NCBI GenBank assembly: GCA_001709035.1
Contig: LVKA01000011.1
Location: 1-64,000 of the forward strand
Direction of reading: 5' to 3'
Length of the DNA: 64,000 nt
Source: Candidatus Thiodiazotropha endoloripes
GTDB lineage: Bacteria > Pseudomonadota > Gammaproteobacteria > Chromatiales > Chromatiaceae
Below the pieces are notes generated by a model. That model worked only from the letters and a program-made list of their open reading frames with translations, was not told where the DNA came from and did not search any database. A program made the position numbers and the translations under genes. Shown piece by piece: positions 1 to 64,000 of this stretch (its first letter is position 1; every line of letters begins with the position of its first letter).

Positions 1-123
1 TAACGGTCTTATAGACCTGTGCATCATCGGGCTACTGAACCGGTAACTTGCTGCTACAAGTTACGGGCTTCATTTTATCAACTCTCCATTTAGAGGCAGG
101 GATCGGCTATCAGTACTCAAATT
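1..123. other. non-coding left edge of the cassette array
   Basis: No convincing ORF is present. The one structure I see is a perfect 8-bp hairpin, GTAACTTG at 43-50 and CAAGTTAC at 57-64, around a 6-nt loop. It could be an attC remnant or a terminator of a gene outside the window, but it lacks a clean GTTRRRY core site and a T-run, so its role is open. Confidence 0.3.
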
Positions 124-192
124 CAACCATACAAGGCAAGCAAGTGGCCCCCATCTGCTTCGCAGCTAGGGCCACTTCTTGCGGCGTTATAA
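124..192 (+). repeat. attC recombination site 1
   Basis: A strong imperfect hairpin (AAGTGGCCC near 141-149, GGGCCACTT near 169-177) is followed by a core site GTTATAA at 186-192. The left core site is degenerate (around ATACAAG). Ten bases starting here, GTTATAAGGC, are mirrored as GCCTTATAA at 766-774 at the far end of the next cassette. This is the complementarity expected between the start of a cassette and the R'' box of its own attC. Confidence 0.6.
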
Positions 193-204
193 GGCATTAG
201 CACT

Positions 205-774
205 ATGCCAAATTGCGACTTCTACGCGGTAGGTGGGGACCTTCAAAAGGTCCTTGAATTCGTCTTTGAGGAACTTGGTTGCCGCGTATTCGAATTGTCA
301 TCGAAACCTGACACTGAATTGCGCGAATTTAGATCAGCTGAAGAAGTTATGACGCTTGGTGGTTTCGGAGAGTGCATAGGCAATGCACATTCGGTCTACC
401 TTCAGCTGTGGGCGCAATCAGCTTCTGGGGAAGTCGAAATTCGCAAAATTAGCCTAAACCCCAAGGCATGTAATGGAGCCACTTTTAGGTATCAGATACA
501 AGGCTGGGGTCTTATTCAGTTGTACTTAGGTGGGATTAGTAAAGCCGGGATTATTCATTCGCATACGAATCACAACTCGGAAAAAAGAGCTGAGAAATGG
601 GCGTCAACCTATGATGAACTTGGTGCGGTATCATCGTGGGACTGGAAGGTAGTTAATCAAGTATCAAGTAAGCTGAATCGTTACATAAGGAAGATTTCCG
701 TTCTAAAGTTGAATAGTCGTCCTGTTCTGCCTGAAGCGGGCCGTGATTTAGAGGCTGGGAAAAATGCCTTATAA
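205..774 (+). CDS. cassette-encoded hypothetical protein (189 aa)
   Basis: First complete gene of the cassette array, lying directly after the attC 1 core site with no clear Shine-Dalgarno sequence, as is common for cassette genes. The product is soluble, with no signal peptide or membrane segment. A His/Asn-rich stretch (IHSHTNHN, about residues 114-121) is the only notable motif. I do not recognise a characterised family; similar orphan proteins occur in chromosomal integrons. The stop codon lies inside the R'' core site of the next attC, so gene and recombination site are fused. Base composition is poorer in G+C than the catabolic genes from 8 kb onward. Confidence 0.75.
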   Translation: MPNCDFYAVGGDLQKVLEFVFEELGCRVFELSSKPDTELREFRSAEEVMTLGGFGECIGNAHSVYLQLWAQSASGEVEIRKISLNPKACNGATFRYQIQGWGLIQLYLGGISKAGIIHSHTNHNSEKRAEKWASTYDELGAVSSWDWKVVNQVSSKLNRYIRKISVLKLNSRPVLPEAGRDLEAGKNAL

Positions 775-817
775 ATGTATAACGAGACACGGGGTCTCGT
801 TAATAAAGCTGTTATGC
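766..817 (+). repeat. attC recombination site 2
   Basis: R'' GCCTTATAA (766-774) matches the start of the same cassette at 186-195. A perfect inner hairpin, TAACGAGAC / GTCTCGTTA with an ACGG loop, follows, and the site closes with core site GTTATGC (811-817). From ATAACGAGAC to CTGTTAT (779-815) it is identical over 37 bases to attC 6 at 3109-3145. Confidence 0.8.
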
Positions 818-830
818 ATAAAGGGCAAGT

Positions 831-1277
831 ATGAACGAAGCAATATTTTGGATAATCATTAGCCTGTTTAATTGGGATAATACAGAAGATGATGAGGCTG
901 TCATTGAACCAGCAATCGCAGAACTATCGAAAAAATCTAAAAATGAAATACTTCAATTTGAAGAAATTTTAGCTGAAAAACTATATTCACTTGATACTAT
1001 TGCTCACGCAAAAGAAATAGGTGAAGAAGCTTATGTCAATGAAGATAAATATTTTTCCCCAGACTGGTTTCTGTATGCAAGGTGCGTGGTAGTGGCCAAC
1101 GGAAAAGATCTGTACGAAGAAGTTTTGAGAAATCCAAGGTCTTTTCCTAAAGAATTGGAATTCGAATCCCTTTTGTATGTGGCTTCCTCTGCGTACGAAC
1201 GAAAAACAGGCAAAGAGTACAACCATGTCACTAAATTAAGCTATGAAACATACTCAAATGAAGCTGGGTGGAAATAA
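831..1277 (+). CDS. DUF4240-like cassette protein (148 aa)
   Basis: Small acidic soluble protein encoded by the second cassette. The pattern fits my recollection of DUF4240, a family common in cassettes and near immunity or toxin loci but without a known biochemical function. It has an N-terminal FW, a central helix rich in Leu and Glu (SKKSKNEILQFEEILAEKL), then a DWFLYARCVVVANG segment and a NPRSFP motif. The family call rests on this pattern only. There is no signal peptide. The start is 14 nt after the attC 2 core site, with a weak AGGGCAAG ribosome site. Confidence 0.7.
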   Translation: MNEAIFWIIISLFNWDNTEDDEAVIEPAIAELSKKSKNEILQFEEILAEKLYSLDTIAHAKEIGEEAYVNEDKYFSPDWFLYARCVVVANGKDLYEEVLRNPRSFPKELEFESLLYVASSAYERKTGKEYNHVTKLSYETYSNEAGWK

Positions 1278-1351
1278 TGCATAACAAGTACAGGCAAGGG
1301 AAGTGGTGTAAGATCAGACGGCTTCGCCGCAGCTTGCCTTAGTCGTTATGT
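1276..1351 (+). repeat. attC recombination site 3
   Basis: R'' ATGCATAAC (about 1277-1285) is complementary to the start of the same cassette (GTTATGCAT at 811-819). An imperfect hairpin containing GGCAAG / CTTGCC arms follows, ending in the core site GTTATGT at 1345-1351. Confidence 0.8.
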
Positions 1352-1369
1352 TCAAAAAGAGAGTATGGA

Positions 1370-1915
1370 ATGAGTAAAGGAATAGTTGTAGCTGTAACTC
1401 TTCTTATGTTGAGTGGTTGCGTAAGTAACCCGATAAATCGCGCAACTTCAGATAATTATGCTGAGGCATGTGATATTGCCGAACAGAATGGTAATCTCAA
1501 AGTAGCTGAAGAAGCCTGTTATCGCGCCTTGGTAAACACTGATTGGGGCAATCTAGGAAATGATCTTAAATCAGAAAAACTCTATAACCTTGCGCGTATA
1601 AAACGACAGCTTGCAAAATTCCAAGAAGCAGAATCACTATTAAATCAATCCCTTGAAATAGAAGAAAACAAATCCACAACAGTGAACGCTAAAATTGGAA
1701 GGAGACTCGTAGAGCTTTCGGTCAATTTGGCAGCTTTAGATCGGTGGCAGGAAGGCGCTTCGGCAATTGAGAAGGTAATACCTATTGCGAATCAATATTC
1801 TGGTCAGGAGCGACAATTTATCATTTTAGTTCTAGAAAAGTATGGTGAGCATTTCAAAAGTACTGGTAATAAAGAAAAAGGCCAGCTGTTTTTAACCCGG
1901 TCGCGTAACCTCTAA
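1370..1915 (+). CDS. cassette-encoded lipoprotein with TPR-like helices (181 aa)
   Basis: Predicted lipoprotein. A short hydrophobic signal (about residues 5-15) ends in a LSGC lipobox with the lipidated Cys at residue 17. The rest is helical with TPR-like spacing (YNLARIKRQLAKFQEAESLL, then LAALDRWQEGASAIEKV), suggesting a protein-interaction scaffold in the cell envelope. This is inference from pattern; no specific partner is visible. It is the third cassette of the array, bounded by attC 3 and attC 4. The start is supported by GAGAG about 8 nt upstream. Confidence 0.75.
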   Translation: MSKGIVVAVTLLMLSGCVSNPINRATSDNYAEACDIAEQNGNLKVAEEACYRALVNTDWGNLGNDLKSEKLYNLARIKRQLAKFQEAESLLNQSLEIEENKSTTVNAKIGRRLVELSVNLAALDRWQEGASAIEKVIPIANQYSGQERQFIILVLEKYGEHFKSTGNKEKGQLFLTRSRNL

Positions 1916-1926
1916 TGTTAAATTGT

Positions 1927-1994
1927 GAACATAACCAGGCCTTCCATCGGACGCAGTCGCTGACGCGCCTGCTCCGCTGAAGGCAACGTTAGGC
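1927..1994 (+). repeat. attC recombination site 4
   Basis: R'' GAACATAAC (1927-1935) is the exact reverse complement of the cassette start GTTATGTTC at 1345-1353. The interior is GC-rich with a folded centre, and the distal core site is GTTAGGC (1988-1994), a perfect match to GTTRRRY. This is one of the two cleanest sites in the array. Confidence 0.88.
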
Positions 1995-2013
1995 TCACTC
2001 AAGGGAGGATTCT

Positions 2014-2391
2014 ATGCAAGTAGATTGTTTTTGTTTTAATTGGGAAGAAGTTAAAAAGCGGTCGAGCGCCGAGCAAGTTGTCGATGAAATGATATCTACT
2101 GATGACATAGATATCTATTCTACTTCTCTACCTGACGGTATTTGGAATTCTGATAGTGCTTCTCAGCATTTTGAAGTAGCAGAAGCTCTTGGGAAATTTA
2201 CAAAAGACAACTATTCAGATGAATATAGCGGGGCAGATATATTAGCCTCTCTTATTTCAGAAGGTGATTCAATTGATGAAATTGGCCTGAGCCCTTTAAC
2301 TGAGGGCTGCTACTTTATATCGCTTTCCCCGAATAGAGTTTCCAGTATTAACAAAGTATTCAACAATATTGACTTGGTTAAAACTAAGTGA
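2014..2391 (+). CDS. cassette-encoded hypothetical protein (125 aa)
   Basis: Fourth cassette. A good AGGGAGG ribosome site lies 6-8 nt before the ATG. The product is acidic and soluble, begins MQVDCFCFNWEEVKK, and shows no signal peptide. The spacing of Asp/Glu-rich helices recalls small cassette-borne hypothetical proteins, but I recognise no family. It shares its cassette with a 35-codon ORF just downstream. Confidence 0.7.
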   Translation: MQVDCFCFNWEEVKKRSSAEQVVDEMISTDDIDIYSTSLPDGIWNSDSASQHFEVAEALGKFTKDNYSDEYSGADILASLISEGDSIDEIGLSPLTEGCYFISLSPNRVSSINKVFNNIDLVKTK

Positions 2392-2404
2392 AAAGTGTGC
2401 TTCT

Positions 2405-2512
2405 ATGTCTGATTCATCATCTAGCGATATTGAACAATGGTTAATTCAGTGGAAAAAGGCCTTGAGCTTTGCTGAGTCGAAAGGGCTAGGGGTTATTGGG
2501 CACTGTGGTTAG
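2405..2512 (+). CDS. possible second small ORF in cassette 4 (35 aa)
   Basis: ATG at 2405, 13 nt after the previous stop, opens a 35-codon frame (MSDSSSSDIEQWLIQWKK, then SFAESKGLGVIGHCG) ending in TAG just before attC 5. The N-terminal half would form an amphipathic helix. There is no strong ribosome site, so it may depend on translational coupling or not be expressed. It could instead be a decayed fragment of a longer gene. Confidence 0.35.
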   Translation: MSDSSSSDIEQWLIQWKKALSFAESKGLGVIGHCG

Positions 2513-2518
2513 TTATAA

Positions 2519-2581
2519 GAGCCTAACCAAGCCGTCAAGAGGACGCGCAAAAAGCGCGCTCCTTTTACGGCGGCGTTATGC
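2519..2581 (+). repeat. attC recombination site 5
   Basis: R'' GAGCCTAAC (2519-2527) is the exact reverse complement of the cassette start GTTAGGCTC at 1988-1996. A hairpin with GCGCGC-type arms and an A-rich loop follows, closing with core site GTTATGC (2575-2581). Confidence 0.88.
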
Positions 2582-2597
2582 TTAAATCGGAATCGAT

Positions 2598-3095
2598 ATG
2601 AAAAACCATATATTAATACTCATATCTCTAGTTTTTCTTTCTGGCTGTGATTTGGCTAAGATTGCTTTCGAAGGCGCACCACTATTTTCCAGTTCAGTTA
2701 TAGATCGTGATACTTTTCAAGAAAATATTCGCATTGTTCGGTCTGAGTATGTGTTAAGAGAAGGTAACTATTGTGCATATCTTATTGCTGAGGGGTACGA
2801 AAAACTCACCCGCACGGAAATGGAAGAGATGTTTGGTGGTGAACTATCTGTTAGTTACGAGCTTATAATTCCTGCTCTAAACATGAAAGAAGCGGTTGAT
2901 CTAGGTAAATTCCCTGACGCACTTTCGGGCTACAACTACAGTAATGACTATTTCTTTAAAACAGTACCAGTTTCAATTGATCACTTACAAAAACCAAGAA
3001 CGGGTGTGTATCTAACGGCTTTCTTTTCAGCTAAAGAAGAATTATTAGCTAATTCACGGTTTAAGATTATGTTTTCAGATTGGGCATGCAAGTAA
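2598..3095 (+). CDS. cassette-encoded lipoprotein (165 aa)
   Basis: Fifth cassette. The N-terminus is a lipoprotein signal: Lys/Asn start, hydrophobic ILILISLVF core, then lipobox LSGC with Cys at residue 17. The mature part has no family I recognise; it contains two further Cys (YCAYLI and the terminal WACK) that could form a disulfide in the periplasm. The gene stops within the degenerate R'' of attC 6. This is the second lipoprotein in five cassettes. Confidence 0.75.
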   Translation: MKNHILILISLVFLSGCDLAKIAFEGAPLFSSSVIDRDTFQENIRIVRSEYVLREGNYCAYLIAEGYEKLTRTEMEEMFGGELSVSYELIIPALNMKEAVDLGKFPDALSGYNYSNDYFFKTVPVSIDHLQKPRTGVYLTAFFSAKEELLANSRFKIMFSDWACK

Positions 3096-3147
3096 AGCAC
3101 AAAAATGAATAACGAGACACGGGGTCTCGTTAATAAAGCTGTTATAC
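3094..3147 (+). repeat. attC recombination site 6
   Basis: R'' AAGCACAAA is an approximate match to the reverse complement of the cassette start at 2575. The same perfect TAACGAGAC / GTCTCGTTA hairpin as attC 2 follows, with core site GTTATAC at 3141-3147. The 37-base core (3109-3145) is identical to attC 2. Confidence 0.8.
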
Positions 3148-3155
3148 ATAAAATC

Positions 3156-3255
3156 ATGACTCCACTAGCAGAAATTAAAACTCGGCTTGAAAAGTACCCA
3201 GATCTTGAAGTCTCGGAAGATGAGCGTTCGATTACCGTTCCCAGCTTCAAGGTGA
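3156..3255 (+). pseudogene. cassette gene truncated by IS30-family insertion
   Basis: ATG 9 nt after the attC 6 core site opens a frame (MTPLAEIKTRLEKYPDLEV, then DERSITVPSFKV) of about 33 codons before it runs into the insertion sequence. The open frame continues 44 nt into the element and stops at 3299. No continuation is recognisable on the far side of the element. Length and context indicate the 5' part of a sixth cassette gene of unknown function. Confidence 0.6.
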
Positions 3256-4212
3256 AAGTGCACCACACATTTCAGTATACACCTCTAAAGGTGTTTTGAA
3301 CCTCAAGCATTTTCTTGGTCGATTATTGAGTGCGGTTTCAACCTCTTTTATTCTCGCATGATGTATTTCAGAAAAATCAGTTCCCTTTGGGAAGTACCGA
3401 CGAATTAATCCATTGATTTGCTCGACCGATCCTTTTTCCCAGCTATGATAAGGTTGGCAAAAATAGGAATTACATTTGAATGCCGCATTTATTTGAAGGT
3501 GCCGCGCATTTTCAGTACCGTTATCATAGGTGATAGATTTTATAAACTTGTCTGGTATGCGAGCCAGTCTCTTTTCGATCACATGAAATGTAGCTATGGA
3601 TTTCTTTGATGAGAGTTTTGTGGTCTGTACTAGTCGAGTGGTACGTTCGAGTAAAACATTAAGCCCGCTCTTCCTTCCTTTTGGCTCTATTGAATCACTC
3701 TCCCAGTGCCCAACCTCCAGGCGATTGTTTATAGTTTCAGGTCTGTCCACGATGCTGATTTTGTTAGCAATTGAAGCACTTTTCTTTCGACGCCGCTTGT
3801 GGTGCCTTGCAAGGAAGCATATCAGTTCCCGAGCATGTTTATAGATATACTGGTATATGGCTTCATGCGATACATGTCTTAGCTCCTCGTCAAGCTTAAG
3901 GCGCCCAGAGATGATTTCAGGCGACCACCCTTGAGATAGTTTATCTCTCACATATCGTCGAGTTTCCGTTGATTTTAACGGCTTACGACAACTTCTCTGT
4001 ATCAAGCGAGATTTATAGTAATGCTGTGCGGGATGAGGATAGTAAGTTGGTACATAATAGTCAGTTTTATTTCGTCGGATTTCGCGACTAATAGTAGAAT
4101 GGGATCGATTGAGGAGCCTACCTATTTCGCGTATTGATTTTTTATCATAGTGATACCATTCAAAGAGCCGTTGCCTTTCCCATAAGCACAAATGTGAGTA
4201 GTGTTTACCCAT
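3247..4212 (-). CDS. IS30-family transposase (321 aa)
   Basis: DDE transposase. The N-terminal helix-turn-helix reads LCLWERQRLFEWYHYDKKSI then REIGRLLNRSHSTISREIRR. The catalytic core shows the acidic triad in WESDSI, TYDNGTE and the WEKGSVEQ block. The start is set at the ATG preceded by GGAGG and 5 nt; an upstream in-frame ATG at 4236 has no ribosome site. The frame reads through the terminal repeat (codons for CGAL) and stops 7-9 nt outside the element, so the last residues come from the host cassette. It appears intact. Confidence 0.85.
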   Translation of the reverse strand: MGKHYSHLCLWERQRLFEWYHYDKKSIREIGRLLNRSHSTISREIRRNKTDYYVPTYYPHPAQHYYKSRLIQRSCRKPLKSTETRRYVRDKLSQGWSPEIISGRLKLDEELRHVSHEAIYQYIYKHARELICFLARHHKRRRKKSASIANKISIVDRPETINNRLEVGHWESDSIEPKGRKSGLNVLLERTTRLVQTTKLSSKKSIATFHVIEKRLARIPDKFIKSITYDNGTENARHLQINAAFKCNSYFCQPYHSWEKGSVEQINGLIRRYFPKGTDFSEIHHARIKEVETALNNRPRKCLRFKTPLEVYTEMCGALSP

Positions 4213-4258
4213 AATTACCTCCATGTAATCAGTCAATTATACCATAAGTGGTGCACTT
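3256..4258 (-). mobile_element. IS30-family insertion sequence
   Basis: An element of about 1.0 kb bounded by inverted repeats AAGTGCACCAC (3256-3266) and GTGGTGCACTT (4248-4258), with one transposase gene on the minus strand. Outside the 11 perfect bases the ends diverge. No target duplication longer than about 2-3 bp can be seen, compatible with the IS30 family. It interrupts the last visible integron cassette. Confidence 0.85.
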
Positions 4259-4629
4259 CTATTTTGAATCCGGGGCTCTTGATTTCTTCCTTTAAATGAT
4301 GCCTGTCCTTATAACACTCTTCATTAGACTGGAGCATACTTTGACTGGGTCTTCTCTGCCACTAAAAGGGAAGATGTGTTTAAAATAGTGTTAAATTTTG
4401 TTGGCAGATTGTACAATTCTAAATAAGCATCTATTGCTTTAAATAAGAATAAGAATTATTCATAGGAAAGACGAGAATCAAGAATGCGGAAATTCCGATT
4501 TAGCGGTCTGTTATATGAGTTTTACACCCTCTTCGTAGAGAAGCTATACCAGTGGTTTAAGGTCGTTCGCCATCGCTCCCTAGAACACATCGCTTCGCGG
4601 CGTGTCCCTTTCCCTAATCGTTAGGTCGC
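4259..4629. other. non-coding stretch between the IS and the cyclase gene
   Basis: AT-rich to about 4550, then GC-rich. No plausible gene. Near the right end, GTTAGGT at 4620-4626 fits the attC core-site consensus and is preceded by a weak hairpin (ACAC / GTGT arms near 4585-4605). However, I find no matching R'' and no complementary sequence after the cyclase gene. It may be a decayed attC marking the end of the array. Confidence 0.4.
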
Positions 4630-5634
4630 GTGATGGATGCTATAAATTTACGGCATCAAACAGATTTTCATCTTAAATCCACATTCTGGCTTTCTGTCAC
4701 TGCGGCAACCCTGATATTACCATTTGCTTATTATCACCTGACTCATGAACACGGGGGAATAGGTATAGGTGCTGTCATTACCTCCTTGAGTCTTTACTAC
4801 GTTGCCTGGGCTTGTCATAAAAAAACCTATAAAACCATCTATACGTTTATCTGGCTGACTCCTTTCACGACTCTGTTTGTAGCCTATCTAACTAATTTGG
4901 TCGGTATTACAGGTACCTATTGGTGTTATTCAACATTAATTTTGTATTACTTTATGATGTCAGAGCGTCAGGCTTGGATATCAAACATCATCTTCGCATT
5001 GGTCAATGTTCCACTGGTGTGGCATCTTTTTGAGACACATGAAGCCATTCGGTTCACCGTAACATTCTCATTAGTCAGTGCCTATTCGGCTATTTTTCTT
5101 CATATCATCGCTCTGCAATATAGTGAACTGCACAAACAGGCGATTACTGACAAACTCACCAATCTGTACAATAGAACTCTGCTTAAAGATTCGCTGGAAC
5201 AGGCAATACATCAAGCTAATAGAACAAATACAGCATTTACGCTAATCATCATGGACGTGGATCATTTCAAAAAGATTAATGATGATCTAGGCCATGAGAT
5301 TGGTGATCAAGTCCTCAAGCAGCTGGGAATATTCTTAAAGGACTATCTTCGAAGCAGTGATAAAATATTCAGAATCGGCGGAGAGGAGTTTTTAATACTG
5401 CTCTACAATACCGATGAAGCCAGCAGCATCGACATCGCTGAAGAAATTCGCAAGGGAATTGAAAATCTTTCTTTAATTCCTGACCGCACTGTAACAGTCA
5501 GTATCGGAGTGGCTGGCCTAAGCTTAGTTGTAGACTGGAAGCAGTGGATGAAGGTCTGTGACAAGAATCTCTATGAGGCCAAGAATCTCGGCCGTAACAG
5601 GGTGGTGGCCTGTGAGGGATCGTGGGTCGATTGA
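4630..5634 (+). CDS. membrane-bound diguanylate cyclase (334 aa)
   Basis: Makes cyclic di-GMP from two GTP at the inner membrane. The N-terminal half has about six hydrophobic segments (residues roughly 16-165). The C-terminal GGDEF domain starts near ITDKLTNLYNR and has the MDVDHFKKIND metal/substrate segment and an intact GGEEF active site. An RxxD inhibitory site (RSSD) lies exactly five residues before GGEEF, so product feedback is predicted. No EAL domain is present, and the signal sensed by the membrane part is unknown. GTTAGGT just upstream raises the possibility that it was once a cassette, but the matching end is absent. Confidence 0.88.
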   Translation: MMDAINLRHQTDFHLKSTFWLSVTAATLILPFAYYHLTHEHGGIGIGAVITSLSLYYVAWACHKKTYKTIYTFIWLTPFTTLFVAYLTNLVGITGTYWCYSTLILYYFMMSERQAWISNIIFALVNVPLVWHLFETHEAIRFTVTFSLVSAYSAIFLHIIALQYSELHKQAITDKLTNLYNRTLLKDSLEQAIHQANRTNTAFTLIIMDVDHFKKINDDLGHEIGDQVLKQLGIFLKDYLRSSDKIFRIGGEEFLILLYNTDEASSIDIAEEIRKGIENLSLIPDRTVTVSIGVAGLSLVVDWKQWMKVCDKNLYEAKNLGRNRVVACEGSWVD

Positions 5635-5947
5635 GTACCTGAAAAGAGTCGACACCCGCCTCCAGGAATCGTAGCAAGGTTACGTCACTCGTTCGTTCCA
5701 CGGTTCAGCCGTTAAATTACCATATAATTCCTAATGATTTGTTAATGCGTGCTTATATTAGATCTCTCTACAGTAAACCCACTCGTCCACCACTAGCACC
5801 ATCATATTGACCAGGATATCGGAAACCTCCAACAAAGATAGGTCATAATCGAACGGTTCTCTAAATCCAACGTCTCGTCTACAATTCACTGGACTAGCAG
5901 TAAATTTATACCAACATTAAAGACTGCATCCCAGGAGGATAATAATA
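5635..5947. other. intergenic region
   Basis: No gene or strong repeat is visible. The right end carries a clear CAGGAGG ribosome site at about 5932-5938 for the downstream copper-storage-like gene. Confidence 0.4.
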
Positions 5948-6418
5948 ATGTCAAGTAACGACACGCTGACCGATCGCCGTGAATTTCTGGTTGGAACCGC
6001 GGCAGCTTTGACAATGGCTGCGATCCCAACGACTGCCTCTGCAATGAAAGACCATCATCAACACCACCATCATCATCACGGTAAAAACAAAGACATCGTA
6101 GATGCAGCTGAGGAGTGCATTGCAACCGGTAAGACCTGTTTAAACCATTGTCTGGAATTGTTAGGCGATGGTGATACGTCGATGAAGGCGTGTTCGAAGA
6201 ACGTGAACGAAATGGTTCCAGTCTGCGAGGCTATGGCAACACTGGCCTTATCCGATTCAAAAAATTTGAAGCTTATTGCACAAGGTTGCCTGGCTGTCTG
6301 CAAGGATTGCGCGGCAGCCTGCAAGGAACACATAGATAAACACCAGGAGTGTAAGGATTGCTATGAGGCCTGCAATGGCTTTATTAAAGTCGTCGAAGCG
6401 TATTTAAAGACGGCCTGA
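5948..6418 (+). CDS. Tat-exported four-helix copper-storage-like protein (156 aa)
   Basis: Resembles the Csp1/DUF326 four-helix-bundle proteins, which bind Cu(I) with Cys residues lining the bundle. The N-terminus DRREFLVGTAAALTMAA ending TASA is a twin-arginine-type signal, so the folded protein would be exported. A six-His run (HHQHHHHHH) follows the predicted cleavage site. The mature part has 12 Cys in helical spacing, such as CLAVCKDCAAAC and CKDCYEAC. A strong CAGGAGG site supports the start. It is a single gene with no copper ATPase or regulator beside it. Copper binding is inferred from family; the His tract could also bind other metals. Confidence 0.82.
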   Translation: MSSNDTLTDRREFLVGTAAALTMAAIPTTASAMKDHHQHHHHHHGKNKDIVDAAEECIATGKTCLNHCLELLGDGDTSMKACSKNVNEMVPVCEAMATLALSDSKNLKLIAQGCLAVCKDCAAACKEHIDKHQECKDCYEACNGFIKVVEAYLKTA

Positions 6419-6659
6419 TTTACTTCAGGTCTTTTGCCGCGTCCACTATTCCTGCTCTATTCTGAGTGTTGGCCTGTGTAGAGAAACTCTGTACCTGCTA
6501 ATTACTCATGAATAGGGCAGTAATTAATGCCAATCTGTGGCTATAGTCATAATAGCGACTCTCACCTGGCTGATAGCTAAACCGCTGGCTCAGGTGAGCG
6601 GATGGCTTCTATCTCAACAAGTTGTCTTTTTAATAGATACAGTCAGATAGTGAGTGCAC

Positions 6660-7310
6660 ATGGCCAAGAAACAGGTATTTCTCTATAAAGGCTCAGCGAT
6701 CGATGTCACTTGGGACGAACGTCTCTGTATACACATTGGTGAGTGTGGCTATTCCCAAGGTGAACTCTTCGTTGCCGGAAGGGATCCCTGGTGTCAGCCG
6801 GACCTTTCATCCCCGGCTGAGGTGGAGGGGGTCGTCGCGCGTTGTCCCAGTGGCTCCCTGGTGTGCCGAAACAAACAGGATATGGTGCAAGAAACCGCCG
6901 CTGCGGAGAACACGGTAACGGTGAGTTACCAGGGGCCCTATTTTGTGACGGGTGATCTGGCCATCGAAGGGGCGCCTGAGGATATGCCCGGCGTTCGGTT
7001 TCGTGCGGCATTGTGTCGGTGTGGCCTGTCGAAAAACAAACCCTATTGTGACAACAGCCATGAAGGCAGCTTCAAGGATTATGGGGCTGTTGGCGAAACC
7101 GGTGAGCCCCTGAAGCAGAAAGGCGGGCAGCTGAAAATCACGCCGCTGGAGGATGGTCCCTTGCTGCTGTCGGGCAGTGTCACCGTCAAAGCCGGCAGTG
7201 GGCGGAGTGCCTGGCAGGGAGAGAAGCTGGCCTTGTGTCGTTGTGGCGCCTCCAAGAACAAGCCGTTCTGCGATGGCACACACAATGCAATCGGGTTTAA
7301 GACAGAGTAG
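6660..7310 (+). CDS. CDGSH iron-sulfur protein with N-terminal Fer4_19-type domain (216 aa)
   Basis: Three predicted Fe-S modules. Residues about 10-65 look like the divergent ferredoxin domain (CIHIGECGYSQGELF, ending ARCPSG). Two CDGSH-type motifs follow: CRCGLSKNKPYCDNSH near the middle and CRCGASKNKPFCDGTH near the C-terminus. Each has the three-Cys/one-His ligand set of a redox-active 2Fe-2S cluster. The partner is unknown; such proteins are usually electron carriers or cluster sensors. GTG at 6654 is an alternative start two codons upstream; neither start has a clear ribosome site. It lies tail-to-tail with the FCD regulator, 12 nt apart. Confidence 0.85.
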   Translation: MAKKQVFLYKGSAIDVTWDERLCIHIGECGYSQGELFVAGRDPWCQPDLSSPAEVEGVVARCPSGSLVCRNKQDMVQETAAAENTVTVSYQGPYFVTGDLAIEGAPEDMPGVRFRAALCRCGLSKNKPYCDNSHEGSFKDYGAVGETGEPLKQKGGQLKITPLEDGPLLLSGSVTVKAGSGRSAWQGEKLALCRCGASKNKPFCDGTHNAIGFKTE

Positions 7311-7322
7311 TCGGGTTTTCGG

Positions 7323-8045
7323 TTAGGTTGCGGCAACCTTGTCGACTTCGTTTTCCCGATCCGCTTCCTCTGCTCTCAACACGTTCAGAGTGATCTCAGC
7401 GGTTCTCATGATGTGCTGTTCAATCGCATCGCAGGCCCGTTTTTTATCCCTGGCCAGGGCTGCGTTGCGTAACTCTTCATGCTCCTGGTGGAGATCTCGT
7501 GGGATCTCGGTGTTCAAGGCGATGTTTCGATAGCGTTTGTGCTGATCATAGAGAATGCCATAGAAGCGGCGTAGCCATTTCGAGGTGCAGGCCGCAATCA
7601 GCGCCTCATGAAAATCGTGATTGCGGATCTCCCACTCGGCCTTGTCTCTCTCCTCGGACTGTTCAACCTTCTCCAATTGATAGAAGGTCGCCACGATCTG
7701 CGACTCCCAGGCATCGTCACCATGTTCGATGCTCTGTGAGAGTGCCTGCTTCTCCAGCAGGATTCGCATCCGGGTGATGTCGGCCAGATCCGCCTCTGAC
7801 ATGGGGGCTACCCGGAAGCCGCGCTGGCCTTCAGCGGTGACAAAACCGTCTGCCGTGAGGCGGCTCAGGGCTTCCCGCAATGGGCTTGCCCCGACCCCAT
7901 ACCCCTCTCGGAGATGCTCGATACGGAGTTTCTCTTCCGGTTGCAGCTCACCGTGAATGATATCGGATCTGAGTTGCAGATAGGCTTGATCGGTCAGTGT
8001 CCTGGTGCCGGTCGGTGATTTCTGATCATTGTAAGTTCTTGGCAT
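7323..8045 (-). CDS. GntR-family regulator, FCD subgroup (240 aa)
   Basis: DNA-binding repressor or activator of the FadR/FCD class. The N-terminal winged helix (about residues 15-80) includes PLREALSRLTADGFVTAEGQ. The C-terminal all-helical FCD domain keeps Asp/His residues that usually bind a metal and the carboxylate effector (NHDFHEAL, HEELRNAALA, AIEQHIMRT). It is divergent from the operon starting with dmpP, and perfect inverted ATATCGAT-type repeats lie in the shared intergenic region, so autoregulation and control of that operon are likely. GTG at 8060 is an alternative start. The effector is not evident; a pathway intermediate is the natural guess. Confidence 0.85.
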   Translation of the reverse strand: MPRTYNDQKSPTGTRTLTDQAYLQLRSDIIHGELQPEEKLRIEHLREGYGVGASPLREALSRLTADGFVTAEGQRGFRVAPMSEADLADITRMRILLEKQALSQSIEHGDDAWESQIVATFYQLEKVEQSEERDKAEWEIRNHDFHEALIAACTSKWLRRFYGILYDQHKRYRNIALNTEIPRDLHQEHEELRNAALARDKKRACDAIEQHIMRTAEITLNVLRAEEADRENEVDKVAAT

Positions 8046-8161
8046 ACCTGCATTTTCCACTTGTGGGCTAACTCATGGGCCGGGTCTTATACCCTACCCG
8101 CTATTTATATGATCAACAGTGACTTTTATCAATATTTTAGTCGTTAAAAATATATTTTCTG

Positions 8162-8225
8162 AAAATATCGATAAAATTCTTGCATATCGACAAAATATCG
8201 CTATTCTTGTGTTTATCGATATTTT
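8162..8225 (+). promoter_or_regulatory. promoter with paired operator-like repeats, upstream of dmpP
   Basis: AAAATATCGATAAA (8162-8175) and its exact reverse complement TTTATCGATATTTT (8212-8225) bracket a candidate sigma-70 promoter, TTGCAT (8180-8185), 16 nt, TATTCT (8202-8207). A partial third copy, AAAATATCG, sits at 8192-8200 between the two promoter boxes. This arrangement suits control by the divergent FCD regulator. A fused version of the same motif, a 16-bp palindrome, occurs at 19308-19323. No sigma-54 GG-N10-GC signature is seen here. Confidence 0.65.
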
Positions 8226-8237
8226 GGAGCGATCACC

Positions 8238-9296
8238 ATGTCCTACCAATTAACCATTGAACCCACTGGCGATGAGCTGGAGGTCGAAGAGGGTCAGAAC
8301 ATACTCGATGCCTGTCTGCGAGCGGGTATCTGGATGCCTCACGCCTGCTGTCACGGCCTCTGCGGAACCTGCAAGGTTGAAGTGGTCGATGGGGATGTGG
8401 AGATTGGTGATGCCTCAAACTTTGCCTTGATGGATATGGAGCGGGATGAAGGCAAGGTGCTGGCCTGCTGCGCAACACTCCAGTCGGATGCGGTGATTGA
8501 GGCAGACATTGATGAGGAACCGGATGCGCGGGTGATTCCGGTCAGGGATTTCAAGGCTGAGGTGGTCAGGCTCGAAGACCTGACTCACGATGTGAAGGGT
8601 GTATGGCTGCAACTGGAGGGTGAAGGGATCGATTTCCAGGCGGGTCAATATATCAACCTGTCGGTACCTGGAGTCGAGGTGCCTCGGGCCTTCTCCCTGG
8701 CAAACAAGCCATCGCAGGGCAATCTGATCGAACTGCATATCCGCCTGGTGGCCGATGGTGAAGCAACCCCGGTGATCCACAACCAGCTGAAAGTCGGTGA
8801 CAGGTTGAATGTTGCCGGACCCTACGGACGCTTCTTCGTGCGCAAGTCGCGTACCGATCCGATGATTTTCATTGCCGGTGGTACCGGCCTCTCCAGTCCG
8901 AAATCGATGATTCTCGATCTGCTTGAAGAGGGCTGTAGCGCACCGATTACCCTGTTGCATGGGGTGCGGGCGAAGCGGGATCTCTATGACGACGAGCTGT
9001 TCAATGAGCTGGTGGCAGCGCATCCGAATTTCAGCTATGTGCCGGTGCTCTCGCAGTTGGAAGAGGGTGATGAGTGGTCGGGTGAAACCGGCTTTGTCCA
9101 CGAAGCGGCACAGCGACTGTTCGATAACAGCTTCAACGGAAATACCGCCTATCTGTGTGGTCCGCCGGTGATGATTGAAGCGGCGATCCGCGCCCTGATG
9201 CAGGGGCGTCTGTTTGAAAACGATATTTTCACTGAGCGCTTTCTTACCAAGGACGAAGAGAGTCGCAAGCGCAGCCCGGTATTCAAGAGGCTGTGA
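8238..9296 (+). CDS. dmpP: phenol hydroxylase P5 reductase component (352 aa)
   Basis: Passes electrons from NAD(P)H through FAD and a 2Fe-2S cluster to the diiron phenol hydroxylase. The N-terminal plant-type ferredoxin domain has C37-x4-C42-x2-C45 plus C77. The FAD-binding RAFSLAN motif, nucleotide-binding GGTGLSSP and C-terminal CGPP motif follow. It closely resembles Pseudomonas DmpP in the start (MSY-TIEPTG), length and C-terminus. Unlike the classical dmpKLMNOP order, it is about 24 kb from dmpKLMNO and heads the lower-pathway operon. The next gene overlaps it by 4 bp. Confidence 0.93.
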   Translation: MSYQLTIEPTGDELEVEEGQNILDACLRAGIWMPHACCHGLCGTCKVEVVDGDVEIGDASNFALMDMERDEGKVLACCATLQSDAVIEADIDEEPDARVIPVRDFKAEVVRLEDLTHDVKGVWLQLEGEGIDFQAGQYINLSVPGVEVPRAFSLANKPSQGNLIELHIRLVADGEATPVIHNQLKVGDRLNVAGPYGRFFVRKSRTDPMIFIAGGTGLSSPKSMILDLLEEGCSAPITLLHGVRAKRDLYDDELFNELVAAHPNFSYVPVLSQLEEGDEWSGETGFVHEAAQRLFDNSFNGNTAYLCGPPVMIEAAIRALMQGRLFENDIFTERFLTKDEESRKRSPVFKRL

Positions 9297-9616
9297 CCGT
9301 GGCACTGCGTTACGAGATCTATGTGGAAGACAAGGACGCCCGTTTCCATTGCGGTGCGGAGCAGCGTCTGCTGCACGCCATGCAGGCTCAGGGGCTGGGT
9401 TCCATTCCGGTGGGTTGCAAAGGCGGTGGCTGCGGTGTCTGCCGGGTGCAGATCACCCAGGGGGATTACGAAACCCGAAAAATGAGTAGAAACCATGTCT
9501 CTGAGGCTGAAGAGGGGCAGGGCATCGTGCTTTCGTGCCGTGTCATCCCGAAGAGCGATCTGCGTCTGAGACTGGCACCGAAAGCGCACCAGACAACATC
9601 CGAGAGCGCAGCATAG
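9293..9616 (+). CDS. dmpQ: plant-type 2Fe-2S ferredoxin (107 aa)
   Basis: Small ferredoxin of the DmpQ/XylT type, which reactivates catechol 2,3-dioxygenase by re-reducing its active-site iron after oxidation. Cluster ligands are C42-x4-C47-x2-C50 and C82. GTG start overlapping the dmpP stop (GTGA) indicates translational coupling; a second GTG lies two codons on. In classical operons dmpQ directly precedes dmpB; here dmpB is about 27 kb away. Confidence 0.88.
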   Translation: MTVALRYEIYVEDKDARFHCGAEQRLLHAMQAQGLGSIPVGCKGGGCGVCRVQITQGDYETRKMSRNHVSEAEEGQGIVLSCRVIPKSDLRLRLAPKAHQTTSESAA

Positions 9617-9688
9617 CGTTCCGTCAATACAACAAAAGTTAAAGCACAACATCAACGAAATCGGGCGTCGGCCCGGCAGGAGGGTTTC

Positions 9689-9886
9689 ATGGCAGTGACA
9701 AGTAGCGATCAGGCAGTCCGGTTTATCCAGATCACGCTTGGTGAGGTCGGCGTGAGCCGGGATCAACTGAGAATCGATGGTTTTACCGAGACCGCTCATC
9801 AGGACAACGTTCGCCACTTCATGAAGAGCTGGAGTGAGTTTGAGCGTAGTGATGAAAGCCACTGCGAGCGTAACAAGAAGCGCTGA
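9689..9886 (+). CDS. unknown small protein in the meta-pathway operon (65 aa)
   Basis: A strong AGGAGGG ribosome site 6 nt before ATG supports translation. The product is soluble and charged: MAVTSSDQAVRFIQITLGEV, then a central HQDNVRHFMKSW segment and a basic C-terminus (CERNKKR). It occupies a place where a tautomerase might be expected but lacks the N-terminal Pro1 of 4-oxalocrotonate tautomerases and does not resemble them. I recognise no family. A role tied to DmpPQ or the dehydrogenase is only suggested by position. Confidence 0.6.
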   Translation: MAVTSSDQAVRFIQITLGEVGVSRDQLRIDGFTETAHQDNVRHFMKSWSEFERSDESHCERNKKR

Positions 9887-10053
9887 ACATGTGTGAGACC
9901 ACTGTCGGCGTTAACCGGTCTGTATTTAACAAGCGTGCGATCAAACGCGCTGATCTGGCTTGACTGGTGGCAAACGGATCTGCTGAGAAAACAACGAGTC
10001 CCCGAGGCAACAACGGGAAAACTTAGGACATTGGCGTAATGACGGTGAATTAA

Positions 10054-11514
10054 ATGAAAGAGGTCAAACACTTCATCAATGGTGAGTTTGTCGGCTCTGC
10101 CTCAGGCAAGCTGTTCGACAACATCAACCCGGCCACCGGGGAGAAGATCGGCATCGTGCATGAGGCGGGAGCGCCGGAGGTGGATGCTGCGGTGAATGCG
10201 GCCCGTGCAGCCATGCAGGGGGACTGGGGGCGCATGCCATTGGCGGAACGGGCCAACCTGCTGCACAAACTGGCGGATGGCATTACCGCCCGCTTCGATG
10301 AGTTTCTCGAGGCGGAGTGTCTCGACACCGGCAAGCCGCAGAAGCTGGCCTGCCATATCGATATACCCCGTGGCGCGGCCAACTTCAAGATCTTTGCCGA
10401 TGTGGTGAAGAACGTACCCACCGAGAGCTTCATGCTCGATACGCCGGATGGTTCAGGCGCACTCAACTACTCGGTGCGTCAGCCTAAGGGTGTGATCGCG
10501 GTGATCAGCCCCTGGAATCTGCCGCTGCTGTTGATGACCTGGAAGGTTGGTCCAGCGCTGGCCTGTGGCAACGCGGTGGTGGTCAAGCCCTCGGAAGAGA
10601 CACCTTTCACCACCGCCCTGCTCGGCGAAGTGATGAATGAGGTCGGCATTCCCAAAGGGGTCTACAACGTGGTGCACGGTTTCGGCCCCAACTCCGCCGG
10701 TGAGTTCCTGACCCGCCACAAAGGGGTGGATGGCATCACCTTTACCGGCGAGACCGGAACCGGTGCGGCGATCATGAAGGCCGCCGCAGATGACATCACC
10801 GATATCTCTTTTGAGCTGGGTGGCAAGAACCCGGCCCTGGTGTTCGCCGACTGTGATATGGAGAAGGCAGTCGAGGGTACCCTGCGCTCCGCCTTCGCCA
10901 ACTGTGGACAGGTTTGTCTGGGTACTGAGCGGGTCTATGTGGAGCGTGAGATCTACGATACCTTCGTCGAGCGTCTGAAGCATGGCGCCGAGGCCCTGAA
11001 GCTGGGGCAGTGGGACGACCCGGAGACCGACATGGGTCCGCTGATCAGTGAAGAGCACCGCAGCAAAGTGCTCTCCTACTACCGTAAAGCGGAAGAGGAG
11101 GGGGCCACTGTGGTCACCGGTGGTGGCAGCCCAGAGATGCCCGACGGCCTCGCCGGAGGTGCCTGGGTACAGCCCACTATCTGGACCGATCTGCCCGACG
11201 ATGCTTCTTGTGTCCGGGAAGAGATCTTCGGTCCCTGTTGCCACATCCGCCCTTTCGACAGCGAGGAGGAGGCGATCTCCCTGGCCAACGATACCGACTA
11301 TGGGCTGGCCACCGCGATCTGGACCGAGAACAGCTCCCGCGCCCATCGGGTGGCGGCGCAGGTGGATGCGGGTATCGCCTGGGTCAACTCCTGGTTCCTG
11401 CGGGATCTGCGCACCCCCTTCGGTGGCTCCAAACAGTCCGGCATCGGCCGTGAGGGTGGGGTTCACTCCCTGGAGTTCTACACCGAACTGAAAAACGTCT
11501 GTATCAAGCTTTGA
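10054..11514 (+). CDS. dmpC: 2-hydroxymuconic semialdehyde dehydrogenase (486 aa)
   Basis: NAD-dependent oxidation of the catechol ring-fission product, 2-hydroxymuconic semialdehyde, to 2-hydroxymuconate. Aldehyde dehydrogenase features are intact: N155 in SPWNLP, E254 in FELGG, and catalytic C288 in NCGQVC. Length and C-terminus (FYTELKNVCIKL) match DmpC/XylG. It is preceded by 167 nt without an obvious promoter and followed 10 nt later by dmpE. The hydrolytic branch enzyme (DmpD), which would compete for the same substrate, is not encoded nearby. Confidence 0.93.
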   Translation: MKEVKHFINGEFVGSASGKLFDNINPATGEKIGIVHEAGAPEVDAAVNAARAAMQGDWGRMPLAERANLLHKLADGITARFDEFLEAECLDTGKPQKLACHIDIPRGAANFKIFADVVKNVPTESFMLDTPDGSGALNYSVRQPKGVIAVISPWNLPLLLMTWKVGPALACGNAVVVKPSEETPFTTALLGEVMNEVGIPKGVYNVVHGFGPNSAGEFLTRHKGVDGITFTGETGTGAAIMKAAADDITDISFELGGKNPALVFADCDMEKAVEGTLRSAFANCGQVCLGTERVYVEREIYDTFVERLKHGAEALKLGQWDDPETDMGPLISEEHRSKVLSYYRKAEEEGATVVTGGGSPEMPDGLAGGAWVQPTIWTDLPDDASCVREEIFGPCCHIRPFDSEEEAISLANDTDYGLATAIWTENSSRAHRVAAQVDAGIAWVNSWFLRDLRTPFGGSKQSGIGREGGVHSLEFYTELKNVCIKL

Positions 11515-11524
11515 GGAGTAACCG

Positions 11525-12313
11525 ATGTTGAATGAACAACGCATCAATGAACTGGGTGATGAGCTTTACCAAGCCCTCAGTCAGCGTCAGATGATCGACC
11601 CCCTGACCGAACGGGAGCCGGAGATCACCATCGAGGACGCCTACCACATCTCCCTGCGGATGGTGAACCGGCGGGTTGAGAACGGTGAGTCGATCATCGG
11701 CAAGAAGATCGGTGTCACCTCAATGGCGGTGCAGAACATGCTCAATGTGCACCAGCCCGATTTCGGCTATCTCACCGATCGCATGGTCTACGGCAGCGGC
11801 GACGAGATGCCGATCAGCGAGCAGCTGATCCAGCCCCGGGCCGAAGGGGAGATCGCTTTTATGTTGAAGCGGGATCTGATCGGCCCCGGGGTGAGCAACG
11901 CGGATGTGCTGCGGGCTACCGAGGCGGTGATCCCCTGCTTCGAGATCGTCGACTCCCGTATCCGCGACTGGAAGATCAAGATCCAGGATACCGTGGCGGA
12001 CAACGCCTCCTGCGGGCTGTTCGTGCTGGGTGACAAGGCGGTGGATCCGCGCAAGGTCGATCTGGCCACTGCCGGGATGGTGGTGGAGAAGAACGGTGAA
12101 CTGCTCTCCACCGGTGCCGGCGCCGCAGCGCTGGGTTCACCGGTGAACTGTGTCGCCTGGCTGGCCAACACCCTGGGCAGCTTCGGCATTCCCCTGAAAG
12201 CGGGCGAGGTGATCCTGTCGGGTTCCCTGGTTCCCCTGGAGCCGGTGGTGGCGGGGGATTTCATGCGGGTGGAGATTGGTGGTATCGGCTCCGCTTCGGT
12301 CCGTTTCACCTGA
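11525..12313 (+). CDS. dmpE: 2-hydroxypent-2,4-dienoate hydratase (262 aa)
   Basis: Adds water to 2-hydroxypenta-2,4-dienoate to give 4-hydroxy-2-oxovalerate. It belongs to the fumarylacetoacetase-like hydratase/decarboxylase family. The segments GKKIGVTSMAVQNMLNVHQP, QPRAEGEIAFML and KIQDTVADNASCGLFVLGD match DmpE rather than its paralogue DmpH, which is the separate gene at 14914. The metal-binding acidic residues of the family (RAEGEIAF, VDSRI) are present. GAGGAG ribosome site; tightly spaced in the operon. Confidence 0.92.
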   Translation: MLNEQRINELGDELYQALSQRQMIDPLTEREPEITIEDAYHISLRMVNRRVENGESIIGKKIGVTSMAVQNMLNVHQPDFGYLTDRMVYGSGDEMPISEQLIQPRAEGEIAFMLKRDLIGPGVSNADVLRATEAVIPCFEIVDSRIRDWKIKIQDTVADNASCGLFVLGDKAVDPRKVDLATAGMVVEKNGELLSTGAGAAALGSPVNCVAWLANTLGSFGIPLKAGEVILSGSLVPLEPVVAGDFMRVEIGGIGSASVRFT

Positions 12314-12333
12314 GCCAAAAACGAGGTGCCGAG

Positions 12334-12933
12334 ATGAGTCGCCTAACGCCCCTGCCAATCGATCAACACGAGGAGCTGGCCGAACGTTTTGCCTTCTTCG
12401 AACAGACCCTGGGCTTCGTCCCCAACAGCCTGCTCACCATGCAGCGCAAGCCAAAGCTGGTGGACGCCTTCATCCAGTTCAGTGCCGCGGTCTACGACCC
12501 GGACGGCGAGGTGGATCTGGGTTTCAAGCGGCTGGTGGCCCATGTGGCCAGCAGTGCGGCGGGTTGCCAGTACTGCAAGGCCCATACGGCGGTGAGCGCC
12601 AAGCGCCATGGGATTCCGGTGGAGAAGCTGGAGGATGTCTGGAACTACCGCGACAGTCCTCACTTCACTGAAGCGGAACGGGTGGCCCTCGATTTCGCCC
12701 TGGCGGCCGCTTCCCAGCCGAATGATGTGACCGATGAGCTGTTCGCGCTGCTGCGGACCTACTGGAGTGAGGATGCAGTGGTGGAGATGCTCTCGGTGAT
12801 CGGCCTGTTCGGCTTTTTCAATCGTTGGAACGACAGCCTGGCCACACCCCTGGAGGTGTTGCCGATGGAGACCGCACAAGTGCACCTGACCAAGGGTGGT
12901 TGGGACGCCGGTAAACATGTGAACAAGGGCTGA
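12334..12933 (+). CDS. AhpD/carboxymuconolactone decarboxylase-like protein (199 aa)
   Basis: Helical protein of the AhpD-like superfamily with the redox/acid-base motif C78-Q-Y-C81-x2-H84, which in AhpD forms a catalytic disulfide. It lies between dmpE and dmpF, where the classical Pseudomonas operon has nothing. No role in meta-cleavage is established. Possibilities include peroxide or thiol reduction protecting the oxygen-sensitive dioxygenase, or a hydrolase/decarboxylase step; the CxxC favours a redox role. Good spacing to both neighbours indicates co-transcription. Confidence 0.8.
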   Translation: MSRLTPLPIDQHEELAERFAFFEQTLGFVPNSLLTMQRKPKLVDAFIQFSAAVYDPDGEVDLGFKRLVAHVASSAAGCQYCKAHTAVSAKRHGIPVEKLEDVWNYRDSPHFTEAERVALDFALAAASQPNDVTDELFALLRTYWSEDAVVEMLSVIGLFGFFNRWNDSLATPLEVLPMETAQVHLTKGGWDAGKHVNKG

Positions 12934-12963
12934 GGCCCGGTTAAATCTACGAGGTTAGGATTC

Positions 12964-13875
12964 ATGAACAAAATCAACGCCGCCCTGATCGGCTCCGGCA
13001 ACATCGGAACCGATCTGCTCTACAAGGCACTGCGCAGCGACTGGATCAATCCGGTCTGGATGGTGGGCATCGACGAGGCCTCCGAAGGCCTGGCCAGAGC
13101 CCGCGACCTGGGTCTGAAGACCACCCATGAAGGGGTCGACGGTCTGCTGCCCCATATGCGGGATGACAACATTCAGATCTGCTTCGACGCCACCTCCGCT
13201 TATGTCCACGGGGAGAACAATCGCAAAGTACAGGCGCAGGGTTCGATCATGATCGACCTGACCCCGGCGGCAATCGGCCCCTTCTGTGTGCCGCCGGTCA
13301 ATCTGAAGGACCACGTGGGCAAGCGTGAGCTCAACGTCAACATGGTGACTTGTGGCGGGCAGGCGACCATTCCGATGGTGGCGGCGGTCAGCCGGGTGCA
13401 ACCGGTGGCCTACGGCGAGATCGTAGCGACCGTATCATCCCGTTCCGCTGGACCCGGTACCCGCAAAAACATCGATGAGTTCACCCAGACCACTTCCGGT
13501 GCGGTGGAGAAGGTCGGCGGCGCCAAGAAGGGCAAGGCGATCATCATTCTCAATCCGGCAGAGCCGCCGCTGATGATGCGCGACACCGTGCACTGCATAA
13601 CCGAGGGCGAGCCGGATCAGGCGGCCATCACCGAGTCGATCGAGGCGATGATCAAAGAGGTGCAGAAGTATGTGCCGGGCTATCGCCTGAAGAACGGACC
13701 GGTGTTCGACGGTAACCGGGTCTCCGTGTTCATGGAGGTGGAGGGGCTGGGTGACTACCTGCCCAAGTATGCCGGCAATCTGGACATCATGACCGCGGCC
13801 GGTCTGCGTACCGCGGAGATGTTCGCGGAAGAGATCGTCAATGGAACATTAGTGTTGGAAGCGGCATCGGCCTGA
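12964..13875 (+). CDS. dmpF: acylating acetaldehyde dehydrogenase (303 aa)
   Basis: Converts acetaldehyde, CoA and NAD+ to acetyl-CoA, receiving acetaldehyde through a channel from the aldolase encoded next. N-terminal Rossmann motif [10 protein letters not shown] (about residues 9-18) and catalytic C130 in MVTCGGQAT. Length fits the DmpF/MhpF/BphJ family. It is followed 10 nt later by dmpG, the usual pairing for the bifunctional complex. Confidence 0.94.
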
Positions 13876-13885
13876 GGTAGAGACA

Positions 13886-14914
13886 ATGAATATATCCGGA
13901 AAAGAGATCACCATCCACGACATGAGCCTGCGTGACGGCATGCATGCCAAACGCCACCAGATCACGCTGGATCAGATGGTCGCCGTGGCCTCGGCGCTGG
14001 ACGAGGCAGGTGTGCCGATGATCGAAGTCACCCACGGTGACGGTCTGGCGGGCGCCTCGGTCAACTATGGCTTTCCCGCTCATACCGACGAGGAGTATCT
14101 GCGTGCAGTAAGACCGCATGTGAAACGGGCGAAGATCTCGGCGCTGCTGCTGCCGGGCATCGGTACCGTACCCGAGCTGGAGATGGCTGCGGACTGTGGG
14201 GTGGATACCATCCGTGTGGCCACCCACTGCACCGAGGCGGATGTCTCCGAACAGCACATCACCAAGTCCCGTGAACTGGGGCTCGATACGGTGGGTTTTC
14301 TGATGATGTCCCACATGGTTGGTCCTGAGAAATTGATCGAGCAGGCGAAGCTGATGGAGGGCTACGGCGCCAACTGTATCTACGTCACCGACTCCGCCGG
14401 TTACATGCTGCCAGAGGATGTGACGCTGCGACTGGGTGCGGTGCGCGACGCCCTGCAGCCGGAGACCGAGCTGGGCTTTCACGGCCACCACAATCTCTCC
14501 CTCGGGGTGATCAACTCCCTGGCGGCGGTGGAAGCCGGCGCCAACCGCATTGACGGTTCCGCCGCCGGTATGGGTGCCGGTGCTGGCAATACCCCCCTTG
14601 AGGTGTTTGTTGCGGTGGCGGAGCGTATGGGCGTGGAGACCGGGGTCGATCTGTTCAAGCTGATGGATGTGGCGGAGGACCTGGTCGTACCGATGTTGGA
14701 TCAGCCGATCCGGGTCGACCGGGATGCCCTCACCCTGGGTTATGCGGGGGTCTACTCCTCCTTCCTGCTGTTCGCCAAACGGGCCCAGCAGCGTTACGGC
14801 GTCTCCTCACGGGATGTGCTGGTTGAGCTGGGCAAGCGGGGTATGGTCGGCGGCCAGGAGGATATGATCGAGGATGTGGCGATGGAGATGGCCAAGGCAC
14901 AGGGGGCGAACTGA
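13886..14914 (+). CDS. dmpG: 4-hydroxy-2-oxovalerate aldolase (342 aa)
   Basis: Class II metal-dependent aldolase of the HMG-CoA lyase-like family. It splits 4-hydroxy-2-oxovalerate into pyruvate and acetaldehyde. The catalytic segment [14 protein letters not shown] supplies R16, D17 and H20; the metal-binding HGHHNLSLG motif is in the second half, and [10 protein letters not shown] follows. It forms a channelling complex with DmpF. The stop overlaps the start of dmpH by one base. Confidence 0.94.
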
Positions 14915-15705
14915 TGGGCACTCTGACAGAAGCACAGGTTGCCGAACTGGCGGAGTATCTGGAGACCAGCGAGCTGGAGGCCAGGGATGCCACCAAGATC
15001 ACCGATCGTTTTCCCGAGATGGATTTCGACGATGCCTACGACATCCAGTTCGAGATCCGTCGCCGCAAGCAGGCAAGAGGTAACAAGATCATCGGTCTGA
15101 AGGTGGGTCTTACCTCCCGCGCAAAGATGAAACAGATGGGGGTGGAGACCCCGGTCTACGGTTTCCTCGCCGACTACTTCGATCGTCCGGATGGGGGCGA
15201 GATCGAGACCGATCAGCTGATCCACCCGAAGGTGGAGGCGGAGCTGGCCTTTGTCACCAAAGCCCCCTTGAAAGGGCCCGGTTGCCATATCGGCAATGTG
15301 CTGGCGGCCACCGATTTCGTCATTCCGGCGGTGGAGGTGATCGACTCCCGCTATGAGAATTTCCGTTTCGACCTGATCAGCGTGATTGCCGACAACGCCT
15401 CCTCATCCCGCTTTGTGCTGGGTGGGCAGATGGCCGATCCGGCGGATGTGGATATGCGCACCCTGGGTGTGGTGATGGAAAAGAACGGCCAGGTGGTGGA
15501 GCTGGGAGCCGGTGCTGCGGTGCTGGGTCATCCCGCCGCCAGTGTGGCGCTGCTGGCCAACATGCTCGGTGAGCGGGGCGAGGAGATTCCTGCCGGCACC
15601 CTGATCCTGACCGGCGGTATTACCGCCGCTGTTGCTATGGAAAAGGGCGATTGTCTGAATGTGAGATACCAGGGATTGGGCAGTGTGGGGATGCGGTTTG
15701 TATAA
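14914..15705 (+). CDS. dmpH: 4-oxalocrotonate decarboxylase (263 aa)
   Basis: Decarboxylates 2-oxo-3-hexenedioate to 2-hydroxypent-2,4-dienoate, handing it to DmpE. It belongs to the same superfamily as DmpE but matches DmpH in diagnostic stretches: EIRRRKQARGNKIIGLK, GVETPVYGFLADYF, VIDSRYENFRFDLIS and the end RYQGLGSVGMRFV. It needs the keto tautomer made by 4-oxalocrotonate tautomerase, which is not encoded in this window. Followed by 116 nt containing a GGGCA / TGCCC hairpin (about 15748-15766) that may attenuate transcription into the transport genes. Confidence 0.92.
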   Translation: MGTLTEAQVAELAEYLETSELEARDATKITDRFPEMDFDDAYDIQFEIRRRKQARGNKIIGLKVGLTSRAKMKQMGVETPVYGFLADYFDRPDGGEIETDQLIHPKVEAELAFVTKAPLKGPGCHIGNVLAATDFVIPAVEVIDSRYENFRFDLISVIADNASSSRFVLGGQMADPADVDMRTLGVVMEKNGQVVELGAGAAVLGHPAASVALLANMLGERGEEIPAGTLILTGGITAAVAMEKGDCLNVRYQGLGSVGMRFV

Positions 15706-15821
15706 GACGGCAGCAGACTGTCAAAGCCGAATCTCCTGACCCTTGGGCAGGGCGTTGCCGTGCCCTGACCCTAAGAACATGCCAACCATCCCCCATGGGA
15801 TGGAGATGAGAGGATGAGCAG

Positions 15822-16808
15822 ATGAGTAACCATCATCGAACTGAACAACACAGCGTCTGGCGTTACGCGCCCTGGCTGTTCCTGGCCCTATTGATCAGTG
15901 GATGTGAAGCGCCTCTCGATCTGACCCTGGTGGAGCGGGAGATCAAGAAGCCGATCTACCGTTTCGATCAGTTGAAAGCGGCAGCCTCCAATCACAGACG
16001 GATCATCGCGGTTGGGGATTACGGTACGGTCCTTACCAGTCTCGATAAAGGGGAGACCTGGCAGCGGACCCAGTTGCCGACCAAGTCCTCTCTGGTCGCG
16101 GTGGCGAGTTGTGAGGATGGCAGTTTTGCCGCCATCGACACGGTACGCAAGGTCTGGATCTCCGATGCCAAAGGCAGTGAGTGGCAGGCGACTCAGCTGG
16201 AGACCATGGAGAGCCCGATGGCGGTCACTTGCGACCCTCGTGGTCGTTTCTGGATCACCGCCAGTTTCAGTACCCTGATCCACAGCGACGAGACCCAGTC
16301 CAACTGGCAGGAGATCTCCCAGCAGGAGGATATGCAGTTCACCTCGATCCAGTGGCTCGACCGGGATAATGGGGTGGTTGCAGGTGAGTTCGGCTCACTC
16401 TACTTCACCGATGACGGCGGCGAGAGCTGGGAGCGGGGCAACGATATCCCGAACGAGTTCTATCCGATGGCGGCCTGGTTCCGTTCTCTGGATGAGGGTT
16501 GGGTAGCGGGACTCAGCGGCACCATCCTGCATACCAGGGACCGGGGTGAGACCTGGCAGCGTCAGGCGTCGGTCAGTAAAGCGCCGATCTACAGTCTGAT
16601 ACCCCAGGGTGAGCGGCTCTACGCCACCGGCGACAACGGTACCCTGTTGCAGCTGCAGGGGGATCGTTGGCAGGGGGTGCCGGATGCACCACGACTCTTC
16701 TCTTACCTGATCACTGCCATCCCCCAGGGCGATGAACGCCTGCTGGTGATGGGCGGGCGGGGCACCATCAGCCCGATTGCGACCCCTGCTGAAGGAGCCG
16801 TCCAATGA
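15822..16808 (+). CDS. YCF48-like beta-propeller lipoprotein (328 aa)
   Basis: Lipoprotein signal with a hydrophobic core and LISGC lipobox (Cys28), then repeated blades of the photosystem II assembly factor-like/BNR type (GDYGTVLTSLDKGETWQRT, GEFGSLYFTDDGGESWERG, GLSGTILHTRDRGETWQRQ). The Asp-box-like DxGxTW motif recurs. In proteobacteria such proteins often sit beside RND/MMPL transporters and DUF1302/DUF1329 genes for hydrophobic substrates, as here. It overlaps the transporter gene by 4 bp, so the two are probably coupled. It probably acts as a periplasmic accessory of the transporter. Confidence 0.85.
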   Translation: MSNHHRTEQHSVWRYAPWLFLALLISGCEAPLDLTLVEREIKKPIYRFDQLKAAASNHRRIIAVGDYGTVLTSLDKGETWQRTQLPTKSSLVAVASCEDGSFAAIDTVRKVWISDAKGSEWQATQLETMESPMAVTCDPRGRFWITASFSTLIHSDETQSNWQEISQQEDMQFTSIQWLDRDNGVVAGEFGSLYFTDDGGESWERGNDIPNEFYPMAAWFRSLDEGWVAGLSGTILHTRDRGETWQRQASVSKAPIYSLIPQGERLYATGDNGTLLQLQGDRWQGVPDAPRLFSYLITAIPQGDERLLVMGGRGTISPIATPAEGAVQ

Positions 16809-19201
16809 CTATGCATGCCTTCTCACACTGGTTGAAAAACATCGACAACCTGGTGTTCAAGTTTCCCAAGATCTTTCTTGCCGTGATTGCGGCACTGACA
16901 ATCTTCTTCGCCTTCCAGGTGCCGAAAGTACAGATGTACTCCGATTTCGCTGATCTGCTGCCCCAGGAGCACGAGTACATCAAGCTGCACAACTCGATTC
17001 GTGACACCTTCGGTGGCGCCAACAATGTGGTGATGGCGGTGGTGGTGGATGAGGGAGACATCTTCACTCAGCAGACACTGGCGCGGATTCACCGCATCAC
17101 CCAGGCGGTGGATAATGTCAGCGGCGTCAACCACAACCTGCTGGCCAGCCTGACCCATCGCACCTCGCGCAAGGTCTGGTTGACCGACACCGGTGATGTC
17201 AACTCGCAGCCCTATTACGATCCGCTCAAGGAGAGCTGGAGCGAGGCTGAGCTGAACAAGCTGCGGGACGATGTGATGAGTAACCCCCGGGTGTTCGGCC
17301 TGCTGGTCTCGCCCGATCTCAAGGCGGCGCTGATCAAGGCCCAGTTCAACGAGGGTCAGCTCAACTATGGTGAGATCTTCAATCAGCTGCAGCAGATCCG
17401 CGATACGGAGAATGCGGACGGTGTGTCGATCTACGCCACCGGTCAGCCCATGTTGTGGGGCTGGGTCTACAGCTATCTGGATCAGCTGTTTCTGATCTTT
17501 ACCACCACGGTGGGGATCATGCTGTTCCTGCTGATCATCTATTTTCGTCGGGCCTATGGGATCCTGCTGCCGATGTTCGGCATCACCATCTCGGCAATCT
17601 GGGGGCTGGGTATCCTCTCCCTGCTGGACTACAACCTGGATCCCCTGACCCTGGTGATTCCCTTCCTGATCTCCGCCCGGGCGATGTCCCATGCGATACA
17701 GCTGGTGCAGCGGTTCTATGGTGAACTGGAAGAGGTGGATGAACCCAGAGAGGCCGCTCACCGTACGTTTGACTCCCTGTTCCGGCCCGGCAGTCTGGGT
17801 ATCGTCTCCGATGCCATCGGTCTGCTGCTGATTGCACTCGGTTCGGTGCCGATCAATGTGAAACTGGGTATCTATGCCTCTCTGTGGGCAGTCTGTGTGG
17901 TGTTTACCGTGTTGATCGCGGTGCCGCTGATGCTCTCGCTGCTGCCGAAACCCAAACCGGCGGCGAAACGACTGGCTGCGGAAGATGCCCTGTTTGGCCG
18001 GGTTGCTGCGGTGGTCGCCAACCGTCATGGTGGATTGGTGATTCTGAGTCTTGCGGGTGTGATTCTGTTGGTCGGCGCCCAGTTCAGCAGCCGGGTACAG
18101 ATCGGCGAATCCGAGCCCGGTTCACCGATTCTCTATCTGGATCACGACTACAACGTCTCTTCGAAGGTGATCAACGAACGTTTCCCCGGTTCCGAGGAGC
18201 TCTATATCGTGGCCCGCACCGATAAGAAGGGGGGTATGAAACGGCCCGATGTGCTGCAGGCCATTGAGGCTTTTCAGAACCATATGCTGCTCGACCCGGA
18301 GCTGGGTGGCGCCAAGGCGGTTCCCGATCTGGTCAAGCAGGTCAACCGGATCTTCCACTCCGACGATCCTCGCTGGGCGATCATTCCCGATACCGAGGCC
18401 TATGTGGGCGGTCTGATGTTCGCCTATATGGCCTCCAGCCCGGTGCCCGGTGCCTTGAAGGAGTTTGTCGACACGGATGACCAGGTGGCCAACATCGTCT
18501 TCTTCTACAAGGATCATCAGGCGAAGACCATCCGCCGGGCGATCCATCGCGCCAAGGAGTGGATCAACGAACCCGCCAACCAGGTGGATGGACTGCATAT
18601 CGAGCTGGCCGGTGGGCTGGTGGGGGTAACCGCAGCGATGAACGAATCGGCCTATGAGAGCAACATGCTGATCATTCCGCTGGTATTGGCCTTGATCTTT
18701 GTCTTTGTTACCTGGTTCTACATGTCGCTGCATGCGGGTTTGATCATGTTCCTGGCGATGATGTTCTGTACGGTTTCCACTTACGCCTATATGGGCCTGG
18801 CGGCGATCGGCATCAACGTCAATACCGTGCCGATCATCGCGGTGGGTATCGGTGTCGGTATCGACTACTCGATCTACATCATGGACCGGATCCGTGAAGA
18901 GACCGCTAAAGCCCACGGGAATCTGCAGAGTGCGGTGCTGAGAGCCATCGCCACTACCGGCAAGGCGATCGGTTTCACCGCCGCCTGTCTGATCGGCGGG
19001 GTGATCATGTGGGTCTTCATCTCCGATCTGCGCTTTCAGGCGGATGCGGCTCTGCTGCTGGTGGTGATGCTGATCCTGAATGCTCTGGCGGCGATGTTTC
19101 TGGTGCCCTCCTGGGTGATGATTTTCCGCCCCAGTTTCATCGGCAGCGCCCGTTACGATGACGACGGAGTGCTCTATGCGGAGAAGCCTCAGACTGCCTG
19201 A
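16805..19201 (+). CDS. RND/MMPL-family transporter (798 aa)
   Basis: Inner-membrane transporter of the RND superfamily, MMPL/HAE-3-like. A single N-terminal TM is followed by a periplasmic loop (about residues 40-225), a block of five to six TMs, a second large loop, and a matching C-terminal TM block. The acidic and Gly residues expected in the TM core are visible in GIGVGIDYSIYIMDR. No membrane-fusion protein or TolC partner is adjacent. Linked to YCF48, DUF1302 and DUF1329 genes, a set often associated with hydrophobic compounds. Transport direction and substrate are unknown; a phenolic or related aromatic is suggested by context. Confidence 0.88.
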   Translation: MTMHAFSHWLKNIDNLVFKFPKIFLAVIAALTIFFAFQVPKVQMYSDFADLLPQEHEYIKLHNSIRDTFGGANNVVMAVVVDEGDIFTQQTLARIHRITQAVDNVSGVNHNLLASLTHRTSRKVWLTDTGDVNSQPYYDPLKESWSEAELNKLRDDVMSNPRVFGLLVSPDLKAALIKAQFNEGQLNYGEIFNQLQQIRDTENADGVSIYATGQPMLWGWVYSYLDQLFLIFTTTVGIMLFLLIIYFRRAYGILLPMFGITISAIWGLGILSLLDYNLDPLTLVIPFLISARAMSHAIQLVQRFYGELEEVDEPREAAHRTFDSLFRPGSLGIVSDAIGLLLIALGSVPINVKLGIYASLWAVCVVFTVLIAVPLMLSLLPKPKPAAKRLAAEDALFGRVAAVVANRHGGLVILSLAGVILLVGAQFSSRVQIGESEPGSPILYLDHDYNVSSKVINERFPGSEELYIVARTDKKGGMKRPDVLQAIEAFQNHMLLDPELGGAKAVPDLVKQVNRIFHSDDPRWAIIPDTEAYVGGLMFAYMASSPVPGALKEFVDTDDQVANIVFFYKDHQAKTIRRAIHRAKEWINEPANQVDGLHIELAGGLVGVTAAMNESAYESNMLIIPLVLALIFVFVTWFYMSLHAGLIMFLAMMFCTVSTYAYMGLAAIGINVNTVPIIAVGIGVGIDYSIYIMDRIREETAKAHGNLQSAVLRAIATTGKAIGFTAACLIGGVIMWVFISDLRFQADAALLLVVMLILNALAAMFLVPSWVMIFRPSFIGSARYDDDGVLYAEKPQTA

Positions 19202-19232
19202 TTAGAAACCTTTTTTTGGTCCCTCCCTATCG

Positions 19233-19259
19233 GCCGGAAGCATTTTTCGGCTTTTTTTT
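19233..19259 (+). terminator. rho-independent terminator after the transporter gene
   Basis: GCCGGAA (19233-19239) pairs with TTTCGGC (19245-19251), with one G-U pair, followed by eight T. It lies 31 nt after the stop and ends the dmpP-to-RND operon, so the DUF1302 gene needs its own promoter. Confidence 0.8.
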
Positions 19260-19297
19260 GTCTATTAAAAATTATCGAAATAATAACAAATTATCAT

Positions 19298-19323
19298 TTG
19301 ATCAATTAAAATATCGATATTTT
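19298..19323 (+). promoter_or_regulatory. composite regulatory site: XylR-type half site and FCD-operator-like palindrome
   Basis: TTGATCAATT (19298-19307) matches the first ten bases of the XylR/DmpR-type activator consensus TTGATCAATTGATCAA. It abuts a perfect 16-bp palindrome, AAAATATCGATATTTT (19308-19323), that shares its core with the repeats upstream of dmpP. The site lies about 115-90 nt before the expected start of transcription from the sigma-54 promoter at 19388. Both assignments are inference from sequence similarity. Confidence 0.55.
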
Positions 19324-19387
19324 TACGATATCCGTAACCGGCCCTTTCTGATTGTAATTATACGTAACAAAAACAATAGCTTACAAC

Positions 19388-19404
19388 TTGGCACGCCTGC
19401 TGCA
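19388..19404 (+). promoter_or_regulatory. sigma-54 promoter for the DUF1302/DUF1329 operon
   Basis: TTGGCA-N6-CTGCA with GG at 19390-19391 and GC at 19402-19403, exactly ten bases apart, fits the -24/-12 consensus. It agrees with the promoter of dmpK (32436-32452) at all 11 specified positions. Transcription should start near 19414, about 36 nt before the ATG. Confidence 0.75.
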
Positions 19405-19449
19405 TTAATAAGTCTTGCTTACATAATTCAGTATGAGGAGGAGGCTAGG

Positions 19450-21378
19450 ATGTTCCTAGACAGTCACACACAACAACCGGGAAGGAAGCATCCGGTCATT
19501 CAAGCCACACTGCTGGCGGCTGCGATTGCGGCCTGTCTGAGCGGAGGCCAGGCTCTGGCCTACACCTCCGAAGACGGCACGACGCAGGTCAACGGATTTG
19601 TTGAAAACGCCACCTACAGTCGCCGTAATGTAGGGCTGAGCAAAATGCGCAACACGGTGTTGATCGAAGGCTCCAAGGATTATGGAGAGCAGGGGTCATT
19701 TTCCAACGTCAGCTTCGTCGGTACCTTCCGGGCGACCTATGACGGTGTCTACGATCTCAACGACGATGAGTTTGGCGATAACGCCGGTGGACCCATCAAC
19801 ATGCAATCGGTAGGCGGCGCCGGTAGTACCGCCTGGGGTCAATCCGATATCTCGACCGGTGTGTTGGGATTCGGTTTCGATACCACGGAAAATCCCAATG
19901 AAGGTATGGTCAATCTGGGCCACGCACTGCACGACACGGATGGGGGTGTCGGTCTGGGCGTTCCGGTGCGTCCTTGTGATGTGGACTCCCGTGGCTGTAT
20001 CGATGACTACCTGGATTTCGAAGAGAGTGACCTGAAGTATCCGGAGTTCAACGACCGGCTCGATTTTCTGCGCGAAGCCTATCTGGACGCCACCCTGCCG
20101 ACCGAGAGTGCGGCTACCTGGAATTTTCGCCTTGGCCGTCAGCAGGTGGTCTGGGGTCGTACCGATCTGTTCCGCGTATTGGATGTGATCAATCCGGTGG
20201 ATTACTCCCGTCACAACATCTATGACGAACTGGAGGATATCCGTATCCCGATGTGGATGGCCACCGGTGAGTACCGGATGGGCGCCACCGAGACCTTCGA
20301 TGACCTGAATATGCAGTTCGTCTGGAACTTCGACAAGTTCCGTCCGAACAGCCTGGGCCAGGGTGGTACACCCTACGCGATTCTCGATGCGGGCAGCTTC
20401 TTCCGTGCGATGAAGAACTGCTGGGATAATGGTTGTTCCGTATCCAACTTCGCCGGTGGGGCGCTCTCCACCGACTTCCCGAAACATGTGATCGGTATCC
20501 GCGATGTGCATCTGCCTGACTGGTCGCTGAGTAACTCTCAGTTCGGTCTGAAACTTGAGGGTGACTATCAGGGGCTTGGATTCTCGCTGAATGCGCTGAC
20601 CTATCGTTCCCAACTACCTTCGCTGCGCGCCGTGGTGGACAATGCGGACAATCCGTTTACCCCGGAGATCGAATCGCAGAGCTACGATTATCTGATCGCC
20701 TTCGATATGTACTTCCCCAGGGTCAACCTGATCGGCGGTTCGCTCGACTTCTACGTGGATGACATCAAGTCGGTGTTCCGTGTTGAAGCGGCCTACACCG
20801 ACGGTGAGGAGTTTGCCAACACCCTGCGTCCGGAGCTCTACTCGGAGTCGGATGTATTCCGTTACGTCATCGGTTGGGATCGTCCCACCTTCATCCCCTT
20901 TCTCAACGAAAAACGTGCCTTCCTGATCTCTGCACAACTGTTTGGCGAGTATCTGGTCGACCACGAGCGGGAGACCGTCAACGGCATCGAAGCGGGTAAC
21001 CCCAATTGGGAAATCAACCACGTGGGTACCCTGCTGGTCAAAGGCTGGTATCAGAACGACCGGGTCAGTCCCCAGGTCATCATGGCTCATGACTTCAAGG
21101 CGGGCGCCAGTGTGATTGCACCCTCGATCGATTGGCTGATCAGCGACAACCTGAGACTGACCGTCGGCGCCAATGTGAAAGTGGGTGACGGTGAGCAGGA
21201 GTTTGACGATTGTCGTTCCTGTAACCCCTTTCCCCCGTTTACCGGAGATGGCGAGCCGGGTGATACCGCGCTGCGTAATCTGGCGGGTTATGAACCCCTC
21301 GGTCGGTTTCGTTCCGGGCCGATCGGTATGGCCCAGGCCGAGGATGAGTTTCAGATCACACTGCGTTATCGCTTCTAA
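19450..21378 (+). CDS. DUF1302-family outer-membrane protein (642 aa)
   Basis: Predicted outer-membrane channel-like protein. The start is set at the ATG behind GAGGAGGCTAGG. A signal peptide follows: basic region, AAAIAACLSGGQ core, cleavage near ALA-Y at about residue 38. The mature part is rich in Asp, Tyr and alternating beta segments, ends in the aromatic ITLRYRF, and has the FRLGRQQVVWGRTDLFRV block I associate with this family. DUF1302 proteins usually pair with DUF1329 and RND/YCF48 genes in hydrophobic-compound clusters. Transport of phenolics is an inference from the promoter and neighbours. Confidence 0.85.
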   Translation: MFLDSHTQQPGRKHPVIQATLLAAAIAACLSGGQALAYTSEDGTTQVNGFVENATYSRRNVGLSKMRNTVLIEGSKDYGEQGSFSNVSFVGTFRATYDGVYDLNDDEFGDNAGGPINMQSVGGAGSTAWGQSDISTGVLGFGFDTTENPNEGMVNLGHALHDTDGGVGLGVPVRPCDVDSRGCIDDYLDFEESDLKYPEFNDRLDFLREAYLDATLPTESAATWNFRLGRQQVVWGRTDLFRVLDVINPVDYSRHNIYDELEDIRIPMWMATGEYRMGATETFDDLNMQFVWNFDKFRPNSLGQGGTPYAILDAGSFFRAMKNCWDNGCSVSNFAGGALSTDFPKHVIGIRDVHLPDWSLSNSQFGLKLEGDYQGLGFSLNALTYRSQLPSLRAVVDNADNPFTPEIESQSYDYLIAFDMYFPRVNLIGGSLDFYVDDIKSVFRVEAAYTDGEEFANTLRPELYSESDVFRYVIGWDRPTFIPFLNEKRAFLISAQLFGEYLVDHERETVNGIEAGNPNWEINHVGTLLVKGWYQNDRVSPQVIMAHDFKAGASVIAPSIDWLISDNLRLTVGANVKVGDGEQEFDDCRSCNPFPPFTGDGEPGDTALRNLAGYEPLGRFRSGPIGMAQAEDEFQITLRYRF

Positions 21379-21401
21379 GAATTTGAATGGAGGTTTTGAA
21401 C

Positions 21402-22712
21402 ATGCGTTTGCTTAATACAACGCTGGTAGCGGCTCTTTTGGTGGCTGCCAACCTGCCCGCTCAGGCGGCAACTGAAGAGGATGTCGAGAACAGCTTCTTC
21501 CCCTATAAGAACGGCGGCCCTAGCTATGATGGCCTGAAGGCCGGGTTGGTGATCGATCAGACCAACGTGGCCCAATTCAAGGAGGTCCTCGATCCGGCGA
21601 TGTTCGAGTTCATCAGCCAGGGATGGACCAAGGTCAAGGTGGGAGAGACCACCTCGTTCGATCTTCACCCCAACTATGTGCAGGCGACAAGGGATGGGCT
21701 GGGAAAGGTGAAGCTGGGTGAGAAGTCCGGTGAGATCGAAGGTTTCATCGCCGGTCGTCCGTTTCCGGAAGAACCGTCGATGGACGATCCCCGTGCCGGT
21801 GAAAAGCTCGCCTGGAACTACAAGTATGGTTACAACTGGGGTGACAACGCGGCGATCTATCCTTTCTACTGGAAGTATAAGGATATGAAGTCCGGGAAAC
21901 TGGAGAGAACCATCAAGTTCAACTTCCACTTTCTCAACTACATGCACCGGGTGAATCAGGAGCCGTTGCCGGAGATTACACCGAATCCGTCCAAGCTGTT
22001 CCGTGCCATCTATGTGCAGGCGTTGGAGCCTTTTGACGTTAAGGATACCCAGCTGCTGATCCATCGCTATGAGAACGATCTGAAACGTGACAGTGCCTGG
22101 CTCTATCTTGGTTTTCAGCGCCGTGTACGCCGCCTGGCTTCAGGGCAGGTCACCGATGCGTTCCTTGGTTCCGATATCATGATCGAGGATTTCGAAGGTT
22201 ATAACGGTCGTATCAACGACATGGAGTGGACCTTCAAAGGAACCAAGAACATCCTGGTGCCATTCTACAACCATAATGCGCTGCAACTCTCCGAAGAGCA
22301 CAAAGAGTCGGATGGATACCAGTTTGTGGAGATGGGTGATAAGGGCGACTGTTTTCCACAGATTACCTGGCAGTTGCGTAAGGTCTATGAACTGGAGAAC
22401 AAGGCAAAGGATGCAAACCATCCGATCAGCAAGCGCGTTCACTTCATCGATGCGCAGACATTCACCATCCCGCGCACTTTGACCTATGACCGCAAAGGGG
22501 ACCTGTGGAAGAGCTGGCAGATCGGTCAGGCCCATCCGGATCATCACCTGCCGAAGAACAAAGGCACCGGTGTGGCCATCGATGACTCCTTTACCATGAT
22601 CGATGTGCAGGCGATGCACTGCACCACCGGGCAGTTCAAGGGACAGGTCGATCCTTCTCTGAATCCGGCCAGAAAATTCACAGTACAGAACTTGAGAGCT
22701 TCCGGTCGTTGA
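21402..22712 (+). CDS. DUF1329 periplasmic/outer-membrane-associated protein (436 aa)
   Basis: Secreted protein with a clean signal peptide (MRLLNTTLVAALLVAANLP, cleaved near AQA). The start is chosen at the ATG 8 nt after GGAGG; an in-frame ATG at 21387 overlaps that ribosome site. DUF1329 proteins have a LolB/LolA-like fold and are thought to carry hydrophobic molecules across the periplasm; the function is not proven. It is 23 nt downstream of the DUF1302 gene, in the same transcript, and is closed by a strong terminator. Confidence 0.87.
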   Translation: MRLLNTTLVAALLVAANLPAQAATEEDVENSFFPYKNGGPSYDGLKAGLVIDQTNVAQFKEVLDPAMFEFISQGWTKVKVGETTSFDLHPNYVQATRDGLGKVKLGEKSGEIEGFIAGRPFPEEPSMDDPRAGEKLAWNYKYGYNWGDNAAIYPFYWKYKDMKSGKLERTIKFNFHFLNYMHRVNQEPLPEITPNPSKLFRAIYVQALEPFDVKDTQLLIHRYENDLKRDSAWLYLGFQRRVRRLASGQVTDAFLGSDIMIEDFEGYNGRINDMEWTFKGTKNILVPFYNHNALQLSEEHKESDGYQFVEMGDKGDCFPQITWQLRKVYELENKAKDANHPISKRVHFIDAQTFTIPRTLTYDRKGDLWKSWQIGQAHPDHHLPKNKGTGVAIDDSFTMIDVQAMHCTTGQFKGQVDPSLNPARKFTVQNLRASGR

Positions 22713-22724
22713 TACCGTGCTTTT

Positions 22725-22756
22725 GTCTGGCGGCGCCAGCCGCCAGACATTTTTTG
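22725..22756 (+). terminator. rho-independent terminator after the DUF1329 gene
   Basis: Perfect 10-bp stem GTCTGGCGGC (22725-22734) / GCCGCCAGAC (22739-22748) with a four-base loop and a following T6 run. It ends the DUF1302-DUF1329 transcript. Confidence 0.9.
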
Positions 22757-22872
22757 GTTCTATGGGAAAACGGCGGATAGTGAGTTTGGTCTCATGAATC
22801 TAAACGTTTTCCCATATGGCTAAATTCATAATGTATATGAGCGAAAGTTACGTGGTGCTTAATTGAGACTTA

Positions 22873-22939
22873 TTTGGTGGGGCAGGGCCCCACCCTACCA
22901 TTAAGATCAAGCTGTAGGGTGGAGCCCTGCCCCACCAAA
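22873..22939. repeat. 26-bp near-perfect palindromic repeat
   Basis: Left arm at 22873-22898 begins TTTGGTGGGGCAGGGC; the right arm at 22914-22939 is its reverse complement with one mismatch, and the spacer is 15 nt. It lies in a 390-nt gap holding no gene, between the DUF1329 terminator and the next operon. GC-rich palindromes of this kind are usually dispersed REP-like elements. Confidence 0.8.
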
Positions 22940-23102
22940 CTCTTTGATTGAACTGAATGCGTGCCTAGAGGCCTATTAACCTAGCCAGCAGTATTCACAC
23001 TATGGCCAGGTTAATCATGAAAGTGTTCCTGACAGGCATAGGCATGCGTTGGGATGGCAAACAGGAGCGAAAAATTAATCTCTCACATTTAGGAGCTTGA
23101 CG

Positions 23103-23696
23103 ATGGTTGAACCGGTTGACGTCTATTTCTATTTCAACTTCCGCAGCCCCTACTGCTATTTGGCGACCAAGACCCTGTGGCCTATTTTCGAGGATTTTCA
23201 TACCCGCCTGGTGTGGCGTCCCCTGGGTGGCTGGGATGGCCGCTCGCCCCCGGAAGTGGCGCTGAAAAAGCTGCCGATCGCCAGGCAGGACATGGCGCGC
23301 TTTGCCAAGCGACTGGGGATACCGGTCAATCCGCCACCCAAGACCACCGATCCGACACTGGCAGGTGCGGGGTCGTTGTTGGCAGAACGTAAGGGCCTGT
23401 TAAAACCCTATATCAACGAGGTGATGCGCAAGGAGTGGGCCGATGGCGCCGACATCGGCCAGCTGGATATCCTGTTGCAGGTCGGTGAAAGCATTGGGCT
23501 CGATCGGGAGGAGTTGGCCGAAGCGGCAAACGATGCCGATAATCAGGCCCAGCTGATGCGTAACTGGCATGAGGCGGATGAAAAAGGCGCCGTGGGTGTG
23601 CCGACCTTCATCATCGGTGAAGAGATCTTCTGGGGCCAGGACCGGATCGATTTTGTACTTGAACACCTTCGAGAACTGCGGCTCTCCCGCCTATGA
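23103..23696 (+). CDS. 2-hydroxychromene-2-carboxylate isomerase-like protein (197 aa)
   Basis: DsbA-fold, kappa-GST-like enzyme. In naphthalene degraders such enzymes isomerise 2-hydroxychromene-2-carboxylate using glutathione; many homologues have unknown substrates. The N-terminal NFRSPYCYLAT holds the catalytic Ser, and the C-terminal VPTFIIGEEIFWGQDR is the typical cis-Pro region. AGGAGC 6 nt before ATG sets the start. The stop overlaps the next start (ATGA). No naphthalene dioxygenase genes are nearby, so the substrate is open. Confidence 0.87.
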   Translation: MVEPVDVYFYFNFRSPYCYLATKTLWPIFEDFHTRLVWRPLGGWDGRSPPEVALKKLPIARQDMARFAKRLGIPVNPPPKTTDPTLAGAGSLLAERKGLLKPYINEVMRKEWADGADIGQLDILLQVGESIGLDREELAEAANDADNQAQLMRNWHEADEKGAVGVPTFIIGEEIFWGQDRIDFVLEHLRELRLSRL

Positions 23697-24325
23697 GTGT
23701 TCGAACTCTGCTCTATGATAAAGAGGAGTGCCCGTTTTGCTGGCGGGTGCGGATGGCGTTGCATCACTGCAAAGTTGAATACCAGCGCCTGGCCTATGAT
23801 GAGTATGAAGATGAGTGGAGCCGATTGACGCCAAGCGGCACGGTACCGGTGCTTAAGGCAGGCGAGATGGTATTGCACGACTCATCCGTGATGCTGGAGT
23901 ATCTCGATGAGCGATATGGTGGTCTGTGGCCGACGTTGCCTGAGCAACGGGCTGAGGCGCGGGGGATCGCCCTCTATGCCGACAGTGCGGTGGGCCGGCC
24001 GGTAAGGGATCTGGTATTTCAGCGACGCGACAAACCACCTGCAGAGTGGGATGAGGAAGTGATTGCCCATGCGATGGGAGCCTGGCATCAGGCGATGCCC
24101 TATCTGGAAGAGCGACTGGCAAAGCGGAGCCACTTTGTTTCCGCTGGCGGCATCACCGATTTTATCCTGGCAACGCGCTTCGGCTTGGCGATGGCCTACG
24201 ATATGCCTTCGCCCCGCAGTCCCGGTTTAATGGCTTGGTTCAATAGAATCGCCGAGTCAGCGGAGTTTACCGAAACCGCACCGAAGGTCGTGATGGATAA
24301 ATTGGACAGGGGTTGGTTGAGATGA
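23693..24325 (+). CDS. glutathione S-transferase family protein (210 aa)
   Basis: N-terminal thioredoxin-like GST domain with ECPFCWRVRMALH, a CPFC motif typical of omega/stringent-starvation-like GSTs, then SGTVPVL (cis-Pro) and the DSSVMLEYLDERY glutathione-binding segment. A helical C-terminal domain follows. It is coupled by 4-bp overlaps to the HCCA isomerase and the ABM protein, so a shared glutathione-dependent task is likely. The substrate is unknown. Confidence 0.87.
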   Translation: MSVRTLLYDKEECPFCWRVRMALHHCKVEYQRLAYDEYEDEWSRLTPSGTVPVLKAGEMVLHDSSVMLEYLDERYGGLWPTLPEQRAEARGIALYADSAVGRPVRDLVFQRRDKPPAEWDEEVIAHAMGAWHQAMPYLEERLAKRSHFVSAGGITDFILATRFGLAMAYDMPSPRSPGLMAWFNRIAESAEFTETAPKVVMDKLDRGWLR

Positions 24326-24909
24326 CAGAGAGCAATACGATTGCAACGGGTGGCAACCTTGAGGGTGATCCACCGGTTACCGTGATGGTGACCCGTAAGC
24401 CCATCGAGGGTAAAGAGGCGGAGTTCGAAGACTACATTATCGGCATCACCAATGCGGCCATGCAGTGGCCGGGGCATATGGGCACCAATGTGTTCAGGCC
24501 GAATAAACCGGATGGCAGTTACCGTATTGTATTTAAGTTCGACCATCTGAGTAATTTGGAAAGCTGGGAGAACTCACCCGAACGGGCCGAGTGGCGGGAG
24601 ATTGCGGAGCAGGTGAGTCAGCCACGGGAGATTCAGACCATCACCGGTCTCGAAGCCTGGTTTACCCTGCCCGATTGCGCGATCAATGTGCATCCGCCGA
24701 AGTATAAGATGGCATTCCTTGTCTGGTTGGGGGTTTTCACTCTGGTAACGCTGCTGAGCCTGTTGATCGGTTCCTACATCGAAGATCTGCCGTTGGTTGT
24801 CAGGACCTTTACCCTGACCATCATCGTGGTGCCGACACTGACCTATTTTGTGTTGCCTTTCCTGACCCGGGTGTTTTCCCGTTGGCTTTATCCTTCTGGT
24901 TCTAGCTGA
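24322..24909 (+). CDS. antibiotic-biosynthesis-monooxygenase-like membrane protein (195 aa)
   Basis: N-terminal ABM domain of ferredoxin-like fold (about residues 18-110: VMVTRKPIEGKEAEFEDYI and the WENSPERAEW segment). Two C-terminal TM helices follow (about 135-155 and 165-190). Such ABM-membrane proteins occur in many bacteria without assigned activity. ATG overlaps the GST stop; an in-frame TTG lies three codons upstream. Third gene of the operon. Confidence 0.82.
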   Translation: MTESNTIATGGNLEGDPPVTVMVTRKPIEGKEAEFEDYIIGITNAAMQWPGHMGTNVFRPNKPDGSYRIVFKFDHLSNLESWENSPERAEWREIAEQVSQPREIQTITGLEAWFTLPDCAINVHPPKYKMAFLVWLGVFTLVTLLSLLIGSYIEDLPLVVRTFTLTIIVVPTLTYFVLPFLTRVFSRWLYPSGSS

Positions 24910-25040
24910 ATTTGATTCGTGTTTTAGTCTGAAAATGAACGCGAATTAACGTAAATATAGCGTCACAAAAAAACTGTGTGCGTCCATTAGGGAACTGATG
25001 TTCTCTGCCACTGGTAATTGTCATCTTGTCGGCAAGTCAC

Positions 25041-25180
25041 TGTTTCACCCTGCTGGGCGAGTCACTTTTCATTTCTCGCCAAAAGAAAAGTAAGCAAAAG
25101 AAACGGCGCCCGGCCGTCACGCCCTTTCGGGTGCGCTGCGATGCTCGGCAAAAACCGGTGGGCCTGAAATTCGCCGCGCT
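25041..25180. repeat. dispersed repeat copy 1 (about 140 bp)
   Basis: Shares long blocks with 29908-30048: TGGGCGAGTCAC, CGCCAAAAGAAAAGTAA, the GGCGCCC-type block, CCGTCACGCCC, and GCTGCGATGCTCGGCAAAAA. It lies in a 465-nt gap (24910-25374) without other visible genes. Minus-strand open frames through it are repeat-derived and should not be annotated as genes. Confidence 0.8.
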
Positions 25181-25374
25181 TGTATGGTAATTCCAGCCTT
25201 TATTGATGGATGATATGAAGGCGTCGGGAAGGGGGATCAAGAGGGCGTGGCCCCGGGTTTATCACTCGAAACTAGGGGGTAGACAGGTTTTGCCCTGTAA
25301 AGAATCGGAATCTCTTAGGATCACAGCTATAGTTTTTAACAGCGTGGGATTGTCATTGGGGGATTGAGTGGGCC

Positions 25375-26394
25375 ATGTTTAAATTTATCAAAAACCTGTT
25401 TTCGTCAGGCGAGCCGCATGCTTCTGCCTACTCCCGTGATGAACTGGACAAGCACATCGAAATGGCTGTGGAGCATTTCGACTCCCGCCTGAAGCTGATC
25501 CCGGGTTATCGTAAAAAACTTGTTCCGGCGGTTGAAAATGCCCTCATTCATACCGATGCATTGATTGCAGAGCTTCCTGGCCCCATCGATTTGAGTCGCC
25601 AGACCTACTCAAGCGATCCTCGTGTGAATGCCTATTTCGGTTCTGTCGATCAACTGGAACACCTGTTCAGTCACTCAGCTGATTTTAGCGAGTTTGTGAA
25701 AAGACCGGACAGTTTCTCACTGACACATGGTTATGCCCTGATGGTGATGAGCCGGCAGGAGAAAAGTGTATTGGGTCATGCGCAGGTCGGGGATATGATC
25801 CAGAGCGAGGTGATGCAGCAGGTGGTCAATTTTACCGCTCACCAATTGGTGAAGCCGGCAGATTCCGAGCAGAGTGTGCGGTACGATTTGCGCGAGAGAG
25901 CCTTTCAGCATCTGATTGCGGAAGCTGTATTTAAGTTGGCCAGACACACTGAGGAGAAAGCGGATCTCGATCGTGAACGGATCCATTTAAAGATGGAGCT
26001 GAAGACGCTGCAGGCTGAAGATGGTGCCCTGGATTTTGTCTCGGAAGAGATCGATCAGACCCGCAGCAGGACCGATCAGCTTAAAAAACAACTGGCCGAA
26101 GTTGAGTTGAAGCTCGATACAGCCTCCAGAGGACTGGAGACCATCAATGATTATTTCGAGTTGCTGATCAATGTCCTCAATCACTCGGAAATCTACTGTG
26201 GACTGGAAAACAGAACAGACTGTCTGGGCCAGCATAATGTTGTGGTCGATTCGAATGACGGTAGCGAAATCCCCTACGCGGAGATTCGTATCGGTAAACT
26301 GCAACGTTATGGCGTCATCGTGAAATACCCTTTGAATGAACTGAAAGAGCAGAGTCGTATTGCCAGCCAGATGAACTCGATCTATGGCAACTGA
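25375..26394 (+). CDS. hypothetical coiled-coil protein (339 aa)
   Basis: I do not recognise a family. There is no signal peptide; the first residues (MFKFIKNLFSS) could form an amphipathic membrane-binding helix. Residues about 195-250 are strongly charged heptad-like sequence (EEKADLDRERIHLKMELKTL, then RTDQLKKQLAEVELKL), predicted coiled coil. The C-terminal part is a compact alpha/beta-looking region ending SRIASQMNSIYGN. It stands alone between a repeat-bearing gap and a convergent quinone reductase gene. Confidence 0.75.
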   Translation: MFKFIKNLFSSGEPHASAYSRDELDKHIEMAVEHFDSRLKLIPGYRKKLVPAVENALIHTDALIAELPGPIDLSRQTYSSDPRVNAYFGSVDQLEHLFSHSADFSEFVKRPDSFSLTHGYALMVMSRQEKSVLGHAQVGDMIQSEVMQQVVNFTAHQLVKPADSEQSVRYDLRERAFQHLIAEAVFKLARHTEEKADLDRERIHLKMELKTLQAEDGALDFVSEEIDQTRSRTDQLKKQLAEVELKLDTASRGLETINDYFELLINVLNHSEIYCGLENRTDCLGQHNVVVDSNDGSEIPYAEIRIGKLQRYGVIVKYPLNELKEQSRIASQMNSIYGN

Positions 26395-26474
26395 ATGGTA
26401 ATCAGTTGTTGCGCATATCGCTTTACCGATTGGTAATTCGGTGAGAGGCTGACATTCAAAGCTACCAAACAGCA

Positions 26475-27455
26475 CTAATCGGGAATCAGTACCGTACTGC
26501 CGGTGGTCATCCTGTTTTCCAGGTCGTCATGTGCTTGACGCGCCTTGCTTAAAGGGTAAGTCTGGCCAATATTGATTTTCACTTTGCCGCTTTTGTAGCT
26601 ATCGAATAGCGACTGGGCGCTGCGCTGAAGCTGGTCGGTGCTTTTCACGTAATCCATCAGTGTGGGGCGGGTGATATAGAGTGAACCTTGTTGGCTCAGC
26701 CTGGTGATGTCGAACGCTGGTACCTTGCCGGACGATTGACCGAAAGAGACCAGCAGACCTCTGGGAGCAAGGCAATTCAATGAGGCTTCAAAGGTATCAA
26801 GACCGACAGAATCGTAGACAACCGGCAAGCCTCTACCTTCGGTAATTTCCATGACCCGTTGTTCGATGTTTTCAGCGCGGTAGTTGATGGTGAATCTGCA
26901 GCCGAGTTTTTCTGCCTTAGCCGCTTTCTCGGCATTGCCAACCGTACCGATCACTGTGGCACCGATCGCGGATGCCCACTGGCAGAGAATCTGTCCGACA
27001 CCTCCGGATGCCGCGTGCACCAGGATCGTCTCACCCGCTTTGACCTGGTAGGTACGGCAGATCAGATACTCAGCGGTCATACCTTTCAACATCATGGCGG
27101 CCGCTTCCCTGTCGCTGATCTCGTCGGGAATTTTTACCAGGCGTTCTGCGGGTATGTTACGGGCCTGTGCATAGGCACCTAGCGGACCTGCCCCATAGGC
27201 GACCCGGTCACCGACCGCAACGCCTTCTGCCTTTGGGCCAACCTCTTCAATGATGCCGGCAGCTTCCATGCCGGGAATGAATGGTAGTGAGGGAGGTGGG
27301 TAGAGGCCGGTACGGTGATAGACATCGATGAAGTTCAAACCGATGGCCTGGTGAGCGATACGCACTTCGCCGTCGGTGGGGTTTTGAAGTGGGACATCAG
27401 CATAGTGAAGTTTATCGCTGCCACCATGCTCGCTGATCAGGATCGCCTTGCTCAT
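26475..27455 (-). CDS. NADPH:quinone oxidoreductase, Qor type (326 aa)
   Basis: Medium-chain dehydrogenase/reductase of the zeta-crystallin/Qor type, without catalytic zinc ligands. The N-terminus MSKAILISEHGGSDKLHYAD, substrate region NFIDVYHRTGLYPP and Rossmann motif HAASGGVGQILCQWA are typical. It reduces quinones with NADPH; catechol-derived quinones are possible substrates given the neighbourhood, but this is conjecture. Length is normal. Confidence 0.9.
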   Translation of the reverse strand: MSKAILISEHGGSDKLHYADVPLQNPTDGEVRIAHQAIGLNFIDVYHRTGLYPPPSLPFIPGMEAAGIIEEVGPKAEGVAVGDRVAYGAGPLGAYAQARNIPAERLVKIPDEISDREAAAMMLKGMTAEYLICRTYQVKAGETILVHAASGGVGQILCQWASAIGATVIGTVGNAEKAAKAEKLGCRFTINYRAENIEQRVMEITEGRGLPVVYDSVGLDTFEASLNCLAPRGLLVSFGQSSGKVPAFDITRLSQQGSLYITRPTLMDYVKSTDQLQRSAQSLFDSYKSGKVKINIGQTYPLSKARQAHDDLENRMTTGSTVLIPD

Positions 27456-27502
27456 CGCTCTCTCCGTATTACTGCATCAAGCGTAGTTCAGTGTCACTAC
27501 GG

Positions 27503-28780
27503 CTAATGCAGTAGATATATGTCGTAAAGATTCAGAACCAGAATGGATAACAATACCATTACTACCCCATACAGCCCGTTCCACTTCAGGCTGTCTCCGC
27601 TCTGTTGCGCATAGCGGCCCTGCATCGCCAGATTGATGCCGGAGAAAGGACTGGTGCCAGTACCGATCGCCCAGGAGGCGATGAAGGTCATGGCCAACAG
27701 CGAGGGGTCGGGATTCAATGGCGCCAGCAGGGTGCCCAGGGCAGCGATATTGATCACCGGATGGACACCCAGAATCGAGGTCACGACCATGAACAGCAAA
27801 ACCAGCGCCGCTTCTTTTCCGTTGAATTGATCAAAGGGAAGCCAGCCGCCAAAAGCGGCGAAGACCGCATTCAGTCCAGCCGCCATGACACCGGCCGCCA
27901 GGAAAAGGGTTAATTCATTCTGCATGCCTGGCAGGTCCTTTGCGATATGTTGTCGCGCCCTTGAGCTGGGTTGCGGATGCCGCAGAAACAGAACCGACAG
28001 GGAGAGACCTGGTGCCAGTAATGCGATGATGCCCAGGATATGCCAGTCACTGTGCCACTGGTGCAGCAGCAGGACACAGATGGCCAGTATCCCGGGCAGC
28101 ACCAGTGCCTCCGGGTGCATGGGATAGCCTGTAAACTGTTGGTTGTGTTGGCATCCCAGGGCGGTCAACATCAGGGCAGCGACAGCCAGGGGAATGCCCA
28201 TCAGCCAGATCTGTGGCAGTGATGCCCCAGGGGCATAGGTCAATGCGGCCGCCATGGCGGCGAAGAAGGGAGACCAGAACGCCGCCGCGGTAAAGCCACG
28301 GGTCAGAATCACGGTTTGTGCCTGGTTAAGGCGACCTTTTCGACTGATCCGGTCGCCCATGATGAAGACCGAAGAGAGATTGATGACGGCGCCGAACAGG
28401 TGTACCCCGAGCAGGGTCGACCAGACCGCCCGTCTTCCGGATGGCAGGCGCTCTCCAGTCTGGGTATCGGGTCTGGTGATGAGTCGTAGAAAGCTGACTG
28501 CGGCCAGCATACTCAGCAGCAGAGCGTTGCCCGACAGCATCATCCGCCAGTCCGGTTGGATCTGGTGGCTAAGCCCCCAGCCGATACCGATCGCACCAAC
28601 AGCCATCAGAATCAGAATTTGCCTTCTGGACTGGGGAGAGATGTCCGCTATCAGCAGTAATCCGGCACCCCAGGTGAGTAGGCCGATTACGGTTTTTGGG
28701 AGTGCTGGTGTCAGGGTATGGACCACCGCTGCAACGATTGCGGCTGAAAGCAGCCAGCCAGCCGCTGCGCGACGATTCAC
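27503..28780 (-). CDS. polytopic membrane protein, putative transporter (425 aa)
   Basis: About 10-12 hydrophobic segments span the length. A pseudo-repeated pattern with FWSPFFAAMAAAL in the first half and ASWAIGTGTSPFSGINLAMQ in the second resembles ion-transporter (IT) superfamily proteins with two re-entrant Ser/Thr-Gly motifs. The family assignment is tentative. Its start overlaps the stop of the upstream AEC gene by 4 bp, so the two are co-translated. Confidence 0.7.
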   Translation of the reverse strand: MNRRAAAGWLLSAAIVAAVVHTLTPALPKTVIGLLTWGAGLLLIADISPQSRRQILILMAVGAIGIGWGLSHQIQPDWRMMLSGNALLLSMLAAVSFLRLITRPDTQTGERLPSGRRAVWSTLLGVHLFGAVINLSSVFIMGDRISRKGRLNQAQTVILTRGFTAAAFWSPFFAAMAAALTYAPGASLPQIWLMGIPLAVAALMLTALGCQHNQQFTGYPMHPEALVLPGILAICVLLLHQWHSDWHILGIIALLAPGLSLSVLFLRHPQPSSRARQHIAKDLPGMQNELTLFLAAGVMAAGLNAVFAAFGGWLPFDQFNGKEAALVLLFMVVTSILGVHPVINIAALGTLLAPLNPDPSLLAMTFIASWAIGTGTSPFSGINLAMQGRYAQQSGDSLKWNGLYGVVMVLLSILVLNLYDIYLLH

Positions 28781-29649
28781 AGGATGAAGACCAGAGCGAG
28801 GGGGATCACCGCCAGACTGGCGAGATTACCGAAAGCCACCATCGCAGCCACTTCGTCTGACGCACCTTGATAACGTTCCGCAAGCAGAAAATTCATCACC
28901 GCCGGGGGCAATACAGAGAACAGCAGCAGGATTTTGCCCATCTGTTCGGAGGGCTCTAGCAGTGCAATGGCGGCGATGGCACTGATCACGCCGGTGGCCG
29001 GACAGAGCAGGGCGCCGGCCAGTCCGGCCCGCCAGTGGCTGAGATCCACATGGATCAAGCGGACCCCCAGGGCGACCAGCATCAATGGAATCGCTACCTG
29101 GGAGATCATCTCCAGGCCCGGTAACAGTATTGCCGGGGTGTGCCAGTCGCCGATATGGGCGGTAATGCCGGCCAGCGTTGCAAGAAAGACCGGATTCTTC
29201 AGCAGGATCATGGGGTGCAGGCGACCACTGACCAGCCAGATGCCGAGGCTGAAATGGAGACTGGTGGAGACCACGAAGGCGACCACCGCAAAGGGCAGCA
29301 TCTCCTCACCAAAGGCCAGCGCCGCCAGCGGCAGGCCCAGGTTGCCTGAGTTGTTGAACATCATGGGGGGAAGAATCACCCGTGACCGGAAATTCAGCAG
29401 CCGGGCCAGAGGCCAGCTGAGCAGTCCGGAGCCCAGCACGATGACCACGGTGCCAAGGGCGATGGAGCGCCACTCAGGGGAGTCGGGTATCTTCTCCGAC
29501 AGGACATAGAACAGCAGTGCCGGCACAAACAGATTCATGTTGATGCGATTGGCCGAGTCCATATCGCTGCCGTTGAGCCGGCCATAGAGGTAGCCGAGCA
29601 GGGCAATGCCAAATACAGGCAGGGTGACTTCGAGTATCTGGCTGAACAT
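28777..29649 (-). CDS. AEC-family transporter (290 aa)
   Basis: Auxin-efflux-carrier family permease. It has about ten TM helices, with the starting FGIALLGYLYGRL, central NNSGNLGLPLAALAFGE and VMNFLLAERY typical of the family. Bacterial members move organic acids such as malate or malonate. First gene of a two-gene unit with the membrane protein downstream (ATGA overlap). The substrate is not evident. Confidence 0.88.
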   Translation of the reverse strand: MFSQILEVTLPVFGIALLGYLYGRLNGSDMDSANRINMNLFVPALLFYVLSEKIPDSPEWRSIALGTVVIVLGSGLLSWPLARLLNFRSRVILPPMMFNNSGNLGLPLAALAFGEEMLPFAVVAFVVSTSLHFSLGIWLVSGRLHPMILLKNPVFLATLAGITAHIGDWHTPAILLPGLEMISQVAIPLMLVALGVRLIHVDLSHWRAGLAGALLCPATGVISAIAAIALLEPSEQMGKILLLFSVLPPAVMNFLLAERYQGASDEVAAMVAFGNLASLAVIPLALVFIL

Positions 29650-29907
29650 TTAGGCTATCTCGTTAAGATTCAGGCACGCTTCTGTGCTGTTGCAATCGGG
29701 AAGGGCAAGCCGTTGTTGCACCTCTGTTGTTTTGGCTGGTAGAACCAGCCCTGCCACTCTGACCCATGCCTATTCATGTCTGGAATAAATGCATTATGGC
29801 GATGTATCCAGAATGTTCACGTTGTTGTGCTATGGTTCACTCTTCGATTAAAAAACCAATAATCAAGTCTGTAGCCACTCGTTATTGCCCTCGTATCGGA
29901 TACTCCC
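29650..29907. other. intergenic region upstream of the AEC gene
   Basis: No gene visible. It should hold the promoter of the leftward AEC operon; I see no outstanding motif. Confidence 0.35.
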
Positions 29908-30048
29908 TGTTTCGCCCTCCTGGGCGAGTCACTGTTCTTTTGCGCCAAAAGAAAAGTAACCAAAAGAAAGGGCGCCCAGCCGTCACGCCCCGACGGGTCC
30001 GCTGCGATGCTCGGCAAAAACCGGCGTGCCTGAAACTCGCTGCGCTCA
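29908..30048. repeat. dispersed repeat copy 2 (about 140 bp)
   Basis: Second copy of the repeat at 25041-25180, in the same orientation, with matching CGAGTCAC, CGCCAAAAGAAAAGTAAC, CGTCACGCCC and TGCTCGGCAAAAACCGG blocks. The rest of the gap to 30397 holds no gene that I can support. Confidence 0.8.
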
Positions 30049-30397
30049 AACAGTCAGGCCCGCTGATCGGTTTTTGACTGCGCTTCTTGCTCGTGCCGGG
30101 ACGGGAACAAGAGGAGATGGCATCGGAGTTCTGAGTATTATCGATCTCATTCCTGATCCTTAAAAGGACGCGACAACACAAATTGATTAACTGCTTTTCC
30201 TCGCCCTTCGTGCCTATCTTCAGCCTTTCTATACACTTTACATCTCTTCTATCTCGTTAGTGGTTGGGTGTTCTTACAATCGAAGAAGAGAAGCTGGAAT
30301 GACGAGTGTTGCAGTTGGCCGCCAAGGTTTATCAGACACATCACGTAGCATTTGTGTTTACTCGCGTTCATTGGCAGACATAAAAAACGAAATATGT

Positions 30398-32062
30398 CTA
30401 ATCCCCATCCCGTTTCTTCAGGCGGTAGGCCAGTTGCGGGCGGGTCATGCCGAGCAGCCTGGCGGCCTGGCTGAGATTGCCGTTGGCCTTCTCCACGGCG
30501 GACTCCAGGATCAGTGTCTCGACGGCCTCCATGCTGCCGGATTGATCCAGCACCTGTGCAACCAGCGAGTCCAAAGGCAGGGGTTCCTGTGGGTTGGTGG
30601 GCATGATGCTGGGTGCGTCCTTACTCATGTTGAGACAGGGGAAAAGATCCTTGAGATCGATGGCCTGACCATTCGGCACGATGATCACACCCCGCTCGAT
30701 CATGTTTTCCAGTTCACGGATGTTGCCCGGCCAGTTGTAATCGTACAGCGATTGCAGTGCGGGCTCAGTCACCCCGCTGACCCGTTTGCCGTGTCTGGCG
30801 GTGTACTTCTCCAGAAATCGCTCAACCAGCAGTTCGATGTCATCCTTACGCTCTCTCAGCGGTGGAATGATCACCGGGTAGATGTTCAGGCGATAGTAGA
30901 GGTCGGAGCGGAAGCGTCCTTCAGCGACCGCCTCCTGCAGATCCACATTGGTGGCGGCAATCACCCGTACATCCACCTTGCGGGTTCTGGTGTCACCGAC
31001 ACGCTCGATCTCCCCCTCCTGCAAGACCCGCAGCAGTTTGGCCTGGGCGTTCATCGACAGATCGCCGACCTCATCCAGGAACAGGGTCCCCCCATGGGCC
31101 CGCTCGAAGCGTCCGGGTCGGGATTGCAGGGCGCCGGTATAGGCCCCTTTCTCCACCCCGAACAGTTCGGATTCGATCAGCTCTTCCGGGATGGTGGTGC
31201 AGTTGATGGCGATGAAGGGATTTTTCTCCTGGGGACTGATACTGTGCAGCGCCCTGGCAAACATCTCCTTGCCCACTCCGGTCTCCCCGAGCAGCAGCAC
31301 CGTGACATGGCTCTCCGCCACTTTCCGCAGCATGTCACAGGCATCCTTGAAGGCCTGGGAGCTGCCCACCATATCGCCGATGCCAGTCTGTTCCTGCAGG
31401 GAGTCCCGCAGATGGCTTACCTCATCCTGCAGCGCCAGCAGCTGTTCCGCCATGGGATCGGGGCGGTAGTGACGTCGCTCTTCGTCCGCATCCTCCCACT
31501 CCTCGATCGGCTTGCCGATGATACGGCAGTGTTTGTCTCCCTTGGCATGGCACTCCACCTCACGATAGGCGATGAAGCGTCCCATGATCTCGCTGGTGTA
31601 GCCCGATGCGTATCCGATCTGGGTCCAGCAGACCGGCTCCGGATGGATGCCAAATAGCTTCAGATGCTCCGAGGCCTCATGGGAGTTTTCCCACAGGAAC
31701 TCGCCATAGAAATGCCGTTGACGGATATCGATATCGATTTTGATCGGTTTGACATGCACCACCCCCTCCAGGGTATGCAGTCGCGGCCCCATCAGTAGCA
31801 GATCCTCGTCATTGGCCTCCGGTAGCAGTTTGCGCGCCAGGTCCGCATCCTTGGCTCCGGAGGCATAGCCCATGCGGGTCAGTACGCCCCGTGCCCGGTC
31901 GTGGCCCAGAGTGTCCATCAGCTCTTTTCGTAGAGCCCCCATGGCGTGGGTATGCATCAAAACCATGCGGTGGTCGTTGAGCAGGATCTGTCCTGCGTCG
32001 AAAGTCAGGTGCAGGTTCCGCTCTTCCATGGGAAGACCGGAAATACTCAATTGAGATGACAT
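30398..32062 (-). CDS. phenol-responsive sigma-54 activator, MopR/DmpR type (554 aa)
   Basis: Enhancer-binding activator of the phenol hydroxylase promoter. Domains: XylR_N/V4R sensor (about 15-190), linker, AAA+ ATPase with Walker A GETGVGKE (about 259-266) and sigma-54 contact loop GAYTGA (about 306-311), and C-terminal Fis-type HTH (NGNLSQAARLLGMTRPQLAY). The sensor keeps the MopR phenol and zinc residues at a constant 10-residue offset: H96, W124, C145, E168, C171, C179. It is divergent from dmpKLMNO across 459 nt. GAYTGA instead of GAFTGA is a mild, tolerated change. Confidence 0.93.
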   Translation of the reverse strand: MSSQLSISGLPMEERNLHLTFDAGQILLNDHRMVLMHTHAMGALRKELMDTLGHDRARGVLTRMGYASGAKDADLARKLLPEANDEDLLLMGPRLHTLEGVVHVKPIKIDIDIRQRHFYGEFLWENSHEASEHLKLFGIHPEPVCWTQIGYASGYTSEIMGRFIAYREVECHAKGDKHCRIIGKPIEEWEDADEERRHYRPDPMAEQLLALQDEVSHLRDSLQEQTGIGDMVGSSQAFKDACDMLRKVAESHVTVLLLGETGVGKEMFARALHSISPQEKNPFIAINCTTIPEELIESELFGVEKGAYTGALQSRPGRFERAHGGTLFLDEVGDLSMNAQAKLLRVLQEGEIERVGDTRTRKVDVRVIAATNVDLQEAVAEGRFRSDLYYRLNIYPVIIPPLRERKDDIELLVERFLEKYTARHGKRVSGVTEPALQSLYDYNWPGNIRELENMIERGVIIVPNGQAIDLKDLFPCLNMSKDAPSIMPTNPQEPLPLDSLVAQVLDQSGSMEAVETLILESAVEKANGNLSQAARLLGMTRPQLAYRLKKRDGD

Positions 32063-32321
32063 CTATCCTCCGCCCCGCCTGTCCTGATCTCCGGGGAGTA
32101 GCAGTTGGTAGTAAAAATCATCCCTGAAAGCGTACGGGTTCTATTTGTGTTTGTTGGAAACTCGATGGCTTCCCCCATACGCTTCTATTTTTATAGTGCC
32201 AACTGAGATTTTAATCAAATAATAAATTTTCGGGTCGTTTACGGCGGGTTGAGCATATTAGATAGGGGGCGGGCATTCCGATTGTGCGGTTGCAGCATAT
32301 TTTACTGCTGAAGATTGAATG

Positions 32322-32342
32322 ATTTGGTGAAATTTGCCAAAT
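32322..32342 (+). promoter_or_regulatory. candidate upstream activating sequence for phenol hydroxylase
   Basis: Inverted repeat ATTTGG-N9-CCAAAT, also readable as tandem half sites TTGGTGAA and TTTGCCAA, related to TTGATCAA-type XylR/DmpR half sites. It lies about 120-140 nt before the expected transcription start, the usual distance for such activators. TGATCAAAC follows directly. Confidence 0.5.
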
Positions 32343-32435
32343 GATCAAACAAGTTTCACTGTATCATCAATTTTTTTCCCGCCCTGGATCTAGTAAAAGA
32401 TCAAGAAATACATATAAAACAATTACTTACTGTTT

Positions 32436-32452
32436 TTGGCATAGCTTCTGCA
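32436..32452 (+). promoter_or_regulatory. sigma-54 promoter of the phenol hydroxylase operon
   Basis: TTGGCA-N6-CTGCA, with GG at 32438-32439 and GC at 32450-32451, ten bases apart. Transcription should start near 32462, leaving about 60 nt of leader before dmpK. It matches the promoter at 19388-19404 at all 11 specified positions. Confidence 0.85.
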
Positions 32453-32521
32453 ATCTCTTTTTGACCAGAAATTGAGAGAGACCGCTTTAGAGGTCTCCAC
32501 TTGTGATAACAGGAGGATGTC

Positions 32522-32773
32522 ATGCGGGAATATGTCCCGAAAATTGGCCAGGCCTACATCAGAGTCACCGGCGAGCGGCTCGGCAAGTTCGTCGAGTTTG
32601 AGTTCTCCATCGATGATGAGGACCTGACGGTTGAGCTGATCCTCCCCCACAAAGCTTTCAAGATCTTCTGCGACAAGCACCAGGCCAGGCTGGTCCGCAG
32701 TTCCGATGAGATCGGAACCGAAGACGGCCAGACCAAACGCCCCGGTCTCTACCGAGAGTCGCCAAGCCTTTAG
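32522..32773 (+). CDS. dmpK: phenol hydroxylase P0 assembly component (83 aa)
   Basis: Small non-catalytic subunit needed for assembling active phenol hydroxylase, possibly by aiding iron insertion. The sequence FVEFEFSIDDEDLTVELILP, then HKAFKIFC, matches the DmpK/PoxA family. Strong CAGGAGG ribosome site; first gene after the sigma-54 promoter. Confidence 0.9.
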   Translation: MREYVPKIGQAYIRVTGERLGKFVEFEFSIDDEDLTVELILPHKAFKIFCDKHQARLVRSSDEIGTEDGQTKRPGLYRESPSL

Positions 32774-32809
32774 TGGAAGATCCGCTATCCCAGGAGGAAT
32801 AGAGTAACC

Positions 32810-33808
32810 ATGAGTATCGATATCAAAACCATGAACGTGGAGCCTAAGCGCCACACCTTCGCCCACGTGGCAAGGCGCCTTGGTTCAGACGCCCCGGCCT
32901 CACGTTATGAGGAGGGAGTTTACGATCTGCAGGCCACCACCCATTTTCACTATCGCCCCCTGTGGGGTCCGGAGCACTGGCATTTCGACGAGGGCCGTAC
33001 CCAGGTCAAAATGTCCGACTGGTACAAGTTCAAGGATCCCCGTCAGTACTACTACGGCACTTACACCATTGCCCGGGCCAACATGCATCAGACCACCGAT
33101 CGCAACTTCGCCTTTGAAGAGAAGCGGGAGATGCTGGCCAACATCGATCCTGAATGGCGGGAGATGATTGTCAACTATCTGATTCCGCTGCGCCACTATG
33201 AATGGGGCGCCAATATGAATGCCTGTTCGATCAGCGATACAGGTTATGGCACCGCCATCACATCGGCGGCGATCTTCACCGCCGGTGATCGTCTGGGTAT
33301 CGCACAGATCCTCTCCCGTGTCGGTATCTCTCTGGGTAATGGCACGGGCGACCTGCTGGACGATGCCAAAGCACAGTGGATGAATGGCCCGGCCTGGCAG
33401 GGCATGCGCAAGTGTGTGGAGGACAGCCTGGTGTTGAAGGATTGGTTCGAGGCGCTGGTGGCCCAGTTCCTGGTGATGGATGGTCTGGTCTATCCCCTGG
33501 TCTACAACCACATCGATACCGAAGGGCAGAAGCATGGTGCGGCGGCGATCTCGATACTCTGCGAATTTATGGTCGACTGGAGTGCGGAGCACAATCGCTG
33601 GGTCGACGCGGTGATCAAGGTGGCGGCCAAGGAGTCGGAGGAGAACCAGGCGTTGCTCTCCAGCTGGTATAGCCAGTGGCGGGATGAGACCCATAAGGCC
33701 TTACAGCCCCTGGCTGCCATGGTGCTGGGTGATGGTGCCGACAGTGCTCTCGCCGATGTCAAAGAACAACTTGATAAGCGGGCCGGCAAGCTCGGTTTGA
33801 ACCTATAA
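32810..33808 (+). CDS. dmpL: phenol hydroxylase P1 (beta) subunit (332 aa)
   Basis: Beta subunit of the (alpha-beta-gamma)2 hydroxylase. It has a ferritin-like fold related to the alpha subunit but without diiron ligands. YDLQATTHFHYRPLWGPEHW and the SDWYKFKDPRQYYYGTYT stretch are typical of bacterial multicomponent monooxygenase beta chains. AGGAGG ribosome site. It packs against DmpN. Confidence 0.93.
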   Translation: MSIDIKTMNVEPKRHTFAHVARRLGSDAPASRYEEGVYDLQATTHFHYRPLWGPEHWHFDEGRTQVKMSDWYKFKDPRQYYYGTYTIARANMHQTTDRNFAFEEKREMLANIDPEWREMIVNYLIPLRHYEWGANMNACSISDTGYGTAITSAAIFTAGDRLGIAQILSRVGISLGNGTGDLLDDAKAQWMNGPAWQGMRKCVEDSLVLKDWFEALVAQFLVMDGLVYPLVYNHIDTEGQKHGAAAISILCEFMVDWSAEHNRWVDAVIKVAAKESEENQALLSSWYSQWRDETHKALQPLAAMVLGDGADSALADVKEQLDKRAGKLGLNL

Positions 33809-33820
33809 CAGGAGGCCGAG

Positions 33821-34093
33821 ATGGCTGGCATCGTATCCATAACCCTGCAAAACAATGATGAGGCTCGTCCCGTGATCGAGTCGATTCTGCAAGACAACCC
33901 CAGCGCCAACGCCAACTACATGCCCGGCGCGGTCAAGATCGACTGCCCGGAGCGCCTGGTGGTCAAGGCGGAGTCTGTATCCGAGCGTATCGGTCGCGAC
34001 TGGGATCCTCAGGAGATCCATCTCACCATCGTATCCATGGGCGGCAGCCTGGATGAGGACGATGACGAGCTGGTCCTCTCCTGGGGCGCTTAA
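33821..34093 (+). CDS. dmpM: phenol hydroxylase P2 effector protein (90 aa)
   Basis: Cofactor-free regulatory protein that binds the hydroxylase and gates its diiron chemistry (the MmoB/DmpM class). IVSITLQNNDEARPVIESIL and an acidic C-terminal tail are characteristic. ACAGGAGG 7 nt before ATG. Its end lies in one arm of an inverted-repeat element that separates it from dmpN. Confidence 0.93.
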   Translation: MAGIVSITLQNNDEARPVIESILQDNPSANANYMPGAVKIDCPERLVVKAESVSERIGRDWDPQEIHLTIVSMGGSLDEDDDELVLSWGA

Positions 34094-34222
34094 CCCGAAT
34101 GTTTCACCCGGCCGCTTCTAATTCAAATTAACTCATGGTTTTTGAAAATGATTTTTTCAGATATCAGTAAACACACAATGTGTTACCGGCAATCGCTGAA
34201 CGCGATGAAACATTCGGGTTAA
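34090..34222. repeat. 133-bp element with 17-bp perfect terminal inverted repeats
   Basis: TTAACCCGAATGTTTCA at 34090-34106 and its exact complement TGAAACATTCGGGTTAA at 34206-34222 bracket an AT-rich stretch between dmpM and dmpN. The left arm overlaps the dmpM stop codon and the right arm ends shortly before the dmpN ribosome site. A related sequence, GAACCCGAATATTTAA, sits at about 41693-41708. It could be a small MITE-like insertion or an intercistronic mRNA structure. Confidence 0.7.
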
Positions 34223-34240
34223 CACCGGAGGAGCTAATCA

Positions 34241-35764
34241 ATGACACCCCCACGCAAGAAAAAGATGAACCTGAAGCAGCGCTATGCGCTGATGACCCGA
34301 GGTCTCGACTGGGAAACCAGCTACCAGAAGATGGACGACGTCTTTCCCTACGATACCTTCGAAGGGATCAAGATTACCGACTGGTCGAAATGGGAAGATC
34401 CCTTTCGCCTGACCATGGATGCCTACTGGAAATACCAGGGTGAGAAAGAGCGTAAGCTCTATGCGGTACTCGACTCCTTCGCTCAGAATAACGGTCAGCT
34501 CGGCATCTCCGATGCCCGCTATGTGAATGCGATCAAGCTGTTTCTCACCGGTGTGACACCACTGGAGTATCAGGCGCATCGACATTTTGCCCATCTGGGT
34601 CGGCATATCCGCGGTGCCGGTCCCCGGGTGGCGGCGCAGATGCAGTCCCTGGATGAACTGCGTCATGCGCAGACCCAGATTCACACCATCAGTCACTACA
34701 ACAAGTACTTCGATGGCTTCGCCGAATTCCCTCACATGCACGACCGGGTCTGGTATCTGTCGGTGCCGAAGTCCTTTTTCGACGATGCCTGTACCGCCGG
34801 ACCTTTCGAGTTCTTCACCGCAATCTCTTTCGCCTTCGAGTATGTGTTGACCAACCTGCTGTTTGTGCCCTTTATGTCCGGCGCCGCCTACAACGGCGAT
34901 CTGGCCACGGTGACCTTCGGCTTCTCCGCCCAGTCCGATGAAGCGCGCCACATGACCCTGGGTATCGAAGTGATCAAGTTCATGCTGGAACAGCATCCGG
35001 ACAATCTGCCGATTGTGCAGAAGTGGGTGGATAAATGGTTCTGGCGCGGCCACAAGATGCTCGGATTGGTGGCAATGATGATGGACTACATGCTGCCGAA
35101 ACGGATCATGTCCTGGAAGGAGGCCTGGGAGATCTACTTCACCGAGGCGGGAGGCGCTCTGTTTGAAGATCTCTCCCGCTACGGCCTGCGGGTTCCCAAG
35201 TATGCGGATATCGCCACCGAAGAAGCGGAGCACATCTCCCATCAGAACTGGGCGATCTTCTATCAATACACCCAGGCAGCCGGTTTCCATACCTGGTTGC
35301 CAACCGATGAAGAGATGGCCTGGCTGTCGGAGAAGTATCCCAACACCTTCGACAAATACTACCGTCCACGCTTCGAGATGTGGCGGGAGATGGAGGCCAA
35401 AGGTGAACGTTTCTACAACAACGCCCTGCCGCAGCTCTGTCAGACCTGTCAGATTCCCATGGGTTACACCGAGCCCGGTGATCCCACCAAGATCGGTTTC
35501 CGTAGTACCGAATACAAAGGTGATCGTTACCACTTCTGTTCCGACGGTTGTAAGGACATCTTCGAGAACGAGCCGGAAAAGTTTGCCCAGGCCTGGCTAC
35601 CGGTACACCAGATTTTCCAAGGCAATTGCGGCGGAGCGGATCTGGGCGATGTGTTGAAGTGGTATCACATGGAAAACGGCACCGACAACCTGGACTACAG
35701 CGGCTCACCGGACCAACAGCAGTGGGATGCCTGGCAGGCGGCCCGCAAGAAAGTGGCCGGTTAA
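34241..35764 (+). CDS. dmpN: phenol hydroxylase P3 (alpha, diiron) subunit (507 aa)
   Basis: Catalytic subunit that hydroxylates phenol to catechol at a carboxylate-bridged diiron centre. Ligands are visible as E109 (TPLEYQAHR), E139 and H142 (DELRH), E200 (AFEYVL), and E234 and H237 (DEARH), matching the bacterial multicomponent monooxygenase pattern. The C-terminal region has a four-Cys motif (CQTCQIPMGY and FCSDGCKD) resembling a YHS-type zinc site. GGAGGAG ribosome site. Confidence 0.95.
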   Translation: MTPPRKKKMNLKQRYALMTRGLDWETSYQKMDDVFPYDTFEGIKITDWSKWEDPFRLTMDAYWKYQGEKERKLYAVLDSFAQNNGQLGISDARYVNAIKLFLTGVTPLEYQAHRHFAHLGRHIRGAGPRVAAQMQSLDELRHAQTQIHTISHYNKYFDGFAEFPHMHDRVWYLSVPKSFFDDACTAGPFEFFTAISFAFEYVLTNLLFVPFMSGAAYNGDLATVTFGFSAQSDEARHMTLGIEVIKFMLEQHPDNLPIVQKWVDKWFWRGHKMLGLVAMMMDYMLPKRIMSWKEAWEIYFTEAGGALFEDLSRYGLRVPKYADIATEEAEHISHQNWAIFYQYTQAAGFHTWLPTDEEMAWLSEKYPNTFDKYYRPRFEMWREMEAKGERFYNNALPQLCQTCQIPMGYTEPGDPTKIGFRSTEYKGDRYHFCSDGCKDIFENEPEKFAQAWLPVHQIFQGNCGGADLGDVLKWYHMENGTDNLDYSGSPDQQQWDAWQAARKKVAG

Positions 35765-35835
35765 GGCCTTAACCCGCCCGCTGTCAGGTTGTGATGGTGG
35801 GTGGCACCAATGAGATCAAGAGAGAGGAGGTTGAG

Positions 35836-36204
35836 ATGGCCGTTGTAGCGCTTAAACCCGGTTATGAAGAGGCGGTTGATTTCCGCGACAAACATGAGAA
35901 TTTCCACGGCAACCAGGTGGTCTACCTGCATTGGGAGGAGCACCTGAGTTTCTGCTCAGCGATCGCTTTTCCTTTACCCCCTGATATGCCATTCGGTGCA
36001 CTGATCGAAGAGTTGATCCCCACCTACTACGGCATGCATCCGGACTATCAATCGCTCAACTGGGAGCAGGTGGAGTGGAAGATCGATGGTAAGCCGTCAA
36101 CCCCAGATATGAGTAAAAGCCTGGCGGAGAACGGTGTCGGACACAAGTCGCTGATCTGTTTCCGTACGCCTGGACTCAACGGTTATCGGGGTTCTTGTTC
36201 ATAA
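35836..36204 (+). CDS. dmpO: phenol hydroxylase P4 (gamma) subunit (122 aa)
   Basis: Gamma subunit of the hydroxylase dimer. VVALKPGYEEAVDFRDKHEN and LIEELIPTYYGMHPDY are typical of DmpO. The ATG at 35836 is chosen for its GAGAGGAGG ribosome site; an in-frame upstream ATG would add 15 residues without one. In the classical operon the reductase gene dmpP follows; here dmpB follows instead. Confidence 0.92.
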   Translation: MAVVALKPGYEEAVDFRDKHENFHGNQVVYLHWEEHLSFCSAIAFPLPPDMPFGALIEELIPTYYGMHPDYQSLNWEQVEWKIDGKPSTPDMSKSLAENGVGHKSLICFRTPGLNGYRGSCS

Positions 36205-36252
36205 CGAAAAACCGGCAATAGCAGACCGGTTGGATTGATTGTTTAGTTACCG

Positions 36253-36270
36253 GCCGCACCGAGATGCGGC
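36253..36270 (+). other. intercistronic hairpin before dmpB
   Basis: GCCGCA (36253-36258) pairs with TGCGGC (36265-36270) 8 nt before the dmpB ribosome site. There is no T-run, so it is more likely an mRNA-stabilising or translation-tuning structure than a terminator. Confidence 0.45.
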
Positions 36271-36290
36271 AACTATAGGAGGCTTCACTG

Positions 36291-37211
36291 ATGGCTATTA
36301 GAGGTGTTTTACGCCCGGGACATGTGTCCCTGCGGGTACTCGATCTGGACGAATCCCTGGTTCACTACAAAGAGCGGCTCGGCCTGCTCGAGACCGACCG
36401 GGATGACCAGGGGCGGGTCTACCTTAAAGGTTGGGATGAGCAGGACTGGTTTTCGGTGGTGCTGCGGGAAGCAGACTCCACCGGTATGGATTTCATGGGT
36501 TTCAAAGTTGACAGCACGGAAACCATGAATGAGCTGGAACGGAAACTGAAGGATTTTGGATGCAATGTGGAGCGCATACCCGCCGGTGAGCTGAATCACT
36601 GTGGTGAACGTGTCCGTTTCGATTCACCCACCGGTCACATGTTCGAGCTCTATGCAGACAAGGATGTGAAAGGAACCGATATGGGGCGGGTCAATCCGGA
36701 GCCCTGGCCCGACAATCTGAAAGGCATGCAGGTGCAGCGTTTCGACCACTGCCTGCTGTATGGAGATGACCTGGACGGCAGTGTCAAACTGTTCAAAGAG
36801 GTATTGGGTTTCGATGAGACGGAAAAAGTGGTGGATGGTGATCTGCAACTCGCCTCCTTTCTGACCTGTGGCATGAAGGCCCACGACCTGGCGATCATCC
36901 GTCATGAGGAGAAGGGCAAATTGCACCACGCCTCATTTCTGCTTGGCTCCTGGGAAGAGGTGCTGCGTGCCGCCGACATCATCGGTAAAAACAAAATCTC
37001 CATCGACATCGGTCCGACCCGTCATGGGATTACCCGAGGGCGTACGATCTACTTCTTCGATCCCTCCGGAAACCGTAACGAAGTCTTTCACGGCTCTTAC
37101 GACTGGTATCCGGATCATGAACCGATCACCTGGACAGCCGATGAACTGGGTGGGGCGATCTTCTACCATGATCAGAAACTGAATGAGCGGTTCCTCACGG
37201 TGGTTACCTAA
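36291..37211 (+). CDS. dmpB: catechol 2,3-dioxygenase (306 aa)
   Basis: Extradiol Fe(II) dioxygenase that opens catechol to 2-hydroxymuconic semialdehyde. It has two vicinal-oxygen-chelate repeats. Iron ligands are visible as H153 (RFDHCLLYG), H213 (LHHASF) and E264 (RNEVFHG), matching XylE/DmpB. TAGGAGG ribosome site. It is the last gene of the phenol hydroxylase operon and is separated from its usual ferredoxin partner DmpQ by about 27 kb. Confidence 0.94.
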
Positions 37212-37239
37212 GCCGCTGCTGTTCAAGTCACTGGTTGTC

Positions 37240-37259
37240 ATCCCGGCGAAAGCCGGGAT
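37240..37259. terminator. GAAA-loop hairpin after dmpB
   Basis: ATCCCGGC (37240-37247) and GCCGGGAT (37252-37259) form a perfect 8-bp stem with a GAAA tetraloop; the motif GGATCCCGGCC recurs just downstream. No T-run follows, so it may be a REP-like element that also blocks transcription between the convergent dmpB and DUF2189 genes. Confidence 0.5.
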
Positions 37260-37307
37260 TGATGATGCTTAATTCCTGGATCCCGGCCTACGCCCACAAA
37301 GACCGAC

Positions 37308-37345
37308 CCAGCAGGGCCTATTGGATTAGTGTTAACAGGCCCTAG
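37308..37345 (-). repeat. dispersed repeat, copy A
   Basis: On the minus strand it reads CTAGGGCCTGTTAACACTAA followed by TCCAATAGGCCCTGCTGGG, matching the plus-strand copy at 55846-55883 at about 33 of 38 positions. A shorter piece (TTAACAGGCCCTAA) occurs near 38772-38785. The stop codon of the DUF2189 gene lies inside it. Confidence 0.7.
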
Positions 37346-38127
37346 GATGGTGGCACCAAGGACCGATAGGCGTGCCAGCTGGCATGTCCAATCAGCGGCA
37401 GGGCGATTAGTAATCCTACATAGTAGGTGATCAGCCCGAGCCCAACGATCACGACGATCAGAAAAGCCCACAGCATCATGGCCGGCATGTTCTTCAGGAC
37501 GGATTTGACGCTCAGGCGGATTGCGGTGAAGCCATCGATCTTGCGGTCAATCAAGATGGGTACGGTGATAACACTGATCATGTAGGCCCACCAGGCAAAG
37601 AAAAAACCCACCATGATACTTGCTATGGTGAAGTATCTGCCTTTTTCCGAAAGGAACACATTTGCAAAGAAGTTGTCCAGCGGTGGAGAGATGCCCTCAT
37701 AGAGCAGCGAGAAAAGCACATAATTGGAGGCAATCCAGAGCTGCATGATGATCAGGAAACCGCCGGTGATCATGCTGATATGGGTATGGTTGCTTTTCCA
37801 GGCTTCCAGCGCATTACAGGTTTTCAGTGGCTCTCCCCGTTCCAGATGGGCGCTCATCTGATACAGGCCAATGCCCAGGAATGGTGCAATGAGAAAAAAG
37901 CCGGCCACCAGAAAAGGCAGTAAAAACTGACTCTCCGTTGCGTAGAGAAGGTAGGTTATCAAAGCGCTGATCAATACGATGGCGGCGCCATAGGCGAGAC
38001 TGTATCTGCCCGCATCCCTCATGTCCTTCCAACCTTTGGATAACCATTGCAGGGGTTGATTGATTGCAATCCGGTTAACCACCAGTTCATCCCAGCGAGT
38101 GCTGCCTGTATACGCTGTACTCTCCAT
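37342..38127 (-). CDS. DUF2189-family membrane protein (261 aa)
   Basis: Integral inner-membrane protein with about six TM helices (first near AAIVLISALITYLLYA, last near VGLGLITYYVGLLIALP). DUF2189 members are conserved in proteobacteria without known function. The start is placed at the ATG behind GGAGGAGAGG; an in-frame ATG 11 codons upstream lacks such a site. The C-terminal codon and stop fall in a dispersed repeat, so the end may have been altered. Confidence 0.82.
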   Translation of the reverse strand: MESTAYTGSTRWDELVVNRIAINQPLQWLSKGWKDMRDAGRYSLAYGAAIVLISALITYLLYATESQFLLPFLVAGFFLIAPFLGIGLYQMSAHLERGEPLKTCNALEAWKSNHTHISMITGGFLIIMQLWIASNYVLFSLLYEGISPPLDNFFANVFLSEKGRYFTIASIMVGFFFAWWAYMISVITVPILIDRKIDGFTAIRLSVKSVLKNMPAMMLWAFLIVVIVGLGLITYYVGLLIALPLIGHASWHAYRSLVPPS

Positions 38128-38894
38128 TTCCTCTCCTCCGAAATCGGCACCAGGACACACCTTGAGAACTGCCTGAATGGCTGTCGGGTTAGCTGATGCC
38201 TGATTGTTTTATAGTGTTGGAATCTCTTTATGGGGCACGGATTCCTTGATGATTTCAGTACAGCCTCGCTTGTCTCAGTCGAGCTGCACTTAGTAAAAGA
38301 TAGATAGCTTTAACCCTTTTATCCAGGGTTGTGTGAGTCGATGCTGATCCTACCCTTACACTCAGTGTGGTTTTTGTCAGACTGTCAGTATCAACCGGTT
38401 TTTGTAAGAGGCTGCCGTTGAGTGTGCCAAAAGTTCTGTGTTGAGCTTGTGGATTGCCCGGCTTCTGATCAGTACCTGACAGCGGGTGATTCTCAACGAG
38501 TTAGGTCTACTCACAGAGGATTCAACGCAATCTTGCCGTGATTGCTGAAGGGTTGGAATGGGTAGGACTCTAAAACCTTACATAACGAGTAGTCATTTTA
38601 GGCTATTTTGTTATCGCGCTGATTTTTAGGTGAAATCAATTGCGAAATTGCCGTTTAGCGGGTTTACTGACAAGCTTCAAGGGGCTTATTGACGGGGAAG
38701 CTTTCGGTCTGGCCAGTGTAACTTGTAAGATTGATTGTTTAGAATAACCCGAAACCCATTAAGGTTTCATATTAACAGGCCCTAACGATACCGATCCCAT
38801 ATCAGGTGTGTGGCTGGGAGCGGCGTCTGTTTTTCGTCTATTCATCCGCACCAGTAACAAATCTCAAGCTGAGAGTAAGAACAGGACAGTAACC
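38128..38894. other. long intergenic region upstream of glgP
   Basis: 767 nt with no supportable gene. It contains a short piece of the dispersed repeat (TTAACAGGCCCTAA near 38772-38785) and AT-rich patches that may hold promoters for both flanking genes. I see no clear riboswitch or sigma-54 site. Confidence 0.35.
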
Positions 38895-41402
38895 ATGTCG
38901 AAAGACCAAGCCGGCTCCAGAAAGAAAGTAGAGCATATCTGTAATCCCCTGGCTCCTCTGCCTCCTTTGGGGATGGACTCTGAGGCCATCTCGTTTGATT
39001 TTCGTCGTTACTTTGCCCATACCCTGGGTAGAGATGATCACTGTACTTCGAGCCACTACCCCTATAAGGCGCTGGCTCTGACCGTTCGGGACCGGCTGAT
39101 CGAGAGATGGAAACTGACCCGTTCACACTACGAAGAGTCCGACTGCAAGCGCACCTTCTACCTCTCGCTTGAGTTTCTCATGGGGCGCACCCTGAGCAAT
39201 GCCATTTTGAATCTGGATATCAGCAAAGAAGTCGACCAGGCATTCATGGAACTTGGAATCAACCTGGATCACATCCGAGAGAGCGAGCCGGATGCGGGTT
39301 TGGGTAATGGGGGACTGGGACGTCTGGCGGCCTGTTTTCTCGACAGCTGTGCAACCCTGCAGCTGCCGGTTCGAGGATATGGCCTGCGCTATGAATACGG
39401 CATGTTTCGTCAGCATATTGCGAATGGCCAGCAGATCGAGGATCCGGACCATTGGCTGAGGGATGGTAATCCCTGGGAGCTGGAGCGGCCTGAATATACT
39501 CAACAGATCAAATTCTGTGGGCGGACTGAACACATCAACGGCAGAGTCCGCTGGGTGGATACCCAGGATGTGCTGGCGGTGCCCTACGATCTGCCGGTAC
39601 CCGGTTATCGTAACGGTACGGTAAACACGCTGCGTCTTTGGAAGGCGGCGGCAACCGATGAGTTCAATCTGGACGAATTCAATGCGGGCAGTTACACCGA
39701 ATCGGTGGAGGCGAAAAACGATGCAGAACATATCACCATGGTGCTCTATCCGAATGACGCCAGTGAAAATGGTAAAGAGCTGCGTCTGCGGCAACAATAC
39801 TTTTTAGCTTCAGCCAGTCTCAAAGATGTGATCCGGGAGTGGAATGAGCACCATTCCGATTTCAGTGATTTCGCGGAGAAAAACTGCTTCCAATTGAATG
39901 ATACACACCCCAGTGTTTCAGTCGCCGAGTTGATGAGGCAGTTAATGGATGAGCAGGGGCTCTCCTGGGATCGTGCCTGGGAGATCACCTCGAAAACCAT
40001 GGCCTACACCAACCACACACTGTTGCCGGAGGCGCTTGAGCGCTGGTCGGTGAAGTTGTTTGAGTGCCTGCTGCCACGGCTGTTGGAGATCATCTATGAG
40101 ATCAATGCCAGGTTTCTCAGTGAGGTGGCGCTGGATTGGCCGGGGGATACCGATCGTCTGCGGCGCATGTCGATCATCGAAGAGGGACCAGAGCCAATGG
40201 TCAGAATGGCCTATCTTGCAATTGTCGGGAGTTTTTCGGTCAATGGTGTGGCCGCACTGCATACCGAGCTGCTGAAGCAGGGTCTTTTCCTTGACTTTTT
40301 TGAGCTCTGGCCGGAGCGCTTCAATAACAAGACCAATGGTGTGACACCACGGCGCTGGCTGGCTGCCTCGAATGGTGGTTTGCGTCAGTTGATCGATGAA
40401 AAGGTGGGTAATGGCTGGATTTCAGATCTTCAAAAACTGGAGCAGTTGCAATCCCTGGCTGATAGTCGAAGTTTTCAAAAGAAGTGGCGCCAGGTAAAAC
40501 TTGAGAACAAGCAGCGACTGGCTGAGTTGGTGAAGATCGATTGTGATGTCGATTTTAACCCTGAGGCCATGTTCGATGTGCAGGTCAAACGAATCCATGA
40601 ATACAAGCGTCAGCTACTTAACATTCTGCATGTGATTCATCTCTACTGCCGCATCCGGGCCGGGGATACGGAAAACTGGACGCCCCGTTGTGTGTTGATT
40701 GGCGGTAAGGCCGCTCCCGGTTACCAGATGGCGAAGCTGATTATCAAATTGATTAATTCTGTGGCCCGTGTGATCAATCGGGACGAGAAGGTCGGCGGGC
40801 TGTTGAAGGTCGCTTTCCTGCCCAATTACCGGGTCACAGCAATGGAGGTCATTGCACCGGGAACCGACCTGTCAGAACAGATCTCAACGGCAGGCAAAGA
40901 GGCGTCAGGGACTGGCAACATGAAATTCATGATGAACGGTGCTGTCACCATAGGTACCCTTGACGGTGCAAATATTGAAATTCTGGAAGAAGTGGGAGAA
41001 GAGAATTTCTTCCTGTTCGGGCTGACAAGTGATGAGGTCGAGAGTAGCCGCAGTCACTATGCGCCTAATGAAATCATTGAGAACGATGCTGACTTTAAAC
41101 GGGTGATGAAATTGCTGGAGAGTGGTTACTTCAACCAGTTTGAGCCGGGAATTTTTGATGAGATCGTGGAGTCGATTCGTAGTCCCTATGATCACTGGAT
41201 GACAGCGGCCGATTTTCGCAGCTATATTGATGCCCAGGAACAGGCTGCGCAGGCCTATCGTGATCAGCCACGTTGGACTCGTATGAGTATTATCAACAGC
41301 GCCAGATGCGGACGCTTCTCCACCGACCGGACAATCGCCGAATATAACCGGGATATCTGGAAACTCTCCGTTGCCCCGGCGCCAGAGATCAATGGGCTGT
41401 GA
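38895..41402 (+). CDS. glgP: glycogen phosphorylase (835 aa)
   Basis: Pyridoxal-phosphate enzyme that releases glucose-1-phosphate from glycogen or maltodextrin. The N-terminal region FYLSLEFLMGRTLSNAILNL and GLGNGGLGRLAACFLDS, and the C-terminal PLP-binding ASGTGNMKFMMNG with its Lys, are intact. Length is normal. The ATG is set by homology of the mature start; an upstream in-frame extension of 29 residues looks non-coding. No other glycogen genes are adjacent. Confidence 0.94.
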   Translation: MSKDQAGSRKKVEHICNPLAPLPPLGMDSEAISFDFRRYFAHTLGRDDHCTSSHYPYKALALTVRDRLIERWKLTRSHYEESDCKRTFYLSLEFLMGRTLSNAILNLDISKEVDQAFMELGINLDHIRESEPDAGLGNGGLGRLAACFLDSCATLQLPVRGYGLRYEYGMFRQHIANGQQIEDPDHWLRDGNPWELERPEYTQQIKFCGRTEHINGRVRWVDTQDVLAVPYDLPVPGYRNGTVNTLRLWKAAATDEFNLDEFNAGSYTESVEAKNDAEHITMVLYPNDASENGKELRLRQQYFLASASLKDVIREWNEHHSDFSDFAEKNCFQLNDTHPSVSVAELMRQLMDEQGLSWDRAWEITSKTMAYTNHTLLPEALERWSVKLFECLLPRLLEIIYEINARFLSEVALDWPGDTDRLRRMSIIEEGPEPMVRMAYLAIVGSFSVNGVAALHTELLKQGLFLDFFELWPERFNNKTNGVTPRRWLAASNGGLRQLIDEKVGNGWISDLQKLEQLQSLADSRSFQKKWRQVKLENKQRLAELVKIDCDVDFNPEAMFDVQVKRIHEYKRQLLNILHVIHLYCRIRAGDTENWTPRCVLIGGKAAPGYQMAKLIIKLINSVARVINRDEKVGGLLKVAFLPNYRVTAMEVIAPGTDLSEQISTAGKEASGTGNMKFMMNGAVTIGTLDGANIEILEEVGEENFFLFGLTSDEVESSRSHYAPNEIIENDADFKRVMKLLESGYFNQFEPGIFDEIVESIRSPYDHWMTAADFRSYIDAQEQAAQAYRDQPRWTRMSIINSARCGRFSTDRTIAEYNRDIWKLSVAPAPEINGL

Positions 41403-41416
41403 CTGGAGAGCGGAAG

Positions 41417-41680
41417 ATGGAGGTGAGTTGCTGGATCTACCGCAGTTCCAAAAAGGATGAGATGTATCTCTATGTTCCAGCAGAAGGGGATTTTTCGAAT
41501 GTGCCTGAAGCGCTTTTGAAAAGATTTGGCAGACCGGAAAAAGTCATGGAGCTGACCTTGAGCCGTTCTCGTAAACTGGCCCGGGAGGAGGTGGCTGTCG
41601 TGATGCAAAACCTGACAACACAGGGTTTTCATCTGCAGCTACCGCCCAAGATGGATGTTGAGCTGTATCGTGGTGATTGA
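41417..41680 (+). CDS. ycgL: YcgL-domain protein (87 aa)
   Basis: Small cytoplasmic protein of the YcgL family: the start CWIYRSSKKDEMYLYV, the FSNVPEALLKRFG segment and the QGFHLQLPP end are the family signature. Function unknown. GTG at 41399 is an alternative start that would overlap the glgP stop; ATG 41417 fits family length better. Confidence 0.87.
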   Translation: MEVSCWIYRSSKKDEMYLYVPAEGDFSNVPEALLKRFGRPEKVMELTLSRSRKLAREEVAVVMQNLTTQGFHLQLPPKMDVELYRGD

Positions 41681-41972
41681 CCATTCAAGGGTGAACCCGA
41701 ATATTTAACGCCCCGTCTGCTTCAGGCAGTGCTAGCCTGGCAGCTTGATCGGAGCTCGGATCTGTCTCTCTCTAGAAGATGAAGGGCTCAATGCACTAAA
41801 ATTACATTGTTCATGCACGCTGATTTTCGTAGATATGTGAACTTTTTGTAAAGAATTTCAATTTTTAGGGATAAGCTTTTGTTATAAACACTGTTTTGGT
41901 GTTAGCTTTTTTGTGGCTGTACCGATTTGTTAGGAGTGATCGGACCTCATAAACGCTTTTAAGGATGAAATT

Positions 41973-42446
41973 ATGAAAAAGCTAATCTTACGCTCAATCG
42001 CGCTGATGGCGATACTAATGACTGGCTCAGTTGGGATTCAGGCGGCCTCCTATGATGCCGGTGTTTTTTCTGCACAAGGTGATAGCTATGCCACCCCTCA
42101 ACCTATTGGCAATTTTCTTGACTCATACAGTCTGACAATCGACGTGCCATCATTGGAGGTCAATATATCTGGGTCCCATGAAGGTATGTTTCAGGATGAT
42201 CTGTTGTTGACCAACCTGACAACCAATGAGCAGTTACACCTTGGAAATGTATTTTCGGAGACCTTCATTCTGGGTGCCGGGGATTATATTTTTACCCTGT
42301 CCGGGTTTGCATTGAATGCCTTGGATCCGAAGATAGGATCCGACTACGATTTAACCATGAGTGCAGTGCCGCTTCCGGCTGCTGGCTGGTTATTTGCAGC
42401 TGCACTGATCGGCTTTGTCTCATACAGTCGTAGAGTTAACGTATAA
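41973..42446 (+). CDS. VPLPA-type exosortase-sorted surface protein (157 aa)
   Basis: Secreted protein with an N-terminal signal peptide (KKLILRSIALMAILMTGSVG, cleaved near IQA). The C-terminal sorting tail is VPLPAAG motif, TM helix WLFAAALIGFVSY, then basic SRR. This tripartite tail is the PEP-CTERM/VPLPA-CTERM form recognised by exosortases. The mature region is short and beta-rich. It stands alone with a terminator behind it; the exosortase is not in the window, but an XrtA-type ATPase gene lies about 12 kb downstream. Confidence 0.85.
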   Translation: MKKLILRSIALMAILMTGSVGIQAASYDAGVFSAQGDSYATPQPIGNFLDSYSLTIDVPSLEVNISGSHEGMFQDDLLLTNLTTNEQLHLGNVFSETFILGAGDYIFTLSGFALNALDPKIGSDYDLTMSAVPLPAAGWLFAAALIGFVSYSRRVNV

Positions 42447-42526
42447 AAGATGTAGGTTAATGCATTGCCAATGGAGTGATAATAGTTCTTTCTGAGAGCG
42501 CAATGTTTCAGTTGAACTGAGTTATG

Positions 42527-42553
42527 CCGGCCTTGATTTTCAGGCCGGTTTTT
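42527..42553 (+). terminator. terminator after the VPLPA gene
   Basis: CCGGCC (42527-42532) / GGCCGG (42543-42548) with a 10-nt loop and T5 tail. It separates this gene from the convergent GGDEF-EAL gene, whose stop codon lies in the T-run. Confidence 0.85.
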
Positions 42554-45005
42554 ATTTGCCTGGTTTGCTGTATTGATTGCTTATGGTTGGCATGAGCCTC
42601 AGGTTGTCAGGCTTTATCAGTGCTTGAAGGTCATGGGCAGACATGGGACGGTGATAATAGTAGCCCTGAATGGTGTTGCAGCCGTTTGCTTGTAGCCAAT
42701 CGACCTGCTCTTTTTTCTCCACACCTTCACCGACGGTTTTCAAGTCCAGGTTTTTGGCGAGGGAGATGATCGAGTTCACGACAGCAATGGTTCTGCGGTC
42801 ATAAGGGAGTTTATTGATGAATGTTTTGTCGATCTTGATGGTATCGATGGGTAGCTCACTAATATAGCTGAGAGAGGAAAACCCGGTGCCAAAGTCGTCG
42901 ATCGCAATTGCGAAACCAGCGCGTTTGAGTGCATTCAGAATCGGTAGATTACTGCCATCTTTACTGACCAGAACGTGCTCGGTGAATTCCAGTTGTATGC
43001 GGTAGGGGTCTATGTCGTATTCGACAAGCGTTTTCTCAAGTCGGTTGATGAATGTTTTGTCTGCAAGTTCATTGCCAGAGACATTGATCGATACGTTGAT
43101 GCCGTTGTTCCAAGTTTTTATTTGACGACAGACTTCGGTAAATACCCAGTTGCCAACTTCAGAGATTAAGCCGGATTGCTCGGCAATGGGGATGAAGCGT
43201 CCTGGTGGAATCAGGCCACGTTGTGGGTGATTCCAGCGAAGTAAAGCTTCGCAATTGGTGATGCGGTTGGTTTCAATATCGATGAACGGCTGATAGACAA
43301 TCTCTAGATTGGAGTCAATGATGGCGCTGCGTAGTGCGCTTTCAAGTTCAAGGTAGTACTTCATGTCCCGATGCATATCGGAAGTGAAAAAGCGGTAGCT
43401 GTTTTTACCGCTATGCTTTGCGGCATACATCGCCGTATCGGCGTTTTTAATCAACTCCATCTCATCATTGCCATGTTGCGGAAACTGCACTATGCCGATA
43501 CTTGTGGTGATTCTCAACTCTCTCTTGTTGCAGAGTATGGGGGTTGAGAAGCTGGCGAGGATGGAGTCTGCAATGGTTGCAAGCTTTTCTGTTTCGGTTA
43601 CATTCTTGAGGATGACCGTGAATTCATCGCCACCAAGCCTGCAAACTATATCATCGGATCGAAGTGAATCCTGCAGTTTCCAGGCGGCTTCATTGAGTAC
43701 GTGATCTCCCACCTCATGGCCGAGTGAATCATTAATCAGTTTGAAATTATCGAGATCAAGAAAGAATACAGCGAGTGAAGTATCGGAAAGGGTTGCATCC
43801 TTGACATTGGCTGTCAGTGCATCCATGAAATAGCGTCTGTTCGGCAGTTTTGTCAGTTTGTCGATATAAGCAAGGGTTTCAAGTTCCTGCTCGAGTTGTT
43901 TGCGTTGAGTGATGTCGCTCAAGACAACAAAAAAACTACTCTCCTCTTGGTTTGCACTATCGAACCGTTCAATGCGTAATGTCAGATGAGTTGGTGGATT
44001 GCTCAACTTAGAGATGGTGATGTCGGTAGACCAGTTGAGTTGCTTGACATGCTCAAACCCTAACGCAATTTCATGTTGTTTGCGTTTATCGATATCCAGG
44101 TTCTGAAACAGTTCCTGCAGTGTCATACCTTGATAGTTGTCGATATTCTGTCCAGTAATATTGGCAAAGGCGTTATTGATAAAAGAAATTTGGTGTGATT
44201 TGTCAAATATAGCAATGGCGTCATCGGTATCTTCAACCAGTCTTGCCAATTGTTCGACACGATTGGTTTTTGTCTCCAGGTTGAACGCCATATTGTTCAG
44301 GGTAGTTGCAAGCAGGCTTATTTCGCCAATCGCTTCAGTGGGGGCGCGTGCGGATAGATCGCCATTGGAGAGTAAGCTCGCGGTCTGGCGTAATTTTGAC
44401 AGTTGGGATGAGAGTTTGATTGAAACGCCATGTAGGATTAGAAGTGATATGGCCAGTAGTACAAAACTATATAGAATGACATTGCGAAAATAGCTCAGCA
44501 TCAGTGAATTATATTCGCTGTCGGAAATGCCGATTTCGATATCTCCCCACAAGAGTCCTGAAATCACTAAAGGTTTGTTGAATAAAAAGGCATCCCTGAT
44601 CCCGGTTTCAGGTATTTCGGTATAGTGTTTTAGACTATAAGGTTGCTCGCTTGGCCGTTTTACTTGGGTTTGGTCTTTTCCAACTGTCTCAACCCCCCAA
44701 CCTGACTGGCTGATATTGAGCCTCATGCCGTCGCTTGATATGAAGTTGACAAAAGTGACTTCAGGGGTCTCTTTCAAGACCTTTTTCGTGTAGTTGATAA
44801 CAAAGCTGTAGTCCGCTGTGTAGAGTGCTTCGCCGCAAGCGGCAATGGTTGTGTTGGTAAATGTGCTGCCCTGGGCAGCGAGCATACGTGACAGTTTATC
44901 ATTGTAAACGGGTATCAGAGAAAAGGAGAATGCCAGACTGATACACAAAAGAATGATCGCCATACGTATGTAGAGATGCCTGAAAATCGTAGTTCTGATT
45001 TTCAC
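42552..45005 (-). CDS. membrane HAMP-PAS-GGDEF-EAL protein (817 aa)
   Basis: Cyclic di-GMP turnover protein. TM1 (about 14-32), periplasmic domain to about 170, TM2, HAMP (about 195-245), PAS (about 255-370), GGDEF (about 380-545), EAL (about 555-805). The cyclase site GGDEF has an RxxD inhibitory site (RSDD) five residues before it. The phosphodiesterase site keeps EALLRW, NVSGNEL, DDFGTG and IKIDKTF, so both activities look intact. The start overlaps the stop of the upstream binding-protein gene by 4 bp, indicating a paired sensor. Confidence 0.92.
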   Translation of the reverse strand: MKIRTTIFRHLYIRMAIILLCISLAFSFSLIPVYNDKLSRMLAAQGSTFTNTTIAACGEALYTADYSFVINYTKKVLKETPEVTFVNFISSDGMRLNISQSGWGVETVGKDQTQVKRPSEQPYSLKHYTEIPETGIRDAFLFNKPLVISGLLWGDIEIGISDSEYNSLMLSYFRNVILYSFVLLAISLLILHGVSIKLSSQLSKLRQTASLLSNGDLSARAPTEAIGEISLLATTLNNMAFNLETKTNRVEQLARLVEDTDDAIAIFDKSHQISFINNAFANITGQNIDNYQGMTLQELFQNLDIDKRKQHEIALGFEHVKQLNWSTDITISKLSNPPTHLTLRIERFDSANQEESSFFVVLSDITQRKQLEQELETLAYIDKLTKLPNRRYFMDALTANVKDATLSDTSLAVFFLDLDNFKLINDSLGHEVGDHVLNEAAWKLQDSLRSDDIVCRLGGDEFTVILKNVTETEKLATIADSILASFSTPILCNKRELRITTSIGIVQFPQHGNDEMELIKNADTAMYAAKHSGKNSYRFFTSDMHRDMKYYLELESALRSAIIDSNLEIVYQPFIDIETNRITNCEALLRWNHPQRGLIPPGRFIPIAEQSGLISEVGNWVFTEVCRQIKTWNNGINVSINVSGNELADKTFINRLEKTLVEYDIDPYRIQLEFTEHVLVSKDGSNLPILNALKRAGFAIAIDDFGTGFSSLSYISELPIDTIKIDKTFINKLPYDRRTIAVVNSIISLAKNLDLKTVGEGVEKKEQVDWLQANGCNTIQGYYYHRPMSAHDLQALIKPDNLRLMPTISNQYSKPGK

Positions 45006-45886
45006 TGGGAAAGCCCGTTTAGTTTGTTATAACGATTTTGTAGTGATTTAACCTCCTTGAAACTCTCTTCCGTAACCCTGTGTATGCATTCGATTCCAAA
45101 AGTCTCGAATACATTTATCAGTCTTTTGCTTGGTTGATCTGTCAGAATGTGGGGTTCAAAATTATCAATTCGATGTTGTGGAAAATCGTGCCGCAAACCT
45201 ACAGCCTGGTGAATCATGGGTTCTGAAGAGACCAGTACTTCAATTTTGTTCTTGATTTGAGGATTCAGTGTCTGACTGGTTTCAAAGGTAAACTTTGGCA
45301 CAACCGCAGCATCCACCTTGCCAAAGTAGAGATCGATAATTGATGTGTTGGCACCCTTGACGATATGGATGTCTTTGAAAAATTGATCGCTTACCGGAAG
45401 TTGTTGCTGCAACAGTTCCACATCAAGAAACAGCTTTCCTACCTGGTGGCTTGCACCCATACTGAGGGTTTTCTCTTTCAGTTGTCTGAGACTGGTAAGG
45501 TTGTCGTCATGGCGTACCAATAGCAGGTAGTTTTGTTTGAGCTTGTCACCAAACTGAACTGAATATCGTGCACTATCGTGTATCAACGAATCCAACTCGA
45601 TGAAGTGTAGAGAGCCGGTGAGAATTCCTTGTAACTCTCCTCGTCTGAATCTGTCGAACAGTAGATTTTGATCCTTATAGATTTTCAGTGAGAAGCTTTC
45701 ATTTGCTTCAGCAAGCAGCTCGTTGAAGATTACCTGGAATGCAATCTCCGCATCGGTTATTGAGCGATCGTTCAGCGCACCAATAGTGCCGCCAAGCTTT
45801 ATTGGCGAAGGCTTATCGGTCGCTCTTAAGTCGGGCGATGCGGTCAGTAAGCAGGTCAGTAAAATAATAAGTAGTAGGTTAATCAA
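45002..45886 (-). CDS. PhnD-like periplasmic binding protein (294 aa)
   Basis: Periplasmic solute-binding protein of the phosphate/phosphonate (PhnD) type: signal-like INLLLIILLTCLLTAS, then KLGGTIGALNDRS, LFDRFRRGELQGILTG and GKVDAAVVPKF patterns. The TTG start at 45886 is chosen because AAGGAG lies 7 nt before it; a longer frame would run into the preceding gene. No permease or ATPase is adjacent. The 4-bp overlap with the GGDEF-EAL gene suggests it presents its ligand to that receptor rather than to a transporter. Confidence 0.82.
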   Translation of the reverse strand: MINLLLIILLTCLLTASPDLRATDKPSPIKLGGTIGALNDRSITDAEIAFQVIFNELLAEANESFSLKIYKDQNLLFDRFRRGELQGILTGSLHFIELDSLIHDSARYSVQFGDKLKQNYLLLVRHDDNLTSLRQLKEKTLSMGASHQVGKLFLDVELLQQQLPVSDQFFKDIHIVKGANTSIIDLYFGKVDAAVVPKFTFETSQTLNPQIKNKIEVLVSSEPMIHQAVGLRHDFPQHRIDNFEPHILTDQPSKRLINVFETFGIECIHRVTEESFKEVKSLQNRYNKLNGLSQ

Positions 45887-46196
45887 CAACCCACTCCTTA
45901 TTTGTGGCTGGTGGCACCATGTCTGGCGTGATTTTGAAACTCTGATCCGGAAATTCGATGGTGGTTTGCTGATCCCGATGCTGAAAACCAAGATTGTGAT
46001 TCACGCCCGGCCAATAACTCGATGCCGTCTCTGCAATCGGGATCAGGGTGTAAGCATCCACTGGTGAATTGCCGTGAGCGGGCAGTAGCCGGAAGATCGG
46101 ACGAGTGAGGGTCAGTCCGTTGAGCAGAGATGGAACTCGAGAGAAGCCGTTTGGCACTCTATCCAGGAAGAATCGAACCAGCATCATTATTCCCAT
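45879..46196 (-). CDS. hypothetical protein upstream of the sensor pair (105 aa)
   Basis: Open frame ending in the region that carries the ribosome site and start of the PhnD-like gene (8-bp overlap), an arrangement typical of translational coupling. There is no signal peptide and no family I recognise; the C-terminal half (TTIEFPDQSFKITPDMVPP) looks protein-like. No clear ribosome site precedes its ATG, so the start or even coding status is uncertain. Confidence 0.45.
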   Translation of the reverse strand: MGIMMLVRFFLDRVPNGFSRVPSLLNGLTLTRPIFRLLPAHGNSPVDAYTLIPIAETASSYWPGVNHNLGFQHRDQQTTIEFPDQSFKITPDMVPPATNKEWVVD

Positions 46197-46587
46197 GCGC
46201 GAGGCTTGTTTTTTAGCTTAATTATAGCCTGTTCAATTAATCCTCCATAACTATCGCATTGCCGTACGCAATCTGTGTTCCAACAACCGCTATAAAAGTA
46301 ACAGCATACTGACTGTTTGATGGAAATCTCAAATCGAATCATTCATGGGTTGCCCGGGATTTGCCCTATGAAGTCACTCGGTTTGGTGGGGTTTTATGGA
46401 AAGCTATTGATGGAAACTATCGTGCTAATTGGGGCTGTTGATTGTATCAATGAGCAACCAATGGCTATGCTAGATAAAGTAGAGCGTTGCTGCAAACTAA
46501 CTACTGCATGTCATGGTCTATAGTGTGGATCTTAGATTTCCGCTTGGGAGTCCATTTTGTATTTGAGGATTGGTCTTGGATGAGTCT
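46197..46587. other. intergenic region between divergent genes
   Basis: AT-rich, with no convincing gene. A 68-codon frame at 46317-46523 has no ribosome site and no protein-like features. Promoters for the leftward sensor operon and the rightward DUF454 gene should lie here. Confidence 0.35.
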
Positions 46588-47013
46588 ATGAGTGAAGTCA
46601 AACAGGCTGACAACAGCAGACAGGCTATGCATCCAGTGTCGAGAGCTTGGATGCAGATAGCCGGCTGGGGTCTGTTCATACTCGGTGCTGTCGGTATTGT
46701 GCTTCCCCTGTTACCTACCACCATATTCTGGATCGGTGCGGTCTGGTGCTGGTCGAGAAGTGCGCCGCATCTGACAAAGCGCATTTTGGCGCACCCACGG
46801 TTTGGGCAGCCGGTCTATCTCTTTATCACTTATGGACAGATCTCGCGTATGGGCAAATGGATGGCGGTGCTGGGCATGAGCCTCGGTTATGTCATCTTTC
46901 AGTTGGTCGGCGGTCCGGGTTGGCAGCTCTCACTGGCGGTGCTACTGCTTCTGACCCTGGTTGCAATCTGGCTCTGGCAGCGCCCGGAGCCGACCCTTTC
47001 CCGTCAAGGTTAA
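46588..47013 (+). CDS. DUF454 (YbaN-like) inner-membrane protein (141 aa)
   Basis: Small membrane protein with about three to four TM helices and the family signature GIVLPLLPTTIFWIGAVWCW followed by SAPHLTKRIL. Function unknown. ATG at 46588 is preferred; a TTG six codons upstream is possible. Convergent with the peroxidase gene downstream. Confidence 0.87.
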   Translation: MSEVKQADNSRQAMHPVSRAWMQIAGWGLFILGAVGIVLPLLPTTIFWIGAVWCWSRSAPHLTKRILAHPRFGQPVYLFITYGQISRMGKWMAVLGMSLGYVIFQLVGGPGWQLSLAVLLLLTLVAIWLWQRPEPTLSRQG

Positions 47014-47034
47014 ACCTGAACCCACGGATTCAGG

Positions 47035-48204
47035 TTAAAAATAGCCATCCGTCAGGGTGAGCATGAAATTGACCAGATCCGCTCGCTCCTGATCGCTGAG
47101 ATTCAAGCCTTCGAAGGTTCCTGCATTCATCTCTGCAGCGATATTCGGATCATTCACTTCCGGGGTGATGAACAGATTGGCCACTTGAATATCGTAGTGC
47201 AGGACTACCTCTTCCAGTGTCTCATAGACCCCATTGTGCATATAGGGGGCGGTTAACTCGACATTGCGCAGTGTCGGGACTCTGAATTTACCCCGCTCCG
47301 CCGCCTCGTCACCGCTCTCAATGGCGCTGCTGGCGCCCAAACCTTCATCGACAAAACTGTTGTCTGCAATGTTGGCGGGATTTTGCGGATTACTTGGTGT
47401 GCCAATGTTGTAGTAGCGGAAATTGGTGAACAGGGACTCCTCGGAGGTTGTCCCCAGGGGGTGGCAGTTGGCGCATTTGGATTTCGTGGCATCCTGGAAC
47501 AGCTCGAAGCCACGCTGTTCCGATGCAGTGAAGCTGTAGTCCCCGTTCAGAAAGGCATCGAATTTCGAACTGAAGGGATTGACCTCGTCGGATGACTCAA
47601 AAGCCGCGATCGCTGTGGCGATATTATGGTAGGCGGTGTCGGTATCGTTGAAGGCGTCTTCACCGAAGAGTGCGGTGAACTCATGGGCATAGTCGGAATT
47701 CTGTACCTTGCCGACCACTTCTTCAGCAGAGGCATTATTCATTTCCAGAGGATTCAGGAATGGTCCTTTGGCCTGGGTTACCAGGTCGAGGGCCCGGCCG
47801 TCGAGAAACTGTCCTCCCTCATACTTTGAATCGGTTTCCGGAGTCTGGGCTGCGGCCGCAACGGTAGTGAATGAGGGTGTAAAGGCGGCATAGGCAGCCG
47901 TTGGTGCATTGCGATCTCCAAAGGTCCCGCCCACGGAGCCCTCAGAAACAGGAGCGTTAACGGTCACCCTTGGGTCGGCAAAGCCACTATCCGGATCGTG
48001 ACAACTGGCACAGGCCTGGTTGCTGCCGCTTGAGAGGTTGGTATCAAAGAAGAGCTTTCTGCCCAGCGCCTCCATGGTGACCTGGCTGTTCTGGTCGGTA
48101 TTGCTGTCCGTGTCGGTGCTGTCTCCACCCCCACCTCCACCACCGCCGCAGGCCGTGATTGCCAAAGTCAGACATAGTGCACACAAGCTTTCCCATCTTG
48201 ACAT
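47035..48204 (-). CDS. di-haem cytochrome c peroxidase family lipoprotein (389 aa)
   Basis: Periplasmic MauG/CcpA-family protein. The signal ends in a lipobox-like ITACGGGG, then a Gly/Asp-rich linker. Two c-type haem sites are CASCH (about residue 63) and CANCH (about 245). The conserved FRVPTLRNVELTAPYMHNG segment carries the distal Met/His region. It probably reduces hydrogen peroxide using cytochrome c, though MauG-like oxidations are also possible. Single gene. Confidence 0.9.
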   Translation of the reverse strand: MSRWESLCALCLTLAITACGGGGGGGGDSTDTDSNTDQNSQVTMEALGRKLFFDTNLSSGSNQACASCHDPDSGFADPRVTVNAPVSEGSVGGTFGDRNAPTAAYAAFTPSFTTVAAAAQTPETDSKYEGGQFLDGRALDLVTQAKGPFLNPLEMNNASAEEVVGKVQNSDYAHEFTALFGEDAFNDTDTAYHNIATAIAAFESSDEVNPFSSKFDAFLNGDYSFTASEQRGFELFQDATKSKCANCHPLGTTSEESLFTNFRYYNIGTPSNPQNPANIADNSFVDEGLGASSAIESGDEAAERGKFRVPTLRNVELTAPYMHNGVYETLEEVVLHYDIQVANLFITPEVNDPNIAAEMNAGTFEGLNLSDQERADLVNFMLTLTDGYF

Positions 48205-48374
48205 GGATCCACCTCGAATCGGGATTAATCTCTGGATTACGTGGATAGATGTAATGGGGCTTGAAAGATTAGGATTTGATTTCGATCAAGAGTTGTCGGT
48301 TAAATCGCTTAACCATAACATTATTGTGGGATTGGTCACACTCCATAGTCATTTAGCGATTAAAAAAGTAAGCG

Positions 48375-49319
48375 CTAATCAAAGCCGACCATGGATTCAG
48401 CAGACTTTTCGATCCAGCCATGGATCAATTTTTTAGTCGTCAGACCACGACTGCATTGGCCGTTTTTGTCGACCACAATCACGCCACCTCTGCCCTGGAC
48501 CTTGCGTTTGAAATAGTCGATGCCGGCTGCCGTGGCCTGCACACCATCCAACGTCTTCATCAGCATCAAGTCTGAGATCGTCTTACCAATCAGGGTGCGC
48601 ATGAAATCTTCTCCATAACCGGTTGCCGAAACCGCACAGGTTTCGTTGTCGGCATAGACTCCCGCGCCGACGATCGGTGAGTCACCAACCCGTCCCATGG
48701 ATTTGTTGACCATACCGCCGGTTGATGTGGCGGCAGCCAGATTTCCCGTGAGATCCCTGGCAACTGCTCCAATAGTGCCATATTTCTGCGCCTCGTCCTC
48801 ACTATCCGTTTCATCGTGATCGAGCACGATTTTATCGTTCAGTCGTGCCTGCTCGAGCTGTGCAATTCGCTCCGGTGTGTAGAAATAGTTGTCTGGGGTC
48901 TGTTCGATGCCGCATTGATCAGCAAAACGCAGGGCGCCCTCTGCAATCAACATCACATGCTCACTTTTTGACATCACTTGATGGGCGAGTTGAATCGGAT
49001 TGGCGATATTTTGCACGGCAGCCACTGCACCGGCAGAGAGGTCACGGCCATCCATGATCGCTGCGTCCATCTCGACCTTGCCGAGTTCATTCAGTACCGA
49101 TCCTCGACCGGCGTTGAAGAGCGGATCATCTTCCAGTAGCGTTGCGCAGGTCGCAACGGTTTGCAGAGCCGAGCCACCCGATTCAAGTACTTCCCGTCCA
49201 TGTTCAAGAATGCGGTGAATACTCTGACGGTATCGGCTTGCGGTCTTAGGGTCCTTGAGACTCTCCAGCATTCCCGCGCCGCCATGTATCATTAACGAAT
49301 AGTGACCATTCTCGGCCAT
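48375..49319 (-). CDS. iaaA: isoaspartyl peptidase/L-asparaginase (314 aa)
   Basis: Ntn-hydrolase that self-cleaves to expose a catalytic Thr, then hydrolyses isoaspartyl dipeptides and asparagine. The start has HGGAG. The nucleophile is T182 in KYGTIGAVARD. The substrate region SMGRVGDSPIVGAGVYAD and the family's ATGYGEDFMR are present. The linker before Thr182 is acidic (DHDETDSEDEAQ), as usual for the processed loop. It appears complete. Confidence 0.92.
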   Translation of the reverse strand: MAENGHYSLMIHGGAGMLESLKDPKTASRYRQSIHRILEHGREVLESGGSALQTVATCATLLEDDPLFNAGRGSVLNELGKVEMDAAIMDGRDLSAGAVAAVQNIANPIQLAHQVMSKSEHVMLIAEGALRFADQCGIEQTPDNYFYTPERIAQLEQARLNDKIVLDHDETDSEDEAQKYGTIGAVARDLTGNLAAATSTGGMVNKSMGRVGDSPIVGAGVYADNETCAVSATGYGEDFMRTLIGKTISDLMLMKTLDGVQATAAGIDYFKRKVQGRGGVIVVDKNGQCSRGLTTKKLIHGWIEKSAESMVGFD

Positions 49320-49507
49320 TTATTACCCCTGGTTGGATCGGTTGTTTAATCATATAGGCTATTTCAGAGACCGAGATCCGAGGTTTTTACAAAGGTTATT
49401 GGCTCGGTTGGAAATCTGTAGGTCCGGATCGGGGAGGGGCTGAATGGGTTTTACAGACTTTGTGCTGTCGTCTGTAAATGGACCTTACCGGTTGCTGGCT
49501 GGGACAA

Positions 49508-49711
49508 TCAACAGTGCGGTGGTGGTGGCTCGGCTTCTGAAGATTGTAGTGGTGATGGCTCCAATGCCTTCAGTTTCTCTTTGAGCGCTTCAATTGCCGC
49601 TGTCAGGCGGTCAATTTTTTCCTGCTGAAGCGCTACGGTTTCACTCAGGGAGTGGATTGCCTCGTCCTGAAAGGCAATTCGACTCTCCAGTTCAACAATC
49701 TGTTCATCCAT
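49508..49711 (-). CDS. slyX: SlyX-family protein (67 aa)
   Basis: Short coiled-coil protein with the SlyX pattern IVELESRIAFQDEAIHSLSE followed by TVALQQEKIDRL and a Pro-rich tail ending PPPPHC. Function unknown. It lies 14 nt after the ArsR-type gene and may be the last gene of that operon. Confidence 0.88.
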   Translation of the reverse strand: MDEQIVELESRIAFQDEAIHSLSETVALQQEKIDRLTAAIEALKEKLKALEPSPLQSSEAEPPPPHC

Positions 49712-49725
49712 TTCAGTTCAGCCCG

Positions 49726-50061
49726 CTATCTTGGGTAGCGGTCATCAAGATTTGCCGGACACAGCACATTACGCATGATACCGATTAGCTCAAGCAGTTG
49801 GTGATTGCGGATCCGGTAGTAGATCCGGTTCGCCTCCTTGCGGGAGACGACGATATTCTTGTTGCGCAACTGCTCCAGGTGTTGGGATATATTGCTCTGA
49901 GAGGTGCCGGTGCGTTCCACAATCTCTCCGACTGAGAGTTCGTTTTCCCCAAGTGAGCAGAGTATTTTCCATCTTAACGGATGCGCCATGGCCTTGAGCG
50001 CATTGGCTGTCAGCGAAGTGTCTTCCTGTTCAGCAGGGCGAGGATCAAGCGGCTCGTTCAT
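49726..50061 (-). CDS. ArsR-family regulator with SqrR/BigR-like Cys pair (111 aa)
   Basis: Winged-helix DNA-binding protein: ALKAMAHPLRWKILCSL, ELSVGEIVERTGTSQSNISQ and HLEQLRNKNIVVSRKEANRI. The arsenic/cadmium-type CxC motif is absent. Cys35 and Cys101 sit 66 residues apart, the spacing of the persulfide-sensing Cys pair in SqrR and BigR. A role in sensing reactive sulfur is therefore plausible but unproven. It is two nucleotides downstream of the response-regulator gene, so it is co-transcribed with a two-component system. Confidence 0.88.
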   Translation of the reverse strand: MNEPLDPRPAEQEDTSLTANALKAMAHPLRWKILCSLGENELSVGEIVERTGTSQSNISQHLEQLRNKNIVVSRKEANRIYYRIRNHQLLELIGIMRNVLCPANLDDRYPR

Positions 50062-50063
50062 TT

Positions 50064-50942
50064 TTACACTCCTTGGGAAGCGGAACTGGTTATATCATTT
50101 TCACGCACATAACCGGTCATGTCTTTGGCAATACATATTATATGCTGGATTTCGTCGTTGCTGTCTTTGACCGCCGTACGGGAAAACAGAATCGGTACGC
50201 GTCGTTCGTCCTTGGCGATGAATCTGGCCTCGATACGGCTTAATGCACCGGTGCGGATCAGGGCTTCAAGCCAAGTGCCGAAAAAAGCCCCGGCCTGCTC
50301 CTCTTCCTCCTCTTCGAAGACGTCACCAATCGAGAGTTGCAAAAGATCAGCCTCATTGTAATCGAGCATCCTGCAGGCGGCCGGATTGGCTGATTCGATC
50401 TCGCCTTGTGGATTGAGTACCAGCAGGGCCTCACCCATGTGGGTGATGATGTTCTCCAGGTGCTGTTTGGCAGAGGCGAGTTCCTCCGTTCGTTCAGCGA
50501 CTTTCTGCTCGAGAATCTTGTTCAGCTCCCGCTCTTTTTCAATCAGTCGAAAGTAGGTACTGATCTTGTTAAGAAGCTGATTGTCATCGATCGGTTTGAG
50601 CAGATAATCGACACCGCCGACTTCATAGCCTTTTTGCTGAAACTCTTCTGTTTTGAATGCAGCGGTAAGAAAGATGATGGGAATATGCTTGGTCTTCTGG
50701 CGGATTTTCAGCATCGATGCGGTTTGAAAGCCGTCCATCTCAGGCATCTGTACATCGAGTATGATGAGATCGATTGCTGGATCCTTGATCGCAATATCGA
50801 GCGCCTGCTGACCGGAGATGGCCTCCAGTATCTCCACATCCATGTAACGCTGCACCAGGGTGCGAAGCGTAAACAGGTTATGTTCGTGGTCATCCACGAT
50901 GAGCAGTTTGAAACCTGAGTATCTTTTCATACTGAACAACAA
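50064..50942 (-). CDS. response regulator with PAS output domain (292 aa)
   Basis: N-terminal receiver domain (about 12-130) with phosphoacceptor Asp in LIILDVQMPEMDG and conserved Lys in YLLKPID. A coiled coil (KERELNKILEQKVAERTEEL) and a PAS domain (about 165-285) follow. No DNA-binding, GGDEF or kinase domain is present, so output must go through protein contact or another partner. It sits between the hybrid kinase gene upstream and the ArsR gene downstream. Confidence 0.88.
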   Translation of the reverse strand: MLFSMKRYSGFKLLIVDDHEHNLFTLRTLVQRYMDVEILEAISGQQALDIAIKDPAIDLIILDVQMPEMDGFQTASMLKIRQKTKHIPIIFLTAAFKTEEFQQKGYEVGGVDYLLKPIDDNQLLNKISTYFRLIEKERELNKILEQKVAERTEELASAKQHLENIITHMGEALLVLNPQGEIESANPAACRMLDYNEADLLQLSIGDVFEEEEEEQAGAFFGTWLEALIRTGALSRIEARFIAKDERRVPILFSRTAVKDSNDEIQHIICIAKDMTGYVRENDITSSASQGV

Positions 50943-51015
50943 GTCGCTGTGTTTATATTTGCCATTGCCAGGTCAAGCTTGCCGTGTGGTTGTCTGTTTG
51001 AGATGGCTGCTTGTG

Positions 51016-53367
51016 CTACCCCAGATAGGTACTGAATACCAATTTGAGGTGTTCCGTATCCACGGGTTTAGCAAGTATCTCGTTGGCACCGGCATCCAGG
51101 CTTTTACTGCGGTCTTGTGCCGCATTCTTGGCGCTGAGAACGATGATACCCAATTCAGTCAGTCCCATCTTCTCACGGATATGTCTGATCGTATCATAGC
51201 CATCCAGTTCAGGCATCATGATGTCCATCAAAATCAGGCTGAAATCCTGTTCTTCATTGAGCGTTTCAATCGCCTCCTGGCCATCCCCGGCAGCCACCAC
51301 CTCGAATCCCCAGGACTCCAGTTGCGGGGTCAGCGCCAGCAGACTCTGCAGGTCGTCGTCGACCACCAGGATGCGGTGACCGAGAAACGGGGCGGATGTT
51401 TTATCGGCGATCGGCTGGATGCTGGGAGTCGGTTTCGATCTGCGCACCAGATCCGTCTCTTCGCTGGCTTCGTAGTGCTCGACTTGAGAGCTGGGGTGCG
51501 CTTCGTAATCGAATGCCGTTGGCAGGCAGAGGGTAAATCTGGAGCCTTGGCCCTCGTCACTCTGCAGGGTTATCTCGCCGCCCAGAAGTCTCGCCAATTC
51601 CCGGCTGATACTCAATCCCAGTCCACTGCCCCCGTACTGTCTGTTGGTGGAGCCGTCGGCTTGTTTGAACGCTTCAAAGATCAGCTCCTGTTTGTCGCTG
51701 GCGATACCGATGCCGCTGTCCTCCACGGTCAGGCAGATGGGTTGCCGGTCCGAGTCCTGATTGAGCCGGGCGCTCAGGGTGGCGCCACCGATATGGGTGA
51801 ATTTCAAGGCGTTGGAGAGAAAATTCTTCAGGATCTGGCGTACTTTTTCCTGGTCAGAGAGGAAGTTTTCGGGCAGTTGATCATCGATCTCCAGCTTGAG
51901 AAAGAGCCCATGATCATCAAACTGGGGCTTTACCAGATCGATCAGGTCATCCAGCAGCGCACGCAGGGAGATCTGCTGGACGGTGAAGCTGGCGCGTCCG
52001 GCCTCGATTCTGGAGAGGTCGAGGATATTGTCGATCAGTGTGCGTAGATCCTGGCCCGCCTCATGGATCACTTGCAGCTGTTTCTGTTGCTCCTTGCTCA
52101 GCTGTTCATTGGTCTCGTTGAGCATCTTGGAGAGCAGCAGGATTGAATTGAGGGGGGTTCTCAGTTCATGGCTCACATTAGCAAGAAACTGTGACTTGTA
52201 GCGATTCGACTCCTCCAGTTGTTGAGCGTGTTGTCGCTGCTGTCGTGCCTGCTGGGCATGGGTTTCCGCCAGTTCCGTCAGTTGCTGGCCCAGCTGTTTG
52301 ATCTCACTGGAGCCGCGCCAATCGAAGCGCACCGCATCGTCCTGCCTGAGCACCCGCTCCATACCGTCTCTCAGTCGTTCGCCAAACTGTTCGCCTCGCA
52401 AGGCTATCCAACGTGCCACCAGGAGTAGTATGACCAGTGCAACCAGTACGATAGTCATCACTCTGGCGACCAGGACATTGCGGAATTTATCCATCGGAGA
52501 GGGGTCGACAGGGCGACCGACCCAGAGGGGGCCTGAGCCCTCAGTGGTGAAGAGCGGCACCCAGATGACCTGCCGTCCCCGGCCCTCCCAGAGAGTCAGG
52601 TTGCCCTCTTCGAACTGGCTTTGCAGGCCACTGAAGTCTTCAAACGCCTGTGCCTTGTCGATTCCCCTGAGGCGTTGTTCAAGGTAGTTGCCGTCATTGG
52701 TTACCCACAAGGTGTTGCGGTAGGCCCTTGCCATGCCTCCCACATCGATATTGATCACCACCGCACCGAGCGTGGTCACACGATCATTACTGTCAGGACC
52801 GAGAATCGGGCTGATCATACGCAGGGTCATGAAGCGGCGGGGGTCGAGATGGGCGACATTGGGGTTGAGACTGATCTTACTTGCCGCGACCCGGCCAAAC
52901 TCCTGATTGACATTGCTCTTGAAGAAGCTCTCCGAGGGCATGTCGGGTTTTTTGATGGTCGGTTCCCATTGGCGGGTGCGATGGTTCAGTTCCAACCAGT
53001 AACGGGGATTGCCCCGCAGGTCGAGAAACAGAATCTGAAAGATGTCCTGGTGATCCTGCAGGATCCGGTTGATCCACTCGGTGTAGCGCACCCGTGCCAC
53101 GTCGATCTTGCCGTTATCCCCATCCTGCTGCTGTCCGAGGATCAGGCCGGGCTCCGGCAGTTTGGCCAGCAGGCGCAGCATTTCGTTTCGACTGGCCAGA
53201 TGTTCATCCAGGTCGCGAAAGTCAGCTCTGAGATTCTGCAGATAGGCTTTGTGGTAAAAGAATTCAAGTCTTTCGAGTACAAACGGCAGGTTGGTGAGCA
53301 CCATGGCGGTTAATGGAGCAAAACCGAACAGAAACAGGGCAATCAGAATCTTGGTTCGGAGTTTCAC
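51016..53367 (-). CDS. membrane hybrid sensor histidine kinase (783 aa)
   Basis: TM1 (about 8-26), large periplasmic sensor (to about 295), TM2 (about 300-320), then HisKA with phosphoacceptor His in FLANVSHELRTPLNSIL. HATPase with ARLLGGEITLQSDEGQGSRF and a C-terminal receiver (Asp in ILMDIMMPELDG) follow. It can autophosphorylate and pass phosphate to its own receiver and probably to the REC-PAS protein encoded 73 nt downstream. The signal is unknown. Confidence 0.92.
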   Translation of the reverse strand: MKLRTKILIALFLFGFAPLTAMVLTNLPFVLERLEFFYHKAYLQNLRADFRDLDEHLASRNEMLRLLAKLPEPGLILGQQQDGDNGKIDVARVRYTEWINRILQDHQDIFQILFLDLRGNPRYWLELNHRTRQWEPTIKKPDMPSESFFKSNVNQEFGRVAASKISLNPNVAHLDPRRFMTLRMISPILGPDSNDRVTTLGAVVINIDVGGMARAYRNTLWVTNDGNYLEQRLRGIDKAQAFEDFSGLQSQFEEGNLTLWEGRGRQVIWVPLFTTEGSGPLWVGRPVDPSPMDKFRNVLVARVMTIVLVALVILLLVARWIALRGEQFGERLRDGMERVLRQDDAVRFDWRGSSEIKQLGQQLTELAETHAQQARQQRQHAQQLEESNRYKSQFLANVSHELRTPLNSILLLSKMLNETNEQLSKEQQKQLQVIHEAGQDLRTLIDNILDLSRIEAGRASFTVQQISLRALLDDLIDLVKPQFDDHGLFLKLEIDDQLPENFLSDQEKVRQILKNFLSNALKFTHIGGATLSARLNQDSDRQPICLTVEDSGIGIASDKQELIFEAFKQADGSTNRQYGGSGLGLSISRELARLLGGEITLQSDEGQGSRFTLCLPTAFDYEAHPSSQVEHYEASEETDLVRRSKPTPSIQPIADKTSAPFLGHRILVVDDDLQSLLALTPQLESWGFEVVAAGDGQEAIETLNEEQDFSLILMDIMMPELDGYDTIRHIREKMGLTELGIIVLSAKNAAQDRSKSLDAGANEILAKPVDTEHLKLVFSTYLG

Positions 53368-53419
53368 TGGCTATCAACCGCCTTGCTGCTTGGATCCAAT
53401 GGGTGCTTTATACAATGGT

Positions 53420-53887
53420 TTAGGTGATTTCCCTAATCAGGTCAATAACTTGTGCGGCGTGGCCTTTGGGTTTTACATCGTACAGGGAGTGCCGGATGAT
53501 CCCCTGCTTATCGATAATGAAGGTGGAGCGCAGTATTCCCATGCGCTTTTCGCCGTTTTTCTCTTTCTCCCGCCATACGTCGTAGGCCTTGCAAACTTCA
53601 CCCTCGGTATCCGCCAGAAGCTGGACCGTAAGGCCATGTTTGTCACGAAAGGCAGCATGACTGACACAGTTGTCCCGGCTGATTCCGATCACCTGAGTGT
53701 TAAGTTCGGTAAACTCATCCGTTAAATCAGATAATTCAACAGCCTCGATGGTACAACCTGTGGTGTCATCCTTGGGATAGAAGTAGATCACCAGATTCTG
53801 TTCTCCGAGAAATTGATCGGAGCGGATGATATGCATGTCCGAATCGGGTAACTCAAAGGATGGCGCTTGATCTCCAGGGTTGAGCAT
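53420..53887 (-). CDS. bcp: peroxiredoxin, Bcp/PrxQ type (155 aa)
   Basis: Thiol peroxidase of the AhpC/TSA family that reduces peroxides. Peroxidatic Cys45 lies in DTTGCTIEA. The PrxQ resolving Cys five residues later is Val here (GCTIEAVEL), but two other Cys occur further on (SRDNCVSH, GEVCKAYD). Start set at the ATG behind AGGAG and 5 nt; an upstream in-frame ATG lacks support. Confidence 0.9.
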   Translation of the reverse strand: MLNPGDQAPSFELPDSDMHIIRSDQFLGEQNLVIYFYPKDDTTGCTIEAVELSDLTDEFTELNTQVIGISRDNCVSHAAFRDKHGLTVQLLADTEGEVCKAYDVWREKEKNGEKRMGILRSTFIIDKQGIIRHSLYDVKPKGHAAQVIDLIREIT

Positions 53888-54284
53888 TGTGTCTCCTAGA
53901 TGCTTATTTTCATTGTGTTTTTTGGTCATTTTTTAGCTGTAGAGAGAAACCTTCAGTGCCTTTTTGTTGAGTGGCGGCCCAGTCGGTCAAAGCCCACAGC
54001 TGTCACTACGCAAGATAGATGACTTGAACGAGTTCGGTCAACCATCCATTGAGCTATTTTTTTGCGCGGTTTTTCCCTGACGTGGAGCTTGCCTGTATCG
54101 CCTGAATTGAGTTGCAAGAGTAGGAATATGATCTGATTGGTTGCATAATGTAATTACCATATTTGAGATCTCTTCTGCCATGGACACCGGAAAATGAATC
54201 TTGTCCTCTGGTGACGGCGTTTTTTCAGTGGCTGGTTGCCTCTCAAGCAGGAAAGCAAAGAAACAACATGAAGGCCAAATAGAT
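53888..54284. other. intergenic region between bcp and the AAA ATPase gene
   Basis: No gene I can support. An open frame runs in from 54201 in phase with the ATPase but does not look like part of that family. Promoters for both divergent genes are expected here. Confidence 0.35.
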
Positions 54285-55367
54285 ATGTACGATGATTTTT
54301 ACAAACTGGAGGGAAAACCCTTCCAGCTGACTCCGGATCACAAGTTTTTCTTCAATAGTAAGGGTCATAACCGTGCCATGGCCTACTTGCGCTATGGCCT
54401 GGAGCAGGGTGAGGGTTTCATCGTCATCACCGGTGGGATCGGAACAGGCAAGACGACCCTGGTACGCAATCTATTCGATGAGCTGAGTAGCATGAATGTC
54501 ATGGCGGCTCAATTGGTCACTACTCAGGTTGACCCGGAAGATATGCTCAGGATGGTATGTGCCTCTTTCGGTCTGGCCCACGAAGGTCTCAACAAGGCAA
54601 CCCTGCTGCATAATCTCGAAGCCATTGCCCGTGCCCGACACGCGGAAGGCAAGCAGATGCTGCTGGTGGTGGATGAGGCCCAGAACCTGCCCGCCAGGTC
54701 TGTTGAAGAACTGCGTATGCTGTCCAATTTCCAGGTCAACAACAGGGCCTTGGTGCAGACCTTTCTGCTCGGTCAGGAGGAGTTTAAGCGAACCCTGCAG
54801 AGTCCGGGTATGGAACAGGTCCGACAACGGATTATCGCCTCCTATCATCTGGATCCACTGAGTGTGGAAGAGACTGAAAAGTATATCGTGCATCGTCTGC
54901 AGCTGGTGGGCTGGCAGCAGGATCCAAGCTTCGCTGACGGGGTGTTCAAGATGATTTTTGAATTCACCGGCGGTGTGCCCCGGCGTATCAATGCGATGTG
55001 TGACCGACTGATGCTGTTCGGTTGTCTGGAAGAGATGCATGAGTTGGACAAAGATGCTGTACTCTCGGTGATGCATGAGCTGGAGCAGGAGGTCAGCTTC
55101 AATCCGCCGGTCGATGAGAAGCAGCAGGGTCCCCAGCTGGCATCAGTATCACCACTGCATCCCGGCGCGGCAGGCAGCAACAATCAAGCGGTTGCGTCGC
55201 AGCAGGCTGCACAGCCGATGGCCGATGCAGAAGAGCTCATCTATCGTATTCAGGATCTGGAAAAGGAGCTCAGTACTCTGAAGAAGACCCTGCGAAATGA
55301 ACAGAAATTGCTGCGCAAGGCGATACTACTGCAGATGGATCTGGATGAATATGACGATCTCGACTGA
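54285..55367 (+). CDS. AAA ATPase, XrtA/PEP-CTERM system-associated (ExeA-like) (360 aa)
   Basis: Cytoplasmic ATPase of the ExeA/AAA_22 class. The start MYDDFYKLEGKPFQLTPDHK is the family hallmark. Walker A GGIGTGKTT (Lys56), Walker B LLVVDEAQNL and the sensor region TGGVPRRINAMCDRLMLF follow. Close in pattern to the ATPase encoded with XrtA exosortase/exopolysaccharide loci. The C-terminal 80 residues are a linker and coiled coil. It is not flanked by exopolysaccharide genes here. The ATG is chosen by family alignment. Confidence 0.85.
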   Translation: MYDDFYKLEGKPFQLTPDHKFFFNSKGHNRAMAYLRYGLEQGEGFIVITGGIGTGKTTLVRNLFDELSSMNVMAAQLVTTQVDPEDMLRMVCASFGLAHEGLNKATLLHNLEAIARARHAEGKQMLLVVDEAQNLPARSVEELRMLSNFQVNNRALVQTFLLGQEEFKRTLQSPGMEQVRQRIIASYHLDPLSVEETEKYIVHRLQLVGWQQDPSFADGVFKMIFEFTGGVPRRINAMCDRLMLFGCLEEMHELDKDAVLSVMHELEQEVSFNPPVDEKQQGPQLASVSPLHPGAAGSNNQAVASQQAAQPMADAEELIYRIQDLEKELSTLKKTLRNEQKLLRKAILLQMDLDEYDDLD

Positions 55368-55526
55368 GAGTGATTGAAGCAACATCCGATACGTTGATCC
55401 TCAGCCGCTGAGTGTCTCACTTCTTCTTCACACAGATAGCCACTTCAAGCTTGCACTGACGGCGATTGGCAAGGGATCCCTTGTGGCCGGACACCCAGGG
55501 GTGCCTTTTTATCTGCCGGGTCGGGA

Positions 55527-55751
55527 TCAGTCGAGCGCCGGGCCGATGATGGCCTCAACCGTTTCAAATCCTCGTGCCTCCAGCGCTTCGGCGATCTCCT
55601 CCCAATCGTAGTCGGCATTGCTCTCCTCCGCGTGGGCGATGATGCCTGTGGCAAATCGATAGGCTTCATTACGATCCAGATCGTGGGGAACCTTGACCAG
55701 GCGAATCTGTTCGGGTCTTGAGCTTGGCAATACCATATAGGTCTCATTCAT
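55527..55751 (-). CDS. small hypothetical protein (74 aa)
   Basis: Acidic protein with a beta-strand-like start (MNETYMVLPSSRPEQIRLVK) and a helical end (DYDWEEIAEALEARGFE). No family recognised. It has normal-looking codon use, no signal peptide, and lies alone between convergent and divergent larger genes. Confidence 0.6.
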   Translation of the reverse strand: MNETYMVLPSSRPEQIRLVKVPHDLDRNEAYRFATGIIAHAEESNADYDWEEIAEALEARGFETVEAIIGPALD

Positions 55752-55845
55752 CAGTATGCTGCCTCATATTCTGCGGGGTGATGCTATCCTACTATACCCC
55801 AAATGGTCGCTCCGACTGAACATGGCCCATTCAGGTGCCGGATTA

Positions 55846-55883
55846 CTAGGGCCTGTCAACACGAATCCAATACGCCCTGTTGT
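55846..55883 (+). repeat. dispersed repeat, copy B
   Basis: CTAGGGCCTGTCAACACGAA followed by TCCAATACGCCCTGTTGTG matches minus-strand copy A at 37308-37345 at about 33 of 38 positions. It sits between the small hypothetical gene and the 3' end of the large GGDEF-EAL gene. Confidence 0.7.
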
Positions 55884-55951
55884 GCCTGAAAAAGTGCCAA
55901 TCAAGGCGCGAGGAGTGCAGTTTGGGCGTGGATTCCGCTAGGCGATCGCTT

Positions 55952-58900
55952 TCAATGGCCGGTTGATACTTCAACCAGTTGTTTATAGTGGTTTGAAGAG
56001 AGCAGTTCAGTGATCACCAGCGGCGGCTGGGGTCTGGAGAATAGATGGCCCTGACCTTCGTCACAGCCGATCTCACAGAGAAAGTGAAGCTGTCTGTGGT
56101 TTTCCACACCCTCCGCCAGAATGTTCAAACCCAGACTTTTACCCATCGCGATCACTGTACAGATGATGCTGCGGTCCTGTTCATCATGCTCAATATTCTG
56201 GATGAATGACTGGTCGATCTTCAGGGTTGTGACCGGCAGGCGTTTGAGGCGATAGAGAGAGGAGACGCCAGTGCCGAAATCATCGATCGAGAGGGTGAAC
56301 CCGAGGTCCACCAGTTGATCCCAGAAAGGATCATCGAAGGGCTTTTCCAGCAGACCGCTTTCGGCAATTTCAAGTTCGATTTTGTGTGGGCTGACGCCGC
56401 TCATTTCAACGGTGCGACAGATCTGATCATAGGCGTCACTGCTGTTGAAGGTGTGGGTGTCGATATTGATTGCCATGCGACCGGGGTTCAGACCCTGATC
56501 CAGCCAGGAGTGCATCTGACTGCAGGCTTCATTGATCACCCAGTGGGTGATCTCCCGCATCACGCCCGCATCGTGGGCAACACTGAGAAACTCACCTGCG
56601 GACAATAGTCCACGCTGCGGATGTTGCCAGTAGAGCAGGGCTTCGAAGCCGGTCGTCTCACCTGAGTAGAGGTCGACCTTGGGTTGATAACGCAGCAGAA
56701 ATTCGTCATTCATCAGTGCGGTGTGGAGGTCGATTTCGAGTTTGAAACGATTTTCCTCTTTTTTCGCCATCGCCTTGGTGAAGTAGTGATAGCCGTTTCG
56801 TCCCTCACGTTTGGCCATATACATGGCTGCATCGGCATTTTTTAACAGGGTAGTGGTGTCATTGCCGTCATCCGGATAGATGGCGATGCCGATGCTGGTG
56901 GTGATATGCAGCGTGTGAGGTTCCAGATTGATCGGCTGGCTCAGCAGACTGATGATTTTTCGAGCGACTCTGGCCGGTGCGTCATCCTGGTGAATGTCTT
57001 CCAACAAGACGATGAACTCATCACCGCCGAGACGTGCCACTTCATCATTGTTGCGCACTGCCTGGTTGAGTCGCTCGGCGCTTATCTGCAGAACCTTGTC
57101 CCCCATGTCATGGCCCAGGGTGTCATTGATTTTTTTGAAACGATCCAGGTCGAGATAGAGCAGGGCGCATTGGGTGTTGCGGCGTTCGGTGTGTGCCAAG
57201 GCATGATCGAACATCTCCAGGAAGGCGGCACGATTATGCAGCTGGGTAAGTGGATCGGTATAGGCCAGATTGTGCAACGCCATCTCATGTTGGCGCTTCT
57301 CCGTCACATCACTGAAGGTTGCCACATAGGAGTTGATACTGCCCGCTTTTCCCAGAACGCTGGTGATGCGTAACAACTCCGGATAGATCTGCCCGTTTTT
57401 GCGGCGATTCCAGATCTCTCCTTCCCAATGACCATCAAGAATGAGTCGGTCCCACATCTCCTCATAAAAAAGGTCATCATGCTGACCTGACTTGAGGATG
57501 TTGGGCCGCTTGCCGAGAACCTCCTCTTCCTGGTAACCCGTGATCTGGCTGAACGCTTTATTGACGGCTTCGATCTTTGCATCGGCATCAGTGACCATTA
57601 CCCCTTCCGCCAGAGAGTTCAAGGCGATATCGCTGCGGTATTGTCTGCGCTTGGTTTCATGTTCCCGGGTAATGTCGCGAAACAGCACCACAGATCCGGT
57701 TAGGCTACCGTTTGTCCAGGTCGGCGAGCAGACGATACTGGTGCGGATGGTTCTGCCGTCGTGGCATTTGAAGTGTAACTCTTCACTGTTACAGTGATCG
57801 CCGCTGAGATTGTGCTGCAGAATTACACAGGGTTGATTCGCCAGCGATTTGCCTTGCTCGTTGCAATGGAACAGCTGATGGGCGTTCTGCCCAAGCAGCT
57901 GATGCTTTTTATACTTTAGAATGGCACAGGCTTTGGGATTGACGTAGTTGATGTTGCCCCTGGTGTCGGTTACGTACATCCCCTCCGCCATATGGTCGGA
58001 AATTGTCTGCAGTCGTTTGTTGGTCTGTAACCAATGGTTGAAGGCGTAGAGTGCAAGGGATGTGAGTATGATGCCGATCAATAAAAGGGTCAGGTGTTTG
58101 CTGCGGAGGTTGCGCAGTTCAGTAACGGCGGAGTAACTGAGAATATAGCCGCTAGCCATCTGCCGGTTGTCCCAAAGCGCCTGCAGGCTGACGATGAAAC
58201 ACTCATCGGCTTTAATGCAGACCTCCTCGGTGAAATCCTGATTCTGATCCAGTGCAAGATGGAGTGGTGCGTTCGTCTCCAGCTGAGTCTCGATTTTGTT
58301 CAGTGAGCTGAGCTGGTCATGATTCTGCCTTGTCACTTCGAGCAGCAGACTGGGATTGATTCTTGTTGTCCGATAGCGTGGATACAGCTGGGGATTGGTT
58401 ACCGTTTCATACAGATCCTGTTTTAAAACCAGCAGGAAATGGGTGTCACGCATAGTGCTCAATTGGTTGAGAGTTTTGCGAATCGCTTCGAAGGCGACTC
58501 CGAAATCGATGATCCCCACCATCCGATCCTGATGTATGATCGGAAAGGCGAATCTGTGGCTTGGATTGGCTGGATCATATTCGAGCATTCCGCCCTGGGG
58601 GAATCCATTCAATACCCCCTGCAACATCGGACGATGCTCAATAACCTTGTCGCCAAATTTCCCGGGTTGATCGAAACGTAGAAAGACCCGACCGTCTGGG
58701 AGTATGAATTGCAGGCCATGGATACCCTCTTGCTGCAGGTGTTCATAGCTTGTGATGAAGCGCTGAAAGAGACGGCTGCGTAACTCGCTCTGTTGTTTGT
58801 CGTCGCTGCTTGCCGCCGCCGCCAGCAGGGACGCTGTCGGTGGCTGATTGAACCGATCTTTATAGAAAACTTCGATAATCCGCCGATAGCTTTTCAGAGC

Positions 58901-59062
58901 GGTGGTAACGGCTGTCTGCCGGGTTGCCTCGGCCCGCTCAAGCTGATGATCGATCTCCCGCCAATAGTCAAAAAGCAGCAGACTGGCCTCCGCACCAATC
59001 AGGAAGATCAAAGCCGCTATGAATTTAACGGAATTCAATCTGCCTCTCCTGGTAAGCGTCAA
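55952..59062 (-). CDS. membrane dual-PAS GGDEF-EAL protein (1036 aa)
   Basis: Large cyclic di-GMP signalling protein. TM1 (about 12-30), periplasmic CACHE-like sensor (about 35-325), TM2 (about 328-348), two PAS domains (about 350-475 and 480-600). GGDEF follows (about 610-775) with RxxD (RNND) five residues before GGDEF, then EAL (about 785-1030). The EAL motif reads EALLYW rather than EALLRW; NID, DDFGTG and LKIDQSF are kept, so phosphodiesterase activity is likely but may be altered. Single gene with a long upstream region. Confidence 0.92.
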   Translation of the reverse strand: MTLTRRGRLNSVKFIAALIFLIGAEASLLLFDYWREIDHQLERAEATRQTAVTTALKSYRRIIEVFYKDRFNQPPTASLLAAAASSDDKQQSELRSRLFQRFITSYEHLQQEGIHGLQFILPDGRVFLRFDQPGKFGDKVIEHRPMLQGVLNGFPQGGMLEYDPANPSHRFAFPIIHQDRMVGIIDFGVAFEAIRKTLNQLSTMRDTHFLLVLKQDLYETVTNPQLYPRYRTTRINPSLLLEVTRQNHDQLSSLNKIETQLETNAPLHLALDQNQDFTEEVCIKADECFIVSLQALWDNRQMASGYILSYSAVTELRNLRSKHLTLLLIGIILTSLALYAFNHWLQTNKRLQTISDHMAEGMYVTDTRGNINYVNPKACAILKYKKHQLLGQNAHQLFHCNEQGKSLANQPCVILQHNLSGDHCNSEELHFKCHDGRTIRTSIVCSPTWTNGSLTGSVVLFRDITREHETKRRQYRSDIALNSLAEGVMVTDADAKIEAVNKAFSQITGYQEEEVLGKRPNILKSGQHDDLFYEEMWDRLILDGHWEGEIWNRRKNGQIYPELLRITSVLGKAGSINSYVATFSDVTEKRQHEMALHNLAYTDPLTQLHNRAAFLEMFDHALAHTERRNTQCALLYLDLDRFKKINDTLGHDMGDKVLQISAERLNQAVRNNDEVARLGGDEFIVLLEDIHQDDAPARVARKIISLLSQPINLEPHTLHITTSIGIAIYPDDGNDTTTLLKNADAAMYMAKREGRNGYHYFTKAMAKKEENRFKLEIDLHTALMNDEFLLRYQPKVDLYSGETTGFEALLYWQHPQRGLLSAGEFLSVAHDAGVMREITHWVINEACSQMHSWLDQGLNPGRMAINIDTHTFNSSDAYDQICRTVEMSGVSPHKIELEIAESGLLEKPFDDPFWDQLVDLGFTLSIDDFGTGVSSLYRLKRLPVTTLKIDQSFIQNIEHDEQDRSIICTVIAMGKSLGLNILAEGVENHRQLHFLCEIGCDEGQGHLFSRPQPPLVITELLSSNHYKQLVEVSTGH

Positions 59063-59449
59063 CAGACGCCGGCTGCAGGTCAGTGAAAAAGCAGTAGTGT
59101 GCCGCCATCAATAAGCGGAAGGTATGGGTCTGTTGCGATCGATATTCGATGTGGGATCTGCTGATCGTAGGCTTTCGATCTGCCCACGACTGATGCAGAA
59201 TGACTGGTATGAGTTCCAACACGAGAGTCCTCTTCTCTTTCCCTTTGGATTTCTATTAATGACCGATCAGTAGGCCTTCCATAAATCCCTTAAACTATTG
59301 TAGGTTATTATCTGTAGTCGTTGCAGTGTTATCTGGCTAATGGCTAACACTTTTTTATACCCGTTTCGGGGATTTTCAACTGAGTGGCAATCACCCCCCT
59401 CCGCTTGAGGGGGTCTGAATGAGCGTTGCCACTCAACCTGCAGGCTGAA
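59063..59449. other. intergenic region with nested hairpins
   Basis: Outer arms TGAGTGGCAA (59381-59390) and TTGCCACTCA (59426-59435) enclose an inner CCCCCTC / GAGGGGG stem (about 59395-59413). Lying just after the pilU stop on the minus strand, the structure may act as a terminator or REP-like block, though no T-run is present. Nothing else is visible. Confidence 0.45.
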
Positions 59450-60559
59450 TCAGAACTGGTCCTCGGCAACGCCTAAACCGCCAGGTGCTGCCACGCCATT
59501 GGTATCTGAGAGTCTGATCTTCAGTGACAGGTTGTTGCGGGAGTCTGCATGCGCCAAAGCCTCTTCCAGAGTGATTTTGCCCTCCTGGTAGAGTTTGTAG
59601 AGGGATTGGTCGAAGGTCTGCATACCCCGTTCGTTACCCTGTTCCATCACCTCTTTGATGGTATGGATGTCGCCTTTCTGGATCAGTTCGGAGATATAGG
59701 AGGTCAACAACAGTATCTCAACGGCAGGCAGTCGTTGGCCATTTTTGCCTTTCACCAGTCGTTGTGAAACGACCGCTCTCAGATTCAGCGAAAGATCCAT
59801 GTAGAGCTGCTGGTGGGCCGTGTCCGGGAAGAAGTTGATGATCCGGTCCAATGCCTGGTTGGCATTGTTGGCGTGCAGGGTTGAGAGACAGAGGTGTCCT
59901 GTTTCCGCATAGGCAATGGCATGCTGCATGGTGAACATTTCCCGGATTTCACCAATTTGAATCACATCCGGCGCCTCACGCATGGCATTCTTCAGTGCAT
60001 TCTCATAGGAGAGGGTATCGAGTCCGACTTCCCGCTGGTCGACAACCGACTTTTTGTGGGTGTAGAGATACTCGATCGGATCCTCGATGGTCAGAATGTG
60101 GCCGGTGCGGTTCTGGTTGCGATGTTCAATCATCGCTGCGAGGGTGGTCGATTTACCCGATCCGGTGGCACCAACGACCAGGATCAGCCCCCGGGGCTCC
60201 ATAATGAGATCCTTCAGAATGATCGGCAGATTGAGTTTTTCAACCGGAGGAATAACGCCTTTGATGTAGCGAATGACCATCGCTGCATCGCCTCGCTGGC
60301 GATAGACATTGACCCGGAATCGACCCAGTGCATTGACCGAAATGGCAAGATTGCACTCATAAGTGGCCTCGAACTCCTTGATCTGATCATCACTCATGAT
60401 GCCATAGGCGAGTTTTCTCACCTGACCTGACTGGAGCGGGGCCGTGCCTACCGGTCGTGTCTCACCTTCTGCCTTCAGATTGGGCGGGGCGCCTGTACTG
60501 AAAAATAGGTCTGATCCATTTTTTTGCACCATCAGTTTCAGATAGGGCACGATATCCAT
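59450..60559 (-). CDS. pilU: type IV pilus retraction ATPase, PilU type (369 aa)
   Basis: Hexameric GspE/PilT-family ATPase that helps retract type IV pili. Walker A GATGSGKST (about 131-139), Asp-box LTIEDPIEYL and AIAYAETGHLCLSTLHANNA (Walker B/His box) are intact. The C-terminal extension (ISELIQKGDIHTIKEVMEQG to the end) and length fit PilU better than PilT. No pilT is adjacent in the window. Confidence 0.9.
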   Translation of the reverse strand: MDIVPYLKLMVQKNGSDLFFSTGAPPNLKAEGETRPVGTAPLQSGQVRKLAYGIMSDDQIKEFEATYECNLAISVNALGRFRVNVYRQRGDAAMVIRYIKGVIPPVEKLNLPIILKDLIMEPRGLILVVGATGSGKSTTLAAMIEHRNQNRTGHILTIEDPIEYLYTHKKSVVDQREVGLDTLSYENALKNAMREAPDVIQIGEIREMFTMQHAIAYAETGHLCLSTLHANNANQALDRIINFFPDTAHQQLYMDLSLNLRAVVSQRLVKGKNGQRLPAVEILLLTSYISELIQKGDIHTIKEVMEQGNERGMQTFDQSLYKLYQEGKITLEEALAHADSRNNLSLKIRLSDTNGVAAPGGLGVAEDQF

Positions 60560-60702
60560 ACAGTTCTCCTCCTGGGCGGATGGACATGTACACTTGTCCT
60601 TCGCTGGAATTGTTAAGTAGCAGATTCCATATCGGCAGATCCTCTCAGGAATGTAGCTAATTTTTTGTAAAATGATTAAAACACTCGAATATAGGAGGGT
60701 TA

Positions 60703-61518
60703 ATGCCTACCCCGATCTGTTTGTCGGGTCTTCACTGCTATCCGGTGAAGTCCCTGAGAGGCGTGGCTGTTGATCGGTCCAGCGTGGATGGGTTTGGCCT
60801 GGTGCACGACCGGCGCTGGATGGTGGTGGATAGCGATGGGGGATTTTTATCTCAGCGGGAACTCCCCCGGATGACCCTGATTGGGGTCGAGGTCGAATCC
60901 GATGGGCTGCTACTGACAGCCCCGGATATGCCTGGCTTACGGATTGGCAGCCCAACCTTTGCCGCGCCCAGAATCGAGGTTGAGGTTTGGCAGGATCGCC
61001 TCGAAGGTTGTGTGGTTGAACAGCAGGCTGATGCCTGGTTGAGTCGTTTTCTCGGTGTTGAGTGCCGTCTTGTCTATATGATGGACGATGTGAAACGTCA
61101 GGTGGATCAGCGCTATGCGGAGCCCAGACATCTCACGGCCTTCAGCGATGGCTTTCCTCTGCTGCTGGCCTCTGAGGCCTCGCTTGAGGAGCTCAACAGC
61201 CGGCTTGAGTCGCCCCTCTCCATGGCACGCTTTCGTCCCAATCTGGTGGTTTCGGGCACACAGCCCTACGCCGAGGATCAGTGGTCACGGATTCGTATCG
61301 GAACGATGGAGCTGAGATTGGTGAAGCCCTGTTCCCGTTGCAGCATTACAACCGTGGATCCCGCCACCGGGGTACGGGGCGCTGAACCGCTGGCCACCCT
61401 GGCCGCTTACCGACGACGGGGAAAACAGGTCTACTTTGGGCAGAATCTGATCTATGATCACCCGGGAGAGCTGAGCGTGGGGATGTCAGTGGAAATTCTG
61501 GAGTATCGTGATGAATAA
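60703..61518 (+). CDS. MOSC-domain protein, YcbX-like (271 aa)
   Basis: N-terminal MOSC beta-barrel (LSGLHCYPVKSLRGVAVDRS then GLVHDRRWMVVD) and C-terminal MOSC domain with conserved Cys in VKPCSRCSITTVDPATG. Related to YcbX and molybdenum-cofactor-dependent N-hydroxylated compound reductases. It has no fused ferredoxin domain, unlike E. coli YcbX. TAGGAGGG ribosome site. Overlaps the next gene by 11 bp. Confidence 0.87.
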   Translation: MPTPICLSGLHCYPVKSLRGVAVDRSSVDGFGLVHDRRWMVVDSDGGFLSQRELPRMTLIGVEVESDGLLLTAPDMPGLRIGSPTFAAPRIEVEVWQDRLEGCVVEQQADAWLSRFLGVECRLVYMMDDVKRQVDQRYAEPRHLTAFSDGFPLLLASEASLEELNSRLESPLSMARFRPNLVVSGTQPYAEDQWSRIRIGTMELRLVKPCSRCSITTVDPATGVRGAEPLATLAAYRRRGKQVYFGQNLIYDHPGELSVGMSVEILEYRDE

Positions 61519-62062
61519 TGAAGCCGTACTGACAGCAACCCGATGCTGGGTGGAAGGAACGGTGGTGGGACTCAATCTATGTCCTTTTGCCGCTGTGCCG
61601 GTAGAGGCGGGGCGTATTCGCTATCTGGTCTGCCCGGAGTCCGATATGGATGGGATCTACCGGGCGATCCTGGCTGAATTTGAGACCATGCTCGAGCGGC
61701 AGGATGCCGAGGCCAGCCTGCTGATCGTGCCGGCAGGTCTGGAAGCGTTCGATGATTACCTGGATCTGCTGCAGGTGGTGGAGGAGGTGATTCCCGAAGC
61801 GGGCCTGGAAGGCAAGTTTCAGCTCGCCAGCTTCCACCCGGATTACCAATTTGATGGTAGTGATGAAAGCGATCCGGCCAACTATACCAATCGCTCTCCC
61901 TACCCCATGTTTCACTTCATCCGAGAGGAATCTTTGGCTGAGGCGCTGAAACACTACCCACAACCGGAGCTGATCCCACAGCGAAATATCGAGTTATTAC
62001 GGGAGATGGGTCTGGAGGCCGTAGAGCAGCGATTAGCCCGTTGCCGGAAGAAGGGGGGGTAG
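61508..62062 (+). CDS. DUF1415 family protein (184 aa)
   Basis: Cytoplasmic protein with the family pattern WVEGTVVGLNLCPFA, then FQLASFHPDYQFDG and NRSPYPMFHFIREESLAEAL. Function unknown, though it is widely conserved in gammaproteobacteria. Coupled to the MOSC gene; its 3' end overlaps the convergent reductase gene by 30 bp. Confidence 0.88.
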   Translation: MMNNEAVLTATRCWVEGTVVGLNLCPFAAVPVEAGRIRYLVCPESDMDGIYRAILAEFETMLERQDAEASLLIVPAGLEAFDDYLDLLQVVEEVIPEAGLEGKFQLASFHPDYQFDGSDESDPANYTNRSPYPMFHFIREESLAEALKHYPQPELIPQRNIELLREMGLEAVEQRLARCRKKGG

Positions 62063-63190
62063 CTGCTTGGTCAGTGACTGTTTGCGCTCCACATATTTGC
62101 CACTCAGGACAAAGCCACTCAGCTGACCTTGTGGATCGTGGAACAGGCACTCTGTGCCCTGCTGGTCCTGGTGGTTTTGCCAGTCCCCCGCCGCTCCGCG
62201 TTGTGGTGGCGCGATAACGATTGGATGCAAGGGTGTCTTGATCACCACCGGCATGGCCGGATAGACCACTTCGGTGGGCTCACCGGTGAGGGTCTTGGCC
62301 AGCGCACGAGCGGCGTTCATGATCGGCATCACATAGGGCAGGTTGAAACCGGCGACTTCGGCACAGTCTCCGAGTGCGTAGATTCGCTCGTGACTGGTTC
62401 TCAGCATGCGGTCGGTAACGATGCCCCTGGCTGTCTCCAGACCGGCCTCGGCAGCCAGCTGCATCTCCGGCAGCAGGCCAACGGCGGAGAGCACCAGATC
62501 ACAATCGATAATGGAGGCATCCGTCAGGGTTAGCCGGTAGCGTTGATCCAATTGATCCATGATGGCGGCCGTCTGCTGCAGATGCCAATGGGCGCCGGCC
62601 TCTGTCATGGCCTGCTGCAGGGTTTTGCCGGTGATTGCCGGCAACAGGGTGCTGATCGGGTGGGGGTCCGGTCCGATCAGACTGACCTGATAGCCCTGAC
62701 CCAACAGGTCGTTGGCAAACTCACAGCCGATCAGGCCAGGTCCGATGATCGCCACATGGGCGGGTGATTGGGGCAGCAGCTGCCTGAACCGGTGGTAGTC
62801 ATAGAGACTGTTGACGGTGACTCGATGTTGCTCAGCATCACCACGCATGGCGGGAAGGATCGGTTTCGCCCCCAGAGCGAGTACCAGAAAAGTGTAGCTT
62901 GGCTCACCCTGGTCGGTGATCACCCGTTGGCGTTCGGTATCGATGGCGGTGACACGGCAGTTGGTGTCGATGCGCATCTTCAGCCGATCGCACATGCTCT
63001 CTGCCGTGGCATTGACCAGGTCCTGGCTCTGCTTGCCCTGTGCGAGGCCATTTGAAAGCATCGGTTTCGAGTAGAAATCTCCCGCATCCGCGGTGATCAT
63101 CTGCAGTTCGATTGACTCATCGACGGCCCTGATCTCCCGGGCAAGGCTGTAGCCGGCCAGGCCGGAACCGAGAATCAGAATTTTTTCCAT
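62033..63190 (-). CDS. rubredoxin-NAD(P)+ reductase-like flavoprotein (385 aa)
   Basis: FAD-dependent pyridine nucleotide-disulfide oxidoreductase. N-terminal FAD motif ILGSGLAGYSLAREIR, NAD-binding AIIGPGLIGCEFANDL (about 150-165), and C-terminal YALGDCAEVAG. It lies 40 nt downstream of the rubredoxin gene and probably reduces it with NADH. Length fits AlkT/RubB-type reductases. Typical uses are oxygen or peroxide reduction or an alkane hydroxylase; no hydroxylase is nearby. Confidence 0.9.
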   Translation of the reverse strand: MEKILILGSGLAGYSLAREIRAVDESIELQMITADAGDFYSKPMLSNGLAQGKQSQDLVNATAESMCDRLKMRIDTNCRVTAIDTERQRVITDQGEPSYTFLVLALGAKPILPAMRGDAEQHRVTVNSLYDYHRFRQLLPQSPAHVAIIGPGLIGCEFANDLLGQGYQVSLIGPDPHPISTLLPAITGKTLQQAMTEAGAHWHLQQTAAIMDQLDQRYRLTLTDASIIDCDLVLSAVGLLPEMQLAAEAGLETARGIVTDRMLRTSHERIYALGDCAEVAGFNLPYVMPIMNAARALAKTLTGEPTEVVYPAMPVVIKTPLHPIVIAPPQRGAAGDWQNHQDQQGTECLFHDPQGQLSGFVLSGKYVERKQSLTKQLPPLLPATG

Positions 63191-63230
63191 CTTCTTGTTT
63201 TTAAATAATCCGCTTTGGAGGTCCCAGCTC

Positions 63231-63401
63231 CTAGGCTACCATCTCCACCATCTCGAAGTCAGCTTTGCTCACACCACACTCCGGGCACTCCCAGTCATCC
63301 GGGATTTCGCTCCAGCGGGTTCCGGCAGCAATACCCTCTTCCGGCAATCCTTCGGCTTCGTCATAGATAAAGCCACAGACGATACATTGATACTTCTTCA
63401 T
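63231..63401 (-). CDS. rubredoxin (56 aa)
   Basis: One-iron electron carrier with two CxxC loops, CIVCGF (near residue 6) and CPECGVSK (near 39), and the typical [11 protein letters not shown] stretch. ATG at 63401 with AGAAG behind it sets the start; a longer in-frame extension is not rubredoxin-like. It is operonic with its reductase. Confidence 0.93.
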
Positions 63402-63540
63402 AACTTCTCCCAACCTATTCCTGAGTGGATTAAAGGGTTTTGCTAAAAGATAGCCTGATACCCCTCTCCACTCCACCCTGCAAAGATTGGGGAAAGAGTA
63501 AAATCAGCCTTTGCGTGGCAGTTTGCAGCCTTGGTCTGAA

Positions 63541-63897
63541 TCAGTCGTACTCATCTGACCGTCGGGCGTCACCACGCACCTTGTCGGCTGGGTAACGGGC
63601 TTCGTTAATGGCAATTTTCCGTTCAGTCGCATCGATCAGGTCGATATCCAGTCGTTCGGCGCAACGGATCAGATAGATCAGAATGTCAGCCATTTCCATG
63701 GCGACCTGCTGATGCTTATCGTCGGACAGATTCATGCTCTGTTCCTCAGTCAGCCACTGAAAATGTTCGACCAGCTCGGCACACTCCGCAATCATTGCCA
63801 TGGTCAGATTTTTCGGGCTGTGGAACTGTTCCCAGTCCCGGGTTTGGGCAAACTGTTTGAGTCGATTGTTGAGGTTGTCCAGGGAGTCTTGGGACAT
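63541..63897 (-). CDS. MazG-like nucleotide pyrophosphohydrolase (118 aa)
   Basis: All-alpha dNTP pyrophosphatase of the MazG/RS21-C6 class. Metal-binding EEx12-28ExxD-type residues are visible in AECAELVEHFQW and VAMEMADILIYLIR. It cleans aberrant nucleotides such as dCTP analogues. ATG at 63897 is preceded by AGGA at good spacing; ATGs three and eight codons upstream are possible. Confidence 0.88.
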   Translation of the reverse strand: MSQDSLDNLNNRLKQFAQTRDWEQFHSPKNLTMAMIAECAELVEHFQWLTEEQSMNLSDDKHQQVAMEMADILIYLIRCAERLDIDLIDATERKIAINEARYPADKVRGDARRSDEYD

Positions 63898-63939
63898 GGC
63901 GGCCATCCTGGTGGTTGACAAAGCGTTGAAGTTTGATGG

Positions 63940-64000
63940 TCAGTCGATGGCAATCAGTTCAATGCCGTTCTGATCGGGGTCTCGACAAAACAGTGCGCGG
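63940..64000 (-). CDS. VOC/glyoxalase-family protein, C-terminal end only
   Basis: The last 19 codons (RALFCRDPDQNGIELIAID, then stop) are cut by the window edge. The FCRDPDxNGIEL pattern with its metal-binding Glu is typical of the last strand of glyoxalase/bleomycin-resistance-like proteins. No more can be said from this piece. Confidence 0.65.
   Translation of the reverse strand, partial: RALFCRDPDQNGIELIAID

Follow-up and report, generated by a model that had tools for sequence, protein, structure and literature searches.

The 64,000-nucleotide stretch analyzed here (the window) raises the question of whether a transporter cassette containing two domain-of-unknown-function families is controlled together with phenol hydroxylase genes 13 kb away and, if so, by which signals. 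The source organism belongs to Candidatus Thiodiazotropha, bacteria living inside clams (lucinid symbionts), and is not known to have been cultured. The genes that matter for this question are the following:

7323 to 8060, minus strand: GntR/FCD regulator of the AphS/BphS type (PF07729 and PF00392)
8238 to 9296, plus strand: dmpP-like reductase, divergent from the FCD gene (Fer2, FAD_binding_6, NAD_binding_1)
10054 to 15705, plus strand: meta-cleavage pathway genes upstream of YCF48-MMPL (domain matches)
15822 to 16808, plus strand: YCF48/BNR-repeat protein, COG4447/AmeC-like (PF14870)
16805 to 19201, plus strand: RND (MMPL) transporter, AmeD-like (PF03176)
19450 to 21378, plus strand: DUF1302 protein, AmeA-like (PF06980, E 3.4e-48; ATG picked after GAGGAGG)
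21387 to 22712, plus strand: DUF1329 protein, AmeB-like (PF07044, E 2.1e-76)
30398 to 32062, minus strand: MopR/PoxR/DmpR-type sigma-54 activator (XylR_N, V4R, AAA+ and Fis-type HTH domain matches)
32522 to 37211, plus strand: dmpK, L, M, N, O and catechol 2,3-dioxygenase (DmpL, DmpN and C23O by Pfam)

The AmeABCD-type set is complete, with DUF1302, DUF1329, YCF48 and RND genes together. DmpK, DmpM and DmpO were assigned from size, position and an order shared with relatives, in which homologues of the dmpP-like gene come after dmpO. A search with the DUF1302 protein against plasmids returned 2 records, and no solved structure matched it at E <=1.

The regulatory elements found or predicted around these genes, with the strand where one applies, are:

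8163 to 8224: three predicted FCD operators (8163, 8193, 8211) in the intergenic region separating dmpP from the FCD gene
19232 to 19260, plus strand: terminator-like stem-loop and T-run after MMPL (1 found, 0.3 expected)
19270 to 19283: lower-scoring FCD-like site, AATTATCGAAATAA, flanking the activator site at the end away from the palindrome (10/14; genus block identity 0.829)
19290 to 19305: predicted activator site (UAS) of the AphR/XylR/MopR type, ATTATCATTTGATCAA (14/16 to TTGATCAWWTGATCAA; conserved position)
19308 to 19323: predicted FCD (AphS/BphS-type) operator palindrome, AAAATATCGATATTTT (14/14 to AAATATCGATATTT at 19309-19322)
19322 to 19337: degenerate candidate for a further activator site, 32 bp away from ATTATCATTTGATCAA
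19388 to 19404, plus strand: sigma-54 (-24/-12) promoter of the DUF1302-DUF1329 unit, TTGGCACGCCTGCTGCA (sequence match; in 18/19 genus promoters)
32316 to 32331 and 32355 to 32370: weaker neighbours of the dmpK activator site (11/16)
32333 to 32348: predicted dmpK activator site, TTTGCCAAATGATCAA (13/16; conserved blocks in the promoter alignment)
32436 to 32452, plus strand: sigma-54 promoter of dmpK, TTGGCATAGCTTCTGCA (sequence match; above the 12.4 cut in 17/19 genus dmpK promoters)

A preliminary description of this DNA had reported twin TTGGCA-N6-CTGCA sites at 19388-19404 and 32436-32452, and their coordinates, strand and GG-N10-GC spacing were all confirmed. Both have the sigma-54 promoter form (TGGCA-N7-TGC, GG-N10-GC) and lie 5' of start codons, with 60 bp from the first G of GG to the DUF1302 ATG (19450). 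These are the only two exact matches in the window, where 0.03 were expected and none of 100 shuffles reached two, and the genome scan proposed earlier returned 9 exact matches in 4.87 Mb against none for the reversed pattern. Under a matrix that is approximate, as is the first UAS word, the two sites scored unequally (18.1 for the DUF1302 promoter and 14.3 for dmpK, of 19.1); the cut of 12.4 was set after the scores had been seen, and the scoring set, loci L013-L099, contains some genomes twice (e.g., L019 and L096). The loose consensus TGGCAC-N5-TTGCW with two mismatches was set aside as uninformative on its own because the window held 34 matches where 37 were expected. The genome carries a single rpoN.

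Upstream of the first of these promoters lies a palindromic activator site, as AphR/XylR/DmpR-type promoters have roughly 100-200 bp upstream. Its centre is about 92 bp from the -24 GG, and it is the only site in the window scoring >=14/16 to TTGATCAWWTGATCAA. It includes ATCATTTGATCA of the AphR (XylR/DmpR-type) motif given in PMC6449761. The half site TTGATCAATT (19298-19307) noted previously is real but does not stand alone, as it overlaps this 16-bp palindrome-like site, the core of which is conserved genus-wide. A second activator site at 19322-19337 is clear only in the relatives L023 and L024 (13/16, counted by eye in the alignment) and scores below 10/16 in the window itself. Its offset of +32 was the second highest at the DUF1302 promoters after -15 (14 promoters, z 2.6), a weak pairing; the top offsets elsewhere were -29 (YCF48), -30 (other dmpK) and +31 (Thiodiazotropha dmpK), for a regulator type with site centres 29-42 bp apart. 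At dmpK, the best activator site in the window reaches 13/16 (p 0.03, 100 shuffles).

In the shuffle survey, which covered genes outside L092-L121 with at least 300 bp upstream and a match beginning by residue 40, an activator site with p <=0.05 (100 shuffles) was found in 16/17 DUF1302 promoters with a sigma-54 site (the exception being L042) and in 22/23 MopR-linked YCF48 promoters with one; p exceeded 0.05 in 2/17 such genus dmpK promoters. Activator sites are degenerate: TTGATCAATTGATCAA with <=3 mismatches occurs at 84 places in the genome, a count that was dropped as unspecific, and its reversed control (0 places) is unfair because the reversed word has CTAG.

Directly beside the activator site, the palindrome at 19308-19323 matches the AphS/BphS motif AwATATCGATATwT published in PMC6449761. 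The sole exact occurrence of AATATCGATATT in the genome is this palindrome, and with one mismatch the word occurs 31 times as compared to 5 for its reverse. The assignment of the regulator at 7323-8060 to the AphS/BphS type follows its GntR and FCD domains and the AAATATCGATATTT-like operators upstream of its own gene. The three operators there keep their places and 30/18 bp spacing in 12/12 further genus loci, with the third site of L185 slightly below the cut, and FCD operators also lie upstream of the FCD gene in all seven distant loci examined. The regulator is 43.8% identical to a GntR protein of Polaromonas pPNAP01 whose gene has aromatic dioxygenase and BphX genes next to it; the gene order downstream of it agrees with that of the bphS-A1-A2-X-A3-A4 operon in PMC6449761. 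The earlier suggestion that an FCD palindrome shares the DUF1302 promoter, adding a second, FCD-type input, is supported by sequence conservation, and AAAATATCGATATTTT adjoins the activator site. An FCD operator was also looked for at the dmpK promoter and was not found.

The candidate activator had been described as encoded at 30398. A MopR-type open reading frame is indeed present, although 30398 is its 3' end; because the frame (30398-32062) is on the minus strand, the gene starts at 32062, divergent from dmpK (32522). Among solved chains, its sensor domain is closest to PoxR, followed by MopR. Aligned to 5kbe, the window protein retains the MopR ligand residues His106 and Trp134 and the three zinc cysteines. 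The protein has the MopR/PoxR/DmpR-type domain set and a GAFTGA-like loop reading GAYTGA, as reported for MphR.

Within the genus, the sigma-54 site, the core of the activator site and the FCD operator occur at near-fixed spacing in 18 of the 19 genomes having this DUF1302 gene, with mean pairwise identities among the 18 of 0.865, 0.862 and 0.929, respectively, while the spacer has diverged (0.505). This DUF1302 gene and the MopR orthologue are both present in 19/22 genomes and both absent in 3/22. All these genus counts are not independent because the genomes share ancestry.

Outside these orthologous loci, the YCF48-RND-DUF1302-DUF1329 cassette mostly has its sigma-54 and activator sites before YCF48. 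Such sites precede YCF48 in 23/28 loci with a nearby MopR or phenol hydroxylase versus 3/22 without; the Fisher value of 2e-6 is not corrected for kinship (13/28 linked rows are Marinobacter), and with these 13 rows removed the counts are 10/15 linked versus 3/22 unlinked. Linkage means MopR, DmpL or DmpN in the fetched stretch (<=10 kb per side), so unlinked loci may be linked farther off. Second cassettes in Thiodiazotropha genomes make up four of the 22 unlinked rows (3/18 without them), and L068 was scored unlinked with a MopR fragment slightly below the length cut. Outside the genus, the YCF48 promoters of L068, L081 and L085 showed a sigma-54 site but no UAS could be detected in them, and that of L058 has a UAS with p > 0.05. 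FCD-only wiring is seen in L047, L054 and L072, and in L086 (Niveispirillum) the two halves of the cassette lie on different strands, each with sigma-54 and activator sites. These predicted sites suggest that one transporter cassette has been wired in several ways by the same two regulator types, the Marinobacter type being by activator before YCF48. Altogether, the conserved sites, the co-occurrence and the wiring in other lineages support the earlier proposal that one MopR-type activator serves both dmpK and the DUF1302 pair.

Other explanations of the promoter were weighed against this proposal. That the twin sites are chance matches or relics is extremely unlikely: seven further exact matches exist in the genome, and none of the six examined has an activator site above 12/16 in the 50-220 bp upstream, but the rarity of the pattern in the window and the near-fixed spacing in the genus argue otherwise, and the composite of sigma-54 site and half-site, a pattern composed after seeing them, occurs at these two places only in 4.87 Mb. 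A reading in which DUF1302-DUF1329 depend mostly on a sigma-70 promoter, or on transcripts running on from the meta-pathway, YCF48 and RND genes, with the sigma-54 site in a minor role, would fit the close gene spacing of most other cassettes (median MMPL-to-DUF1302 gap 39 bp, 59 loci; all such gaps are extrapolated from tblastn ends) and a weak sigma-70-like match (9/12) at 19283-19312 on the plus strand. We regard it as very unlikely given the conserved promoter, a gap of 247-1831 bp in 13/13 Thiodiazotropha loci and the terminator-like element separating RND from DUF1302, seen by eye in 13/16 alignment rows (not in L023, L024 and L025). The large gap and this element are also why the view of the pair as the mere tail of an RND operon was dropped.

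Quite unlikely, too, is control of the DUF1302 promoter by another sigma-54 activator or by a second XylR-type regulator (contig 7, 604144-605781), which is 63% identical to the MopR-type protein (351/554 aligned), has a nearly identical recognition helix and has a sigma-54-like site and TGATCAT-type words, noted by eye, at its own divergent promoter. This paralogue is, however, absent in 10/19 genomes with a MopR orthologue among the matches listed (to ~245 bits; paralogues score ~770; the G151 copy, in two pieces, was scored present), and nine of these 10 keep the sigma-54 site, the FCD operator and the UAS core; among the nine is G158, whose MopR has an internal stop. A genuine FCD palindrome with another function, whether in activation, in bending the DNA or with no bearing on this promoter, would mean that there is no AND gate; we consider this unlikely as well, though somewhat less so. 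In its favor, PMC3063778 reports the AphS site around a putative IHF site, outside the UAS, unlike the UAS-abutting geometry in the window. Against this stand the complete repression of AphR-driven transcription by AphS reported there for Comamonas TA441 and the identity of the palindrome, the highest (0.929) among eight promoter blocks measured.

We thus favor, as the likely arrangement, a DUF1302-DUF1329 pair forming its own sigma-54 transcription unit, activated by the MopR-type protein and blocked by the FCD regulator until a ligand releases it, with dmpK under the activator alone. The MopR-type activator, probably with a phenolic inducer, would bind ATTATCATTTGATCAA and drive RpoN polymerase at the DUF1302 promoter and likewise at dmpK. 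The FCD regulator would bind AAAATATCGATATTTT, the 14-bp core of which begins 3 bases past the activator site, and would block activation until it is released, probably by a ring-cleavage product acting as its ligand. With activator and sigma-54 sites shared with the phenol genes plus a repressor site, the transporter pair, which may have an AmeABCD-like export role, would therefore probably be on only under two conditions. The dmpP promoter, with its FCD operators, lies upstream of YCF48 and RND, which close the row of meta-pathway genes, presumably on a single transcript with them. More tentatively, and with a little less than an even chance in our judgement, a Comamonas-type repressor may have been reassigned in Thiodiazotropha to guard dmpP, the meta-pathway and DUF1302-DUF1329, leaving the oxygenase to the activator; if so, the sigma-54 promoter inside the four-gene cassette would place its two halves under separate control rules, the DUF1302 half answering to an AND gate of substrate and flux.

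These observations link a transporter of two domain-of-unknown-function families to a phenol regulon in an animal-symbiont lineage and describe a natural rewiring series of one cassette (activator only, repressor only and both). They also suggest that lucinid symbionts come into contact with phenolic compounds and break them down; a literature search for Thiodiazotropha with phenol hydroxylase found no paper.

The idea is not new in outline. In Suvorova and Gelfand 2019 (PMC6449761), COG4447, COG1033, PF07044 and DUF1302 are predicted to be controlled by AphR (in Burkholderia sp. 383), AphS or AphT, so the literature already places this cassette in betaproteobacterial AphR/AphS regulons. Those regulons share with the window the four families, the AphR and AphS motifs and -12/-24 promoters, whereas here the host is a symbiotic gammaproteobacterium and both sites stand before the DUF1302-DUF1329 half. 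What appears distinctive is that the predicted sites of both regulators meet on the transporter promoter, with no FCD operator found at dmpK. In Zoogloea oleivorans (PMC7012976), a sigma-54 regulator, DUF1302, DUF1329, catechol 2,3-dioxygenase and DmpKLMNOP are likewise clustered. The AmeABCD system of Castellaniella defragrans, as described in PMC6394551, has the four protein families in common with the window cassette, is inducible, and its deletion reduces tolerance of its substrates, monoterpenes; the window cassette instead accompanies phenol hydroxylase genes and has a predicted promoter in its midst. For the aph/phc phenol genes of Comamonas testosteroni TA441 and R5, PMC3063778 describes a XylR/DmpR-type activator and a GntR repressor likewise working on one promoter; the repressor's target in that case is the phenol hydroxylase operon, whereas here its predicted sites are at the transporter promoter and dmpP.

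The best reading of the data is that, in an AmeABCD-like transporter cassette (YCF48-RND(MMPL)-DUF1302-DUF1329), the half made up of DUF1302 and DUF1329 is served by an enhancer-driven sigma-54 promoter, with a candidate operator for a GntR/FCD-type regulator between enhancer and promoter. The window corresponds to positions 1-64000 of contig 10 in a 4.87 Mb genome of 25 contigs, and its DUF1302 gene has matches of up to 99% in genomes of Candidatus Thiodiazotropha. DmpK, DmpM and DmpO were named by position and by the identical order in relatives.

Features of the window
7323-8060, minus strand: FCD regulator
8163, 8193 and 8211: three FCD-type sites upstream of the FCD gene
8238-9296: dmpP-like reductase, divergent from the FCD regulator
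10054-15705: meta-cleavage genes
15822 (start): YCF48
16805-19201: RND/MMPL
19232-19260: terminator-like site
19290-19305: predicted activator site (UAS) of the DUF1302 promoter, ATTATCATTTGATCAA
19308-19323: candidate FCD operator, AAAATATCGATATTTT
19450-21378: DUF1302
21387-22712: DUF1329
between DUF1329 and the MopR-type activator: DsbA-like and GST-like genes
30398-32062, minus strand: MopR-type activator
32333-32348: best activator site at dmpK, TTTGCCAAATGATCAA (13/16)
32522-37211: dmpKLMNO (32522-36204) and catechol 2,3-dioxygenase

The dmpP-like reductase gene of phenol hydroxylase, divergent from the FCD regulator, is about 23 kb away from dmpKLMNO, so that one enzyme seems to be split between two promoters. 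The gap between MMPL and DUF1302 measured 247-1831 bp in 13/13 Thiodiazotropha loci, whereas in 59 other cassettes its median was 39 bp. Together with the terminator-like site in this gap, the distance suggests that DUF1302-DUF1329 are transcribed as a unit of their own.

The preliminary description had tied the DUF1302/DUF1329 unit and dmpK together through twin TTGGCA-N6-CTGCA sites. Both are exact, the window holding 2 against 0.03 expected, and the genome holds 9 exact matches against 0 for the reversed word. A loose sigma-54 consensus with two mismatches was uninformative (34 found, 37 expected). The composite TGATNAA, 70-100 bases, TGGCAY-N5-YTGCW occurred only at the DUF1302 and dmpK promoters in 4.87 Mb (reversed control, 0); since the pattern was devised after viewing both, their matching is by construction and the absence of other matches is the result. 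A slightly looser composite had 3 matches in this genome and was present in 19/22 genus genomes; the three lacking it also lack MopR. Some matches sit elsewhere in the genus genomes, including both of those in genome G153.

The XylR-type half site claimed earlier is present at the DUF1302 promoter and overlaps the 16-base UAS. The core of this UAS, ATCATTTGATCA, is identical to that of GCTTGATCATTTGATCATGC, the AphR motif predicted in PMC6449761, and the UAS is the sole site of at least 14/16 anywhere in the window. Paired activator-site offsets peaked at -29, -30 and +31 in three promoter groups, with +32 ranking second in a fourth, partly in line with the AphR-type pairing of 29-42 bp in that paper. 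The FCD palindrome fits the AphS/BphS operator AwATATCGATATwT, as it appears in the same source, at 14/14 in its 14-base form. The word AATATCGATATT has a single exact match in the genome; at one mismatch it is matched in 31 places, and its reversed form in 5. The 30 and 18 bp spacing of the triple sites upstream of the FCD gene was repeated in 12/12 further genus loci, the third site of one (L185) falling slightly under the 11/14 cut, and 7/7 distant loci with an FCD homologue carried at least one site of at least 11/14 within 260 bp upstream. At dmpK promoters (n=47), scanned 50-220 bp upstream of the GG of the -24 element, or over a generic stretch if none of the sigma-54 sites reached the cut, no FCD-type match exceeded 10/14, the best value.

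Within the genus, the full-length DUF1302 gene (at least 84%) was found in 19/22 genomes, and a MopR orthologue in the same 19, full length at 84% or more in 17; G118, G147 and G159 had neither. The sigma-54 site, UAS core and FCD operator (at least 12/14) stood at near-constant spacing in 18/19 DUF1302 promoters, with the UAS core centre at -91 to -94 and the operator at -73 to -76 from GG. Mean pairwise identity among these 18 was 0.862 for the UAS, 0.929 for the operator and 0.865 for the sigma-54 site, against 0.505 for the 48-bp spacer. The lone exception is G153 (represented by both L050 and L166), where the upstream region is rearranged: the start of the dmpP-like gene joins the DUF1302 leader directly at a common short word, and the meta genes, YCF48, RND and sigma-54 promoter are all missing in between. 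This junction, either a deletion or an assembly error, would place DUF1302 behind an FCD-controlled promoter. At dmpK, 17/19 genus promoters passed the sigma-54 cut, 15 of them with a UAS at p <=0.05; those of L131 and L140 fell below it. L140 belongs to a 2.6 Mb genome (G158) in which the MopR orthologue is in pieces with an internal TAA and the DUF1302 promoter is kept, possibly reflecting decay in a reduced genome. Some Thiodiazotropha genomes carry an additional cassette with a DUF1302 gene (L064, L067, L069 and L071; identity about 52%), with no sigma-54 score of at least 10 before DUF1302 or YCF48.

The genome encodes two XylR_N regulators that could serve the DUF1302 promoter, the second being 63% identical to the MopR-type one and located on contig 7, where its neighbours are a ferredoxin gene and another catechol dioxygenase-like gene. 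No such paralogue was among the matches listed in 10/19 genomes, and 9 of these 10 kept the full DUF1302 promoter, which favours the MopR beside dmpK as its activator. In L152 (6130-9995), a second XylR-type regulator is divergent from genes for a ferredoxin and a catechol dioxygenase-like protein; a sigma-54-like site is present near 8135-8150, and the FCD-like word AATATCGATTTT lies upstream. In G157 (L139), the reading frame of the MopR orthologue is open, with 73% identity overall against 85% over residues 184-552, its sensor part thus being more diverged than the rest.

The 450 bp upstream of genes in loci L013-L099 were scanned with an approximate sigma-54 matrix. Scores of at least 10 preceded dmpK in 18/18, dmpL in 28/28 (largely the same promoters), DUF1302 in 26/79 and YCF48 in 35/62; comparison genes gave 0/27 (DmpN), 0/13 (C23O), 1/20 (HOA), 4/68 (MMPL), 4/81 (DUF1329), 2/24 (HMSDH), 3/27 (reductase) and 3/28 (MopR). 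Outside Thiodiazotropha, the site usually precedes YCF48, with which the cassette begins. Using 100 shuffles per promoter for the UAS, both elements were found before YCF48 in 23/28 of the loci that have MopR or phenol hydroxylase close by, against 3/22 of the others (L025, L090 and L091), and in 10/15 against 3/22 with the 13 Marinobacter rows left out. Five linked loci lacked the pair (L047, L054, L058, L072 and L075). Three of them (L047, L054 and L072) have no sigma-54 site before YCF48 and an FCD gene directly divergent from it with FCD-type sites in between, which is another wiring of the same cassette. L068, L081 and L085 have the sigma-54 site before YCF48 with no UAS detected.

Thiodiazotropha is not alone in having a separate promoter for this half: both elements also immediately precede DUF1302 in two other lineages, Pseudomaricurvus alkylphenolicus (L025) and Niveispirillum (L086). 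No FCD operator was seen in these two promoters; among the sigma-54-bearing DUF1302 promoters compared, it was found in Thiodiazotropha only. In Niveispirillum the cassette is split on two strands around MopR, YCF48-RND lying opposite DUF1302, and each of the two parts is preceded by sigma-54 and activator sites, upstream of YCF48 and of DUF1302 respectively.

Altogether, an activator presumed to bind the UAS, with presumed ligands, would drive the sigma-54 promoter of DUF1302-DUF1329, and the transporter would export, a role borrowed from AmeABCD as described in PMC6394551, with the direction assumed. COG4447, COG1033, PF07044 and DUF1302 were previously given as AphS, AphR or AphT regulon members in PMC6449761, where they are suggested to help the cell deal with toxic aromatics, and the outline is therefore known. 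Our literature search, as far as the retrieved texts extend, found no description of both regulators' sites meeting on a within-cassette promoter but not at dmpK, nor of such a two-site cassette promoter in lucinid symbionts. By analogy with AphS, the FCD regulator at its operator would repress activator-driven transcription. According to PMC3063778, AphS of Comamonas TA441 completely represses AphR-driven transcription and has one binding site that lies outside the UAS, around the putative IHF site.
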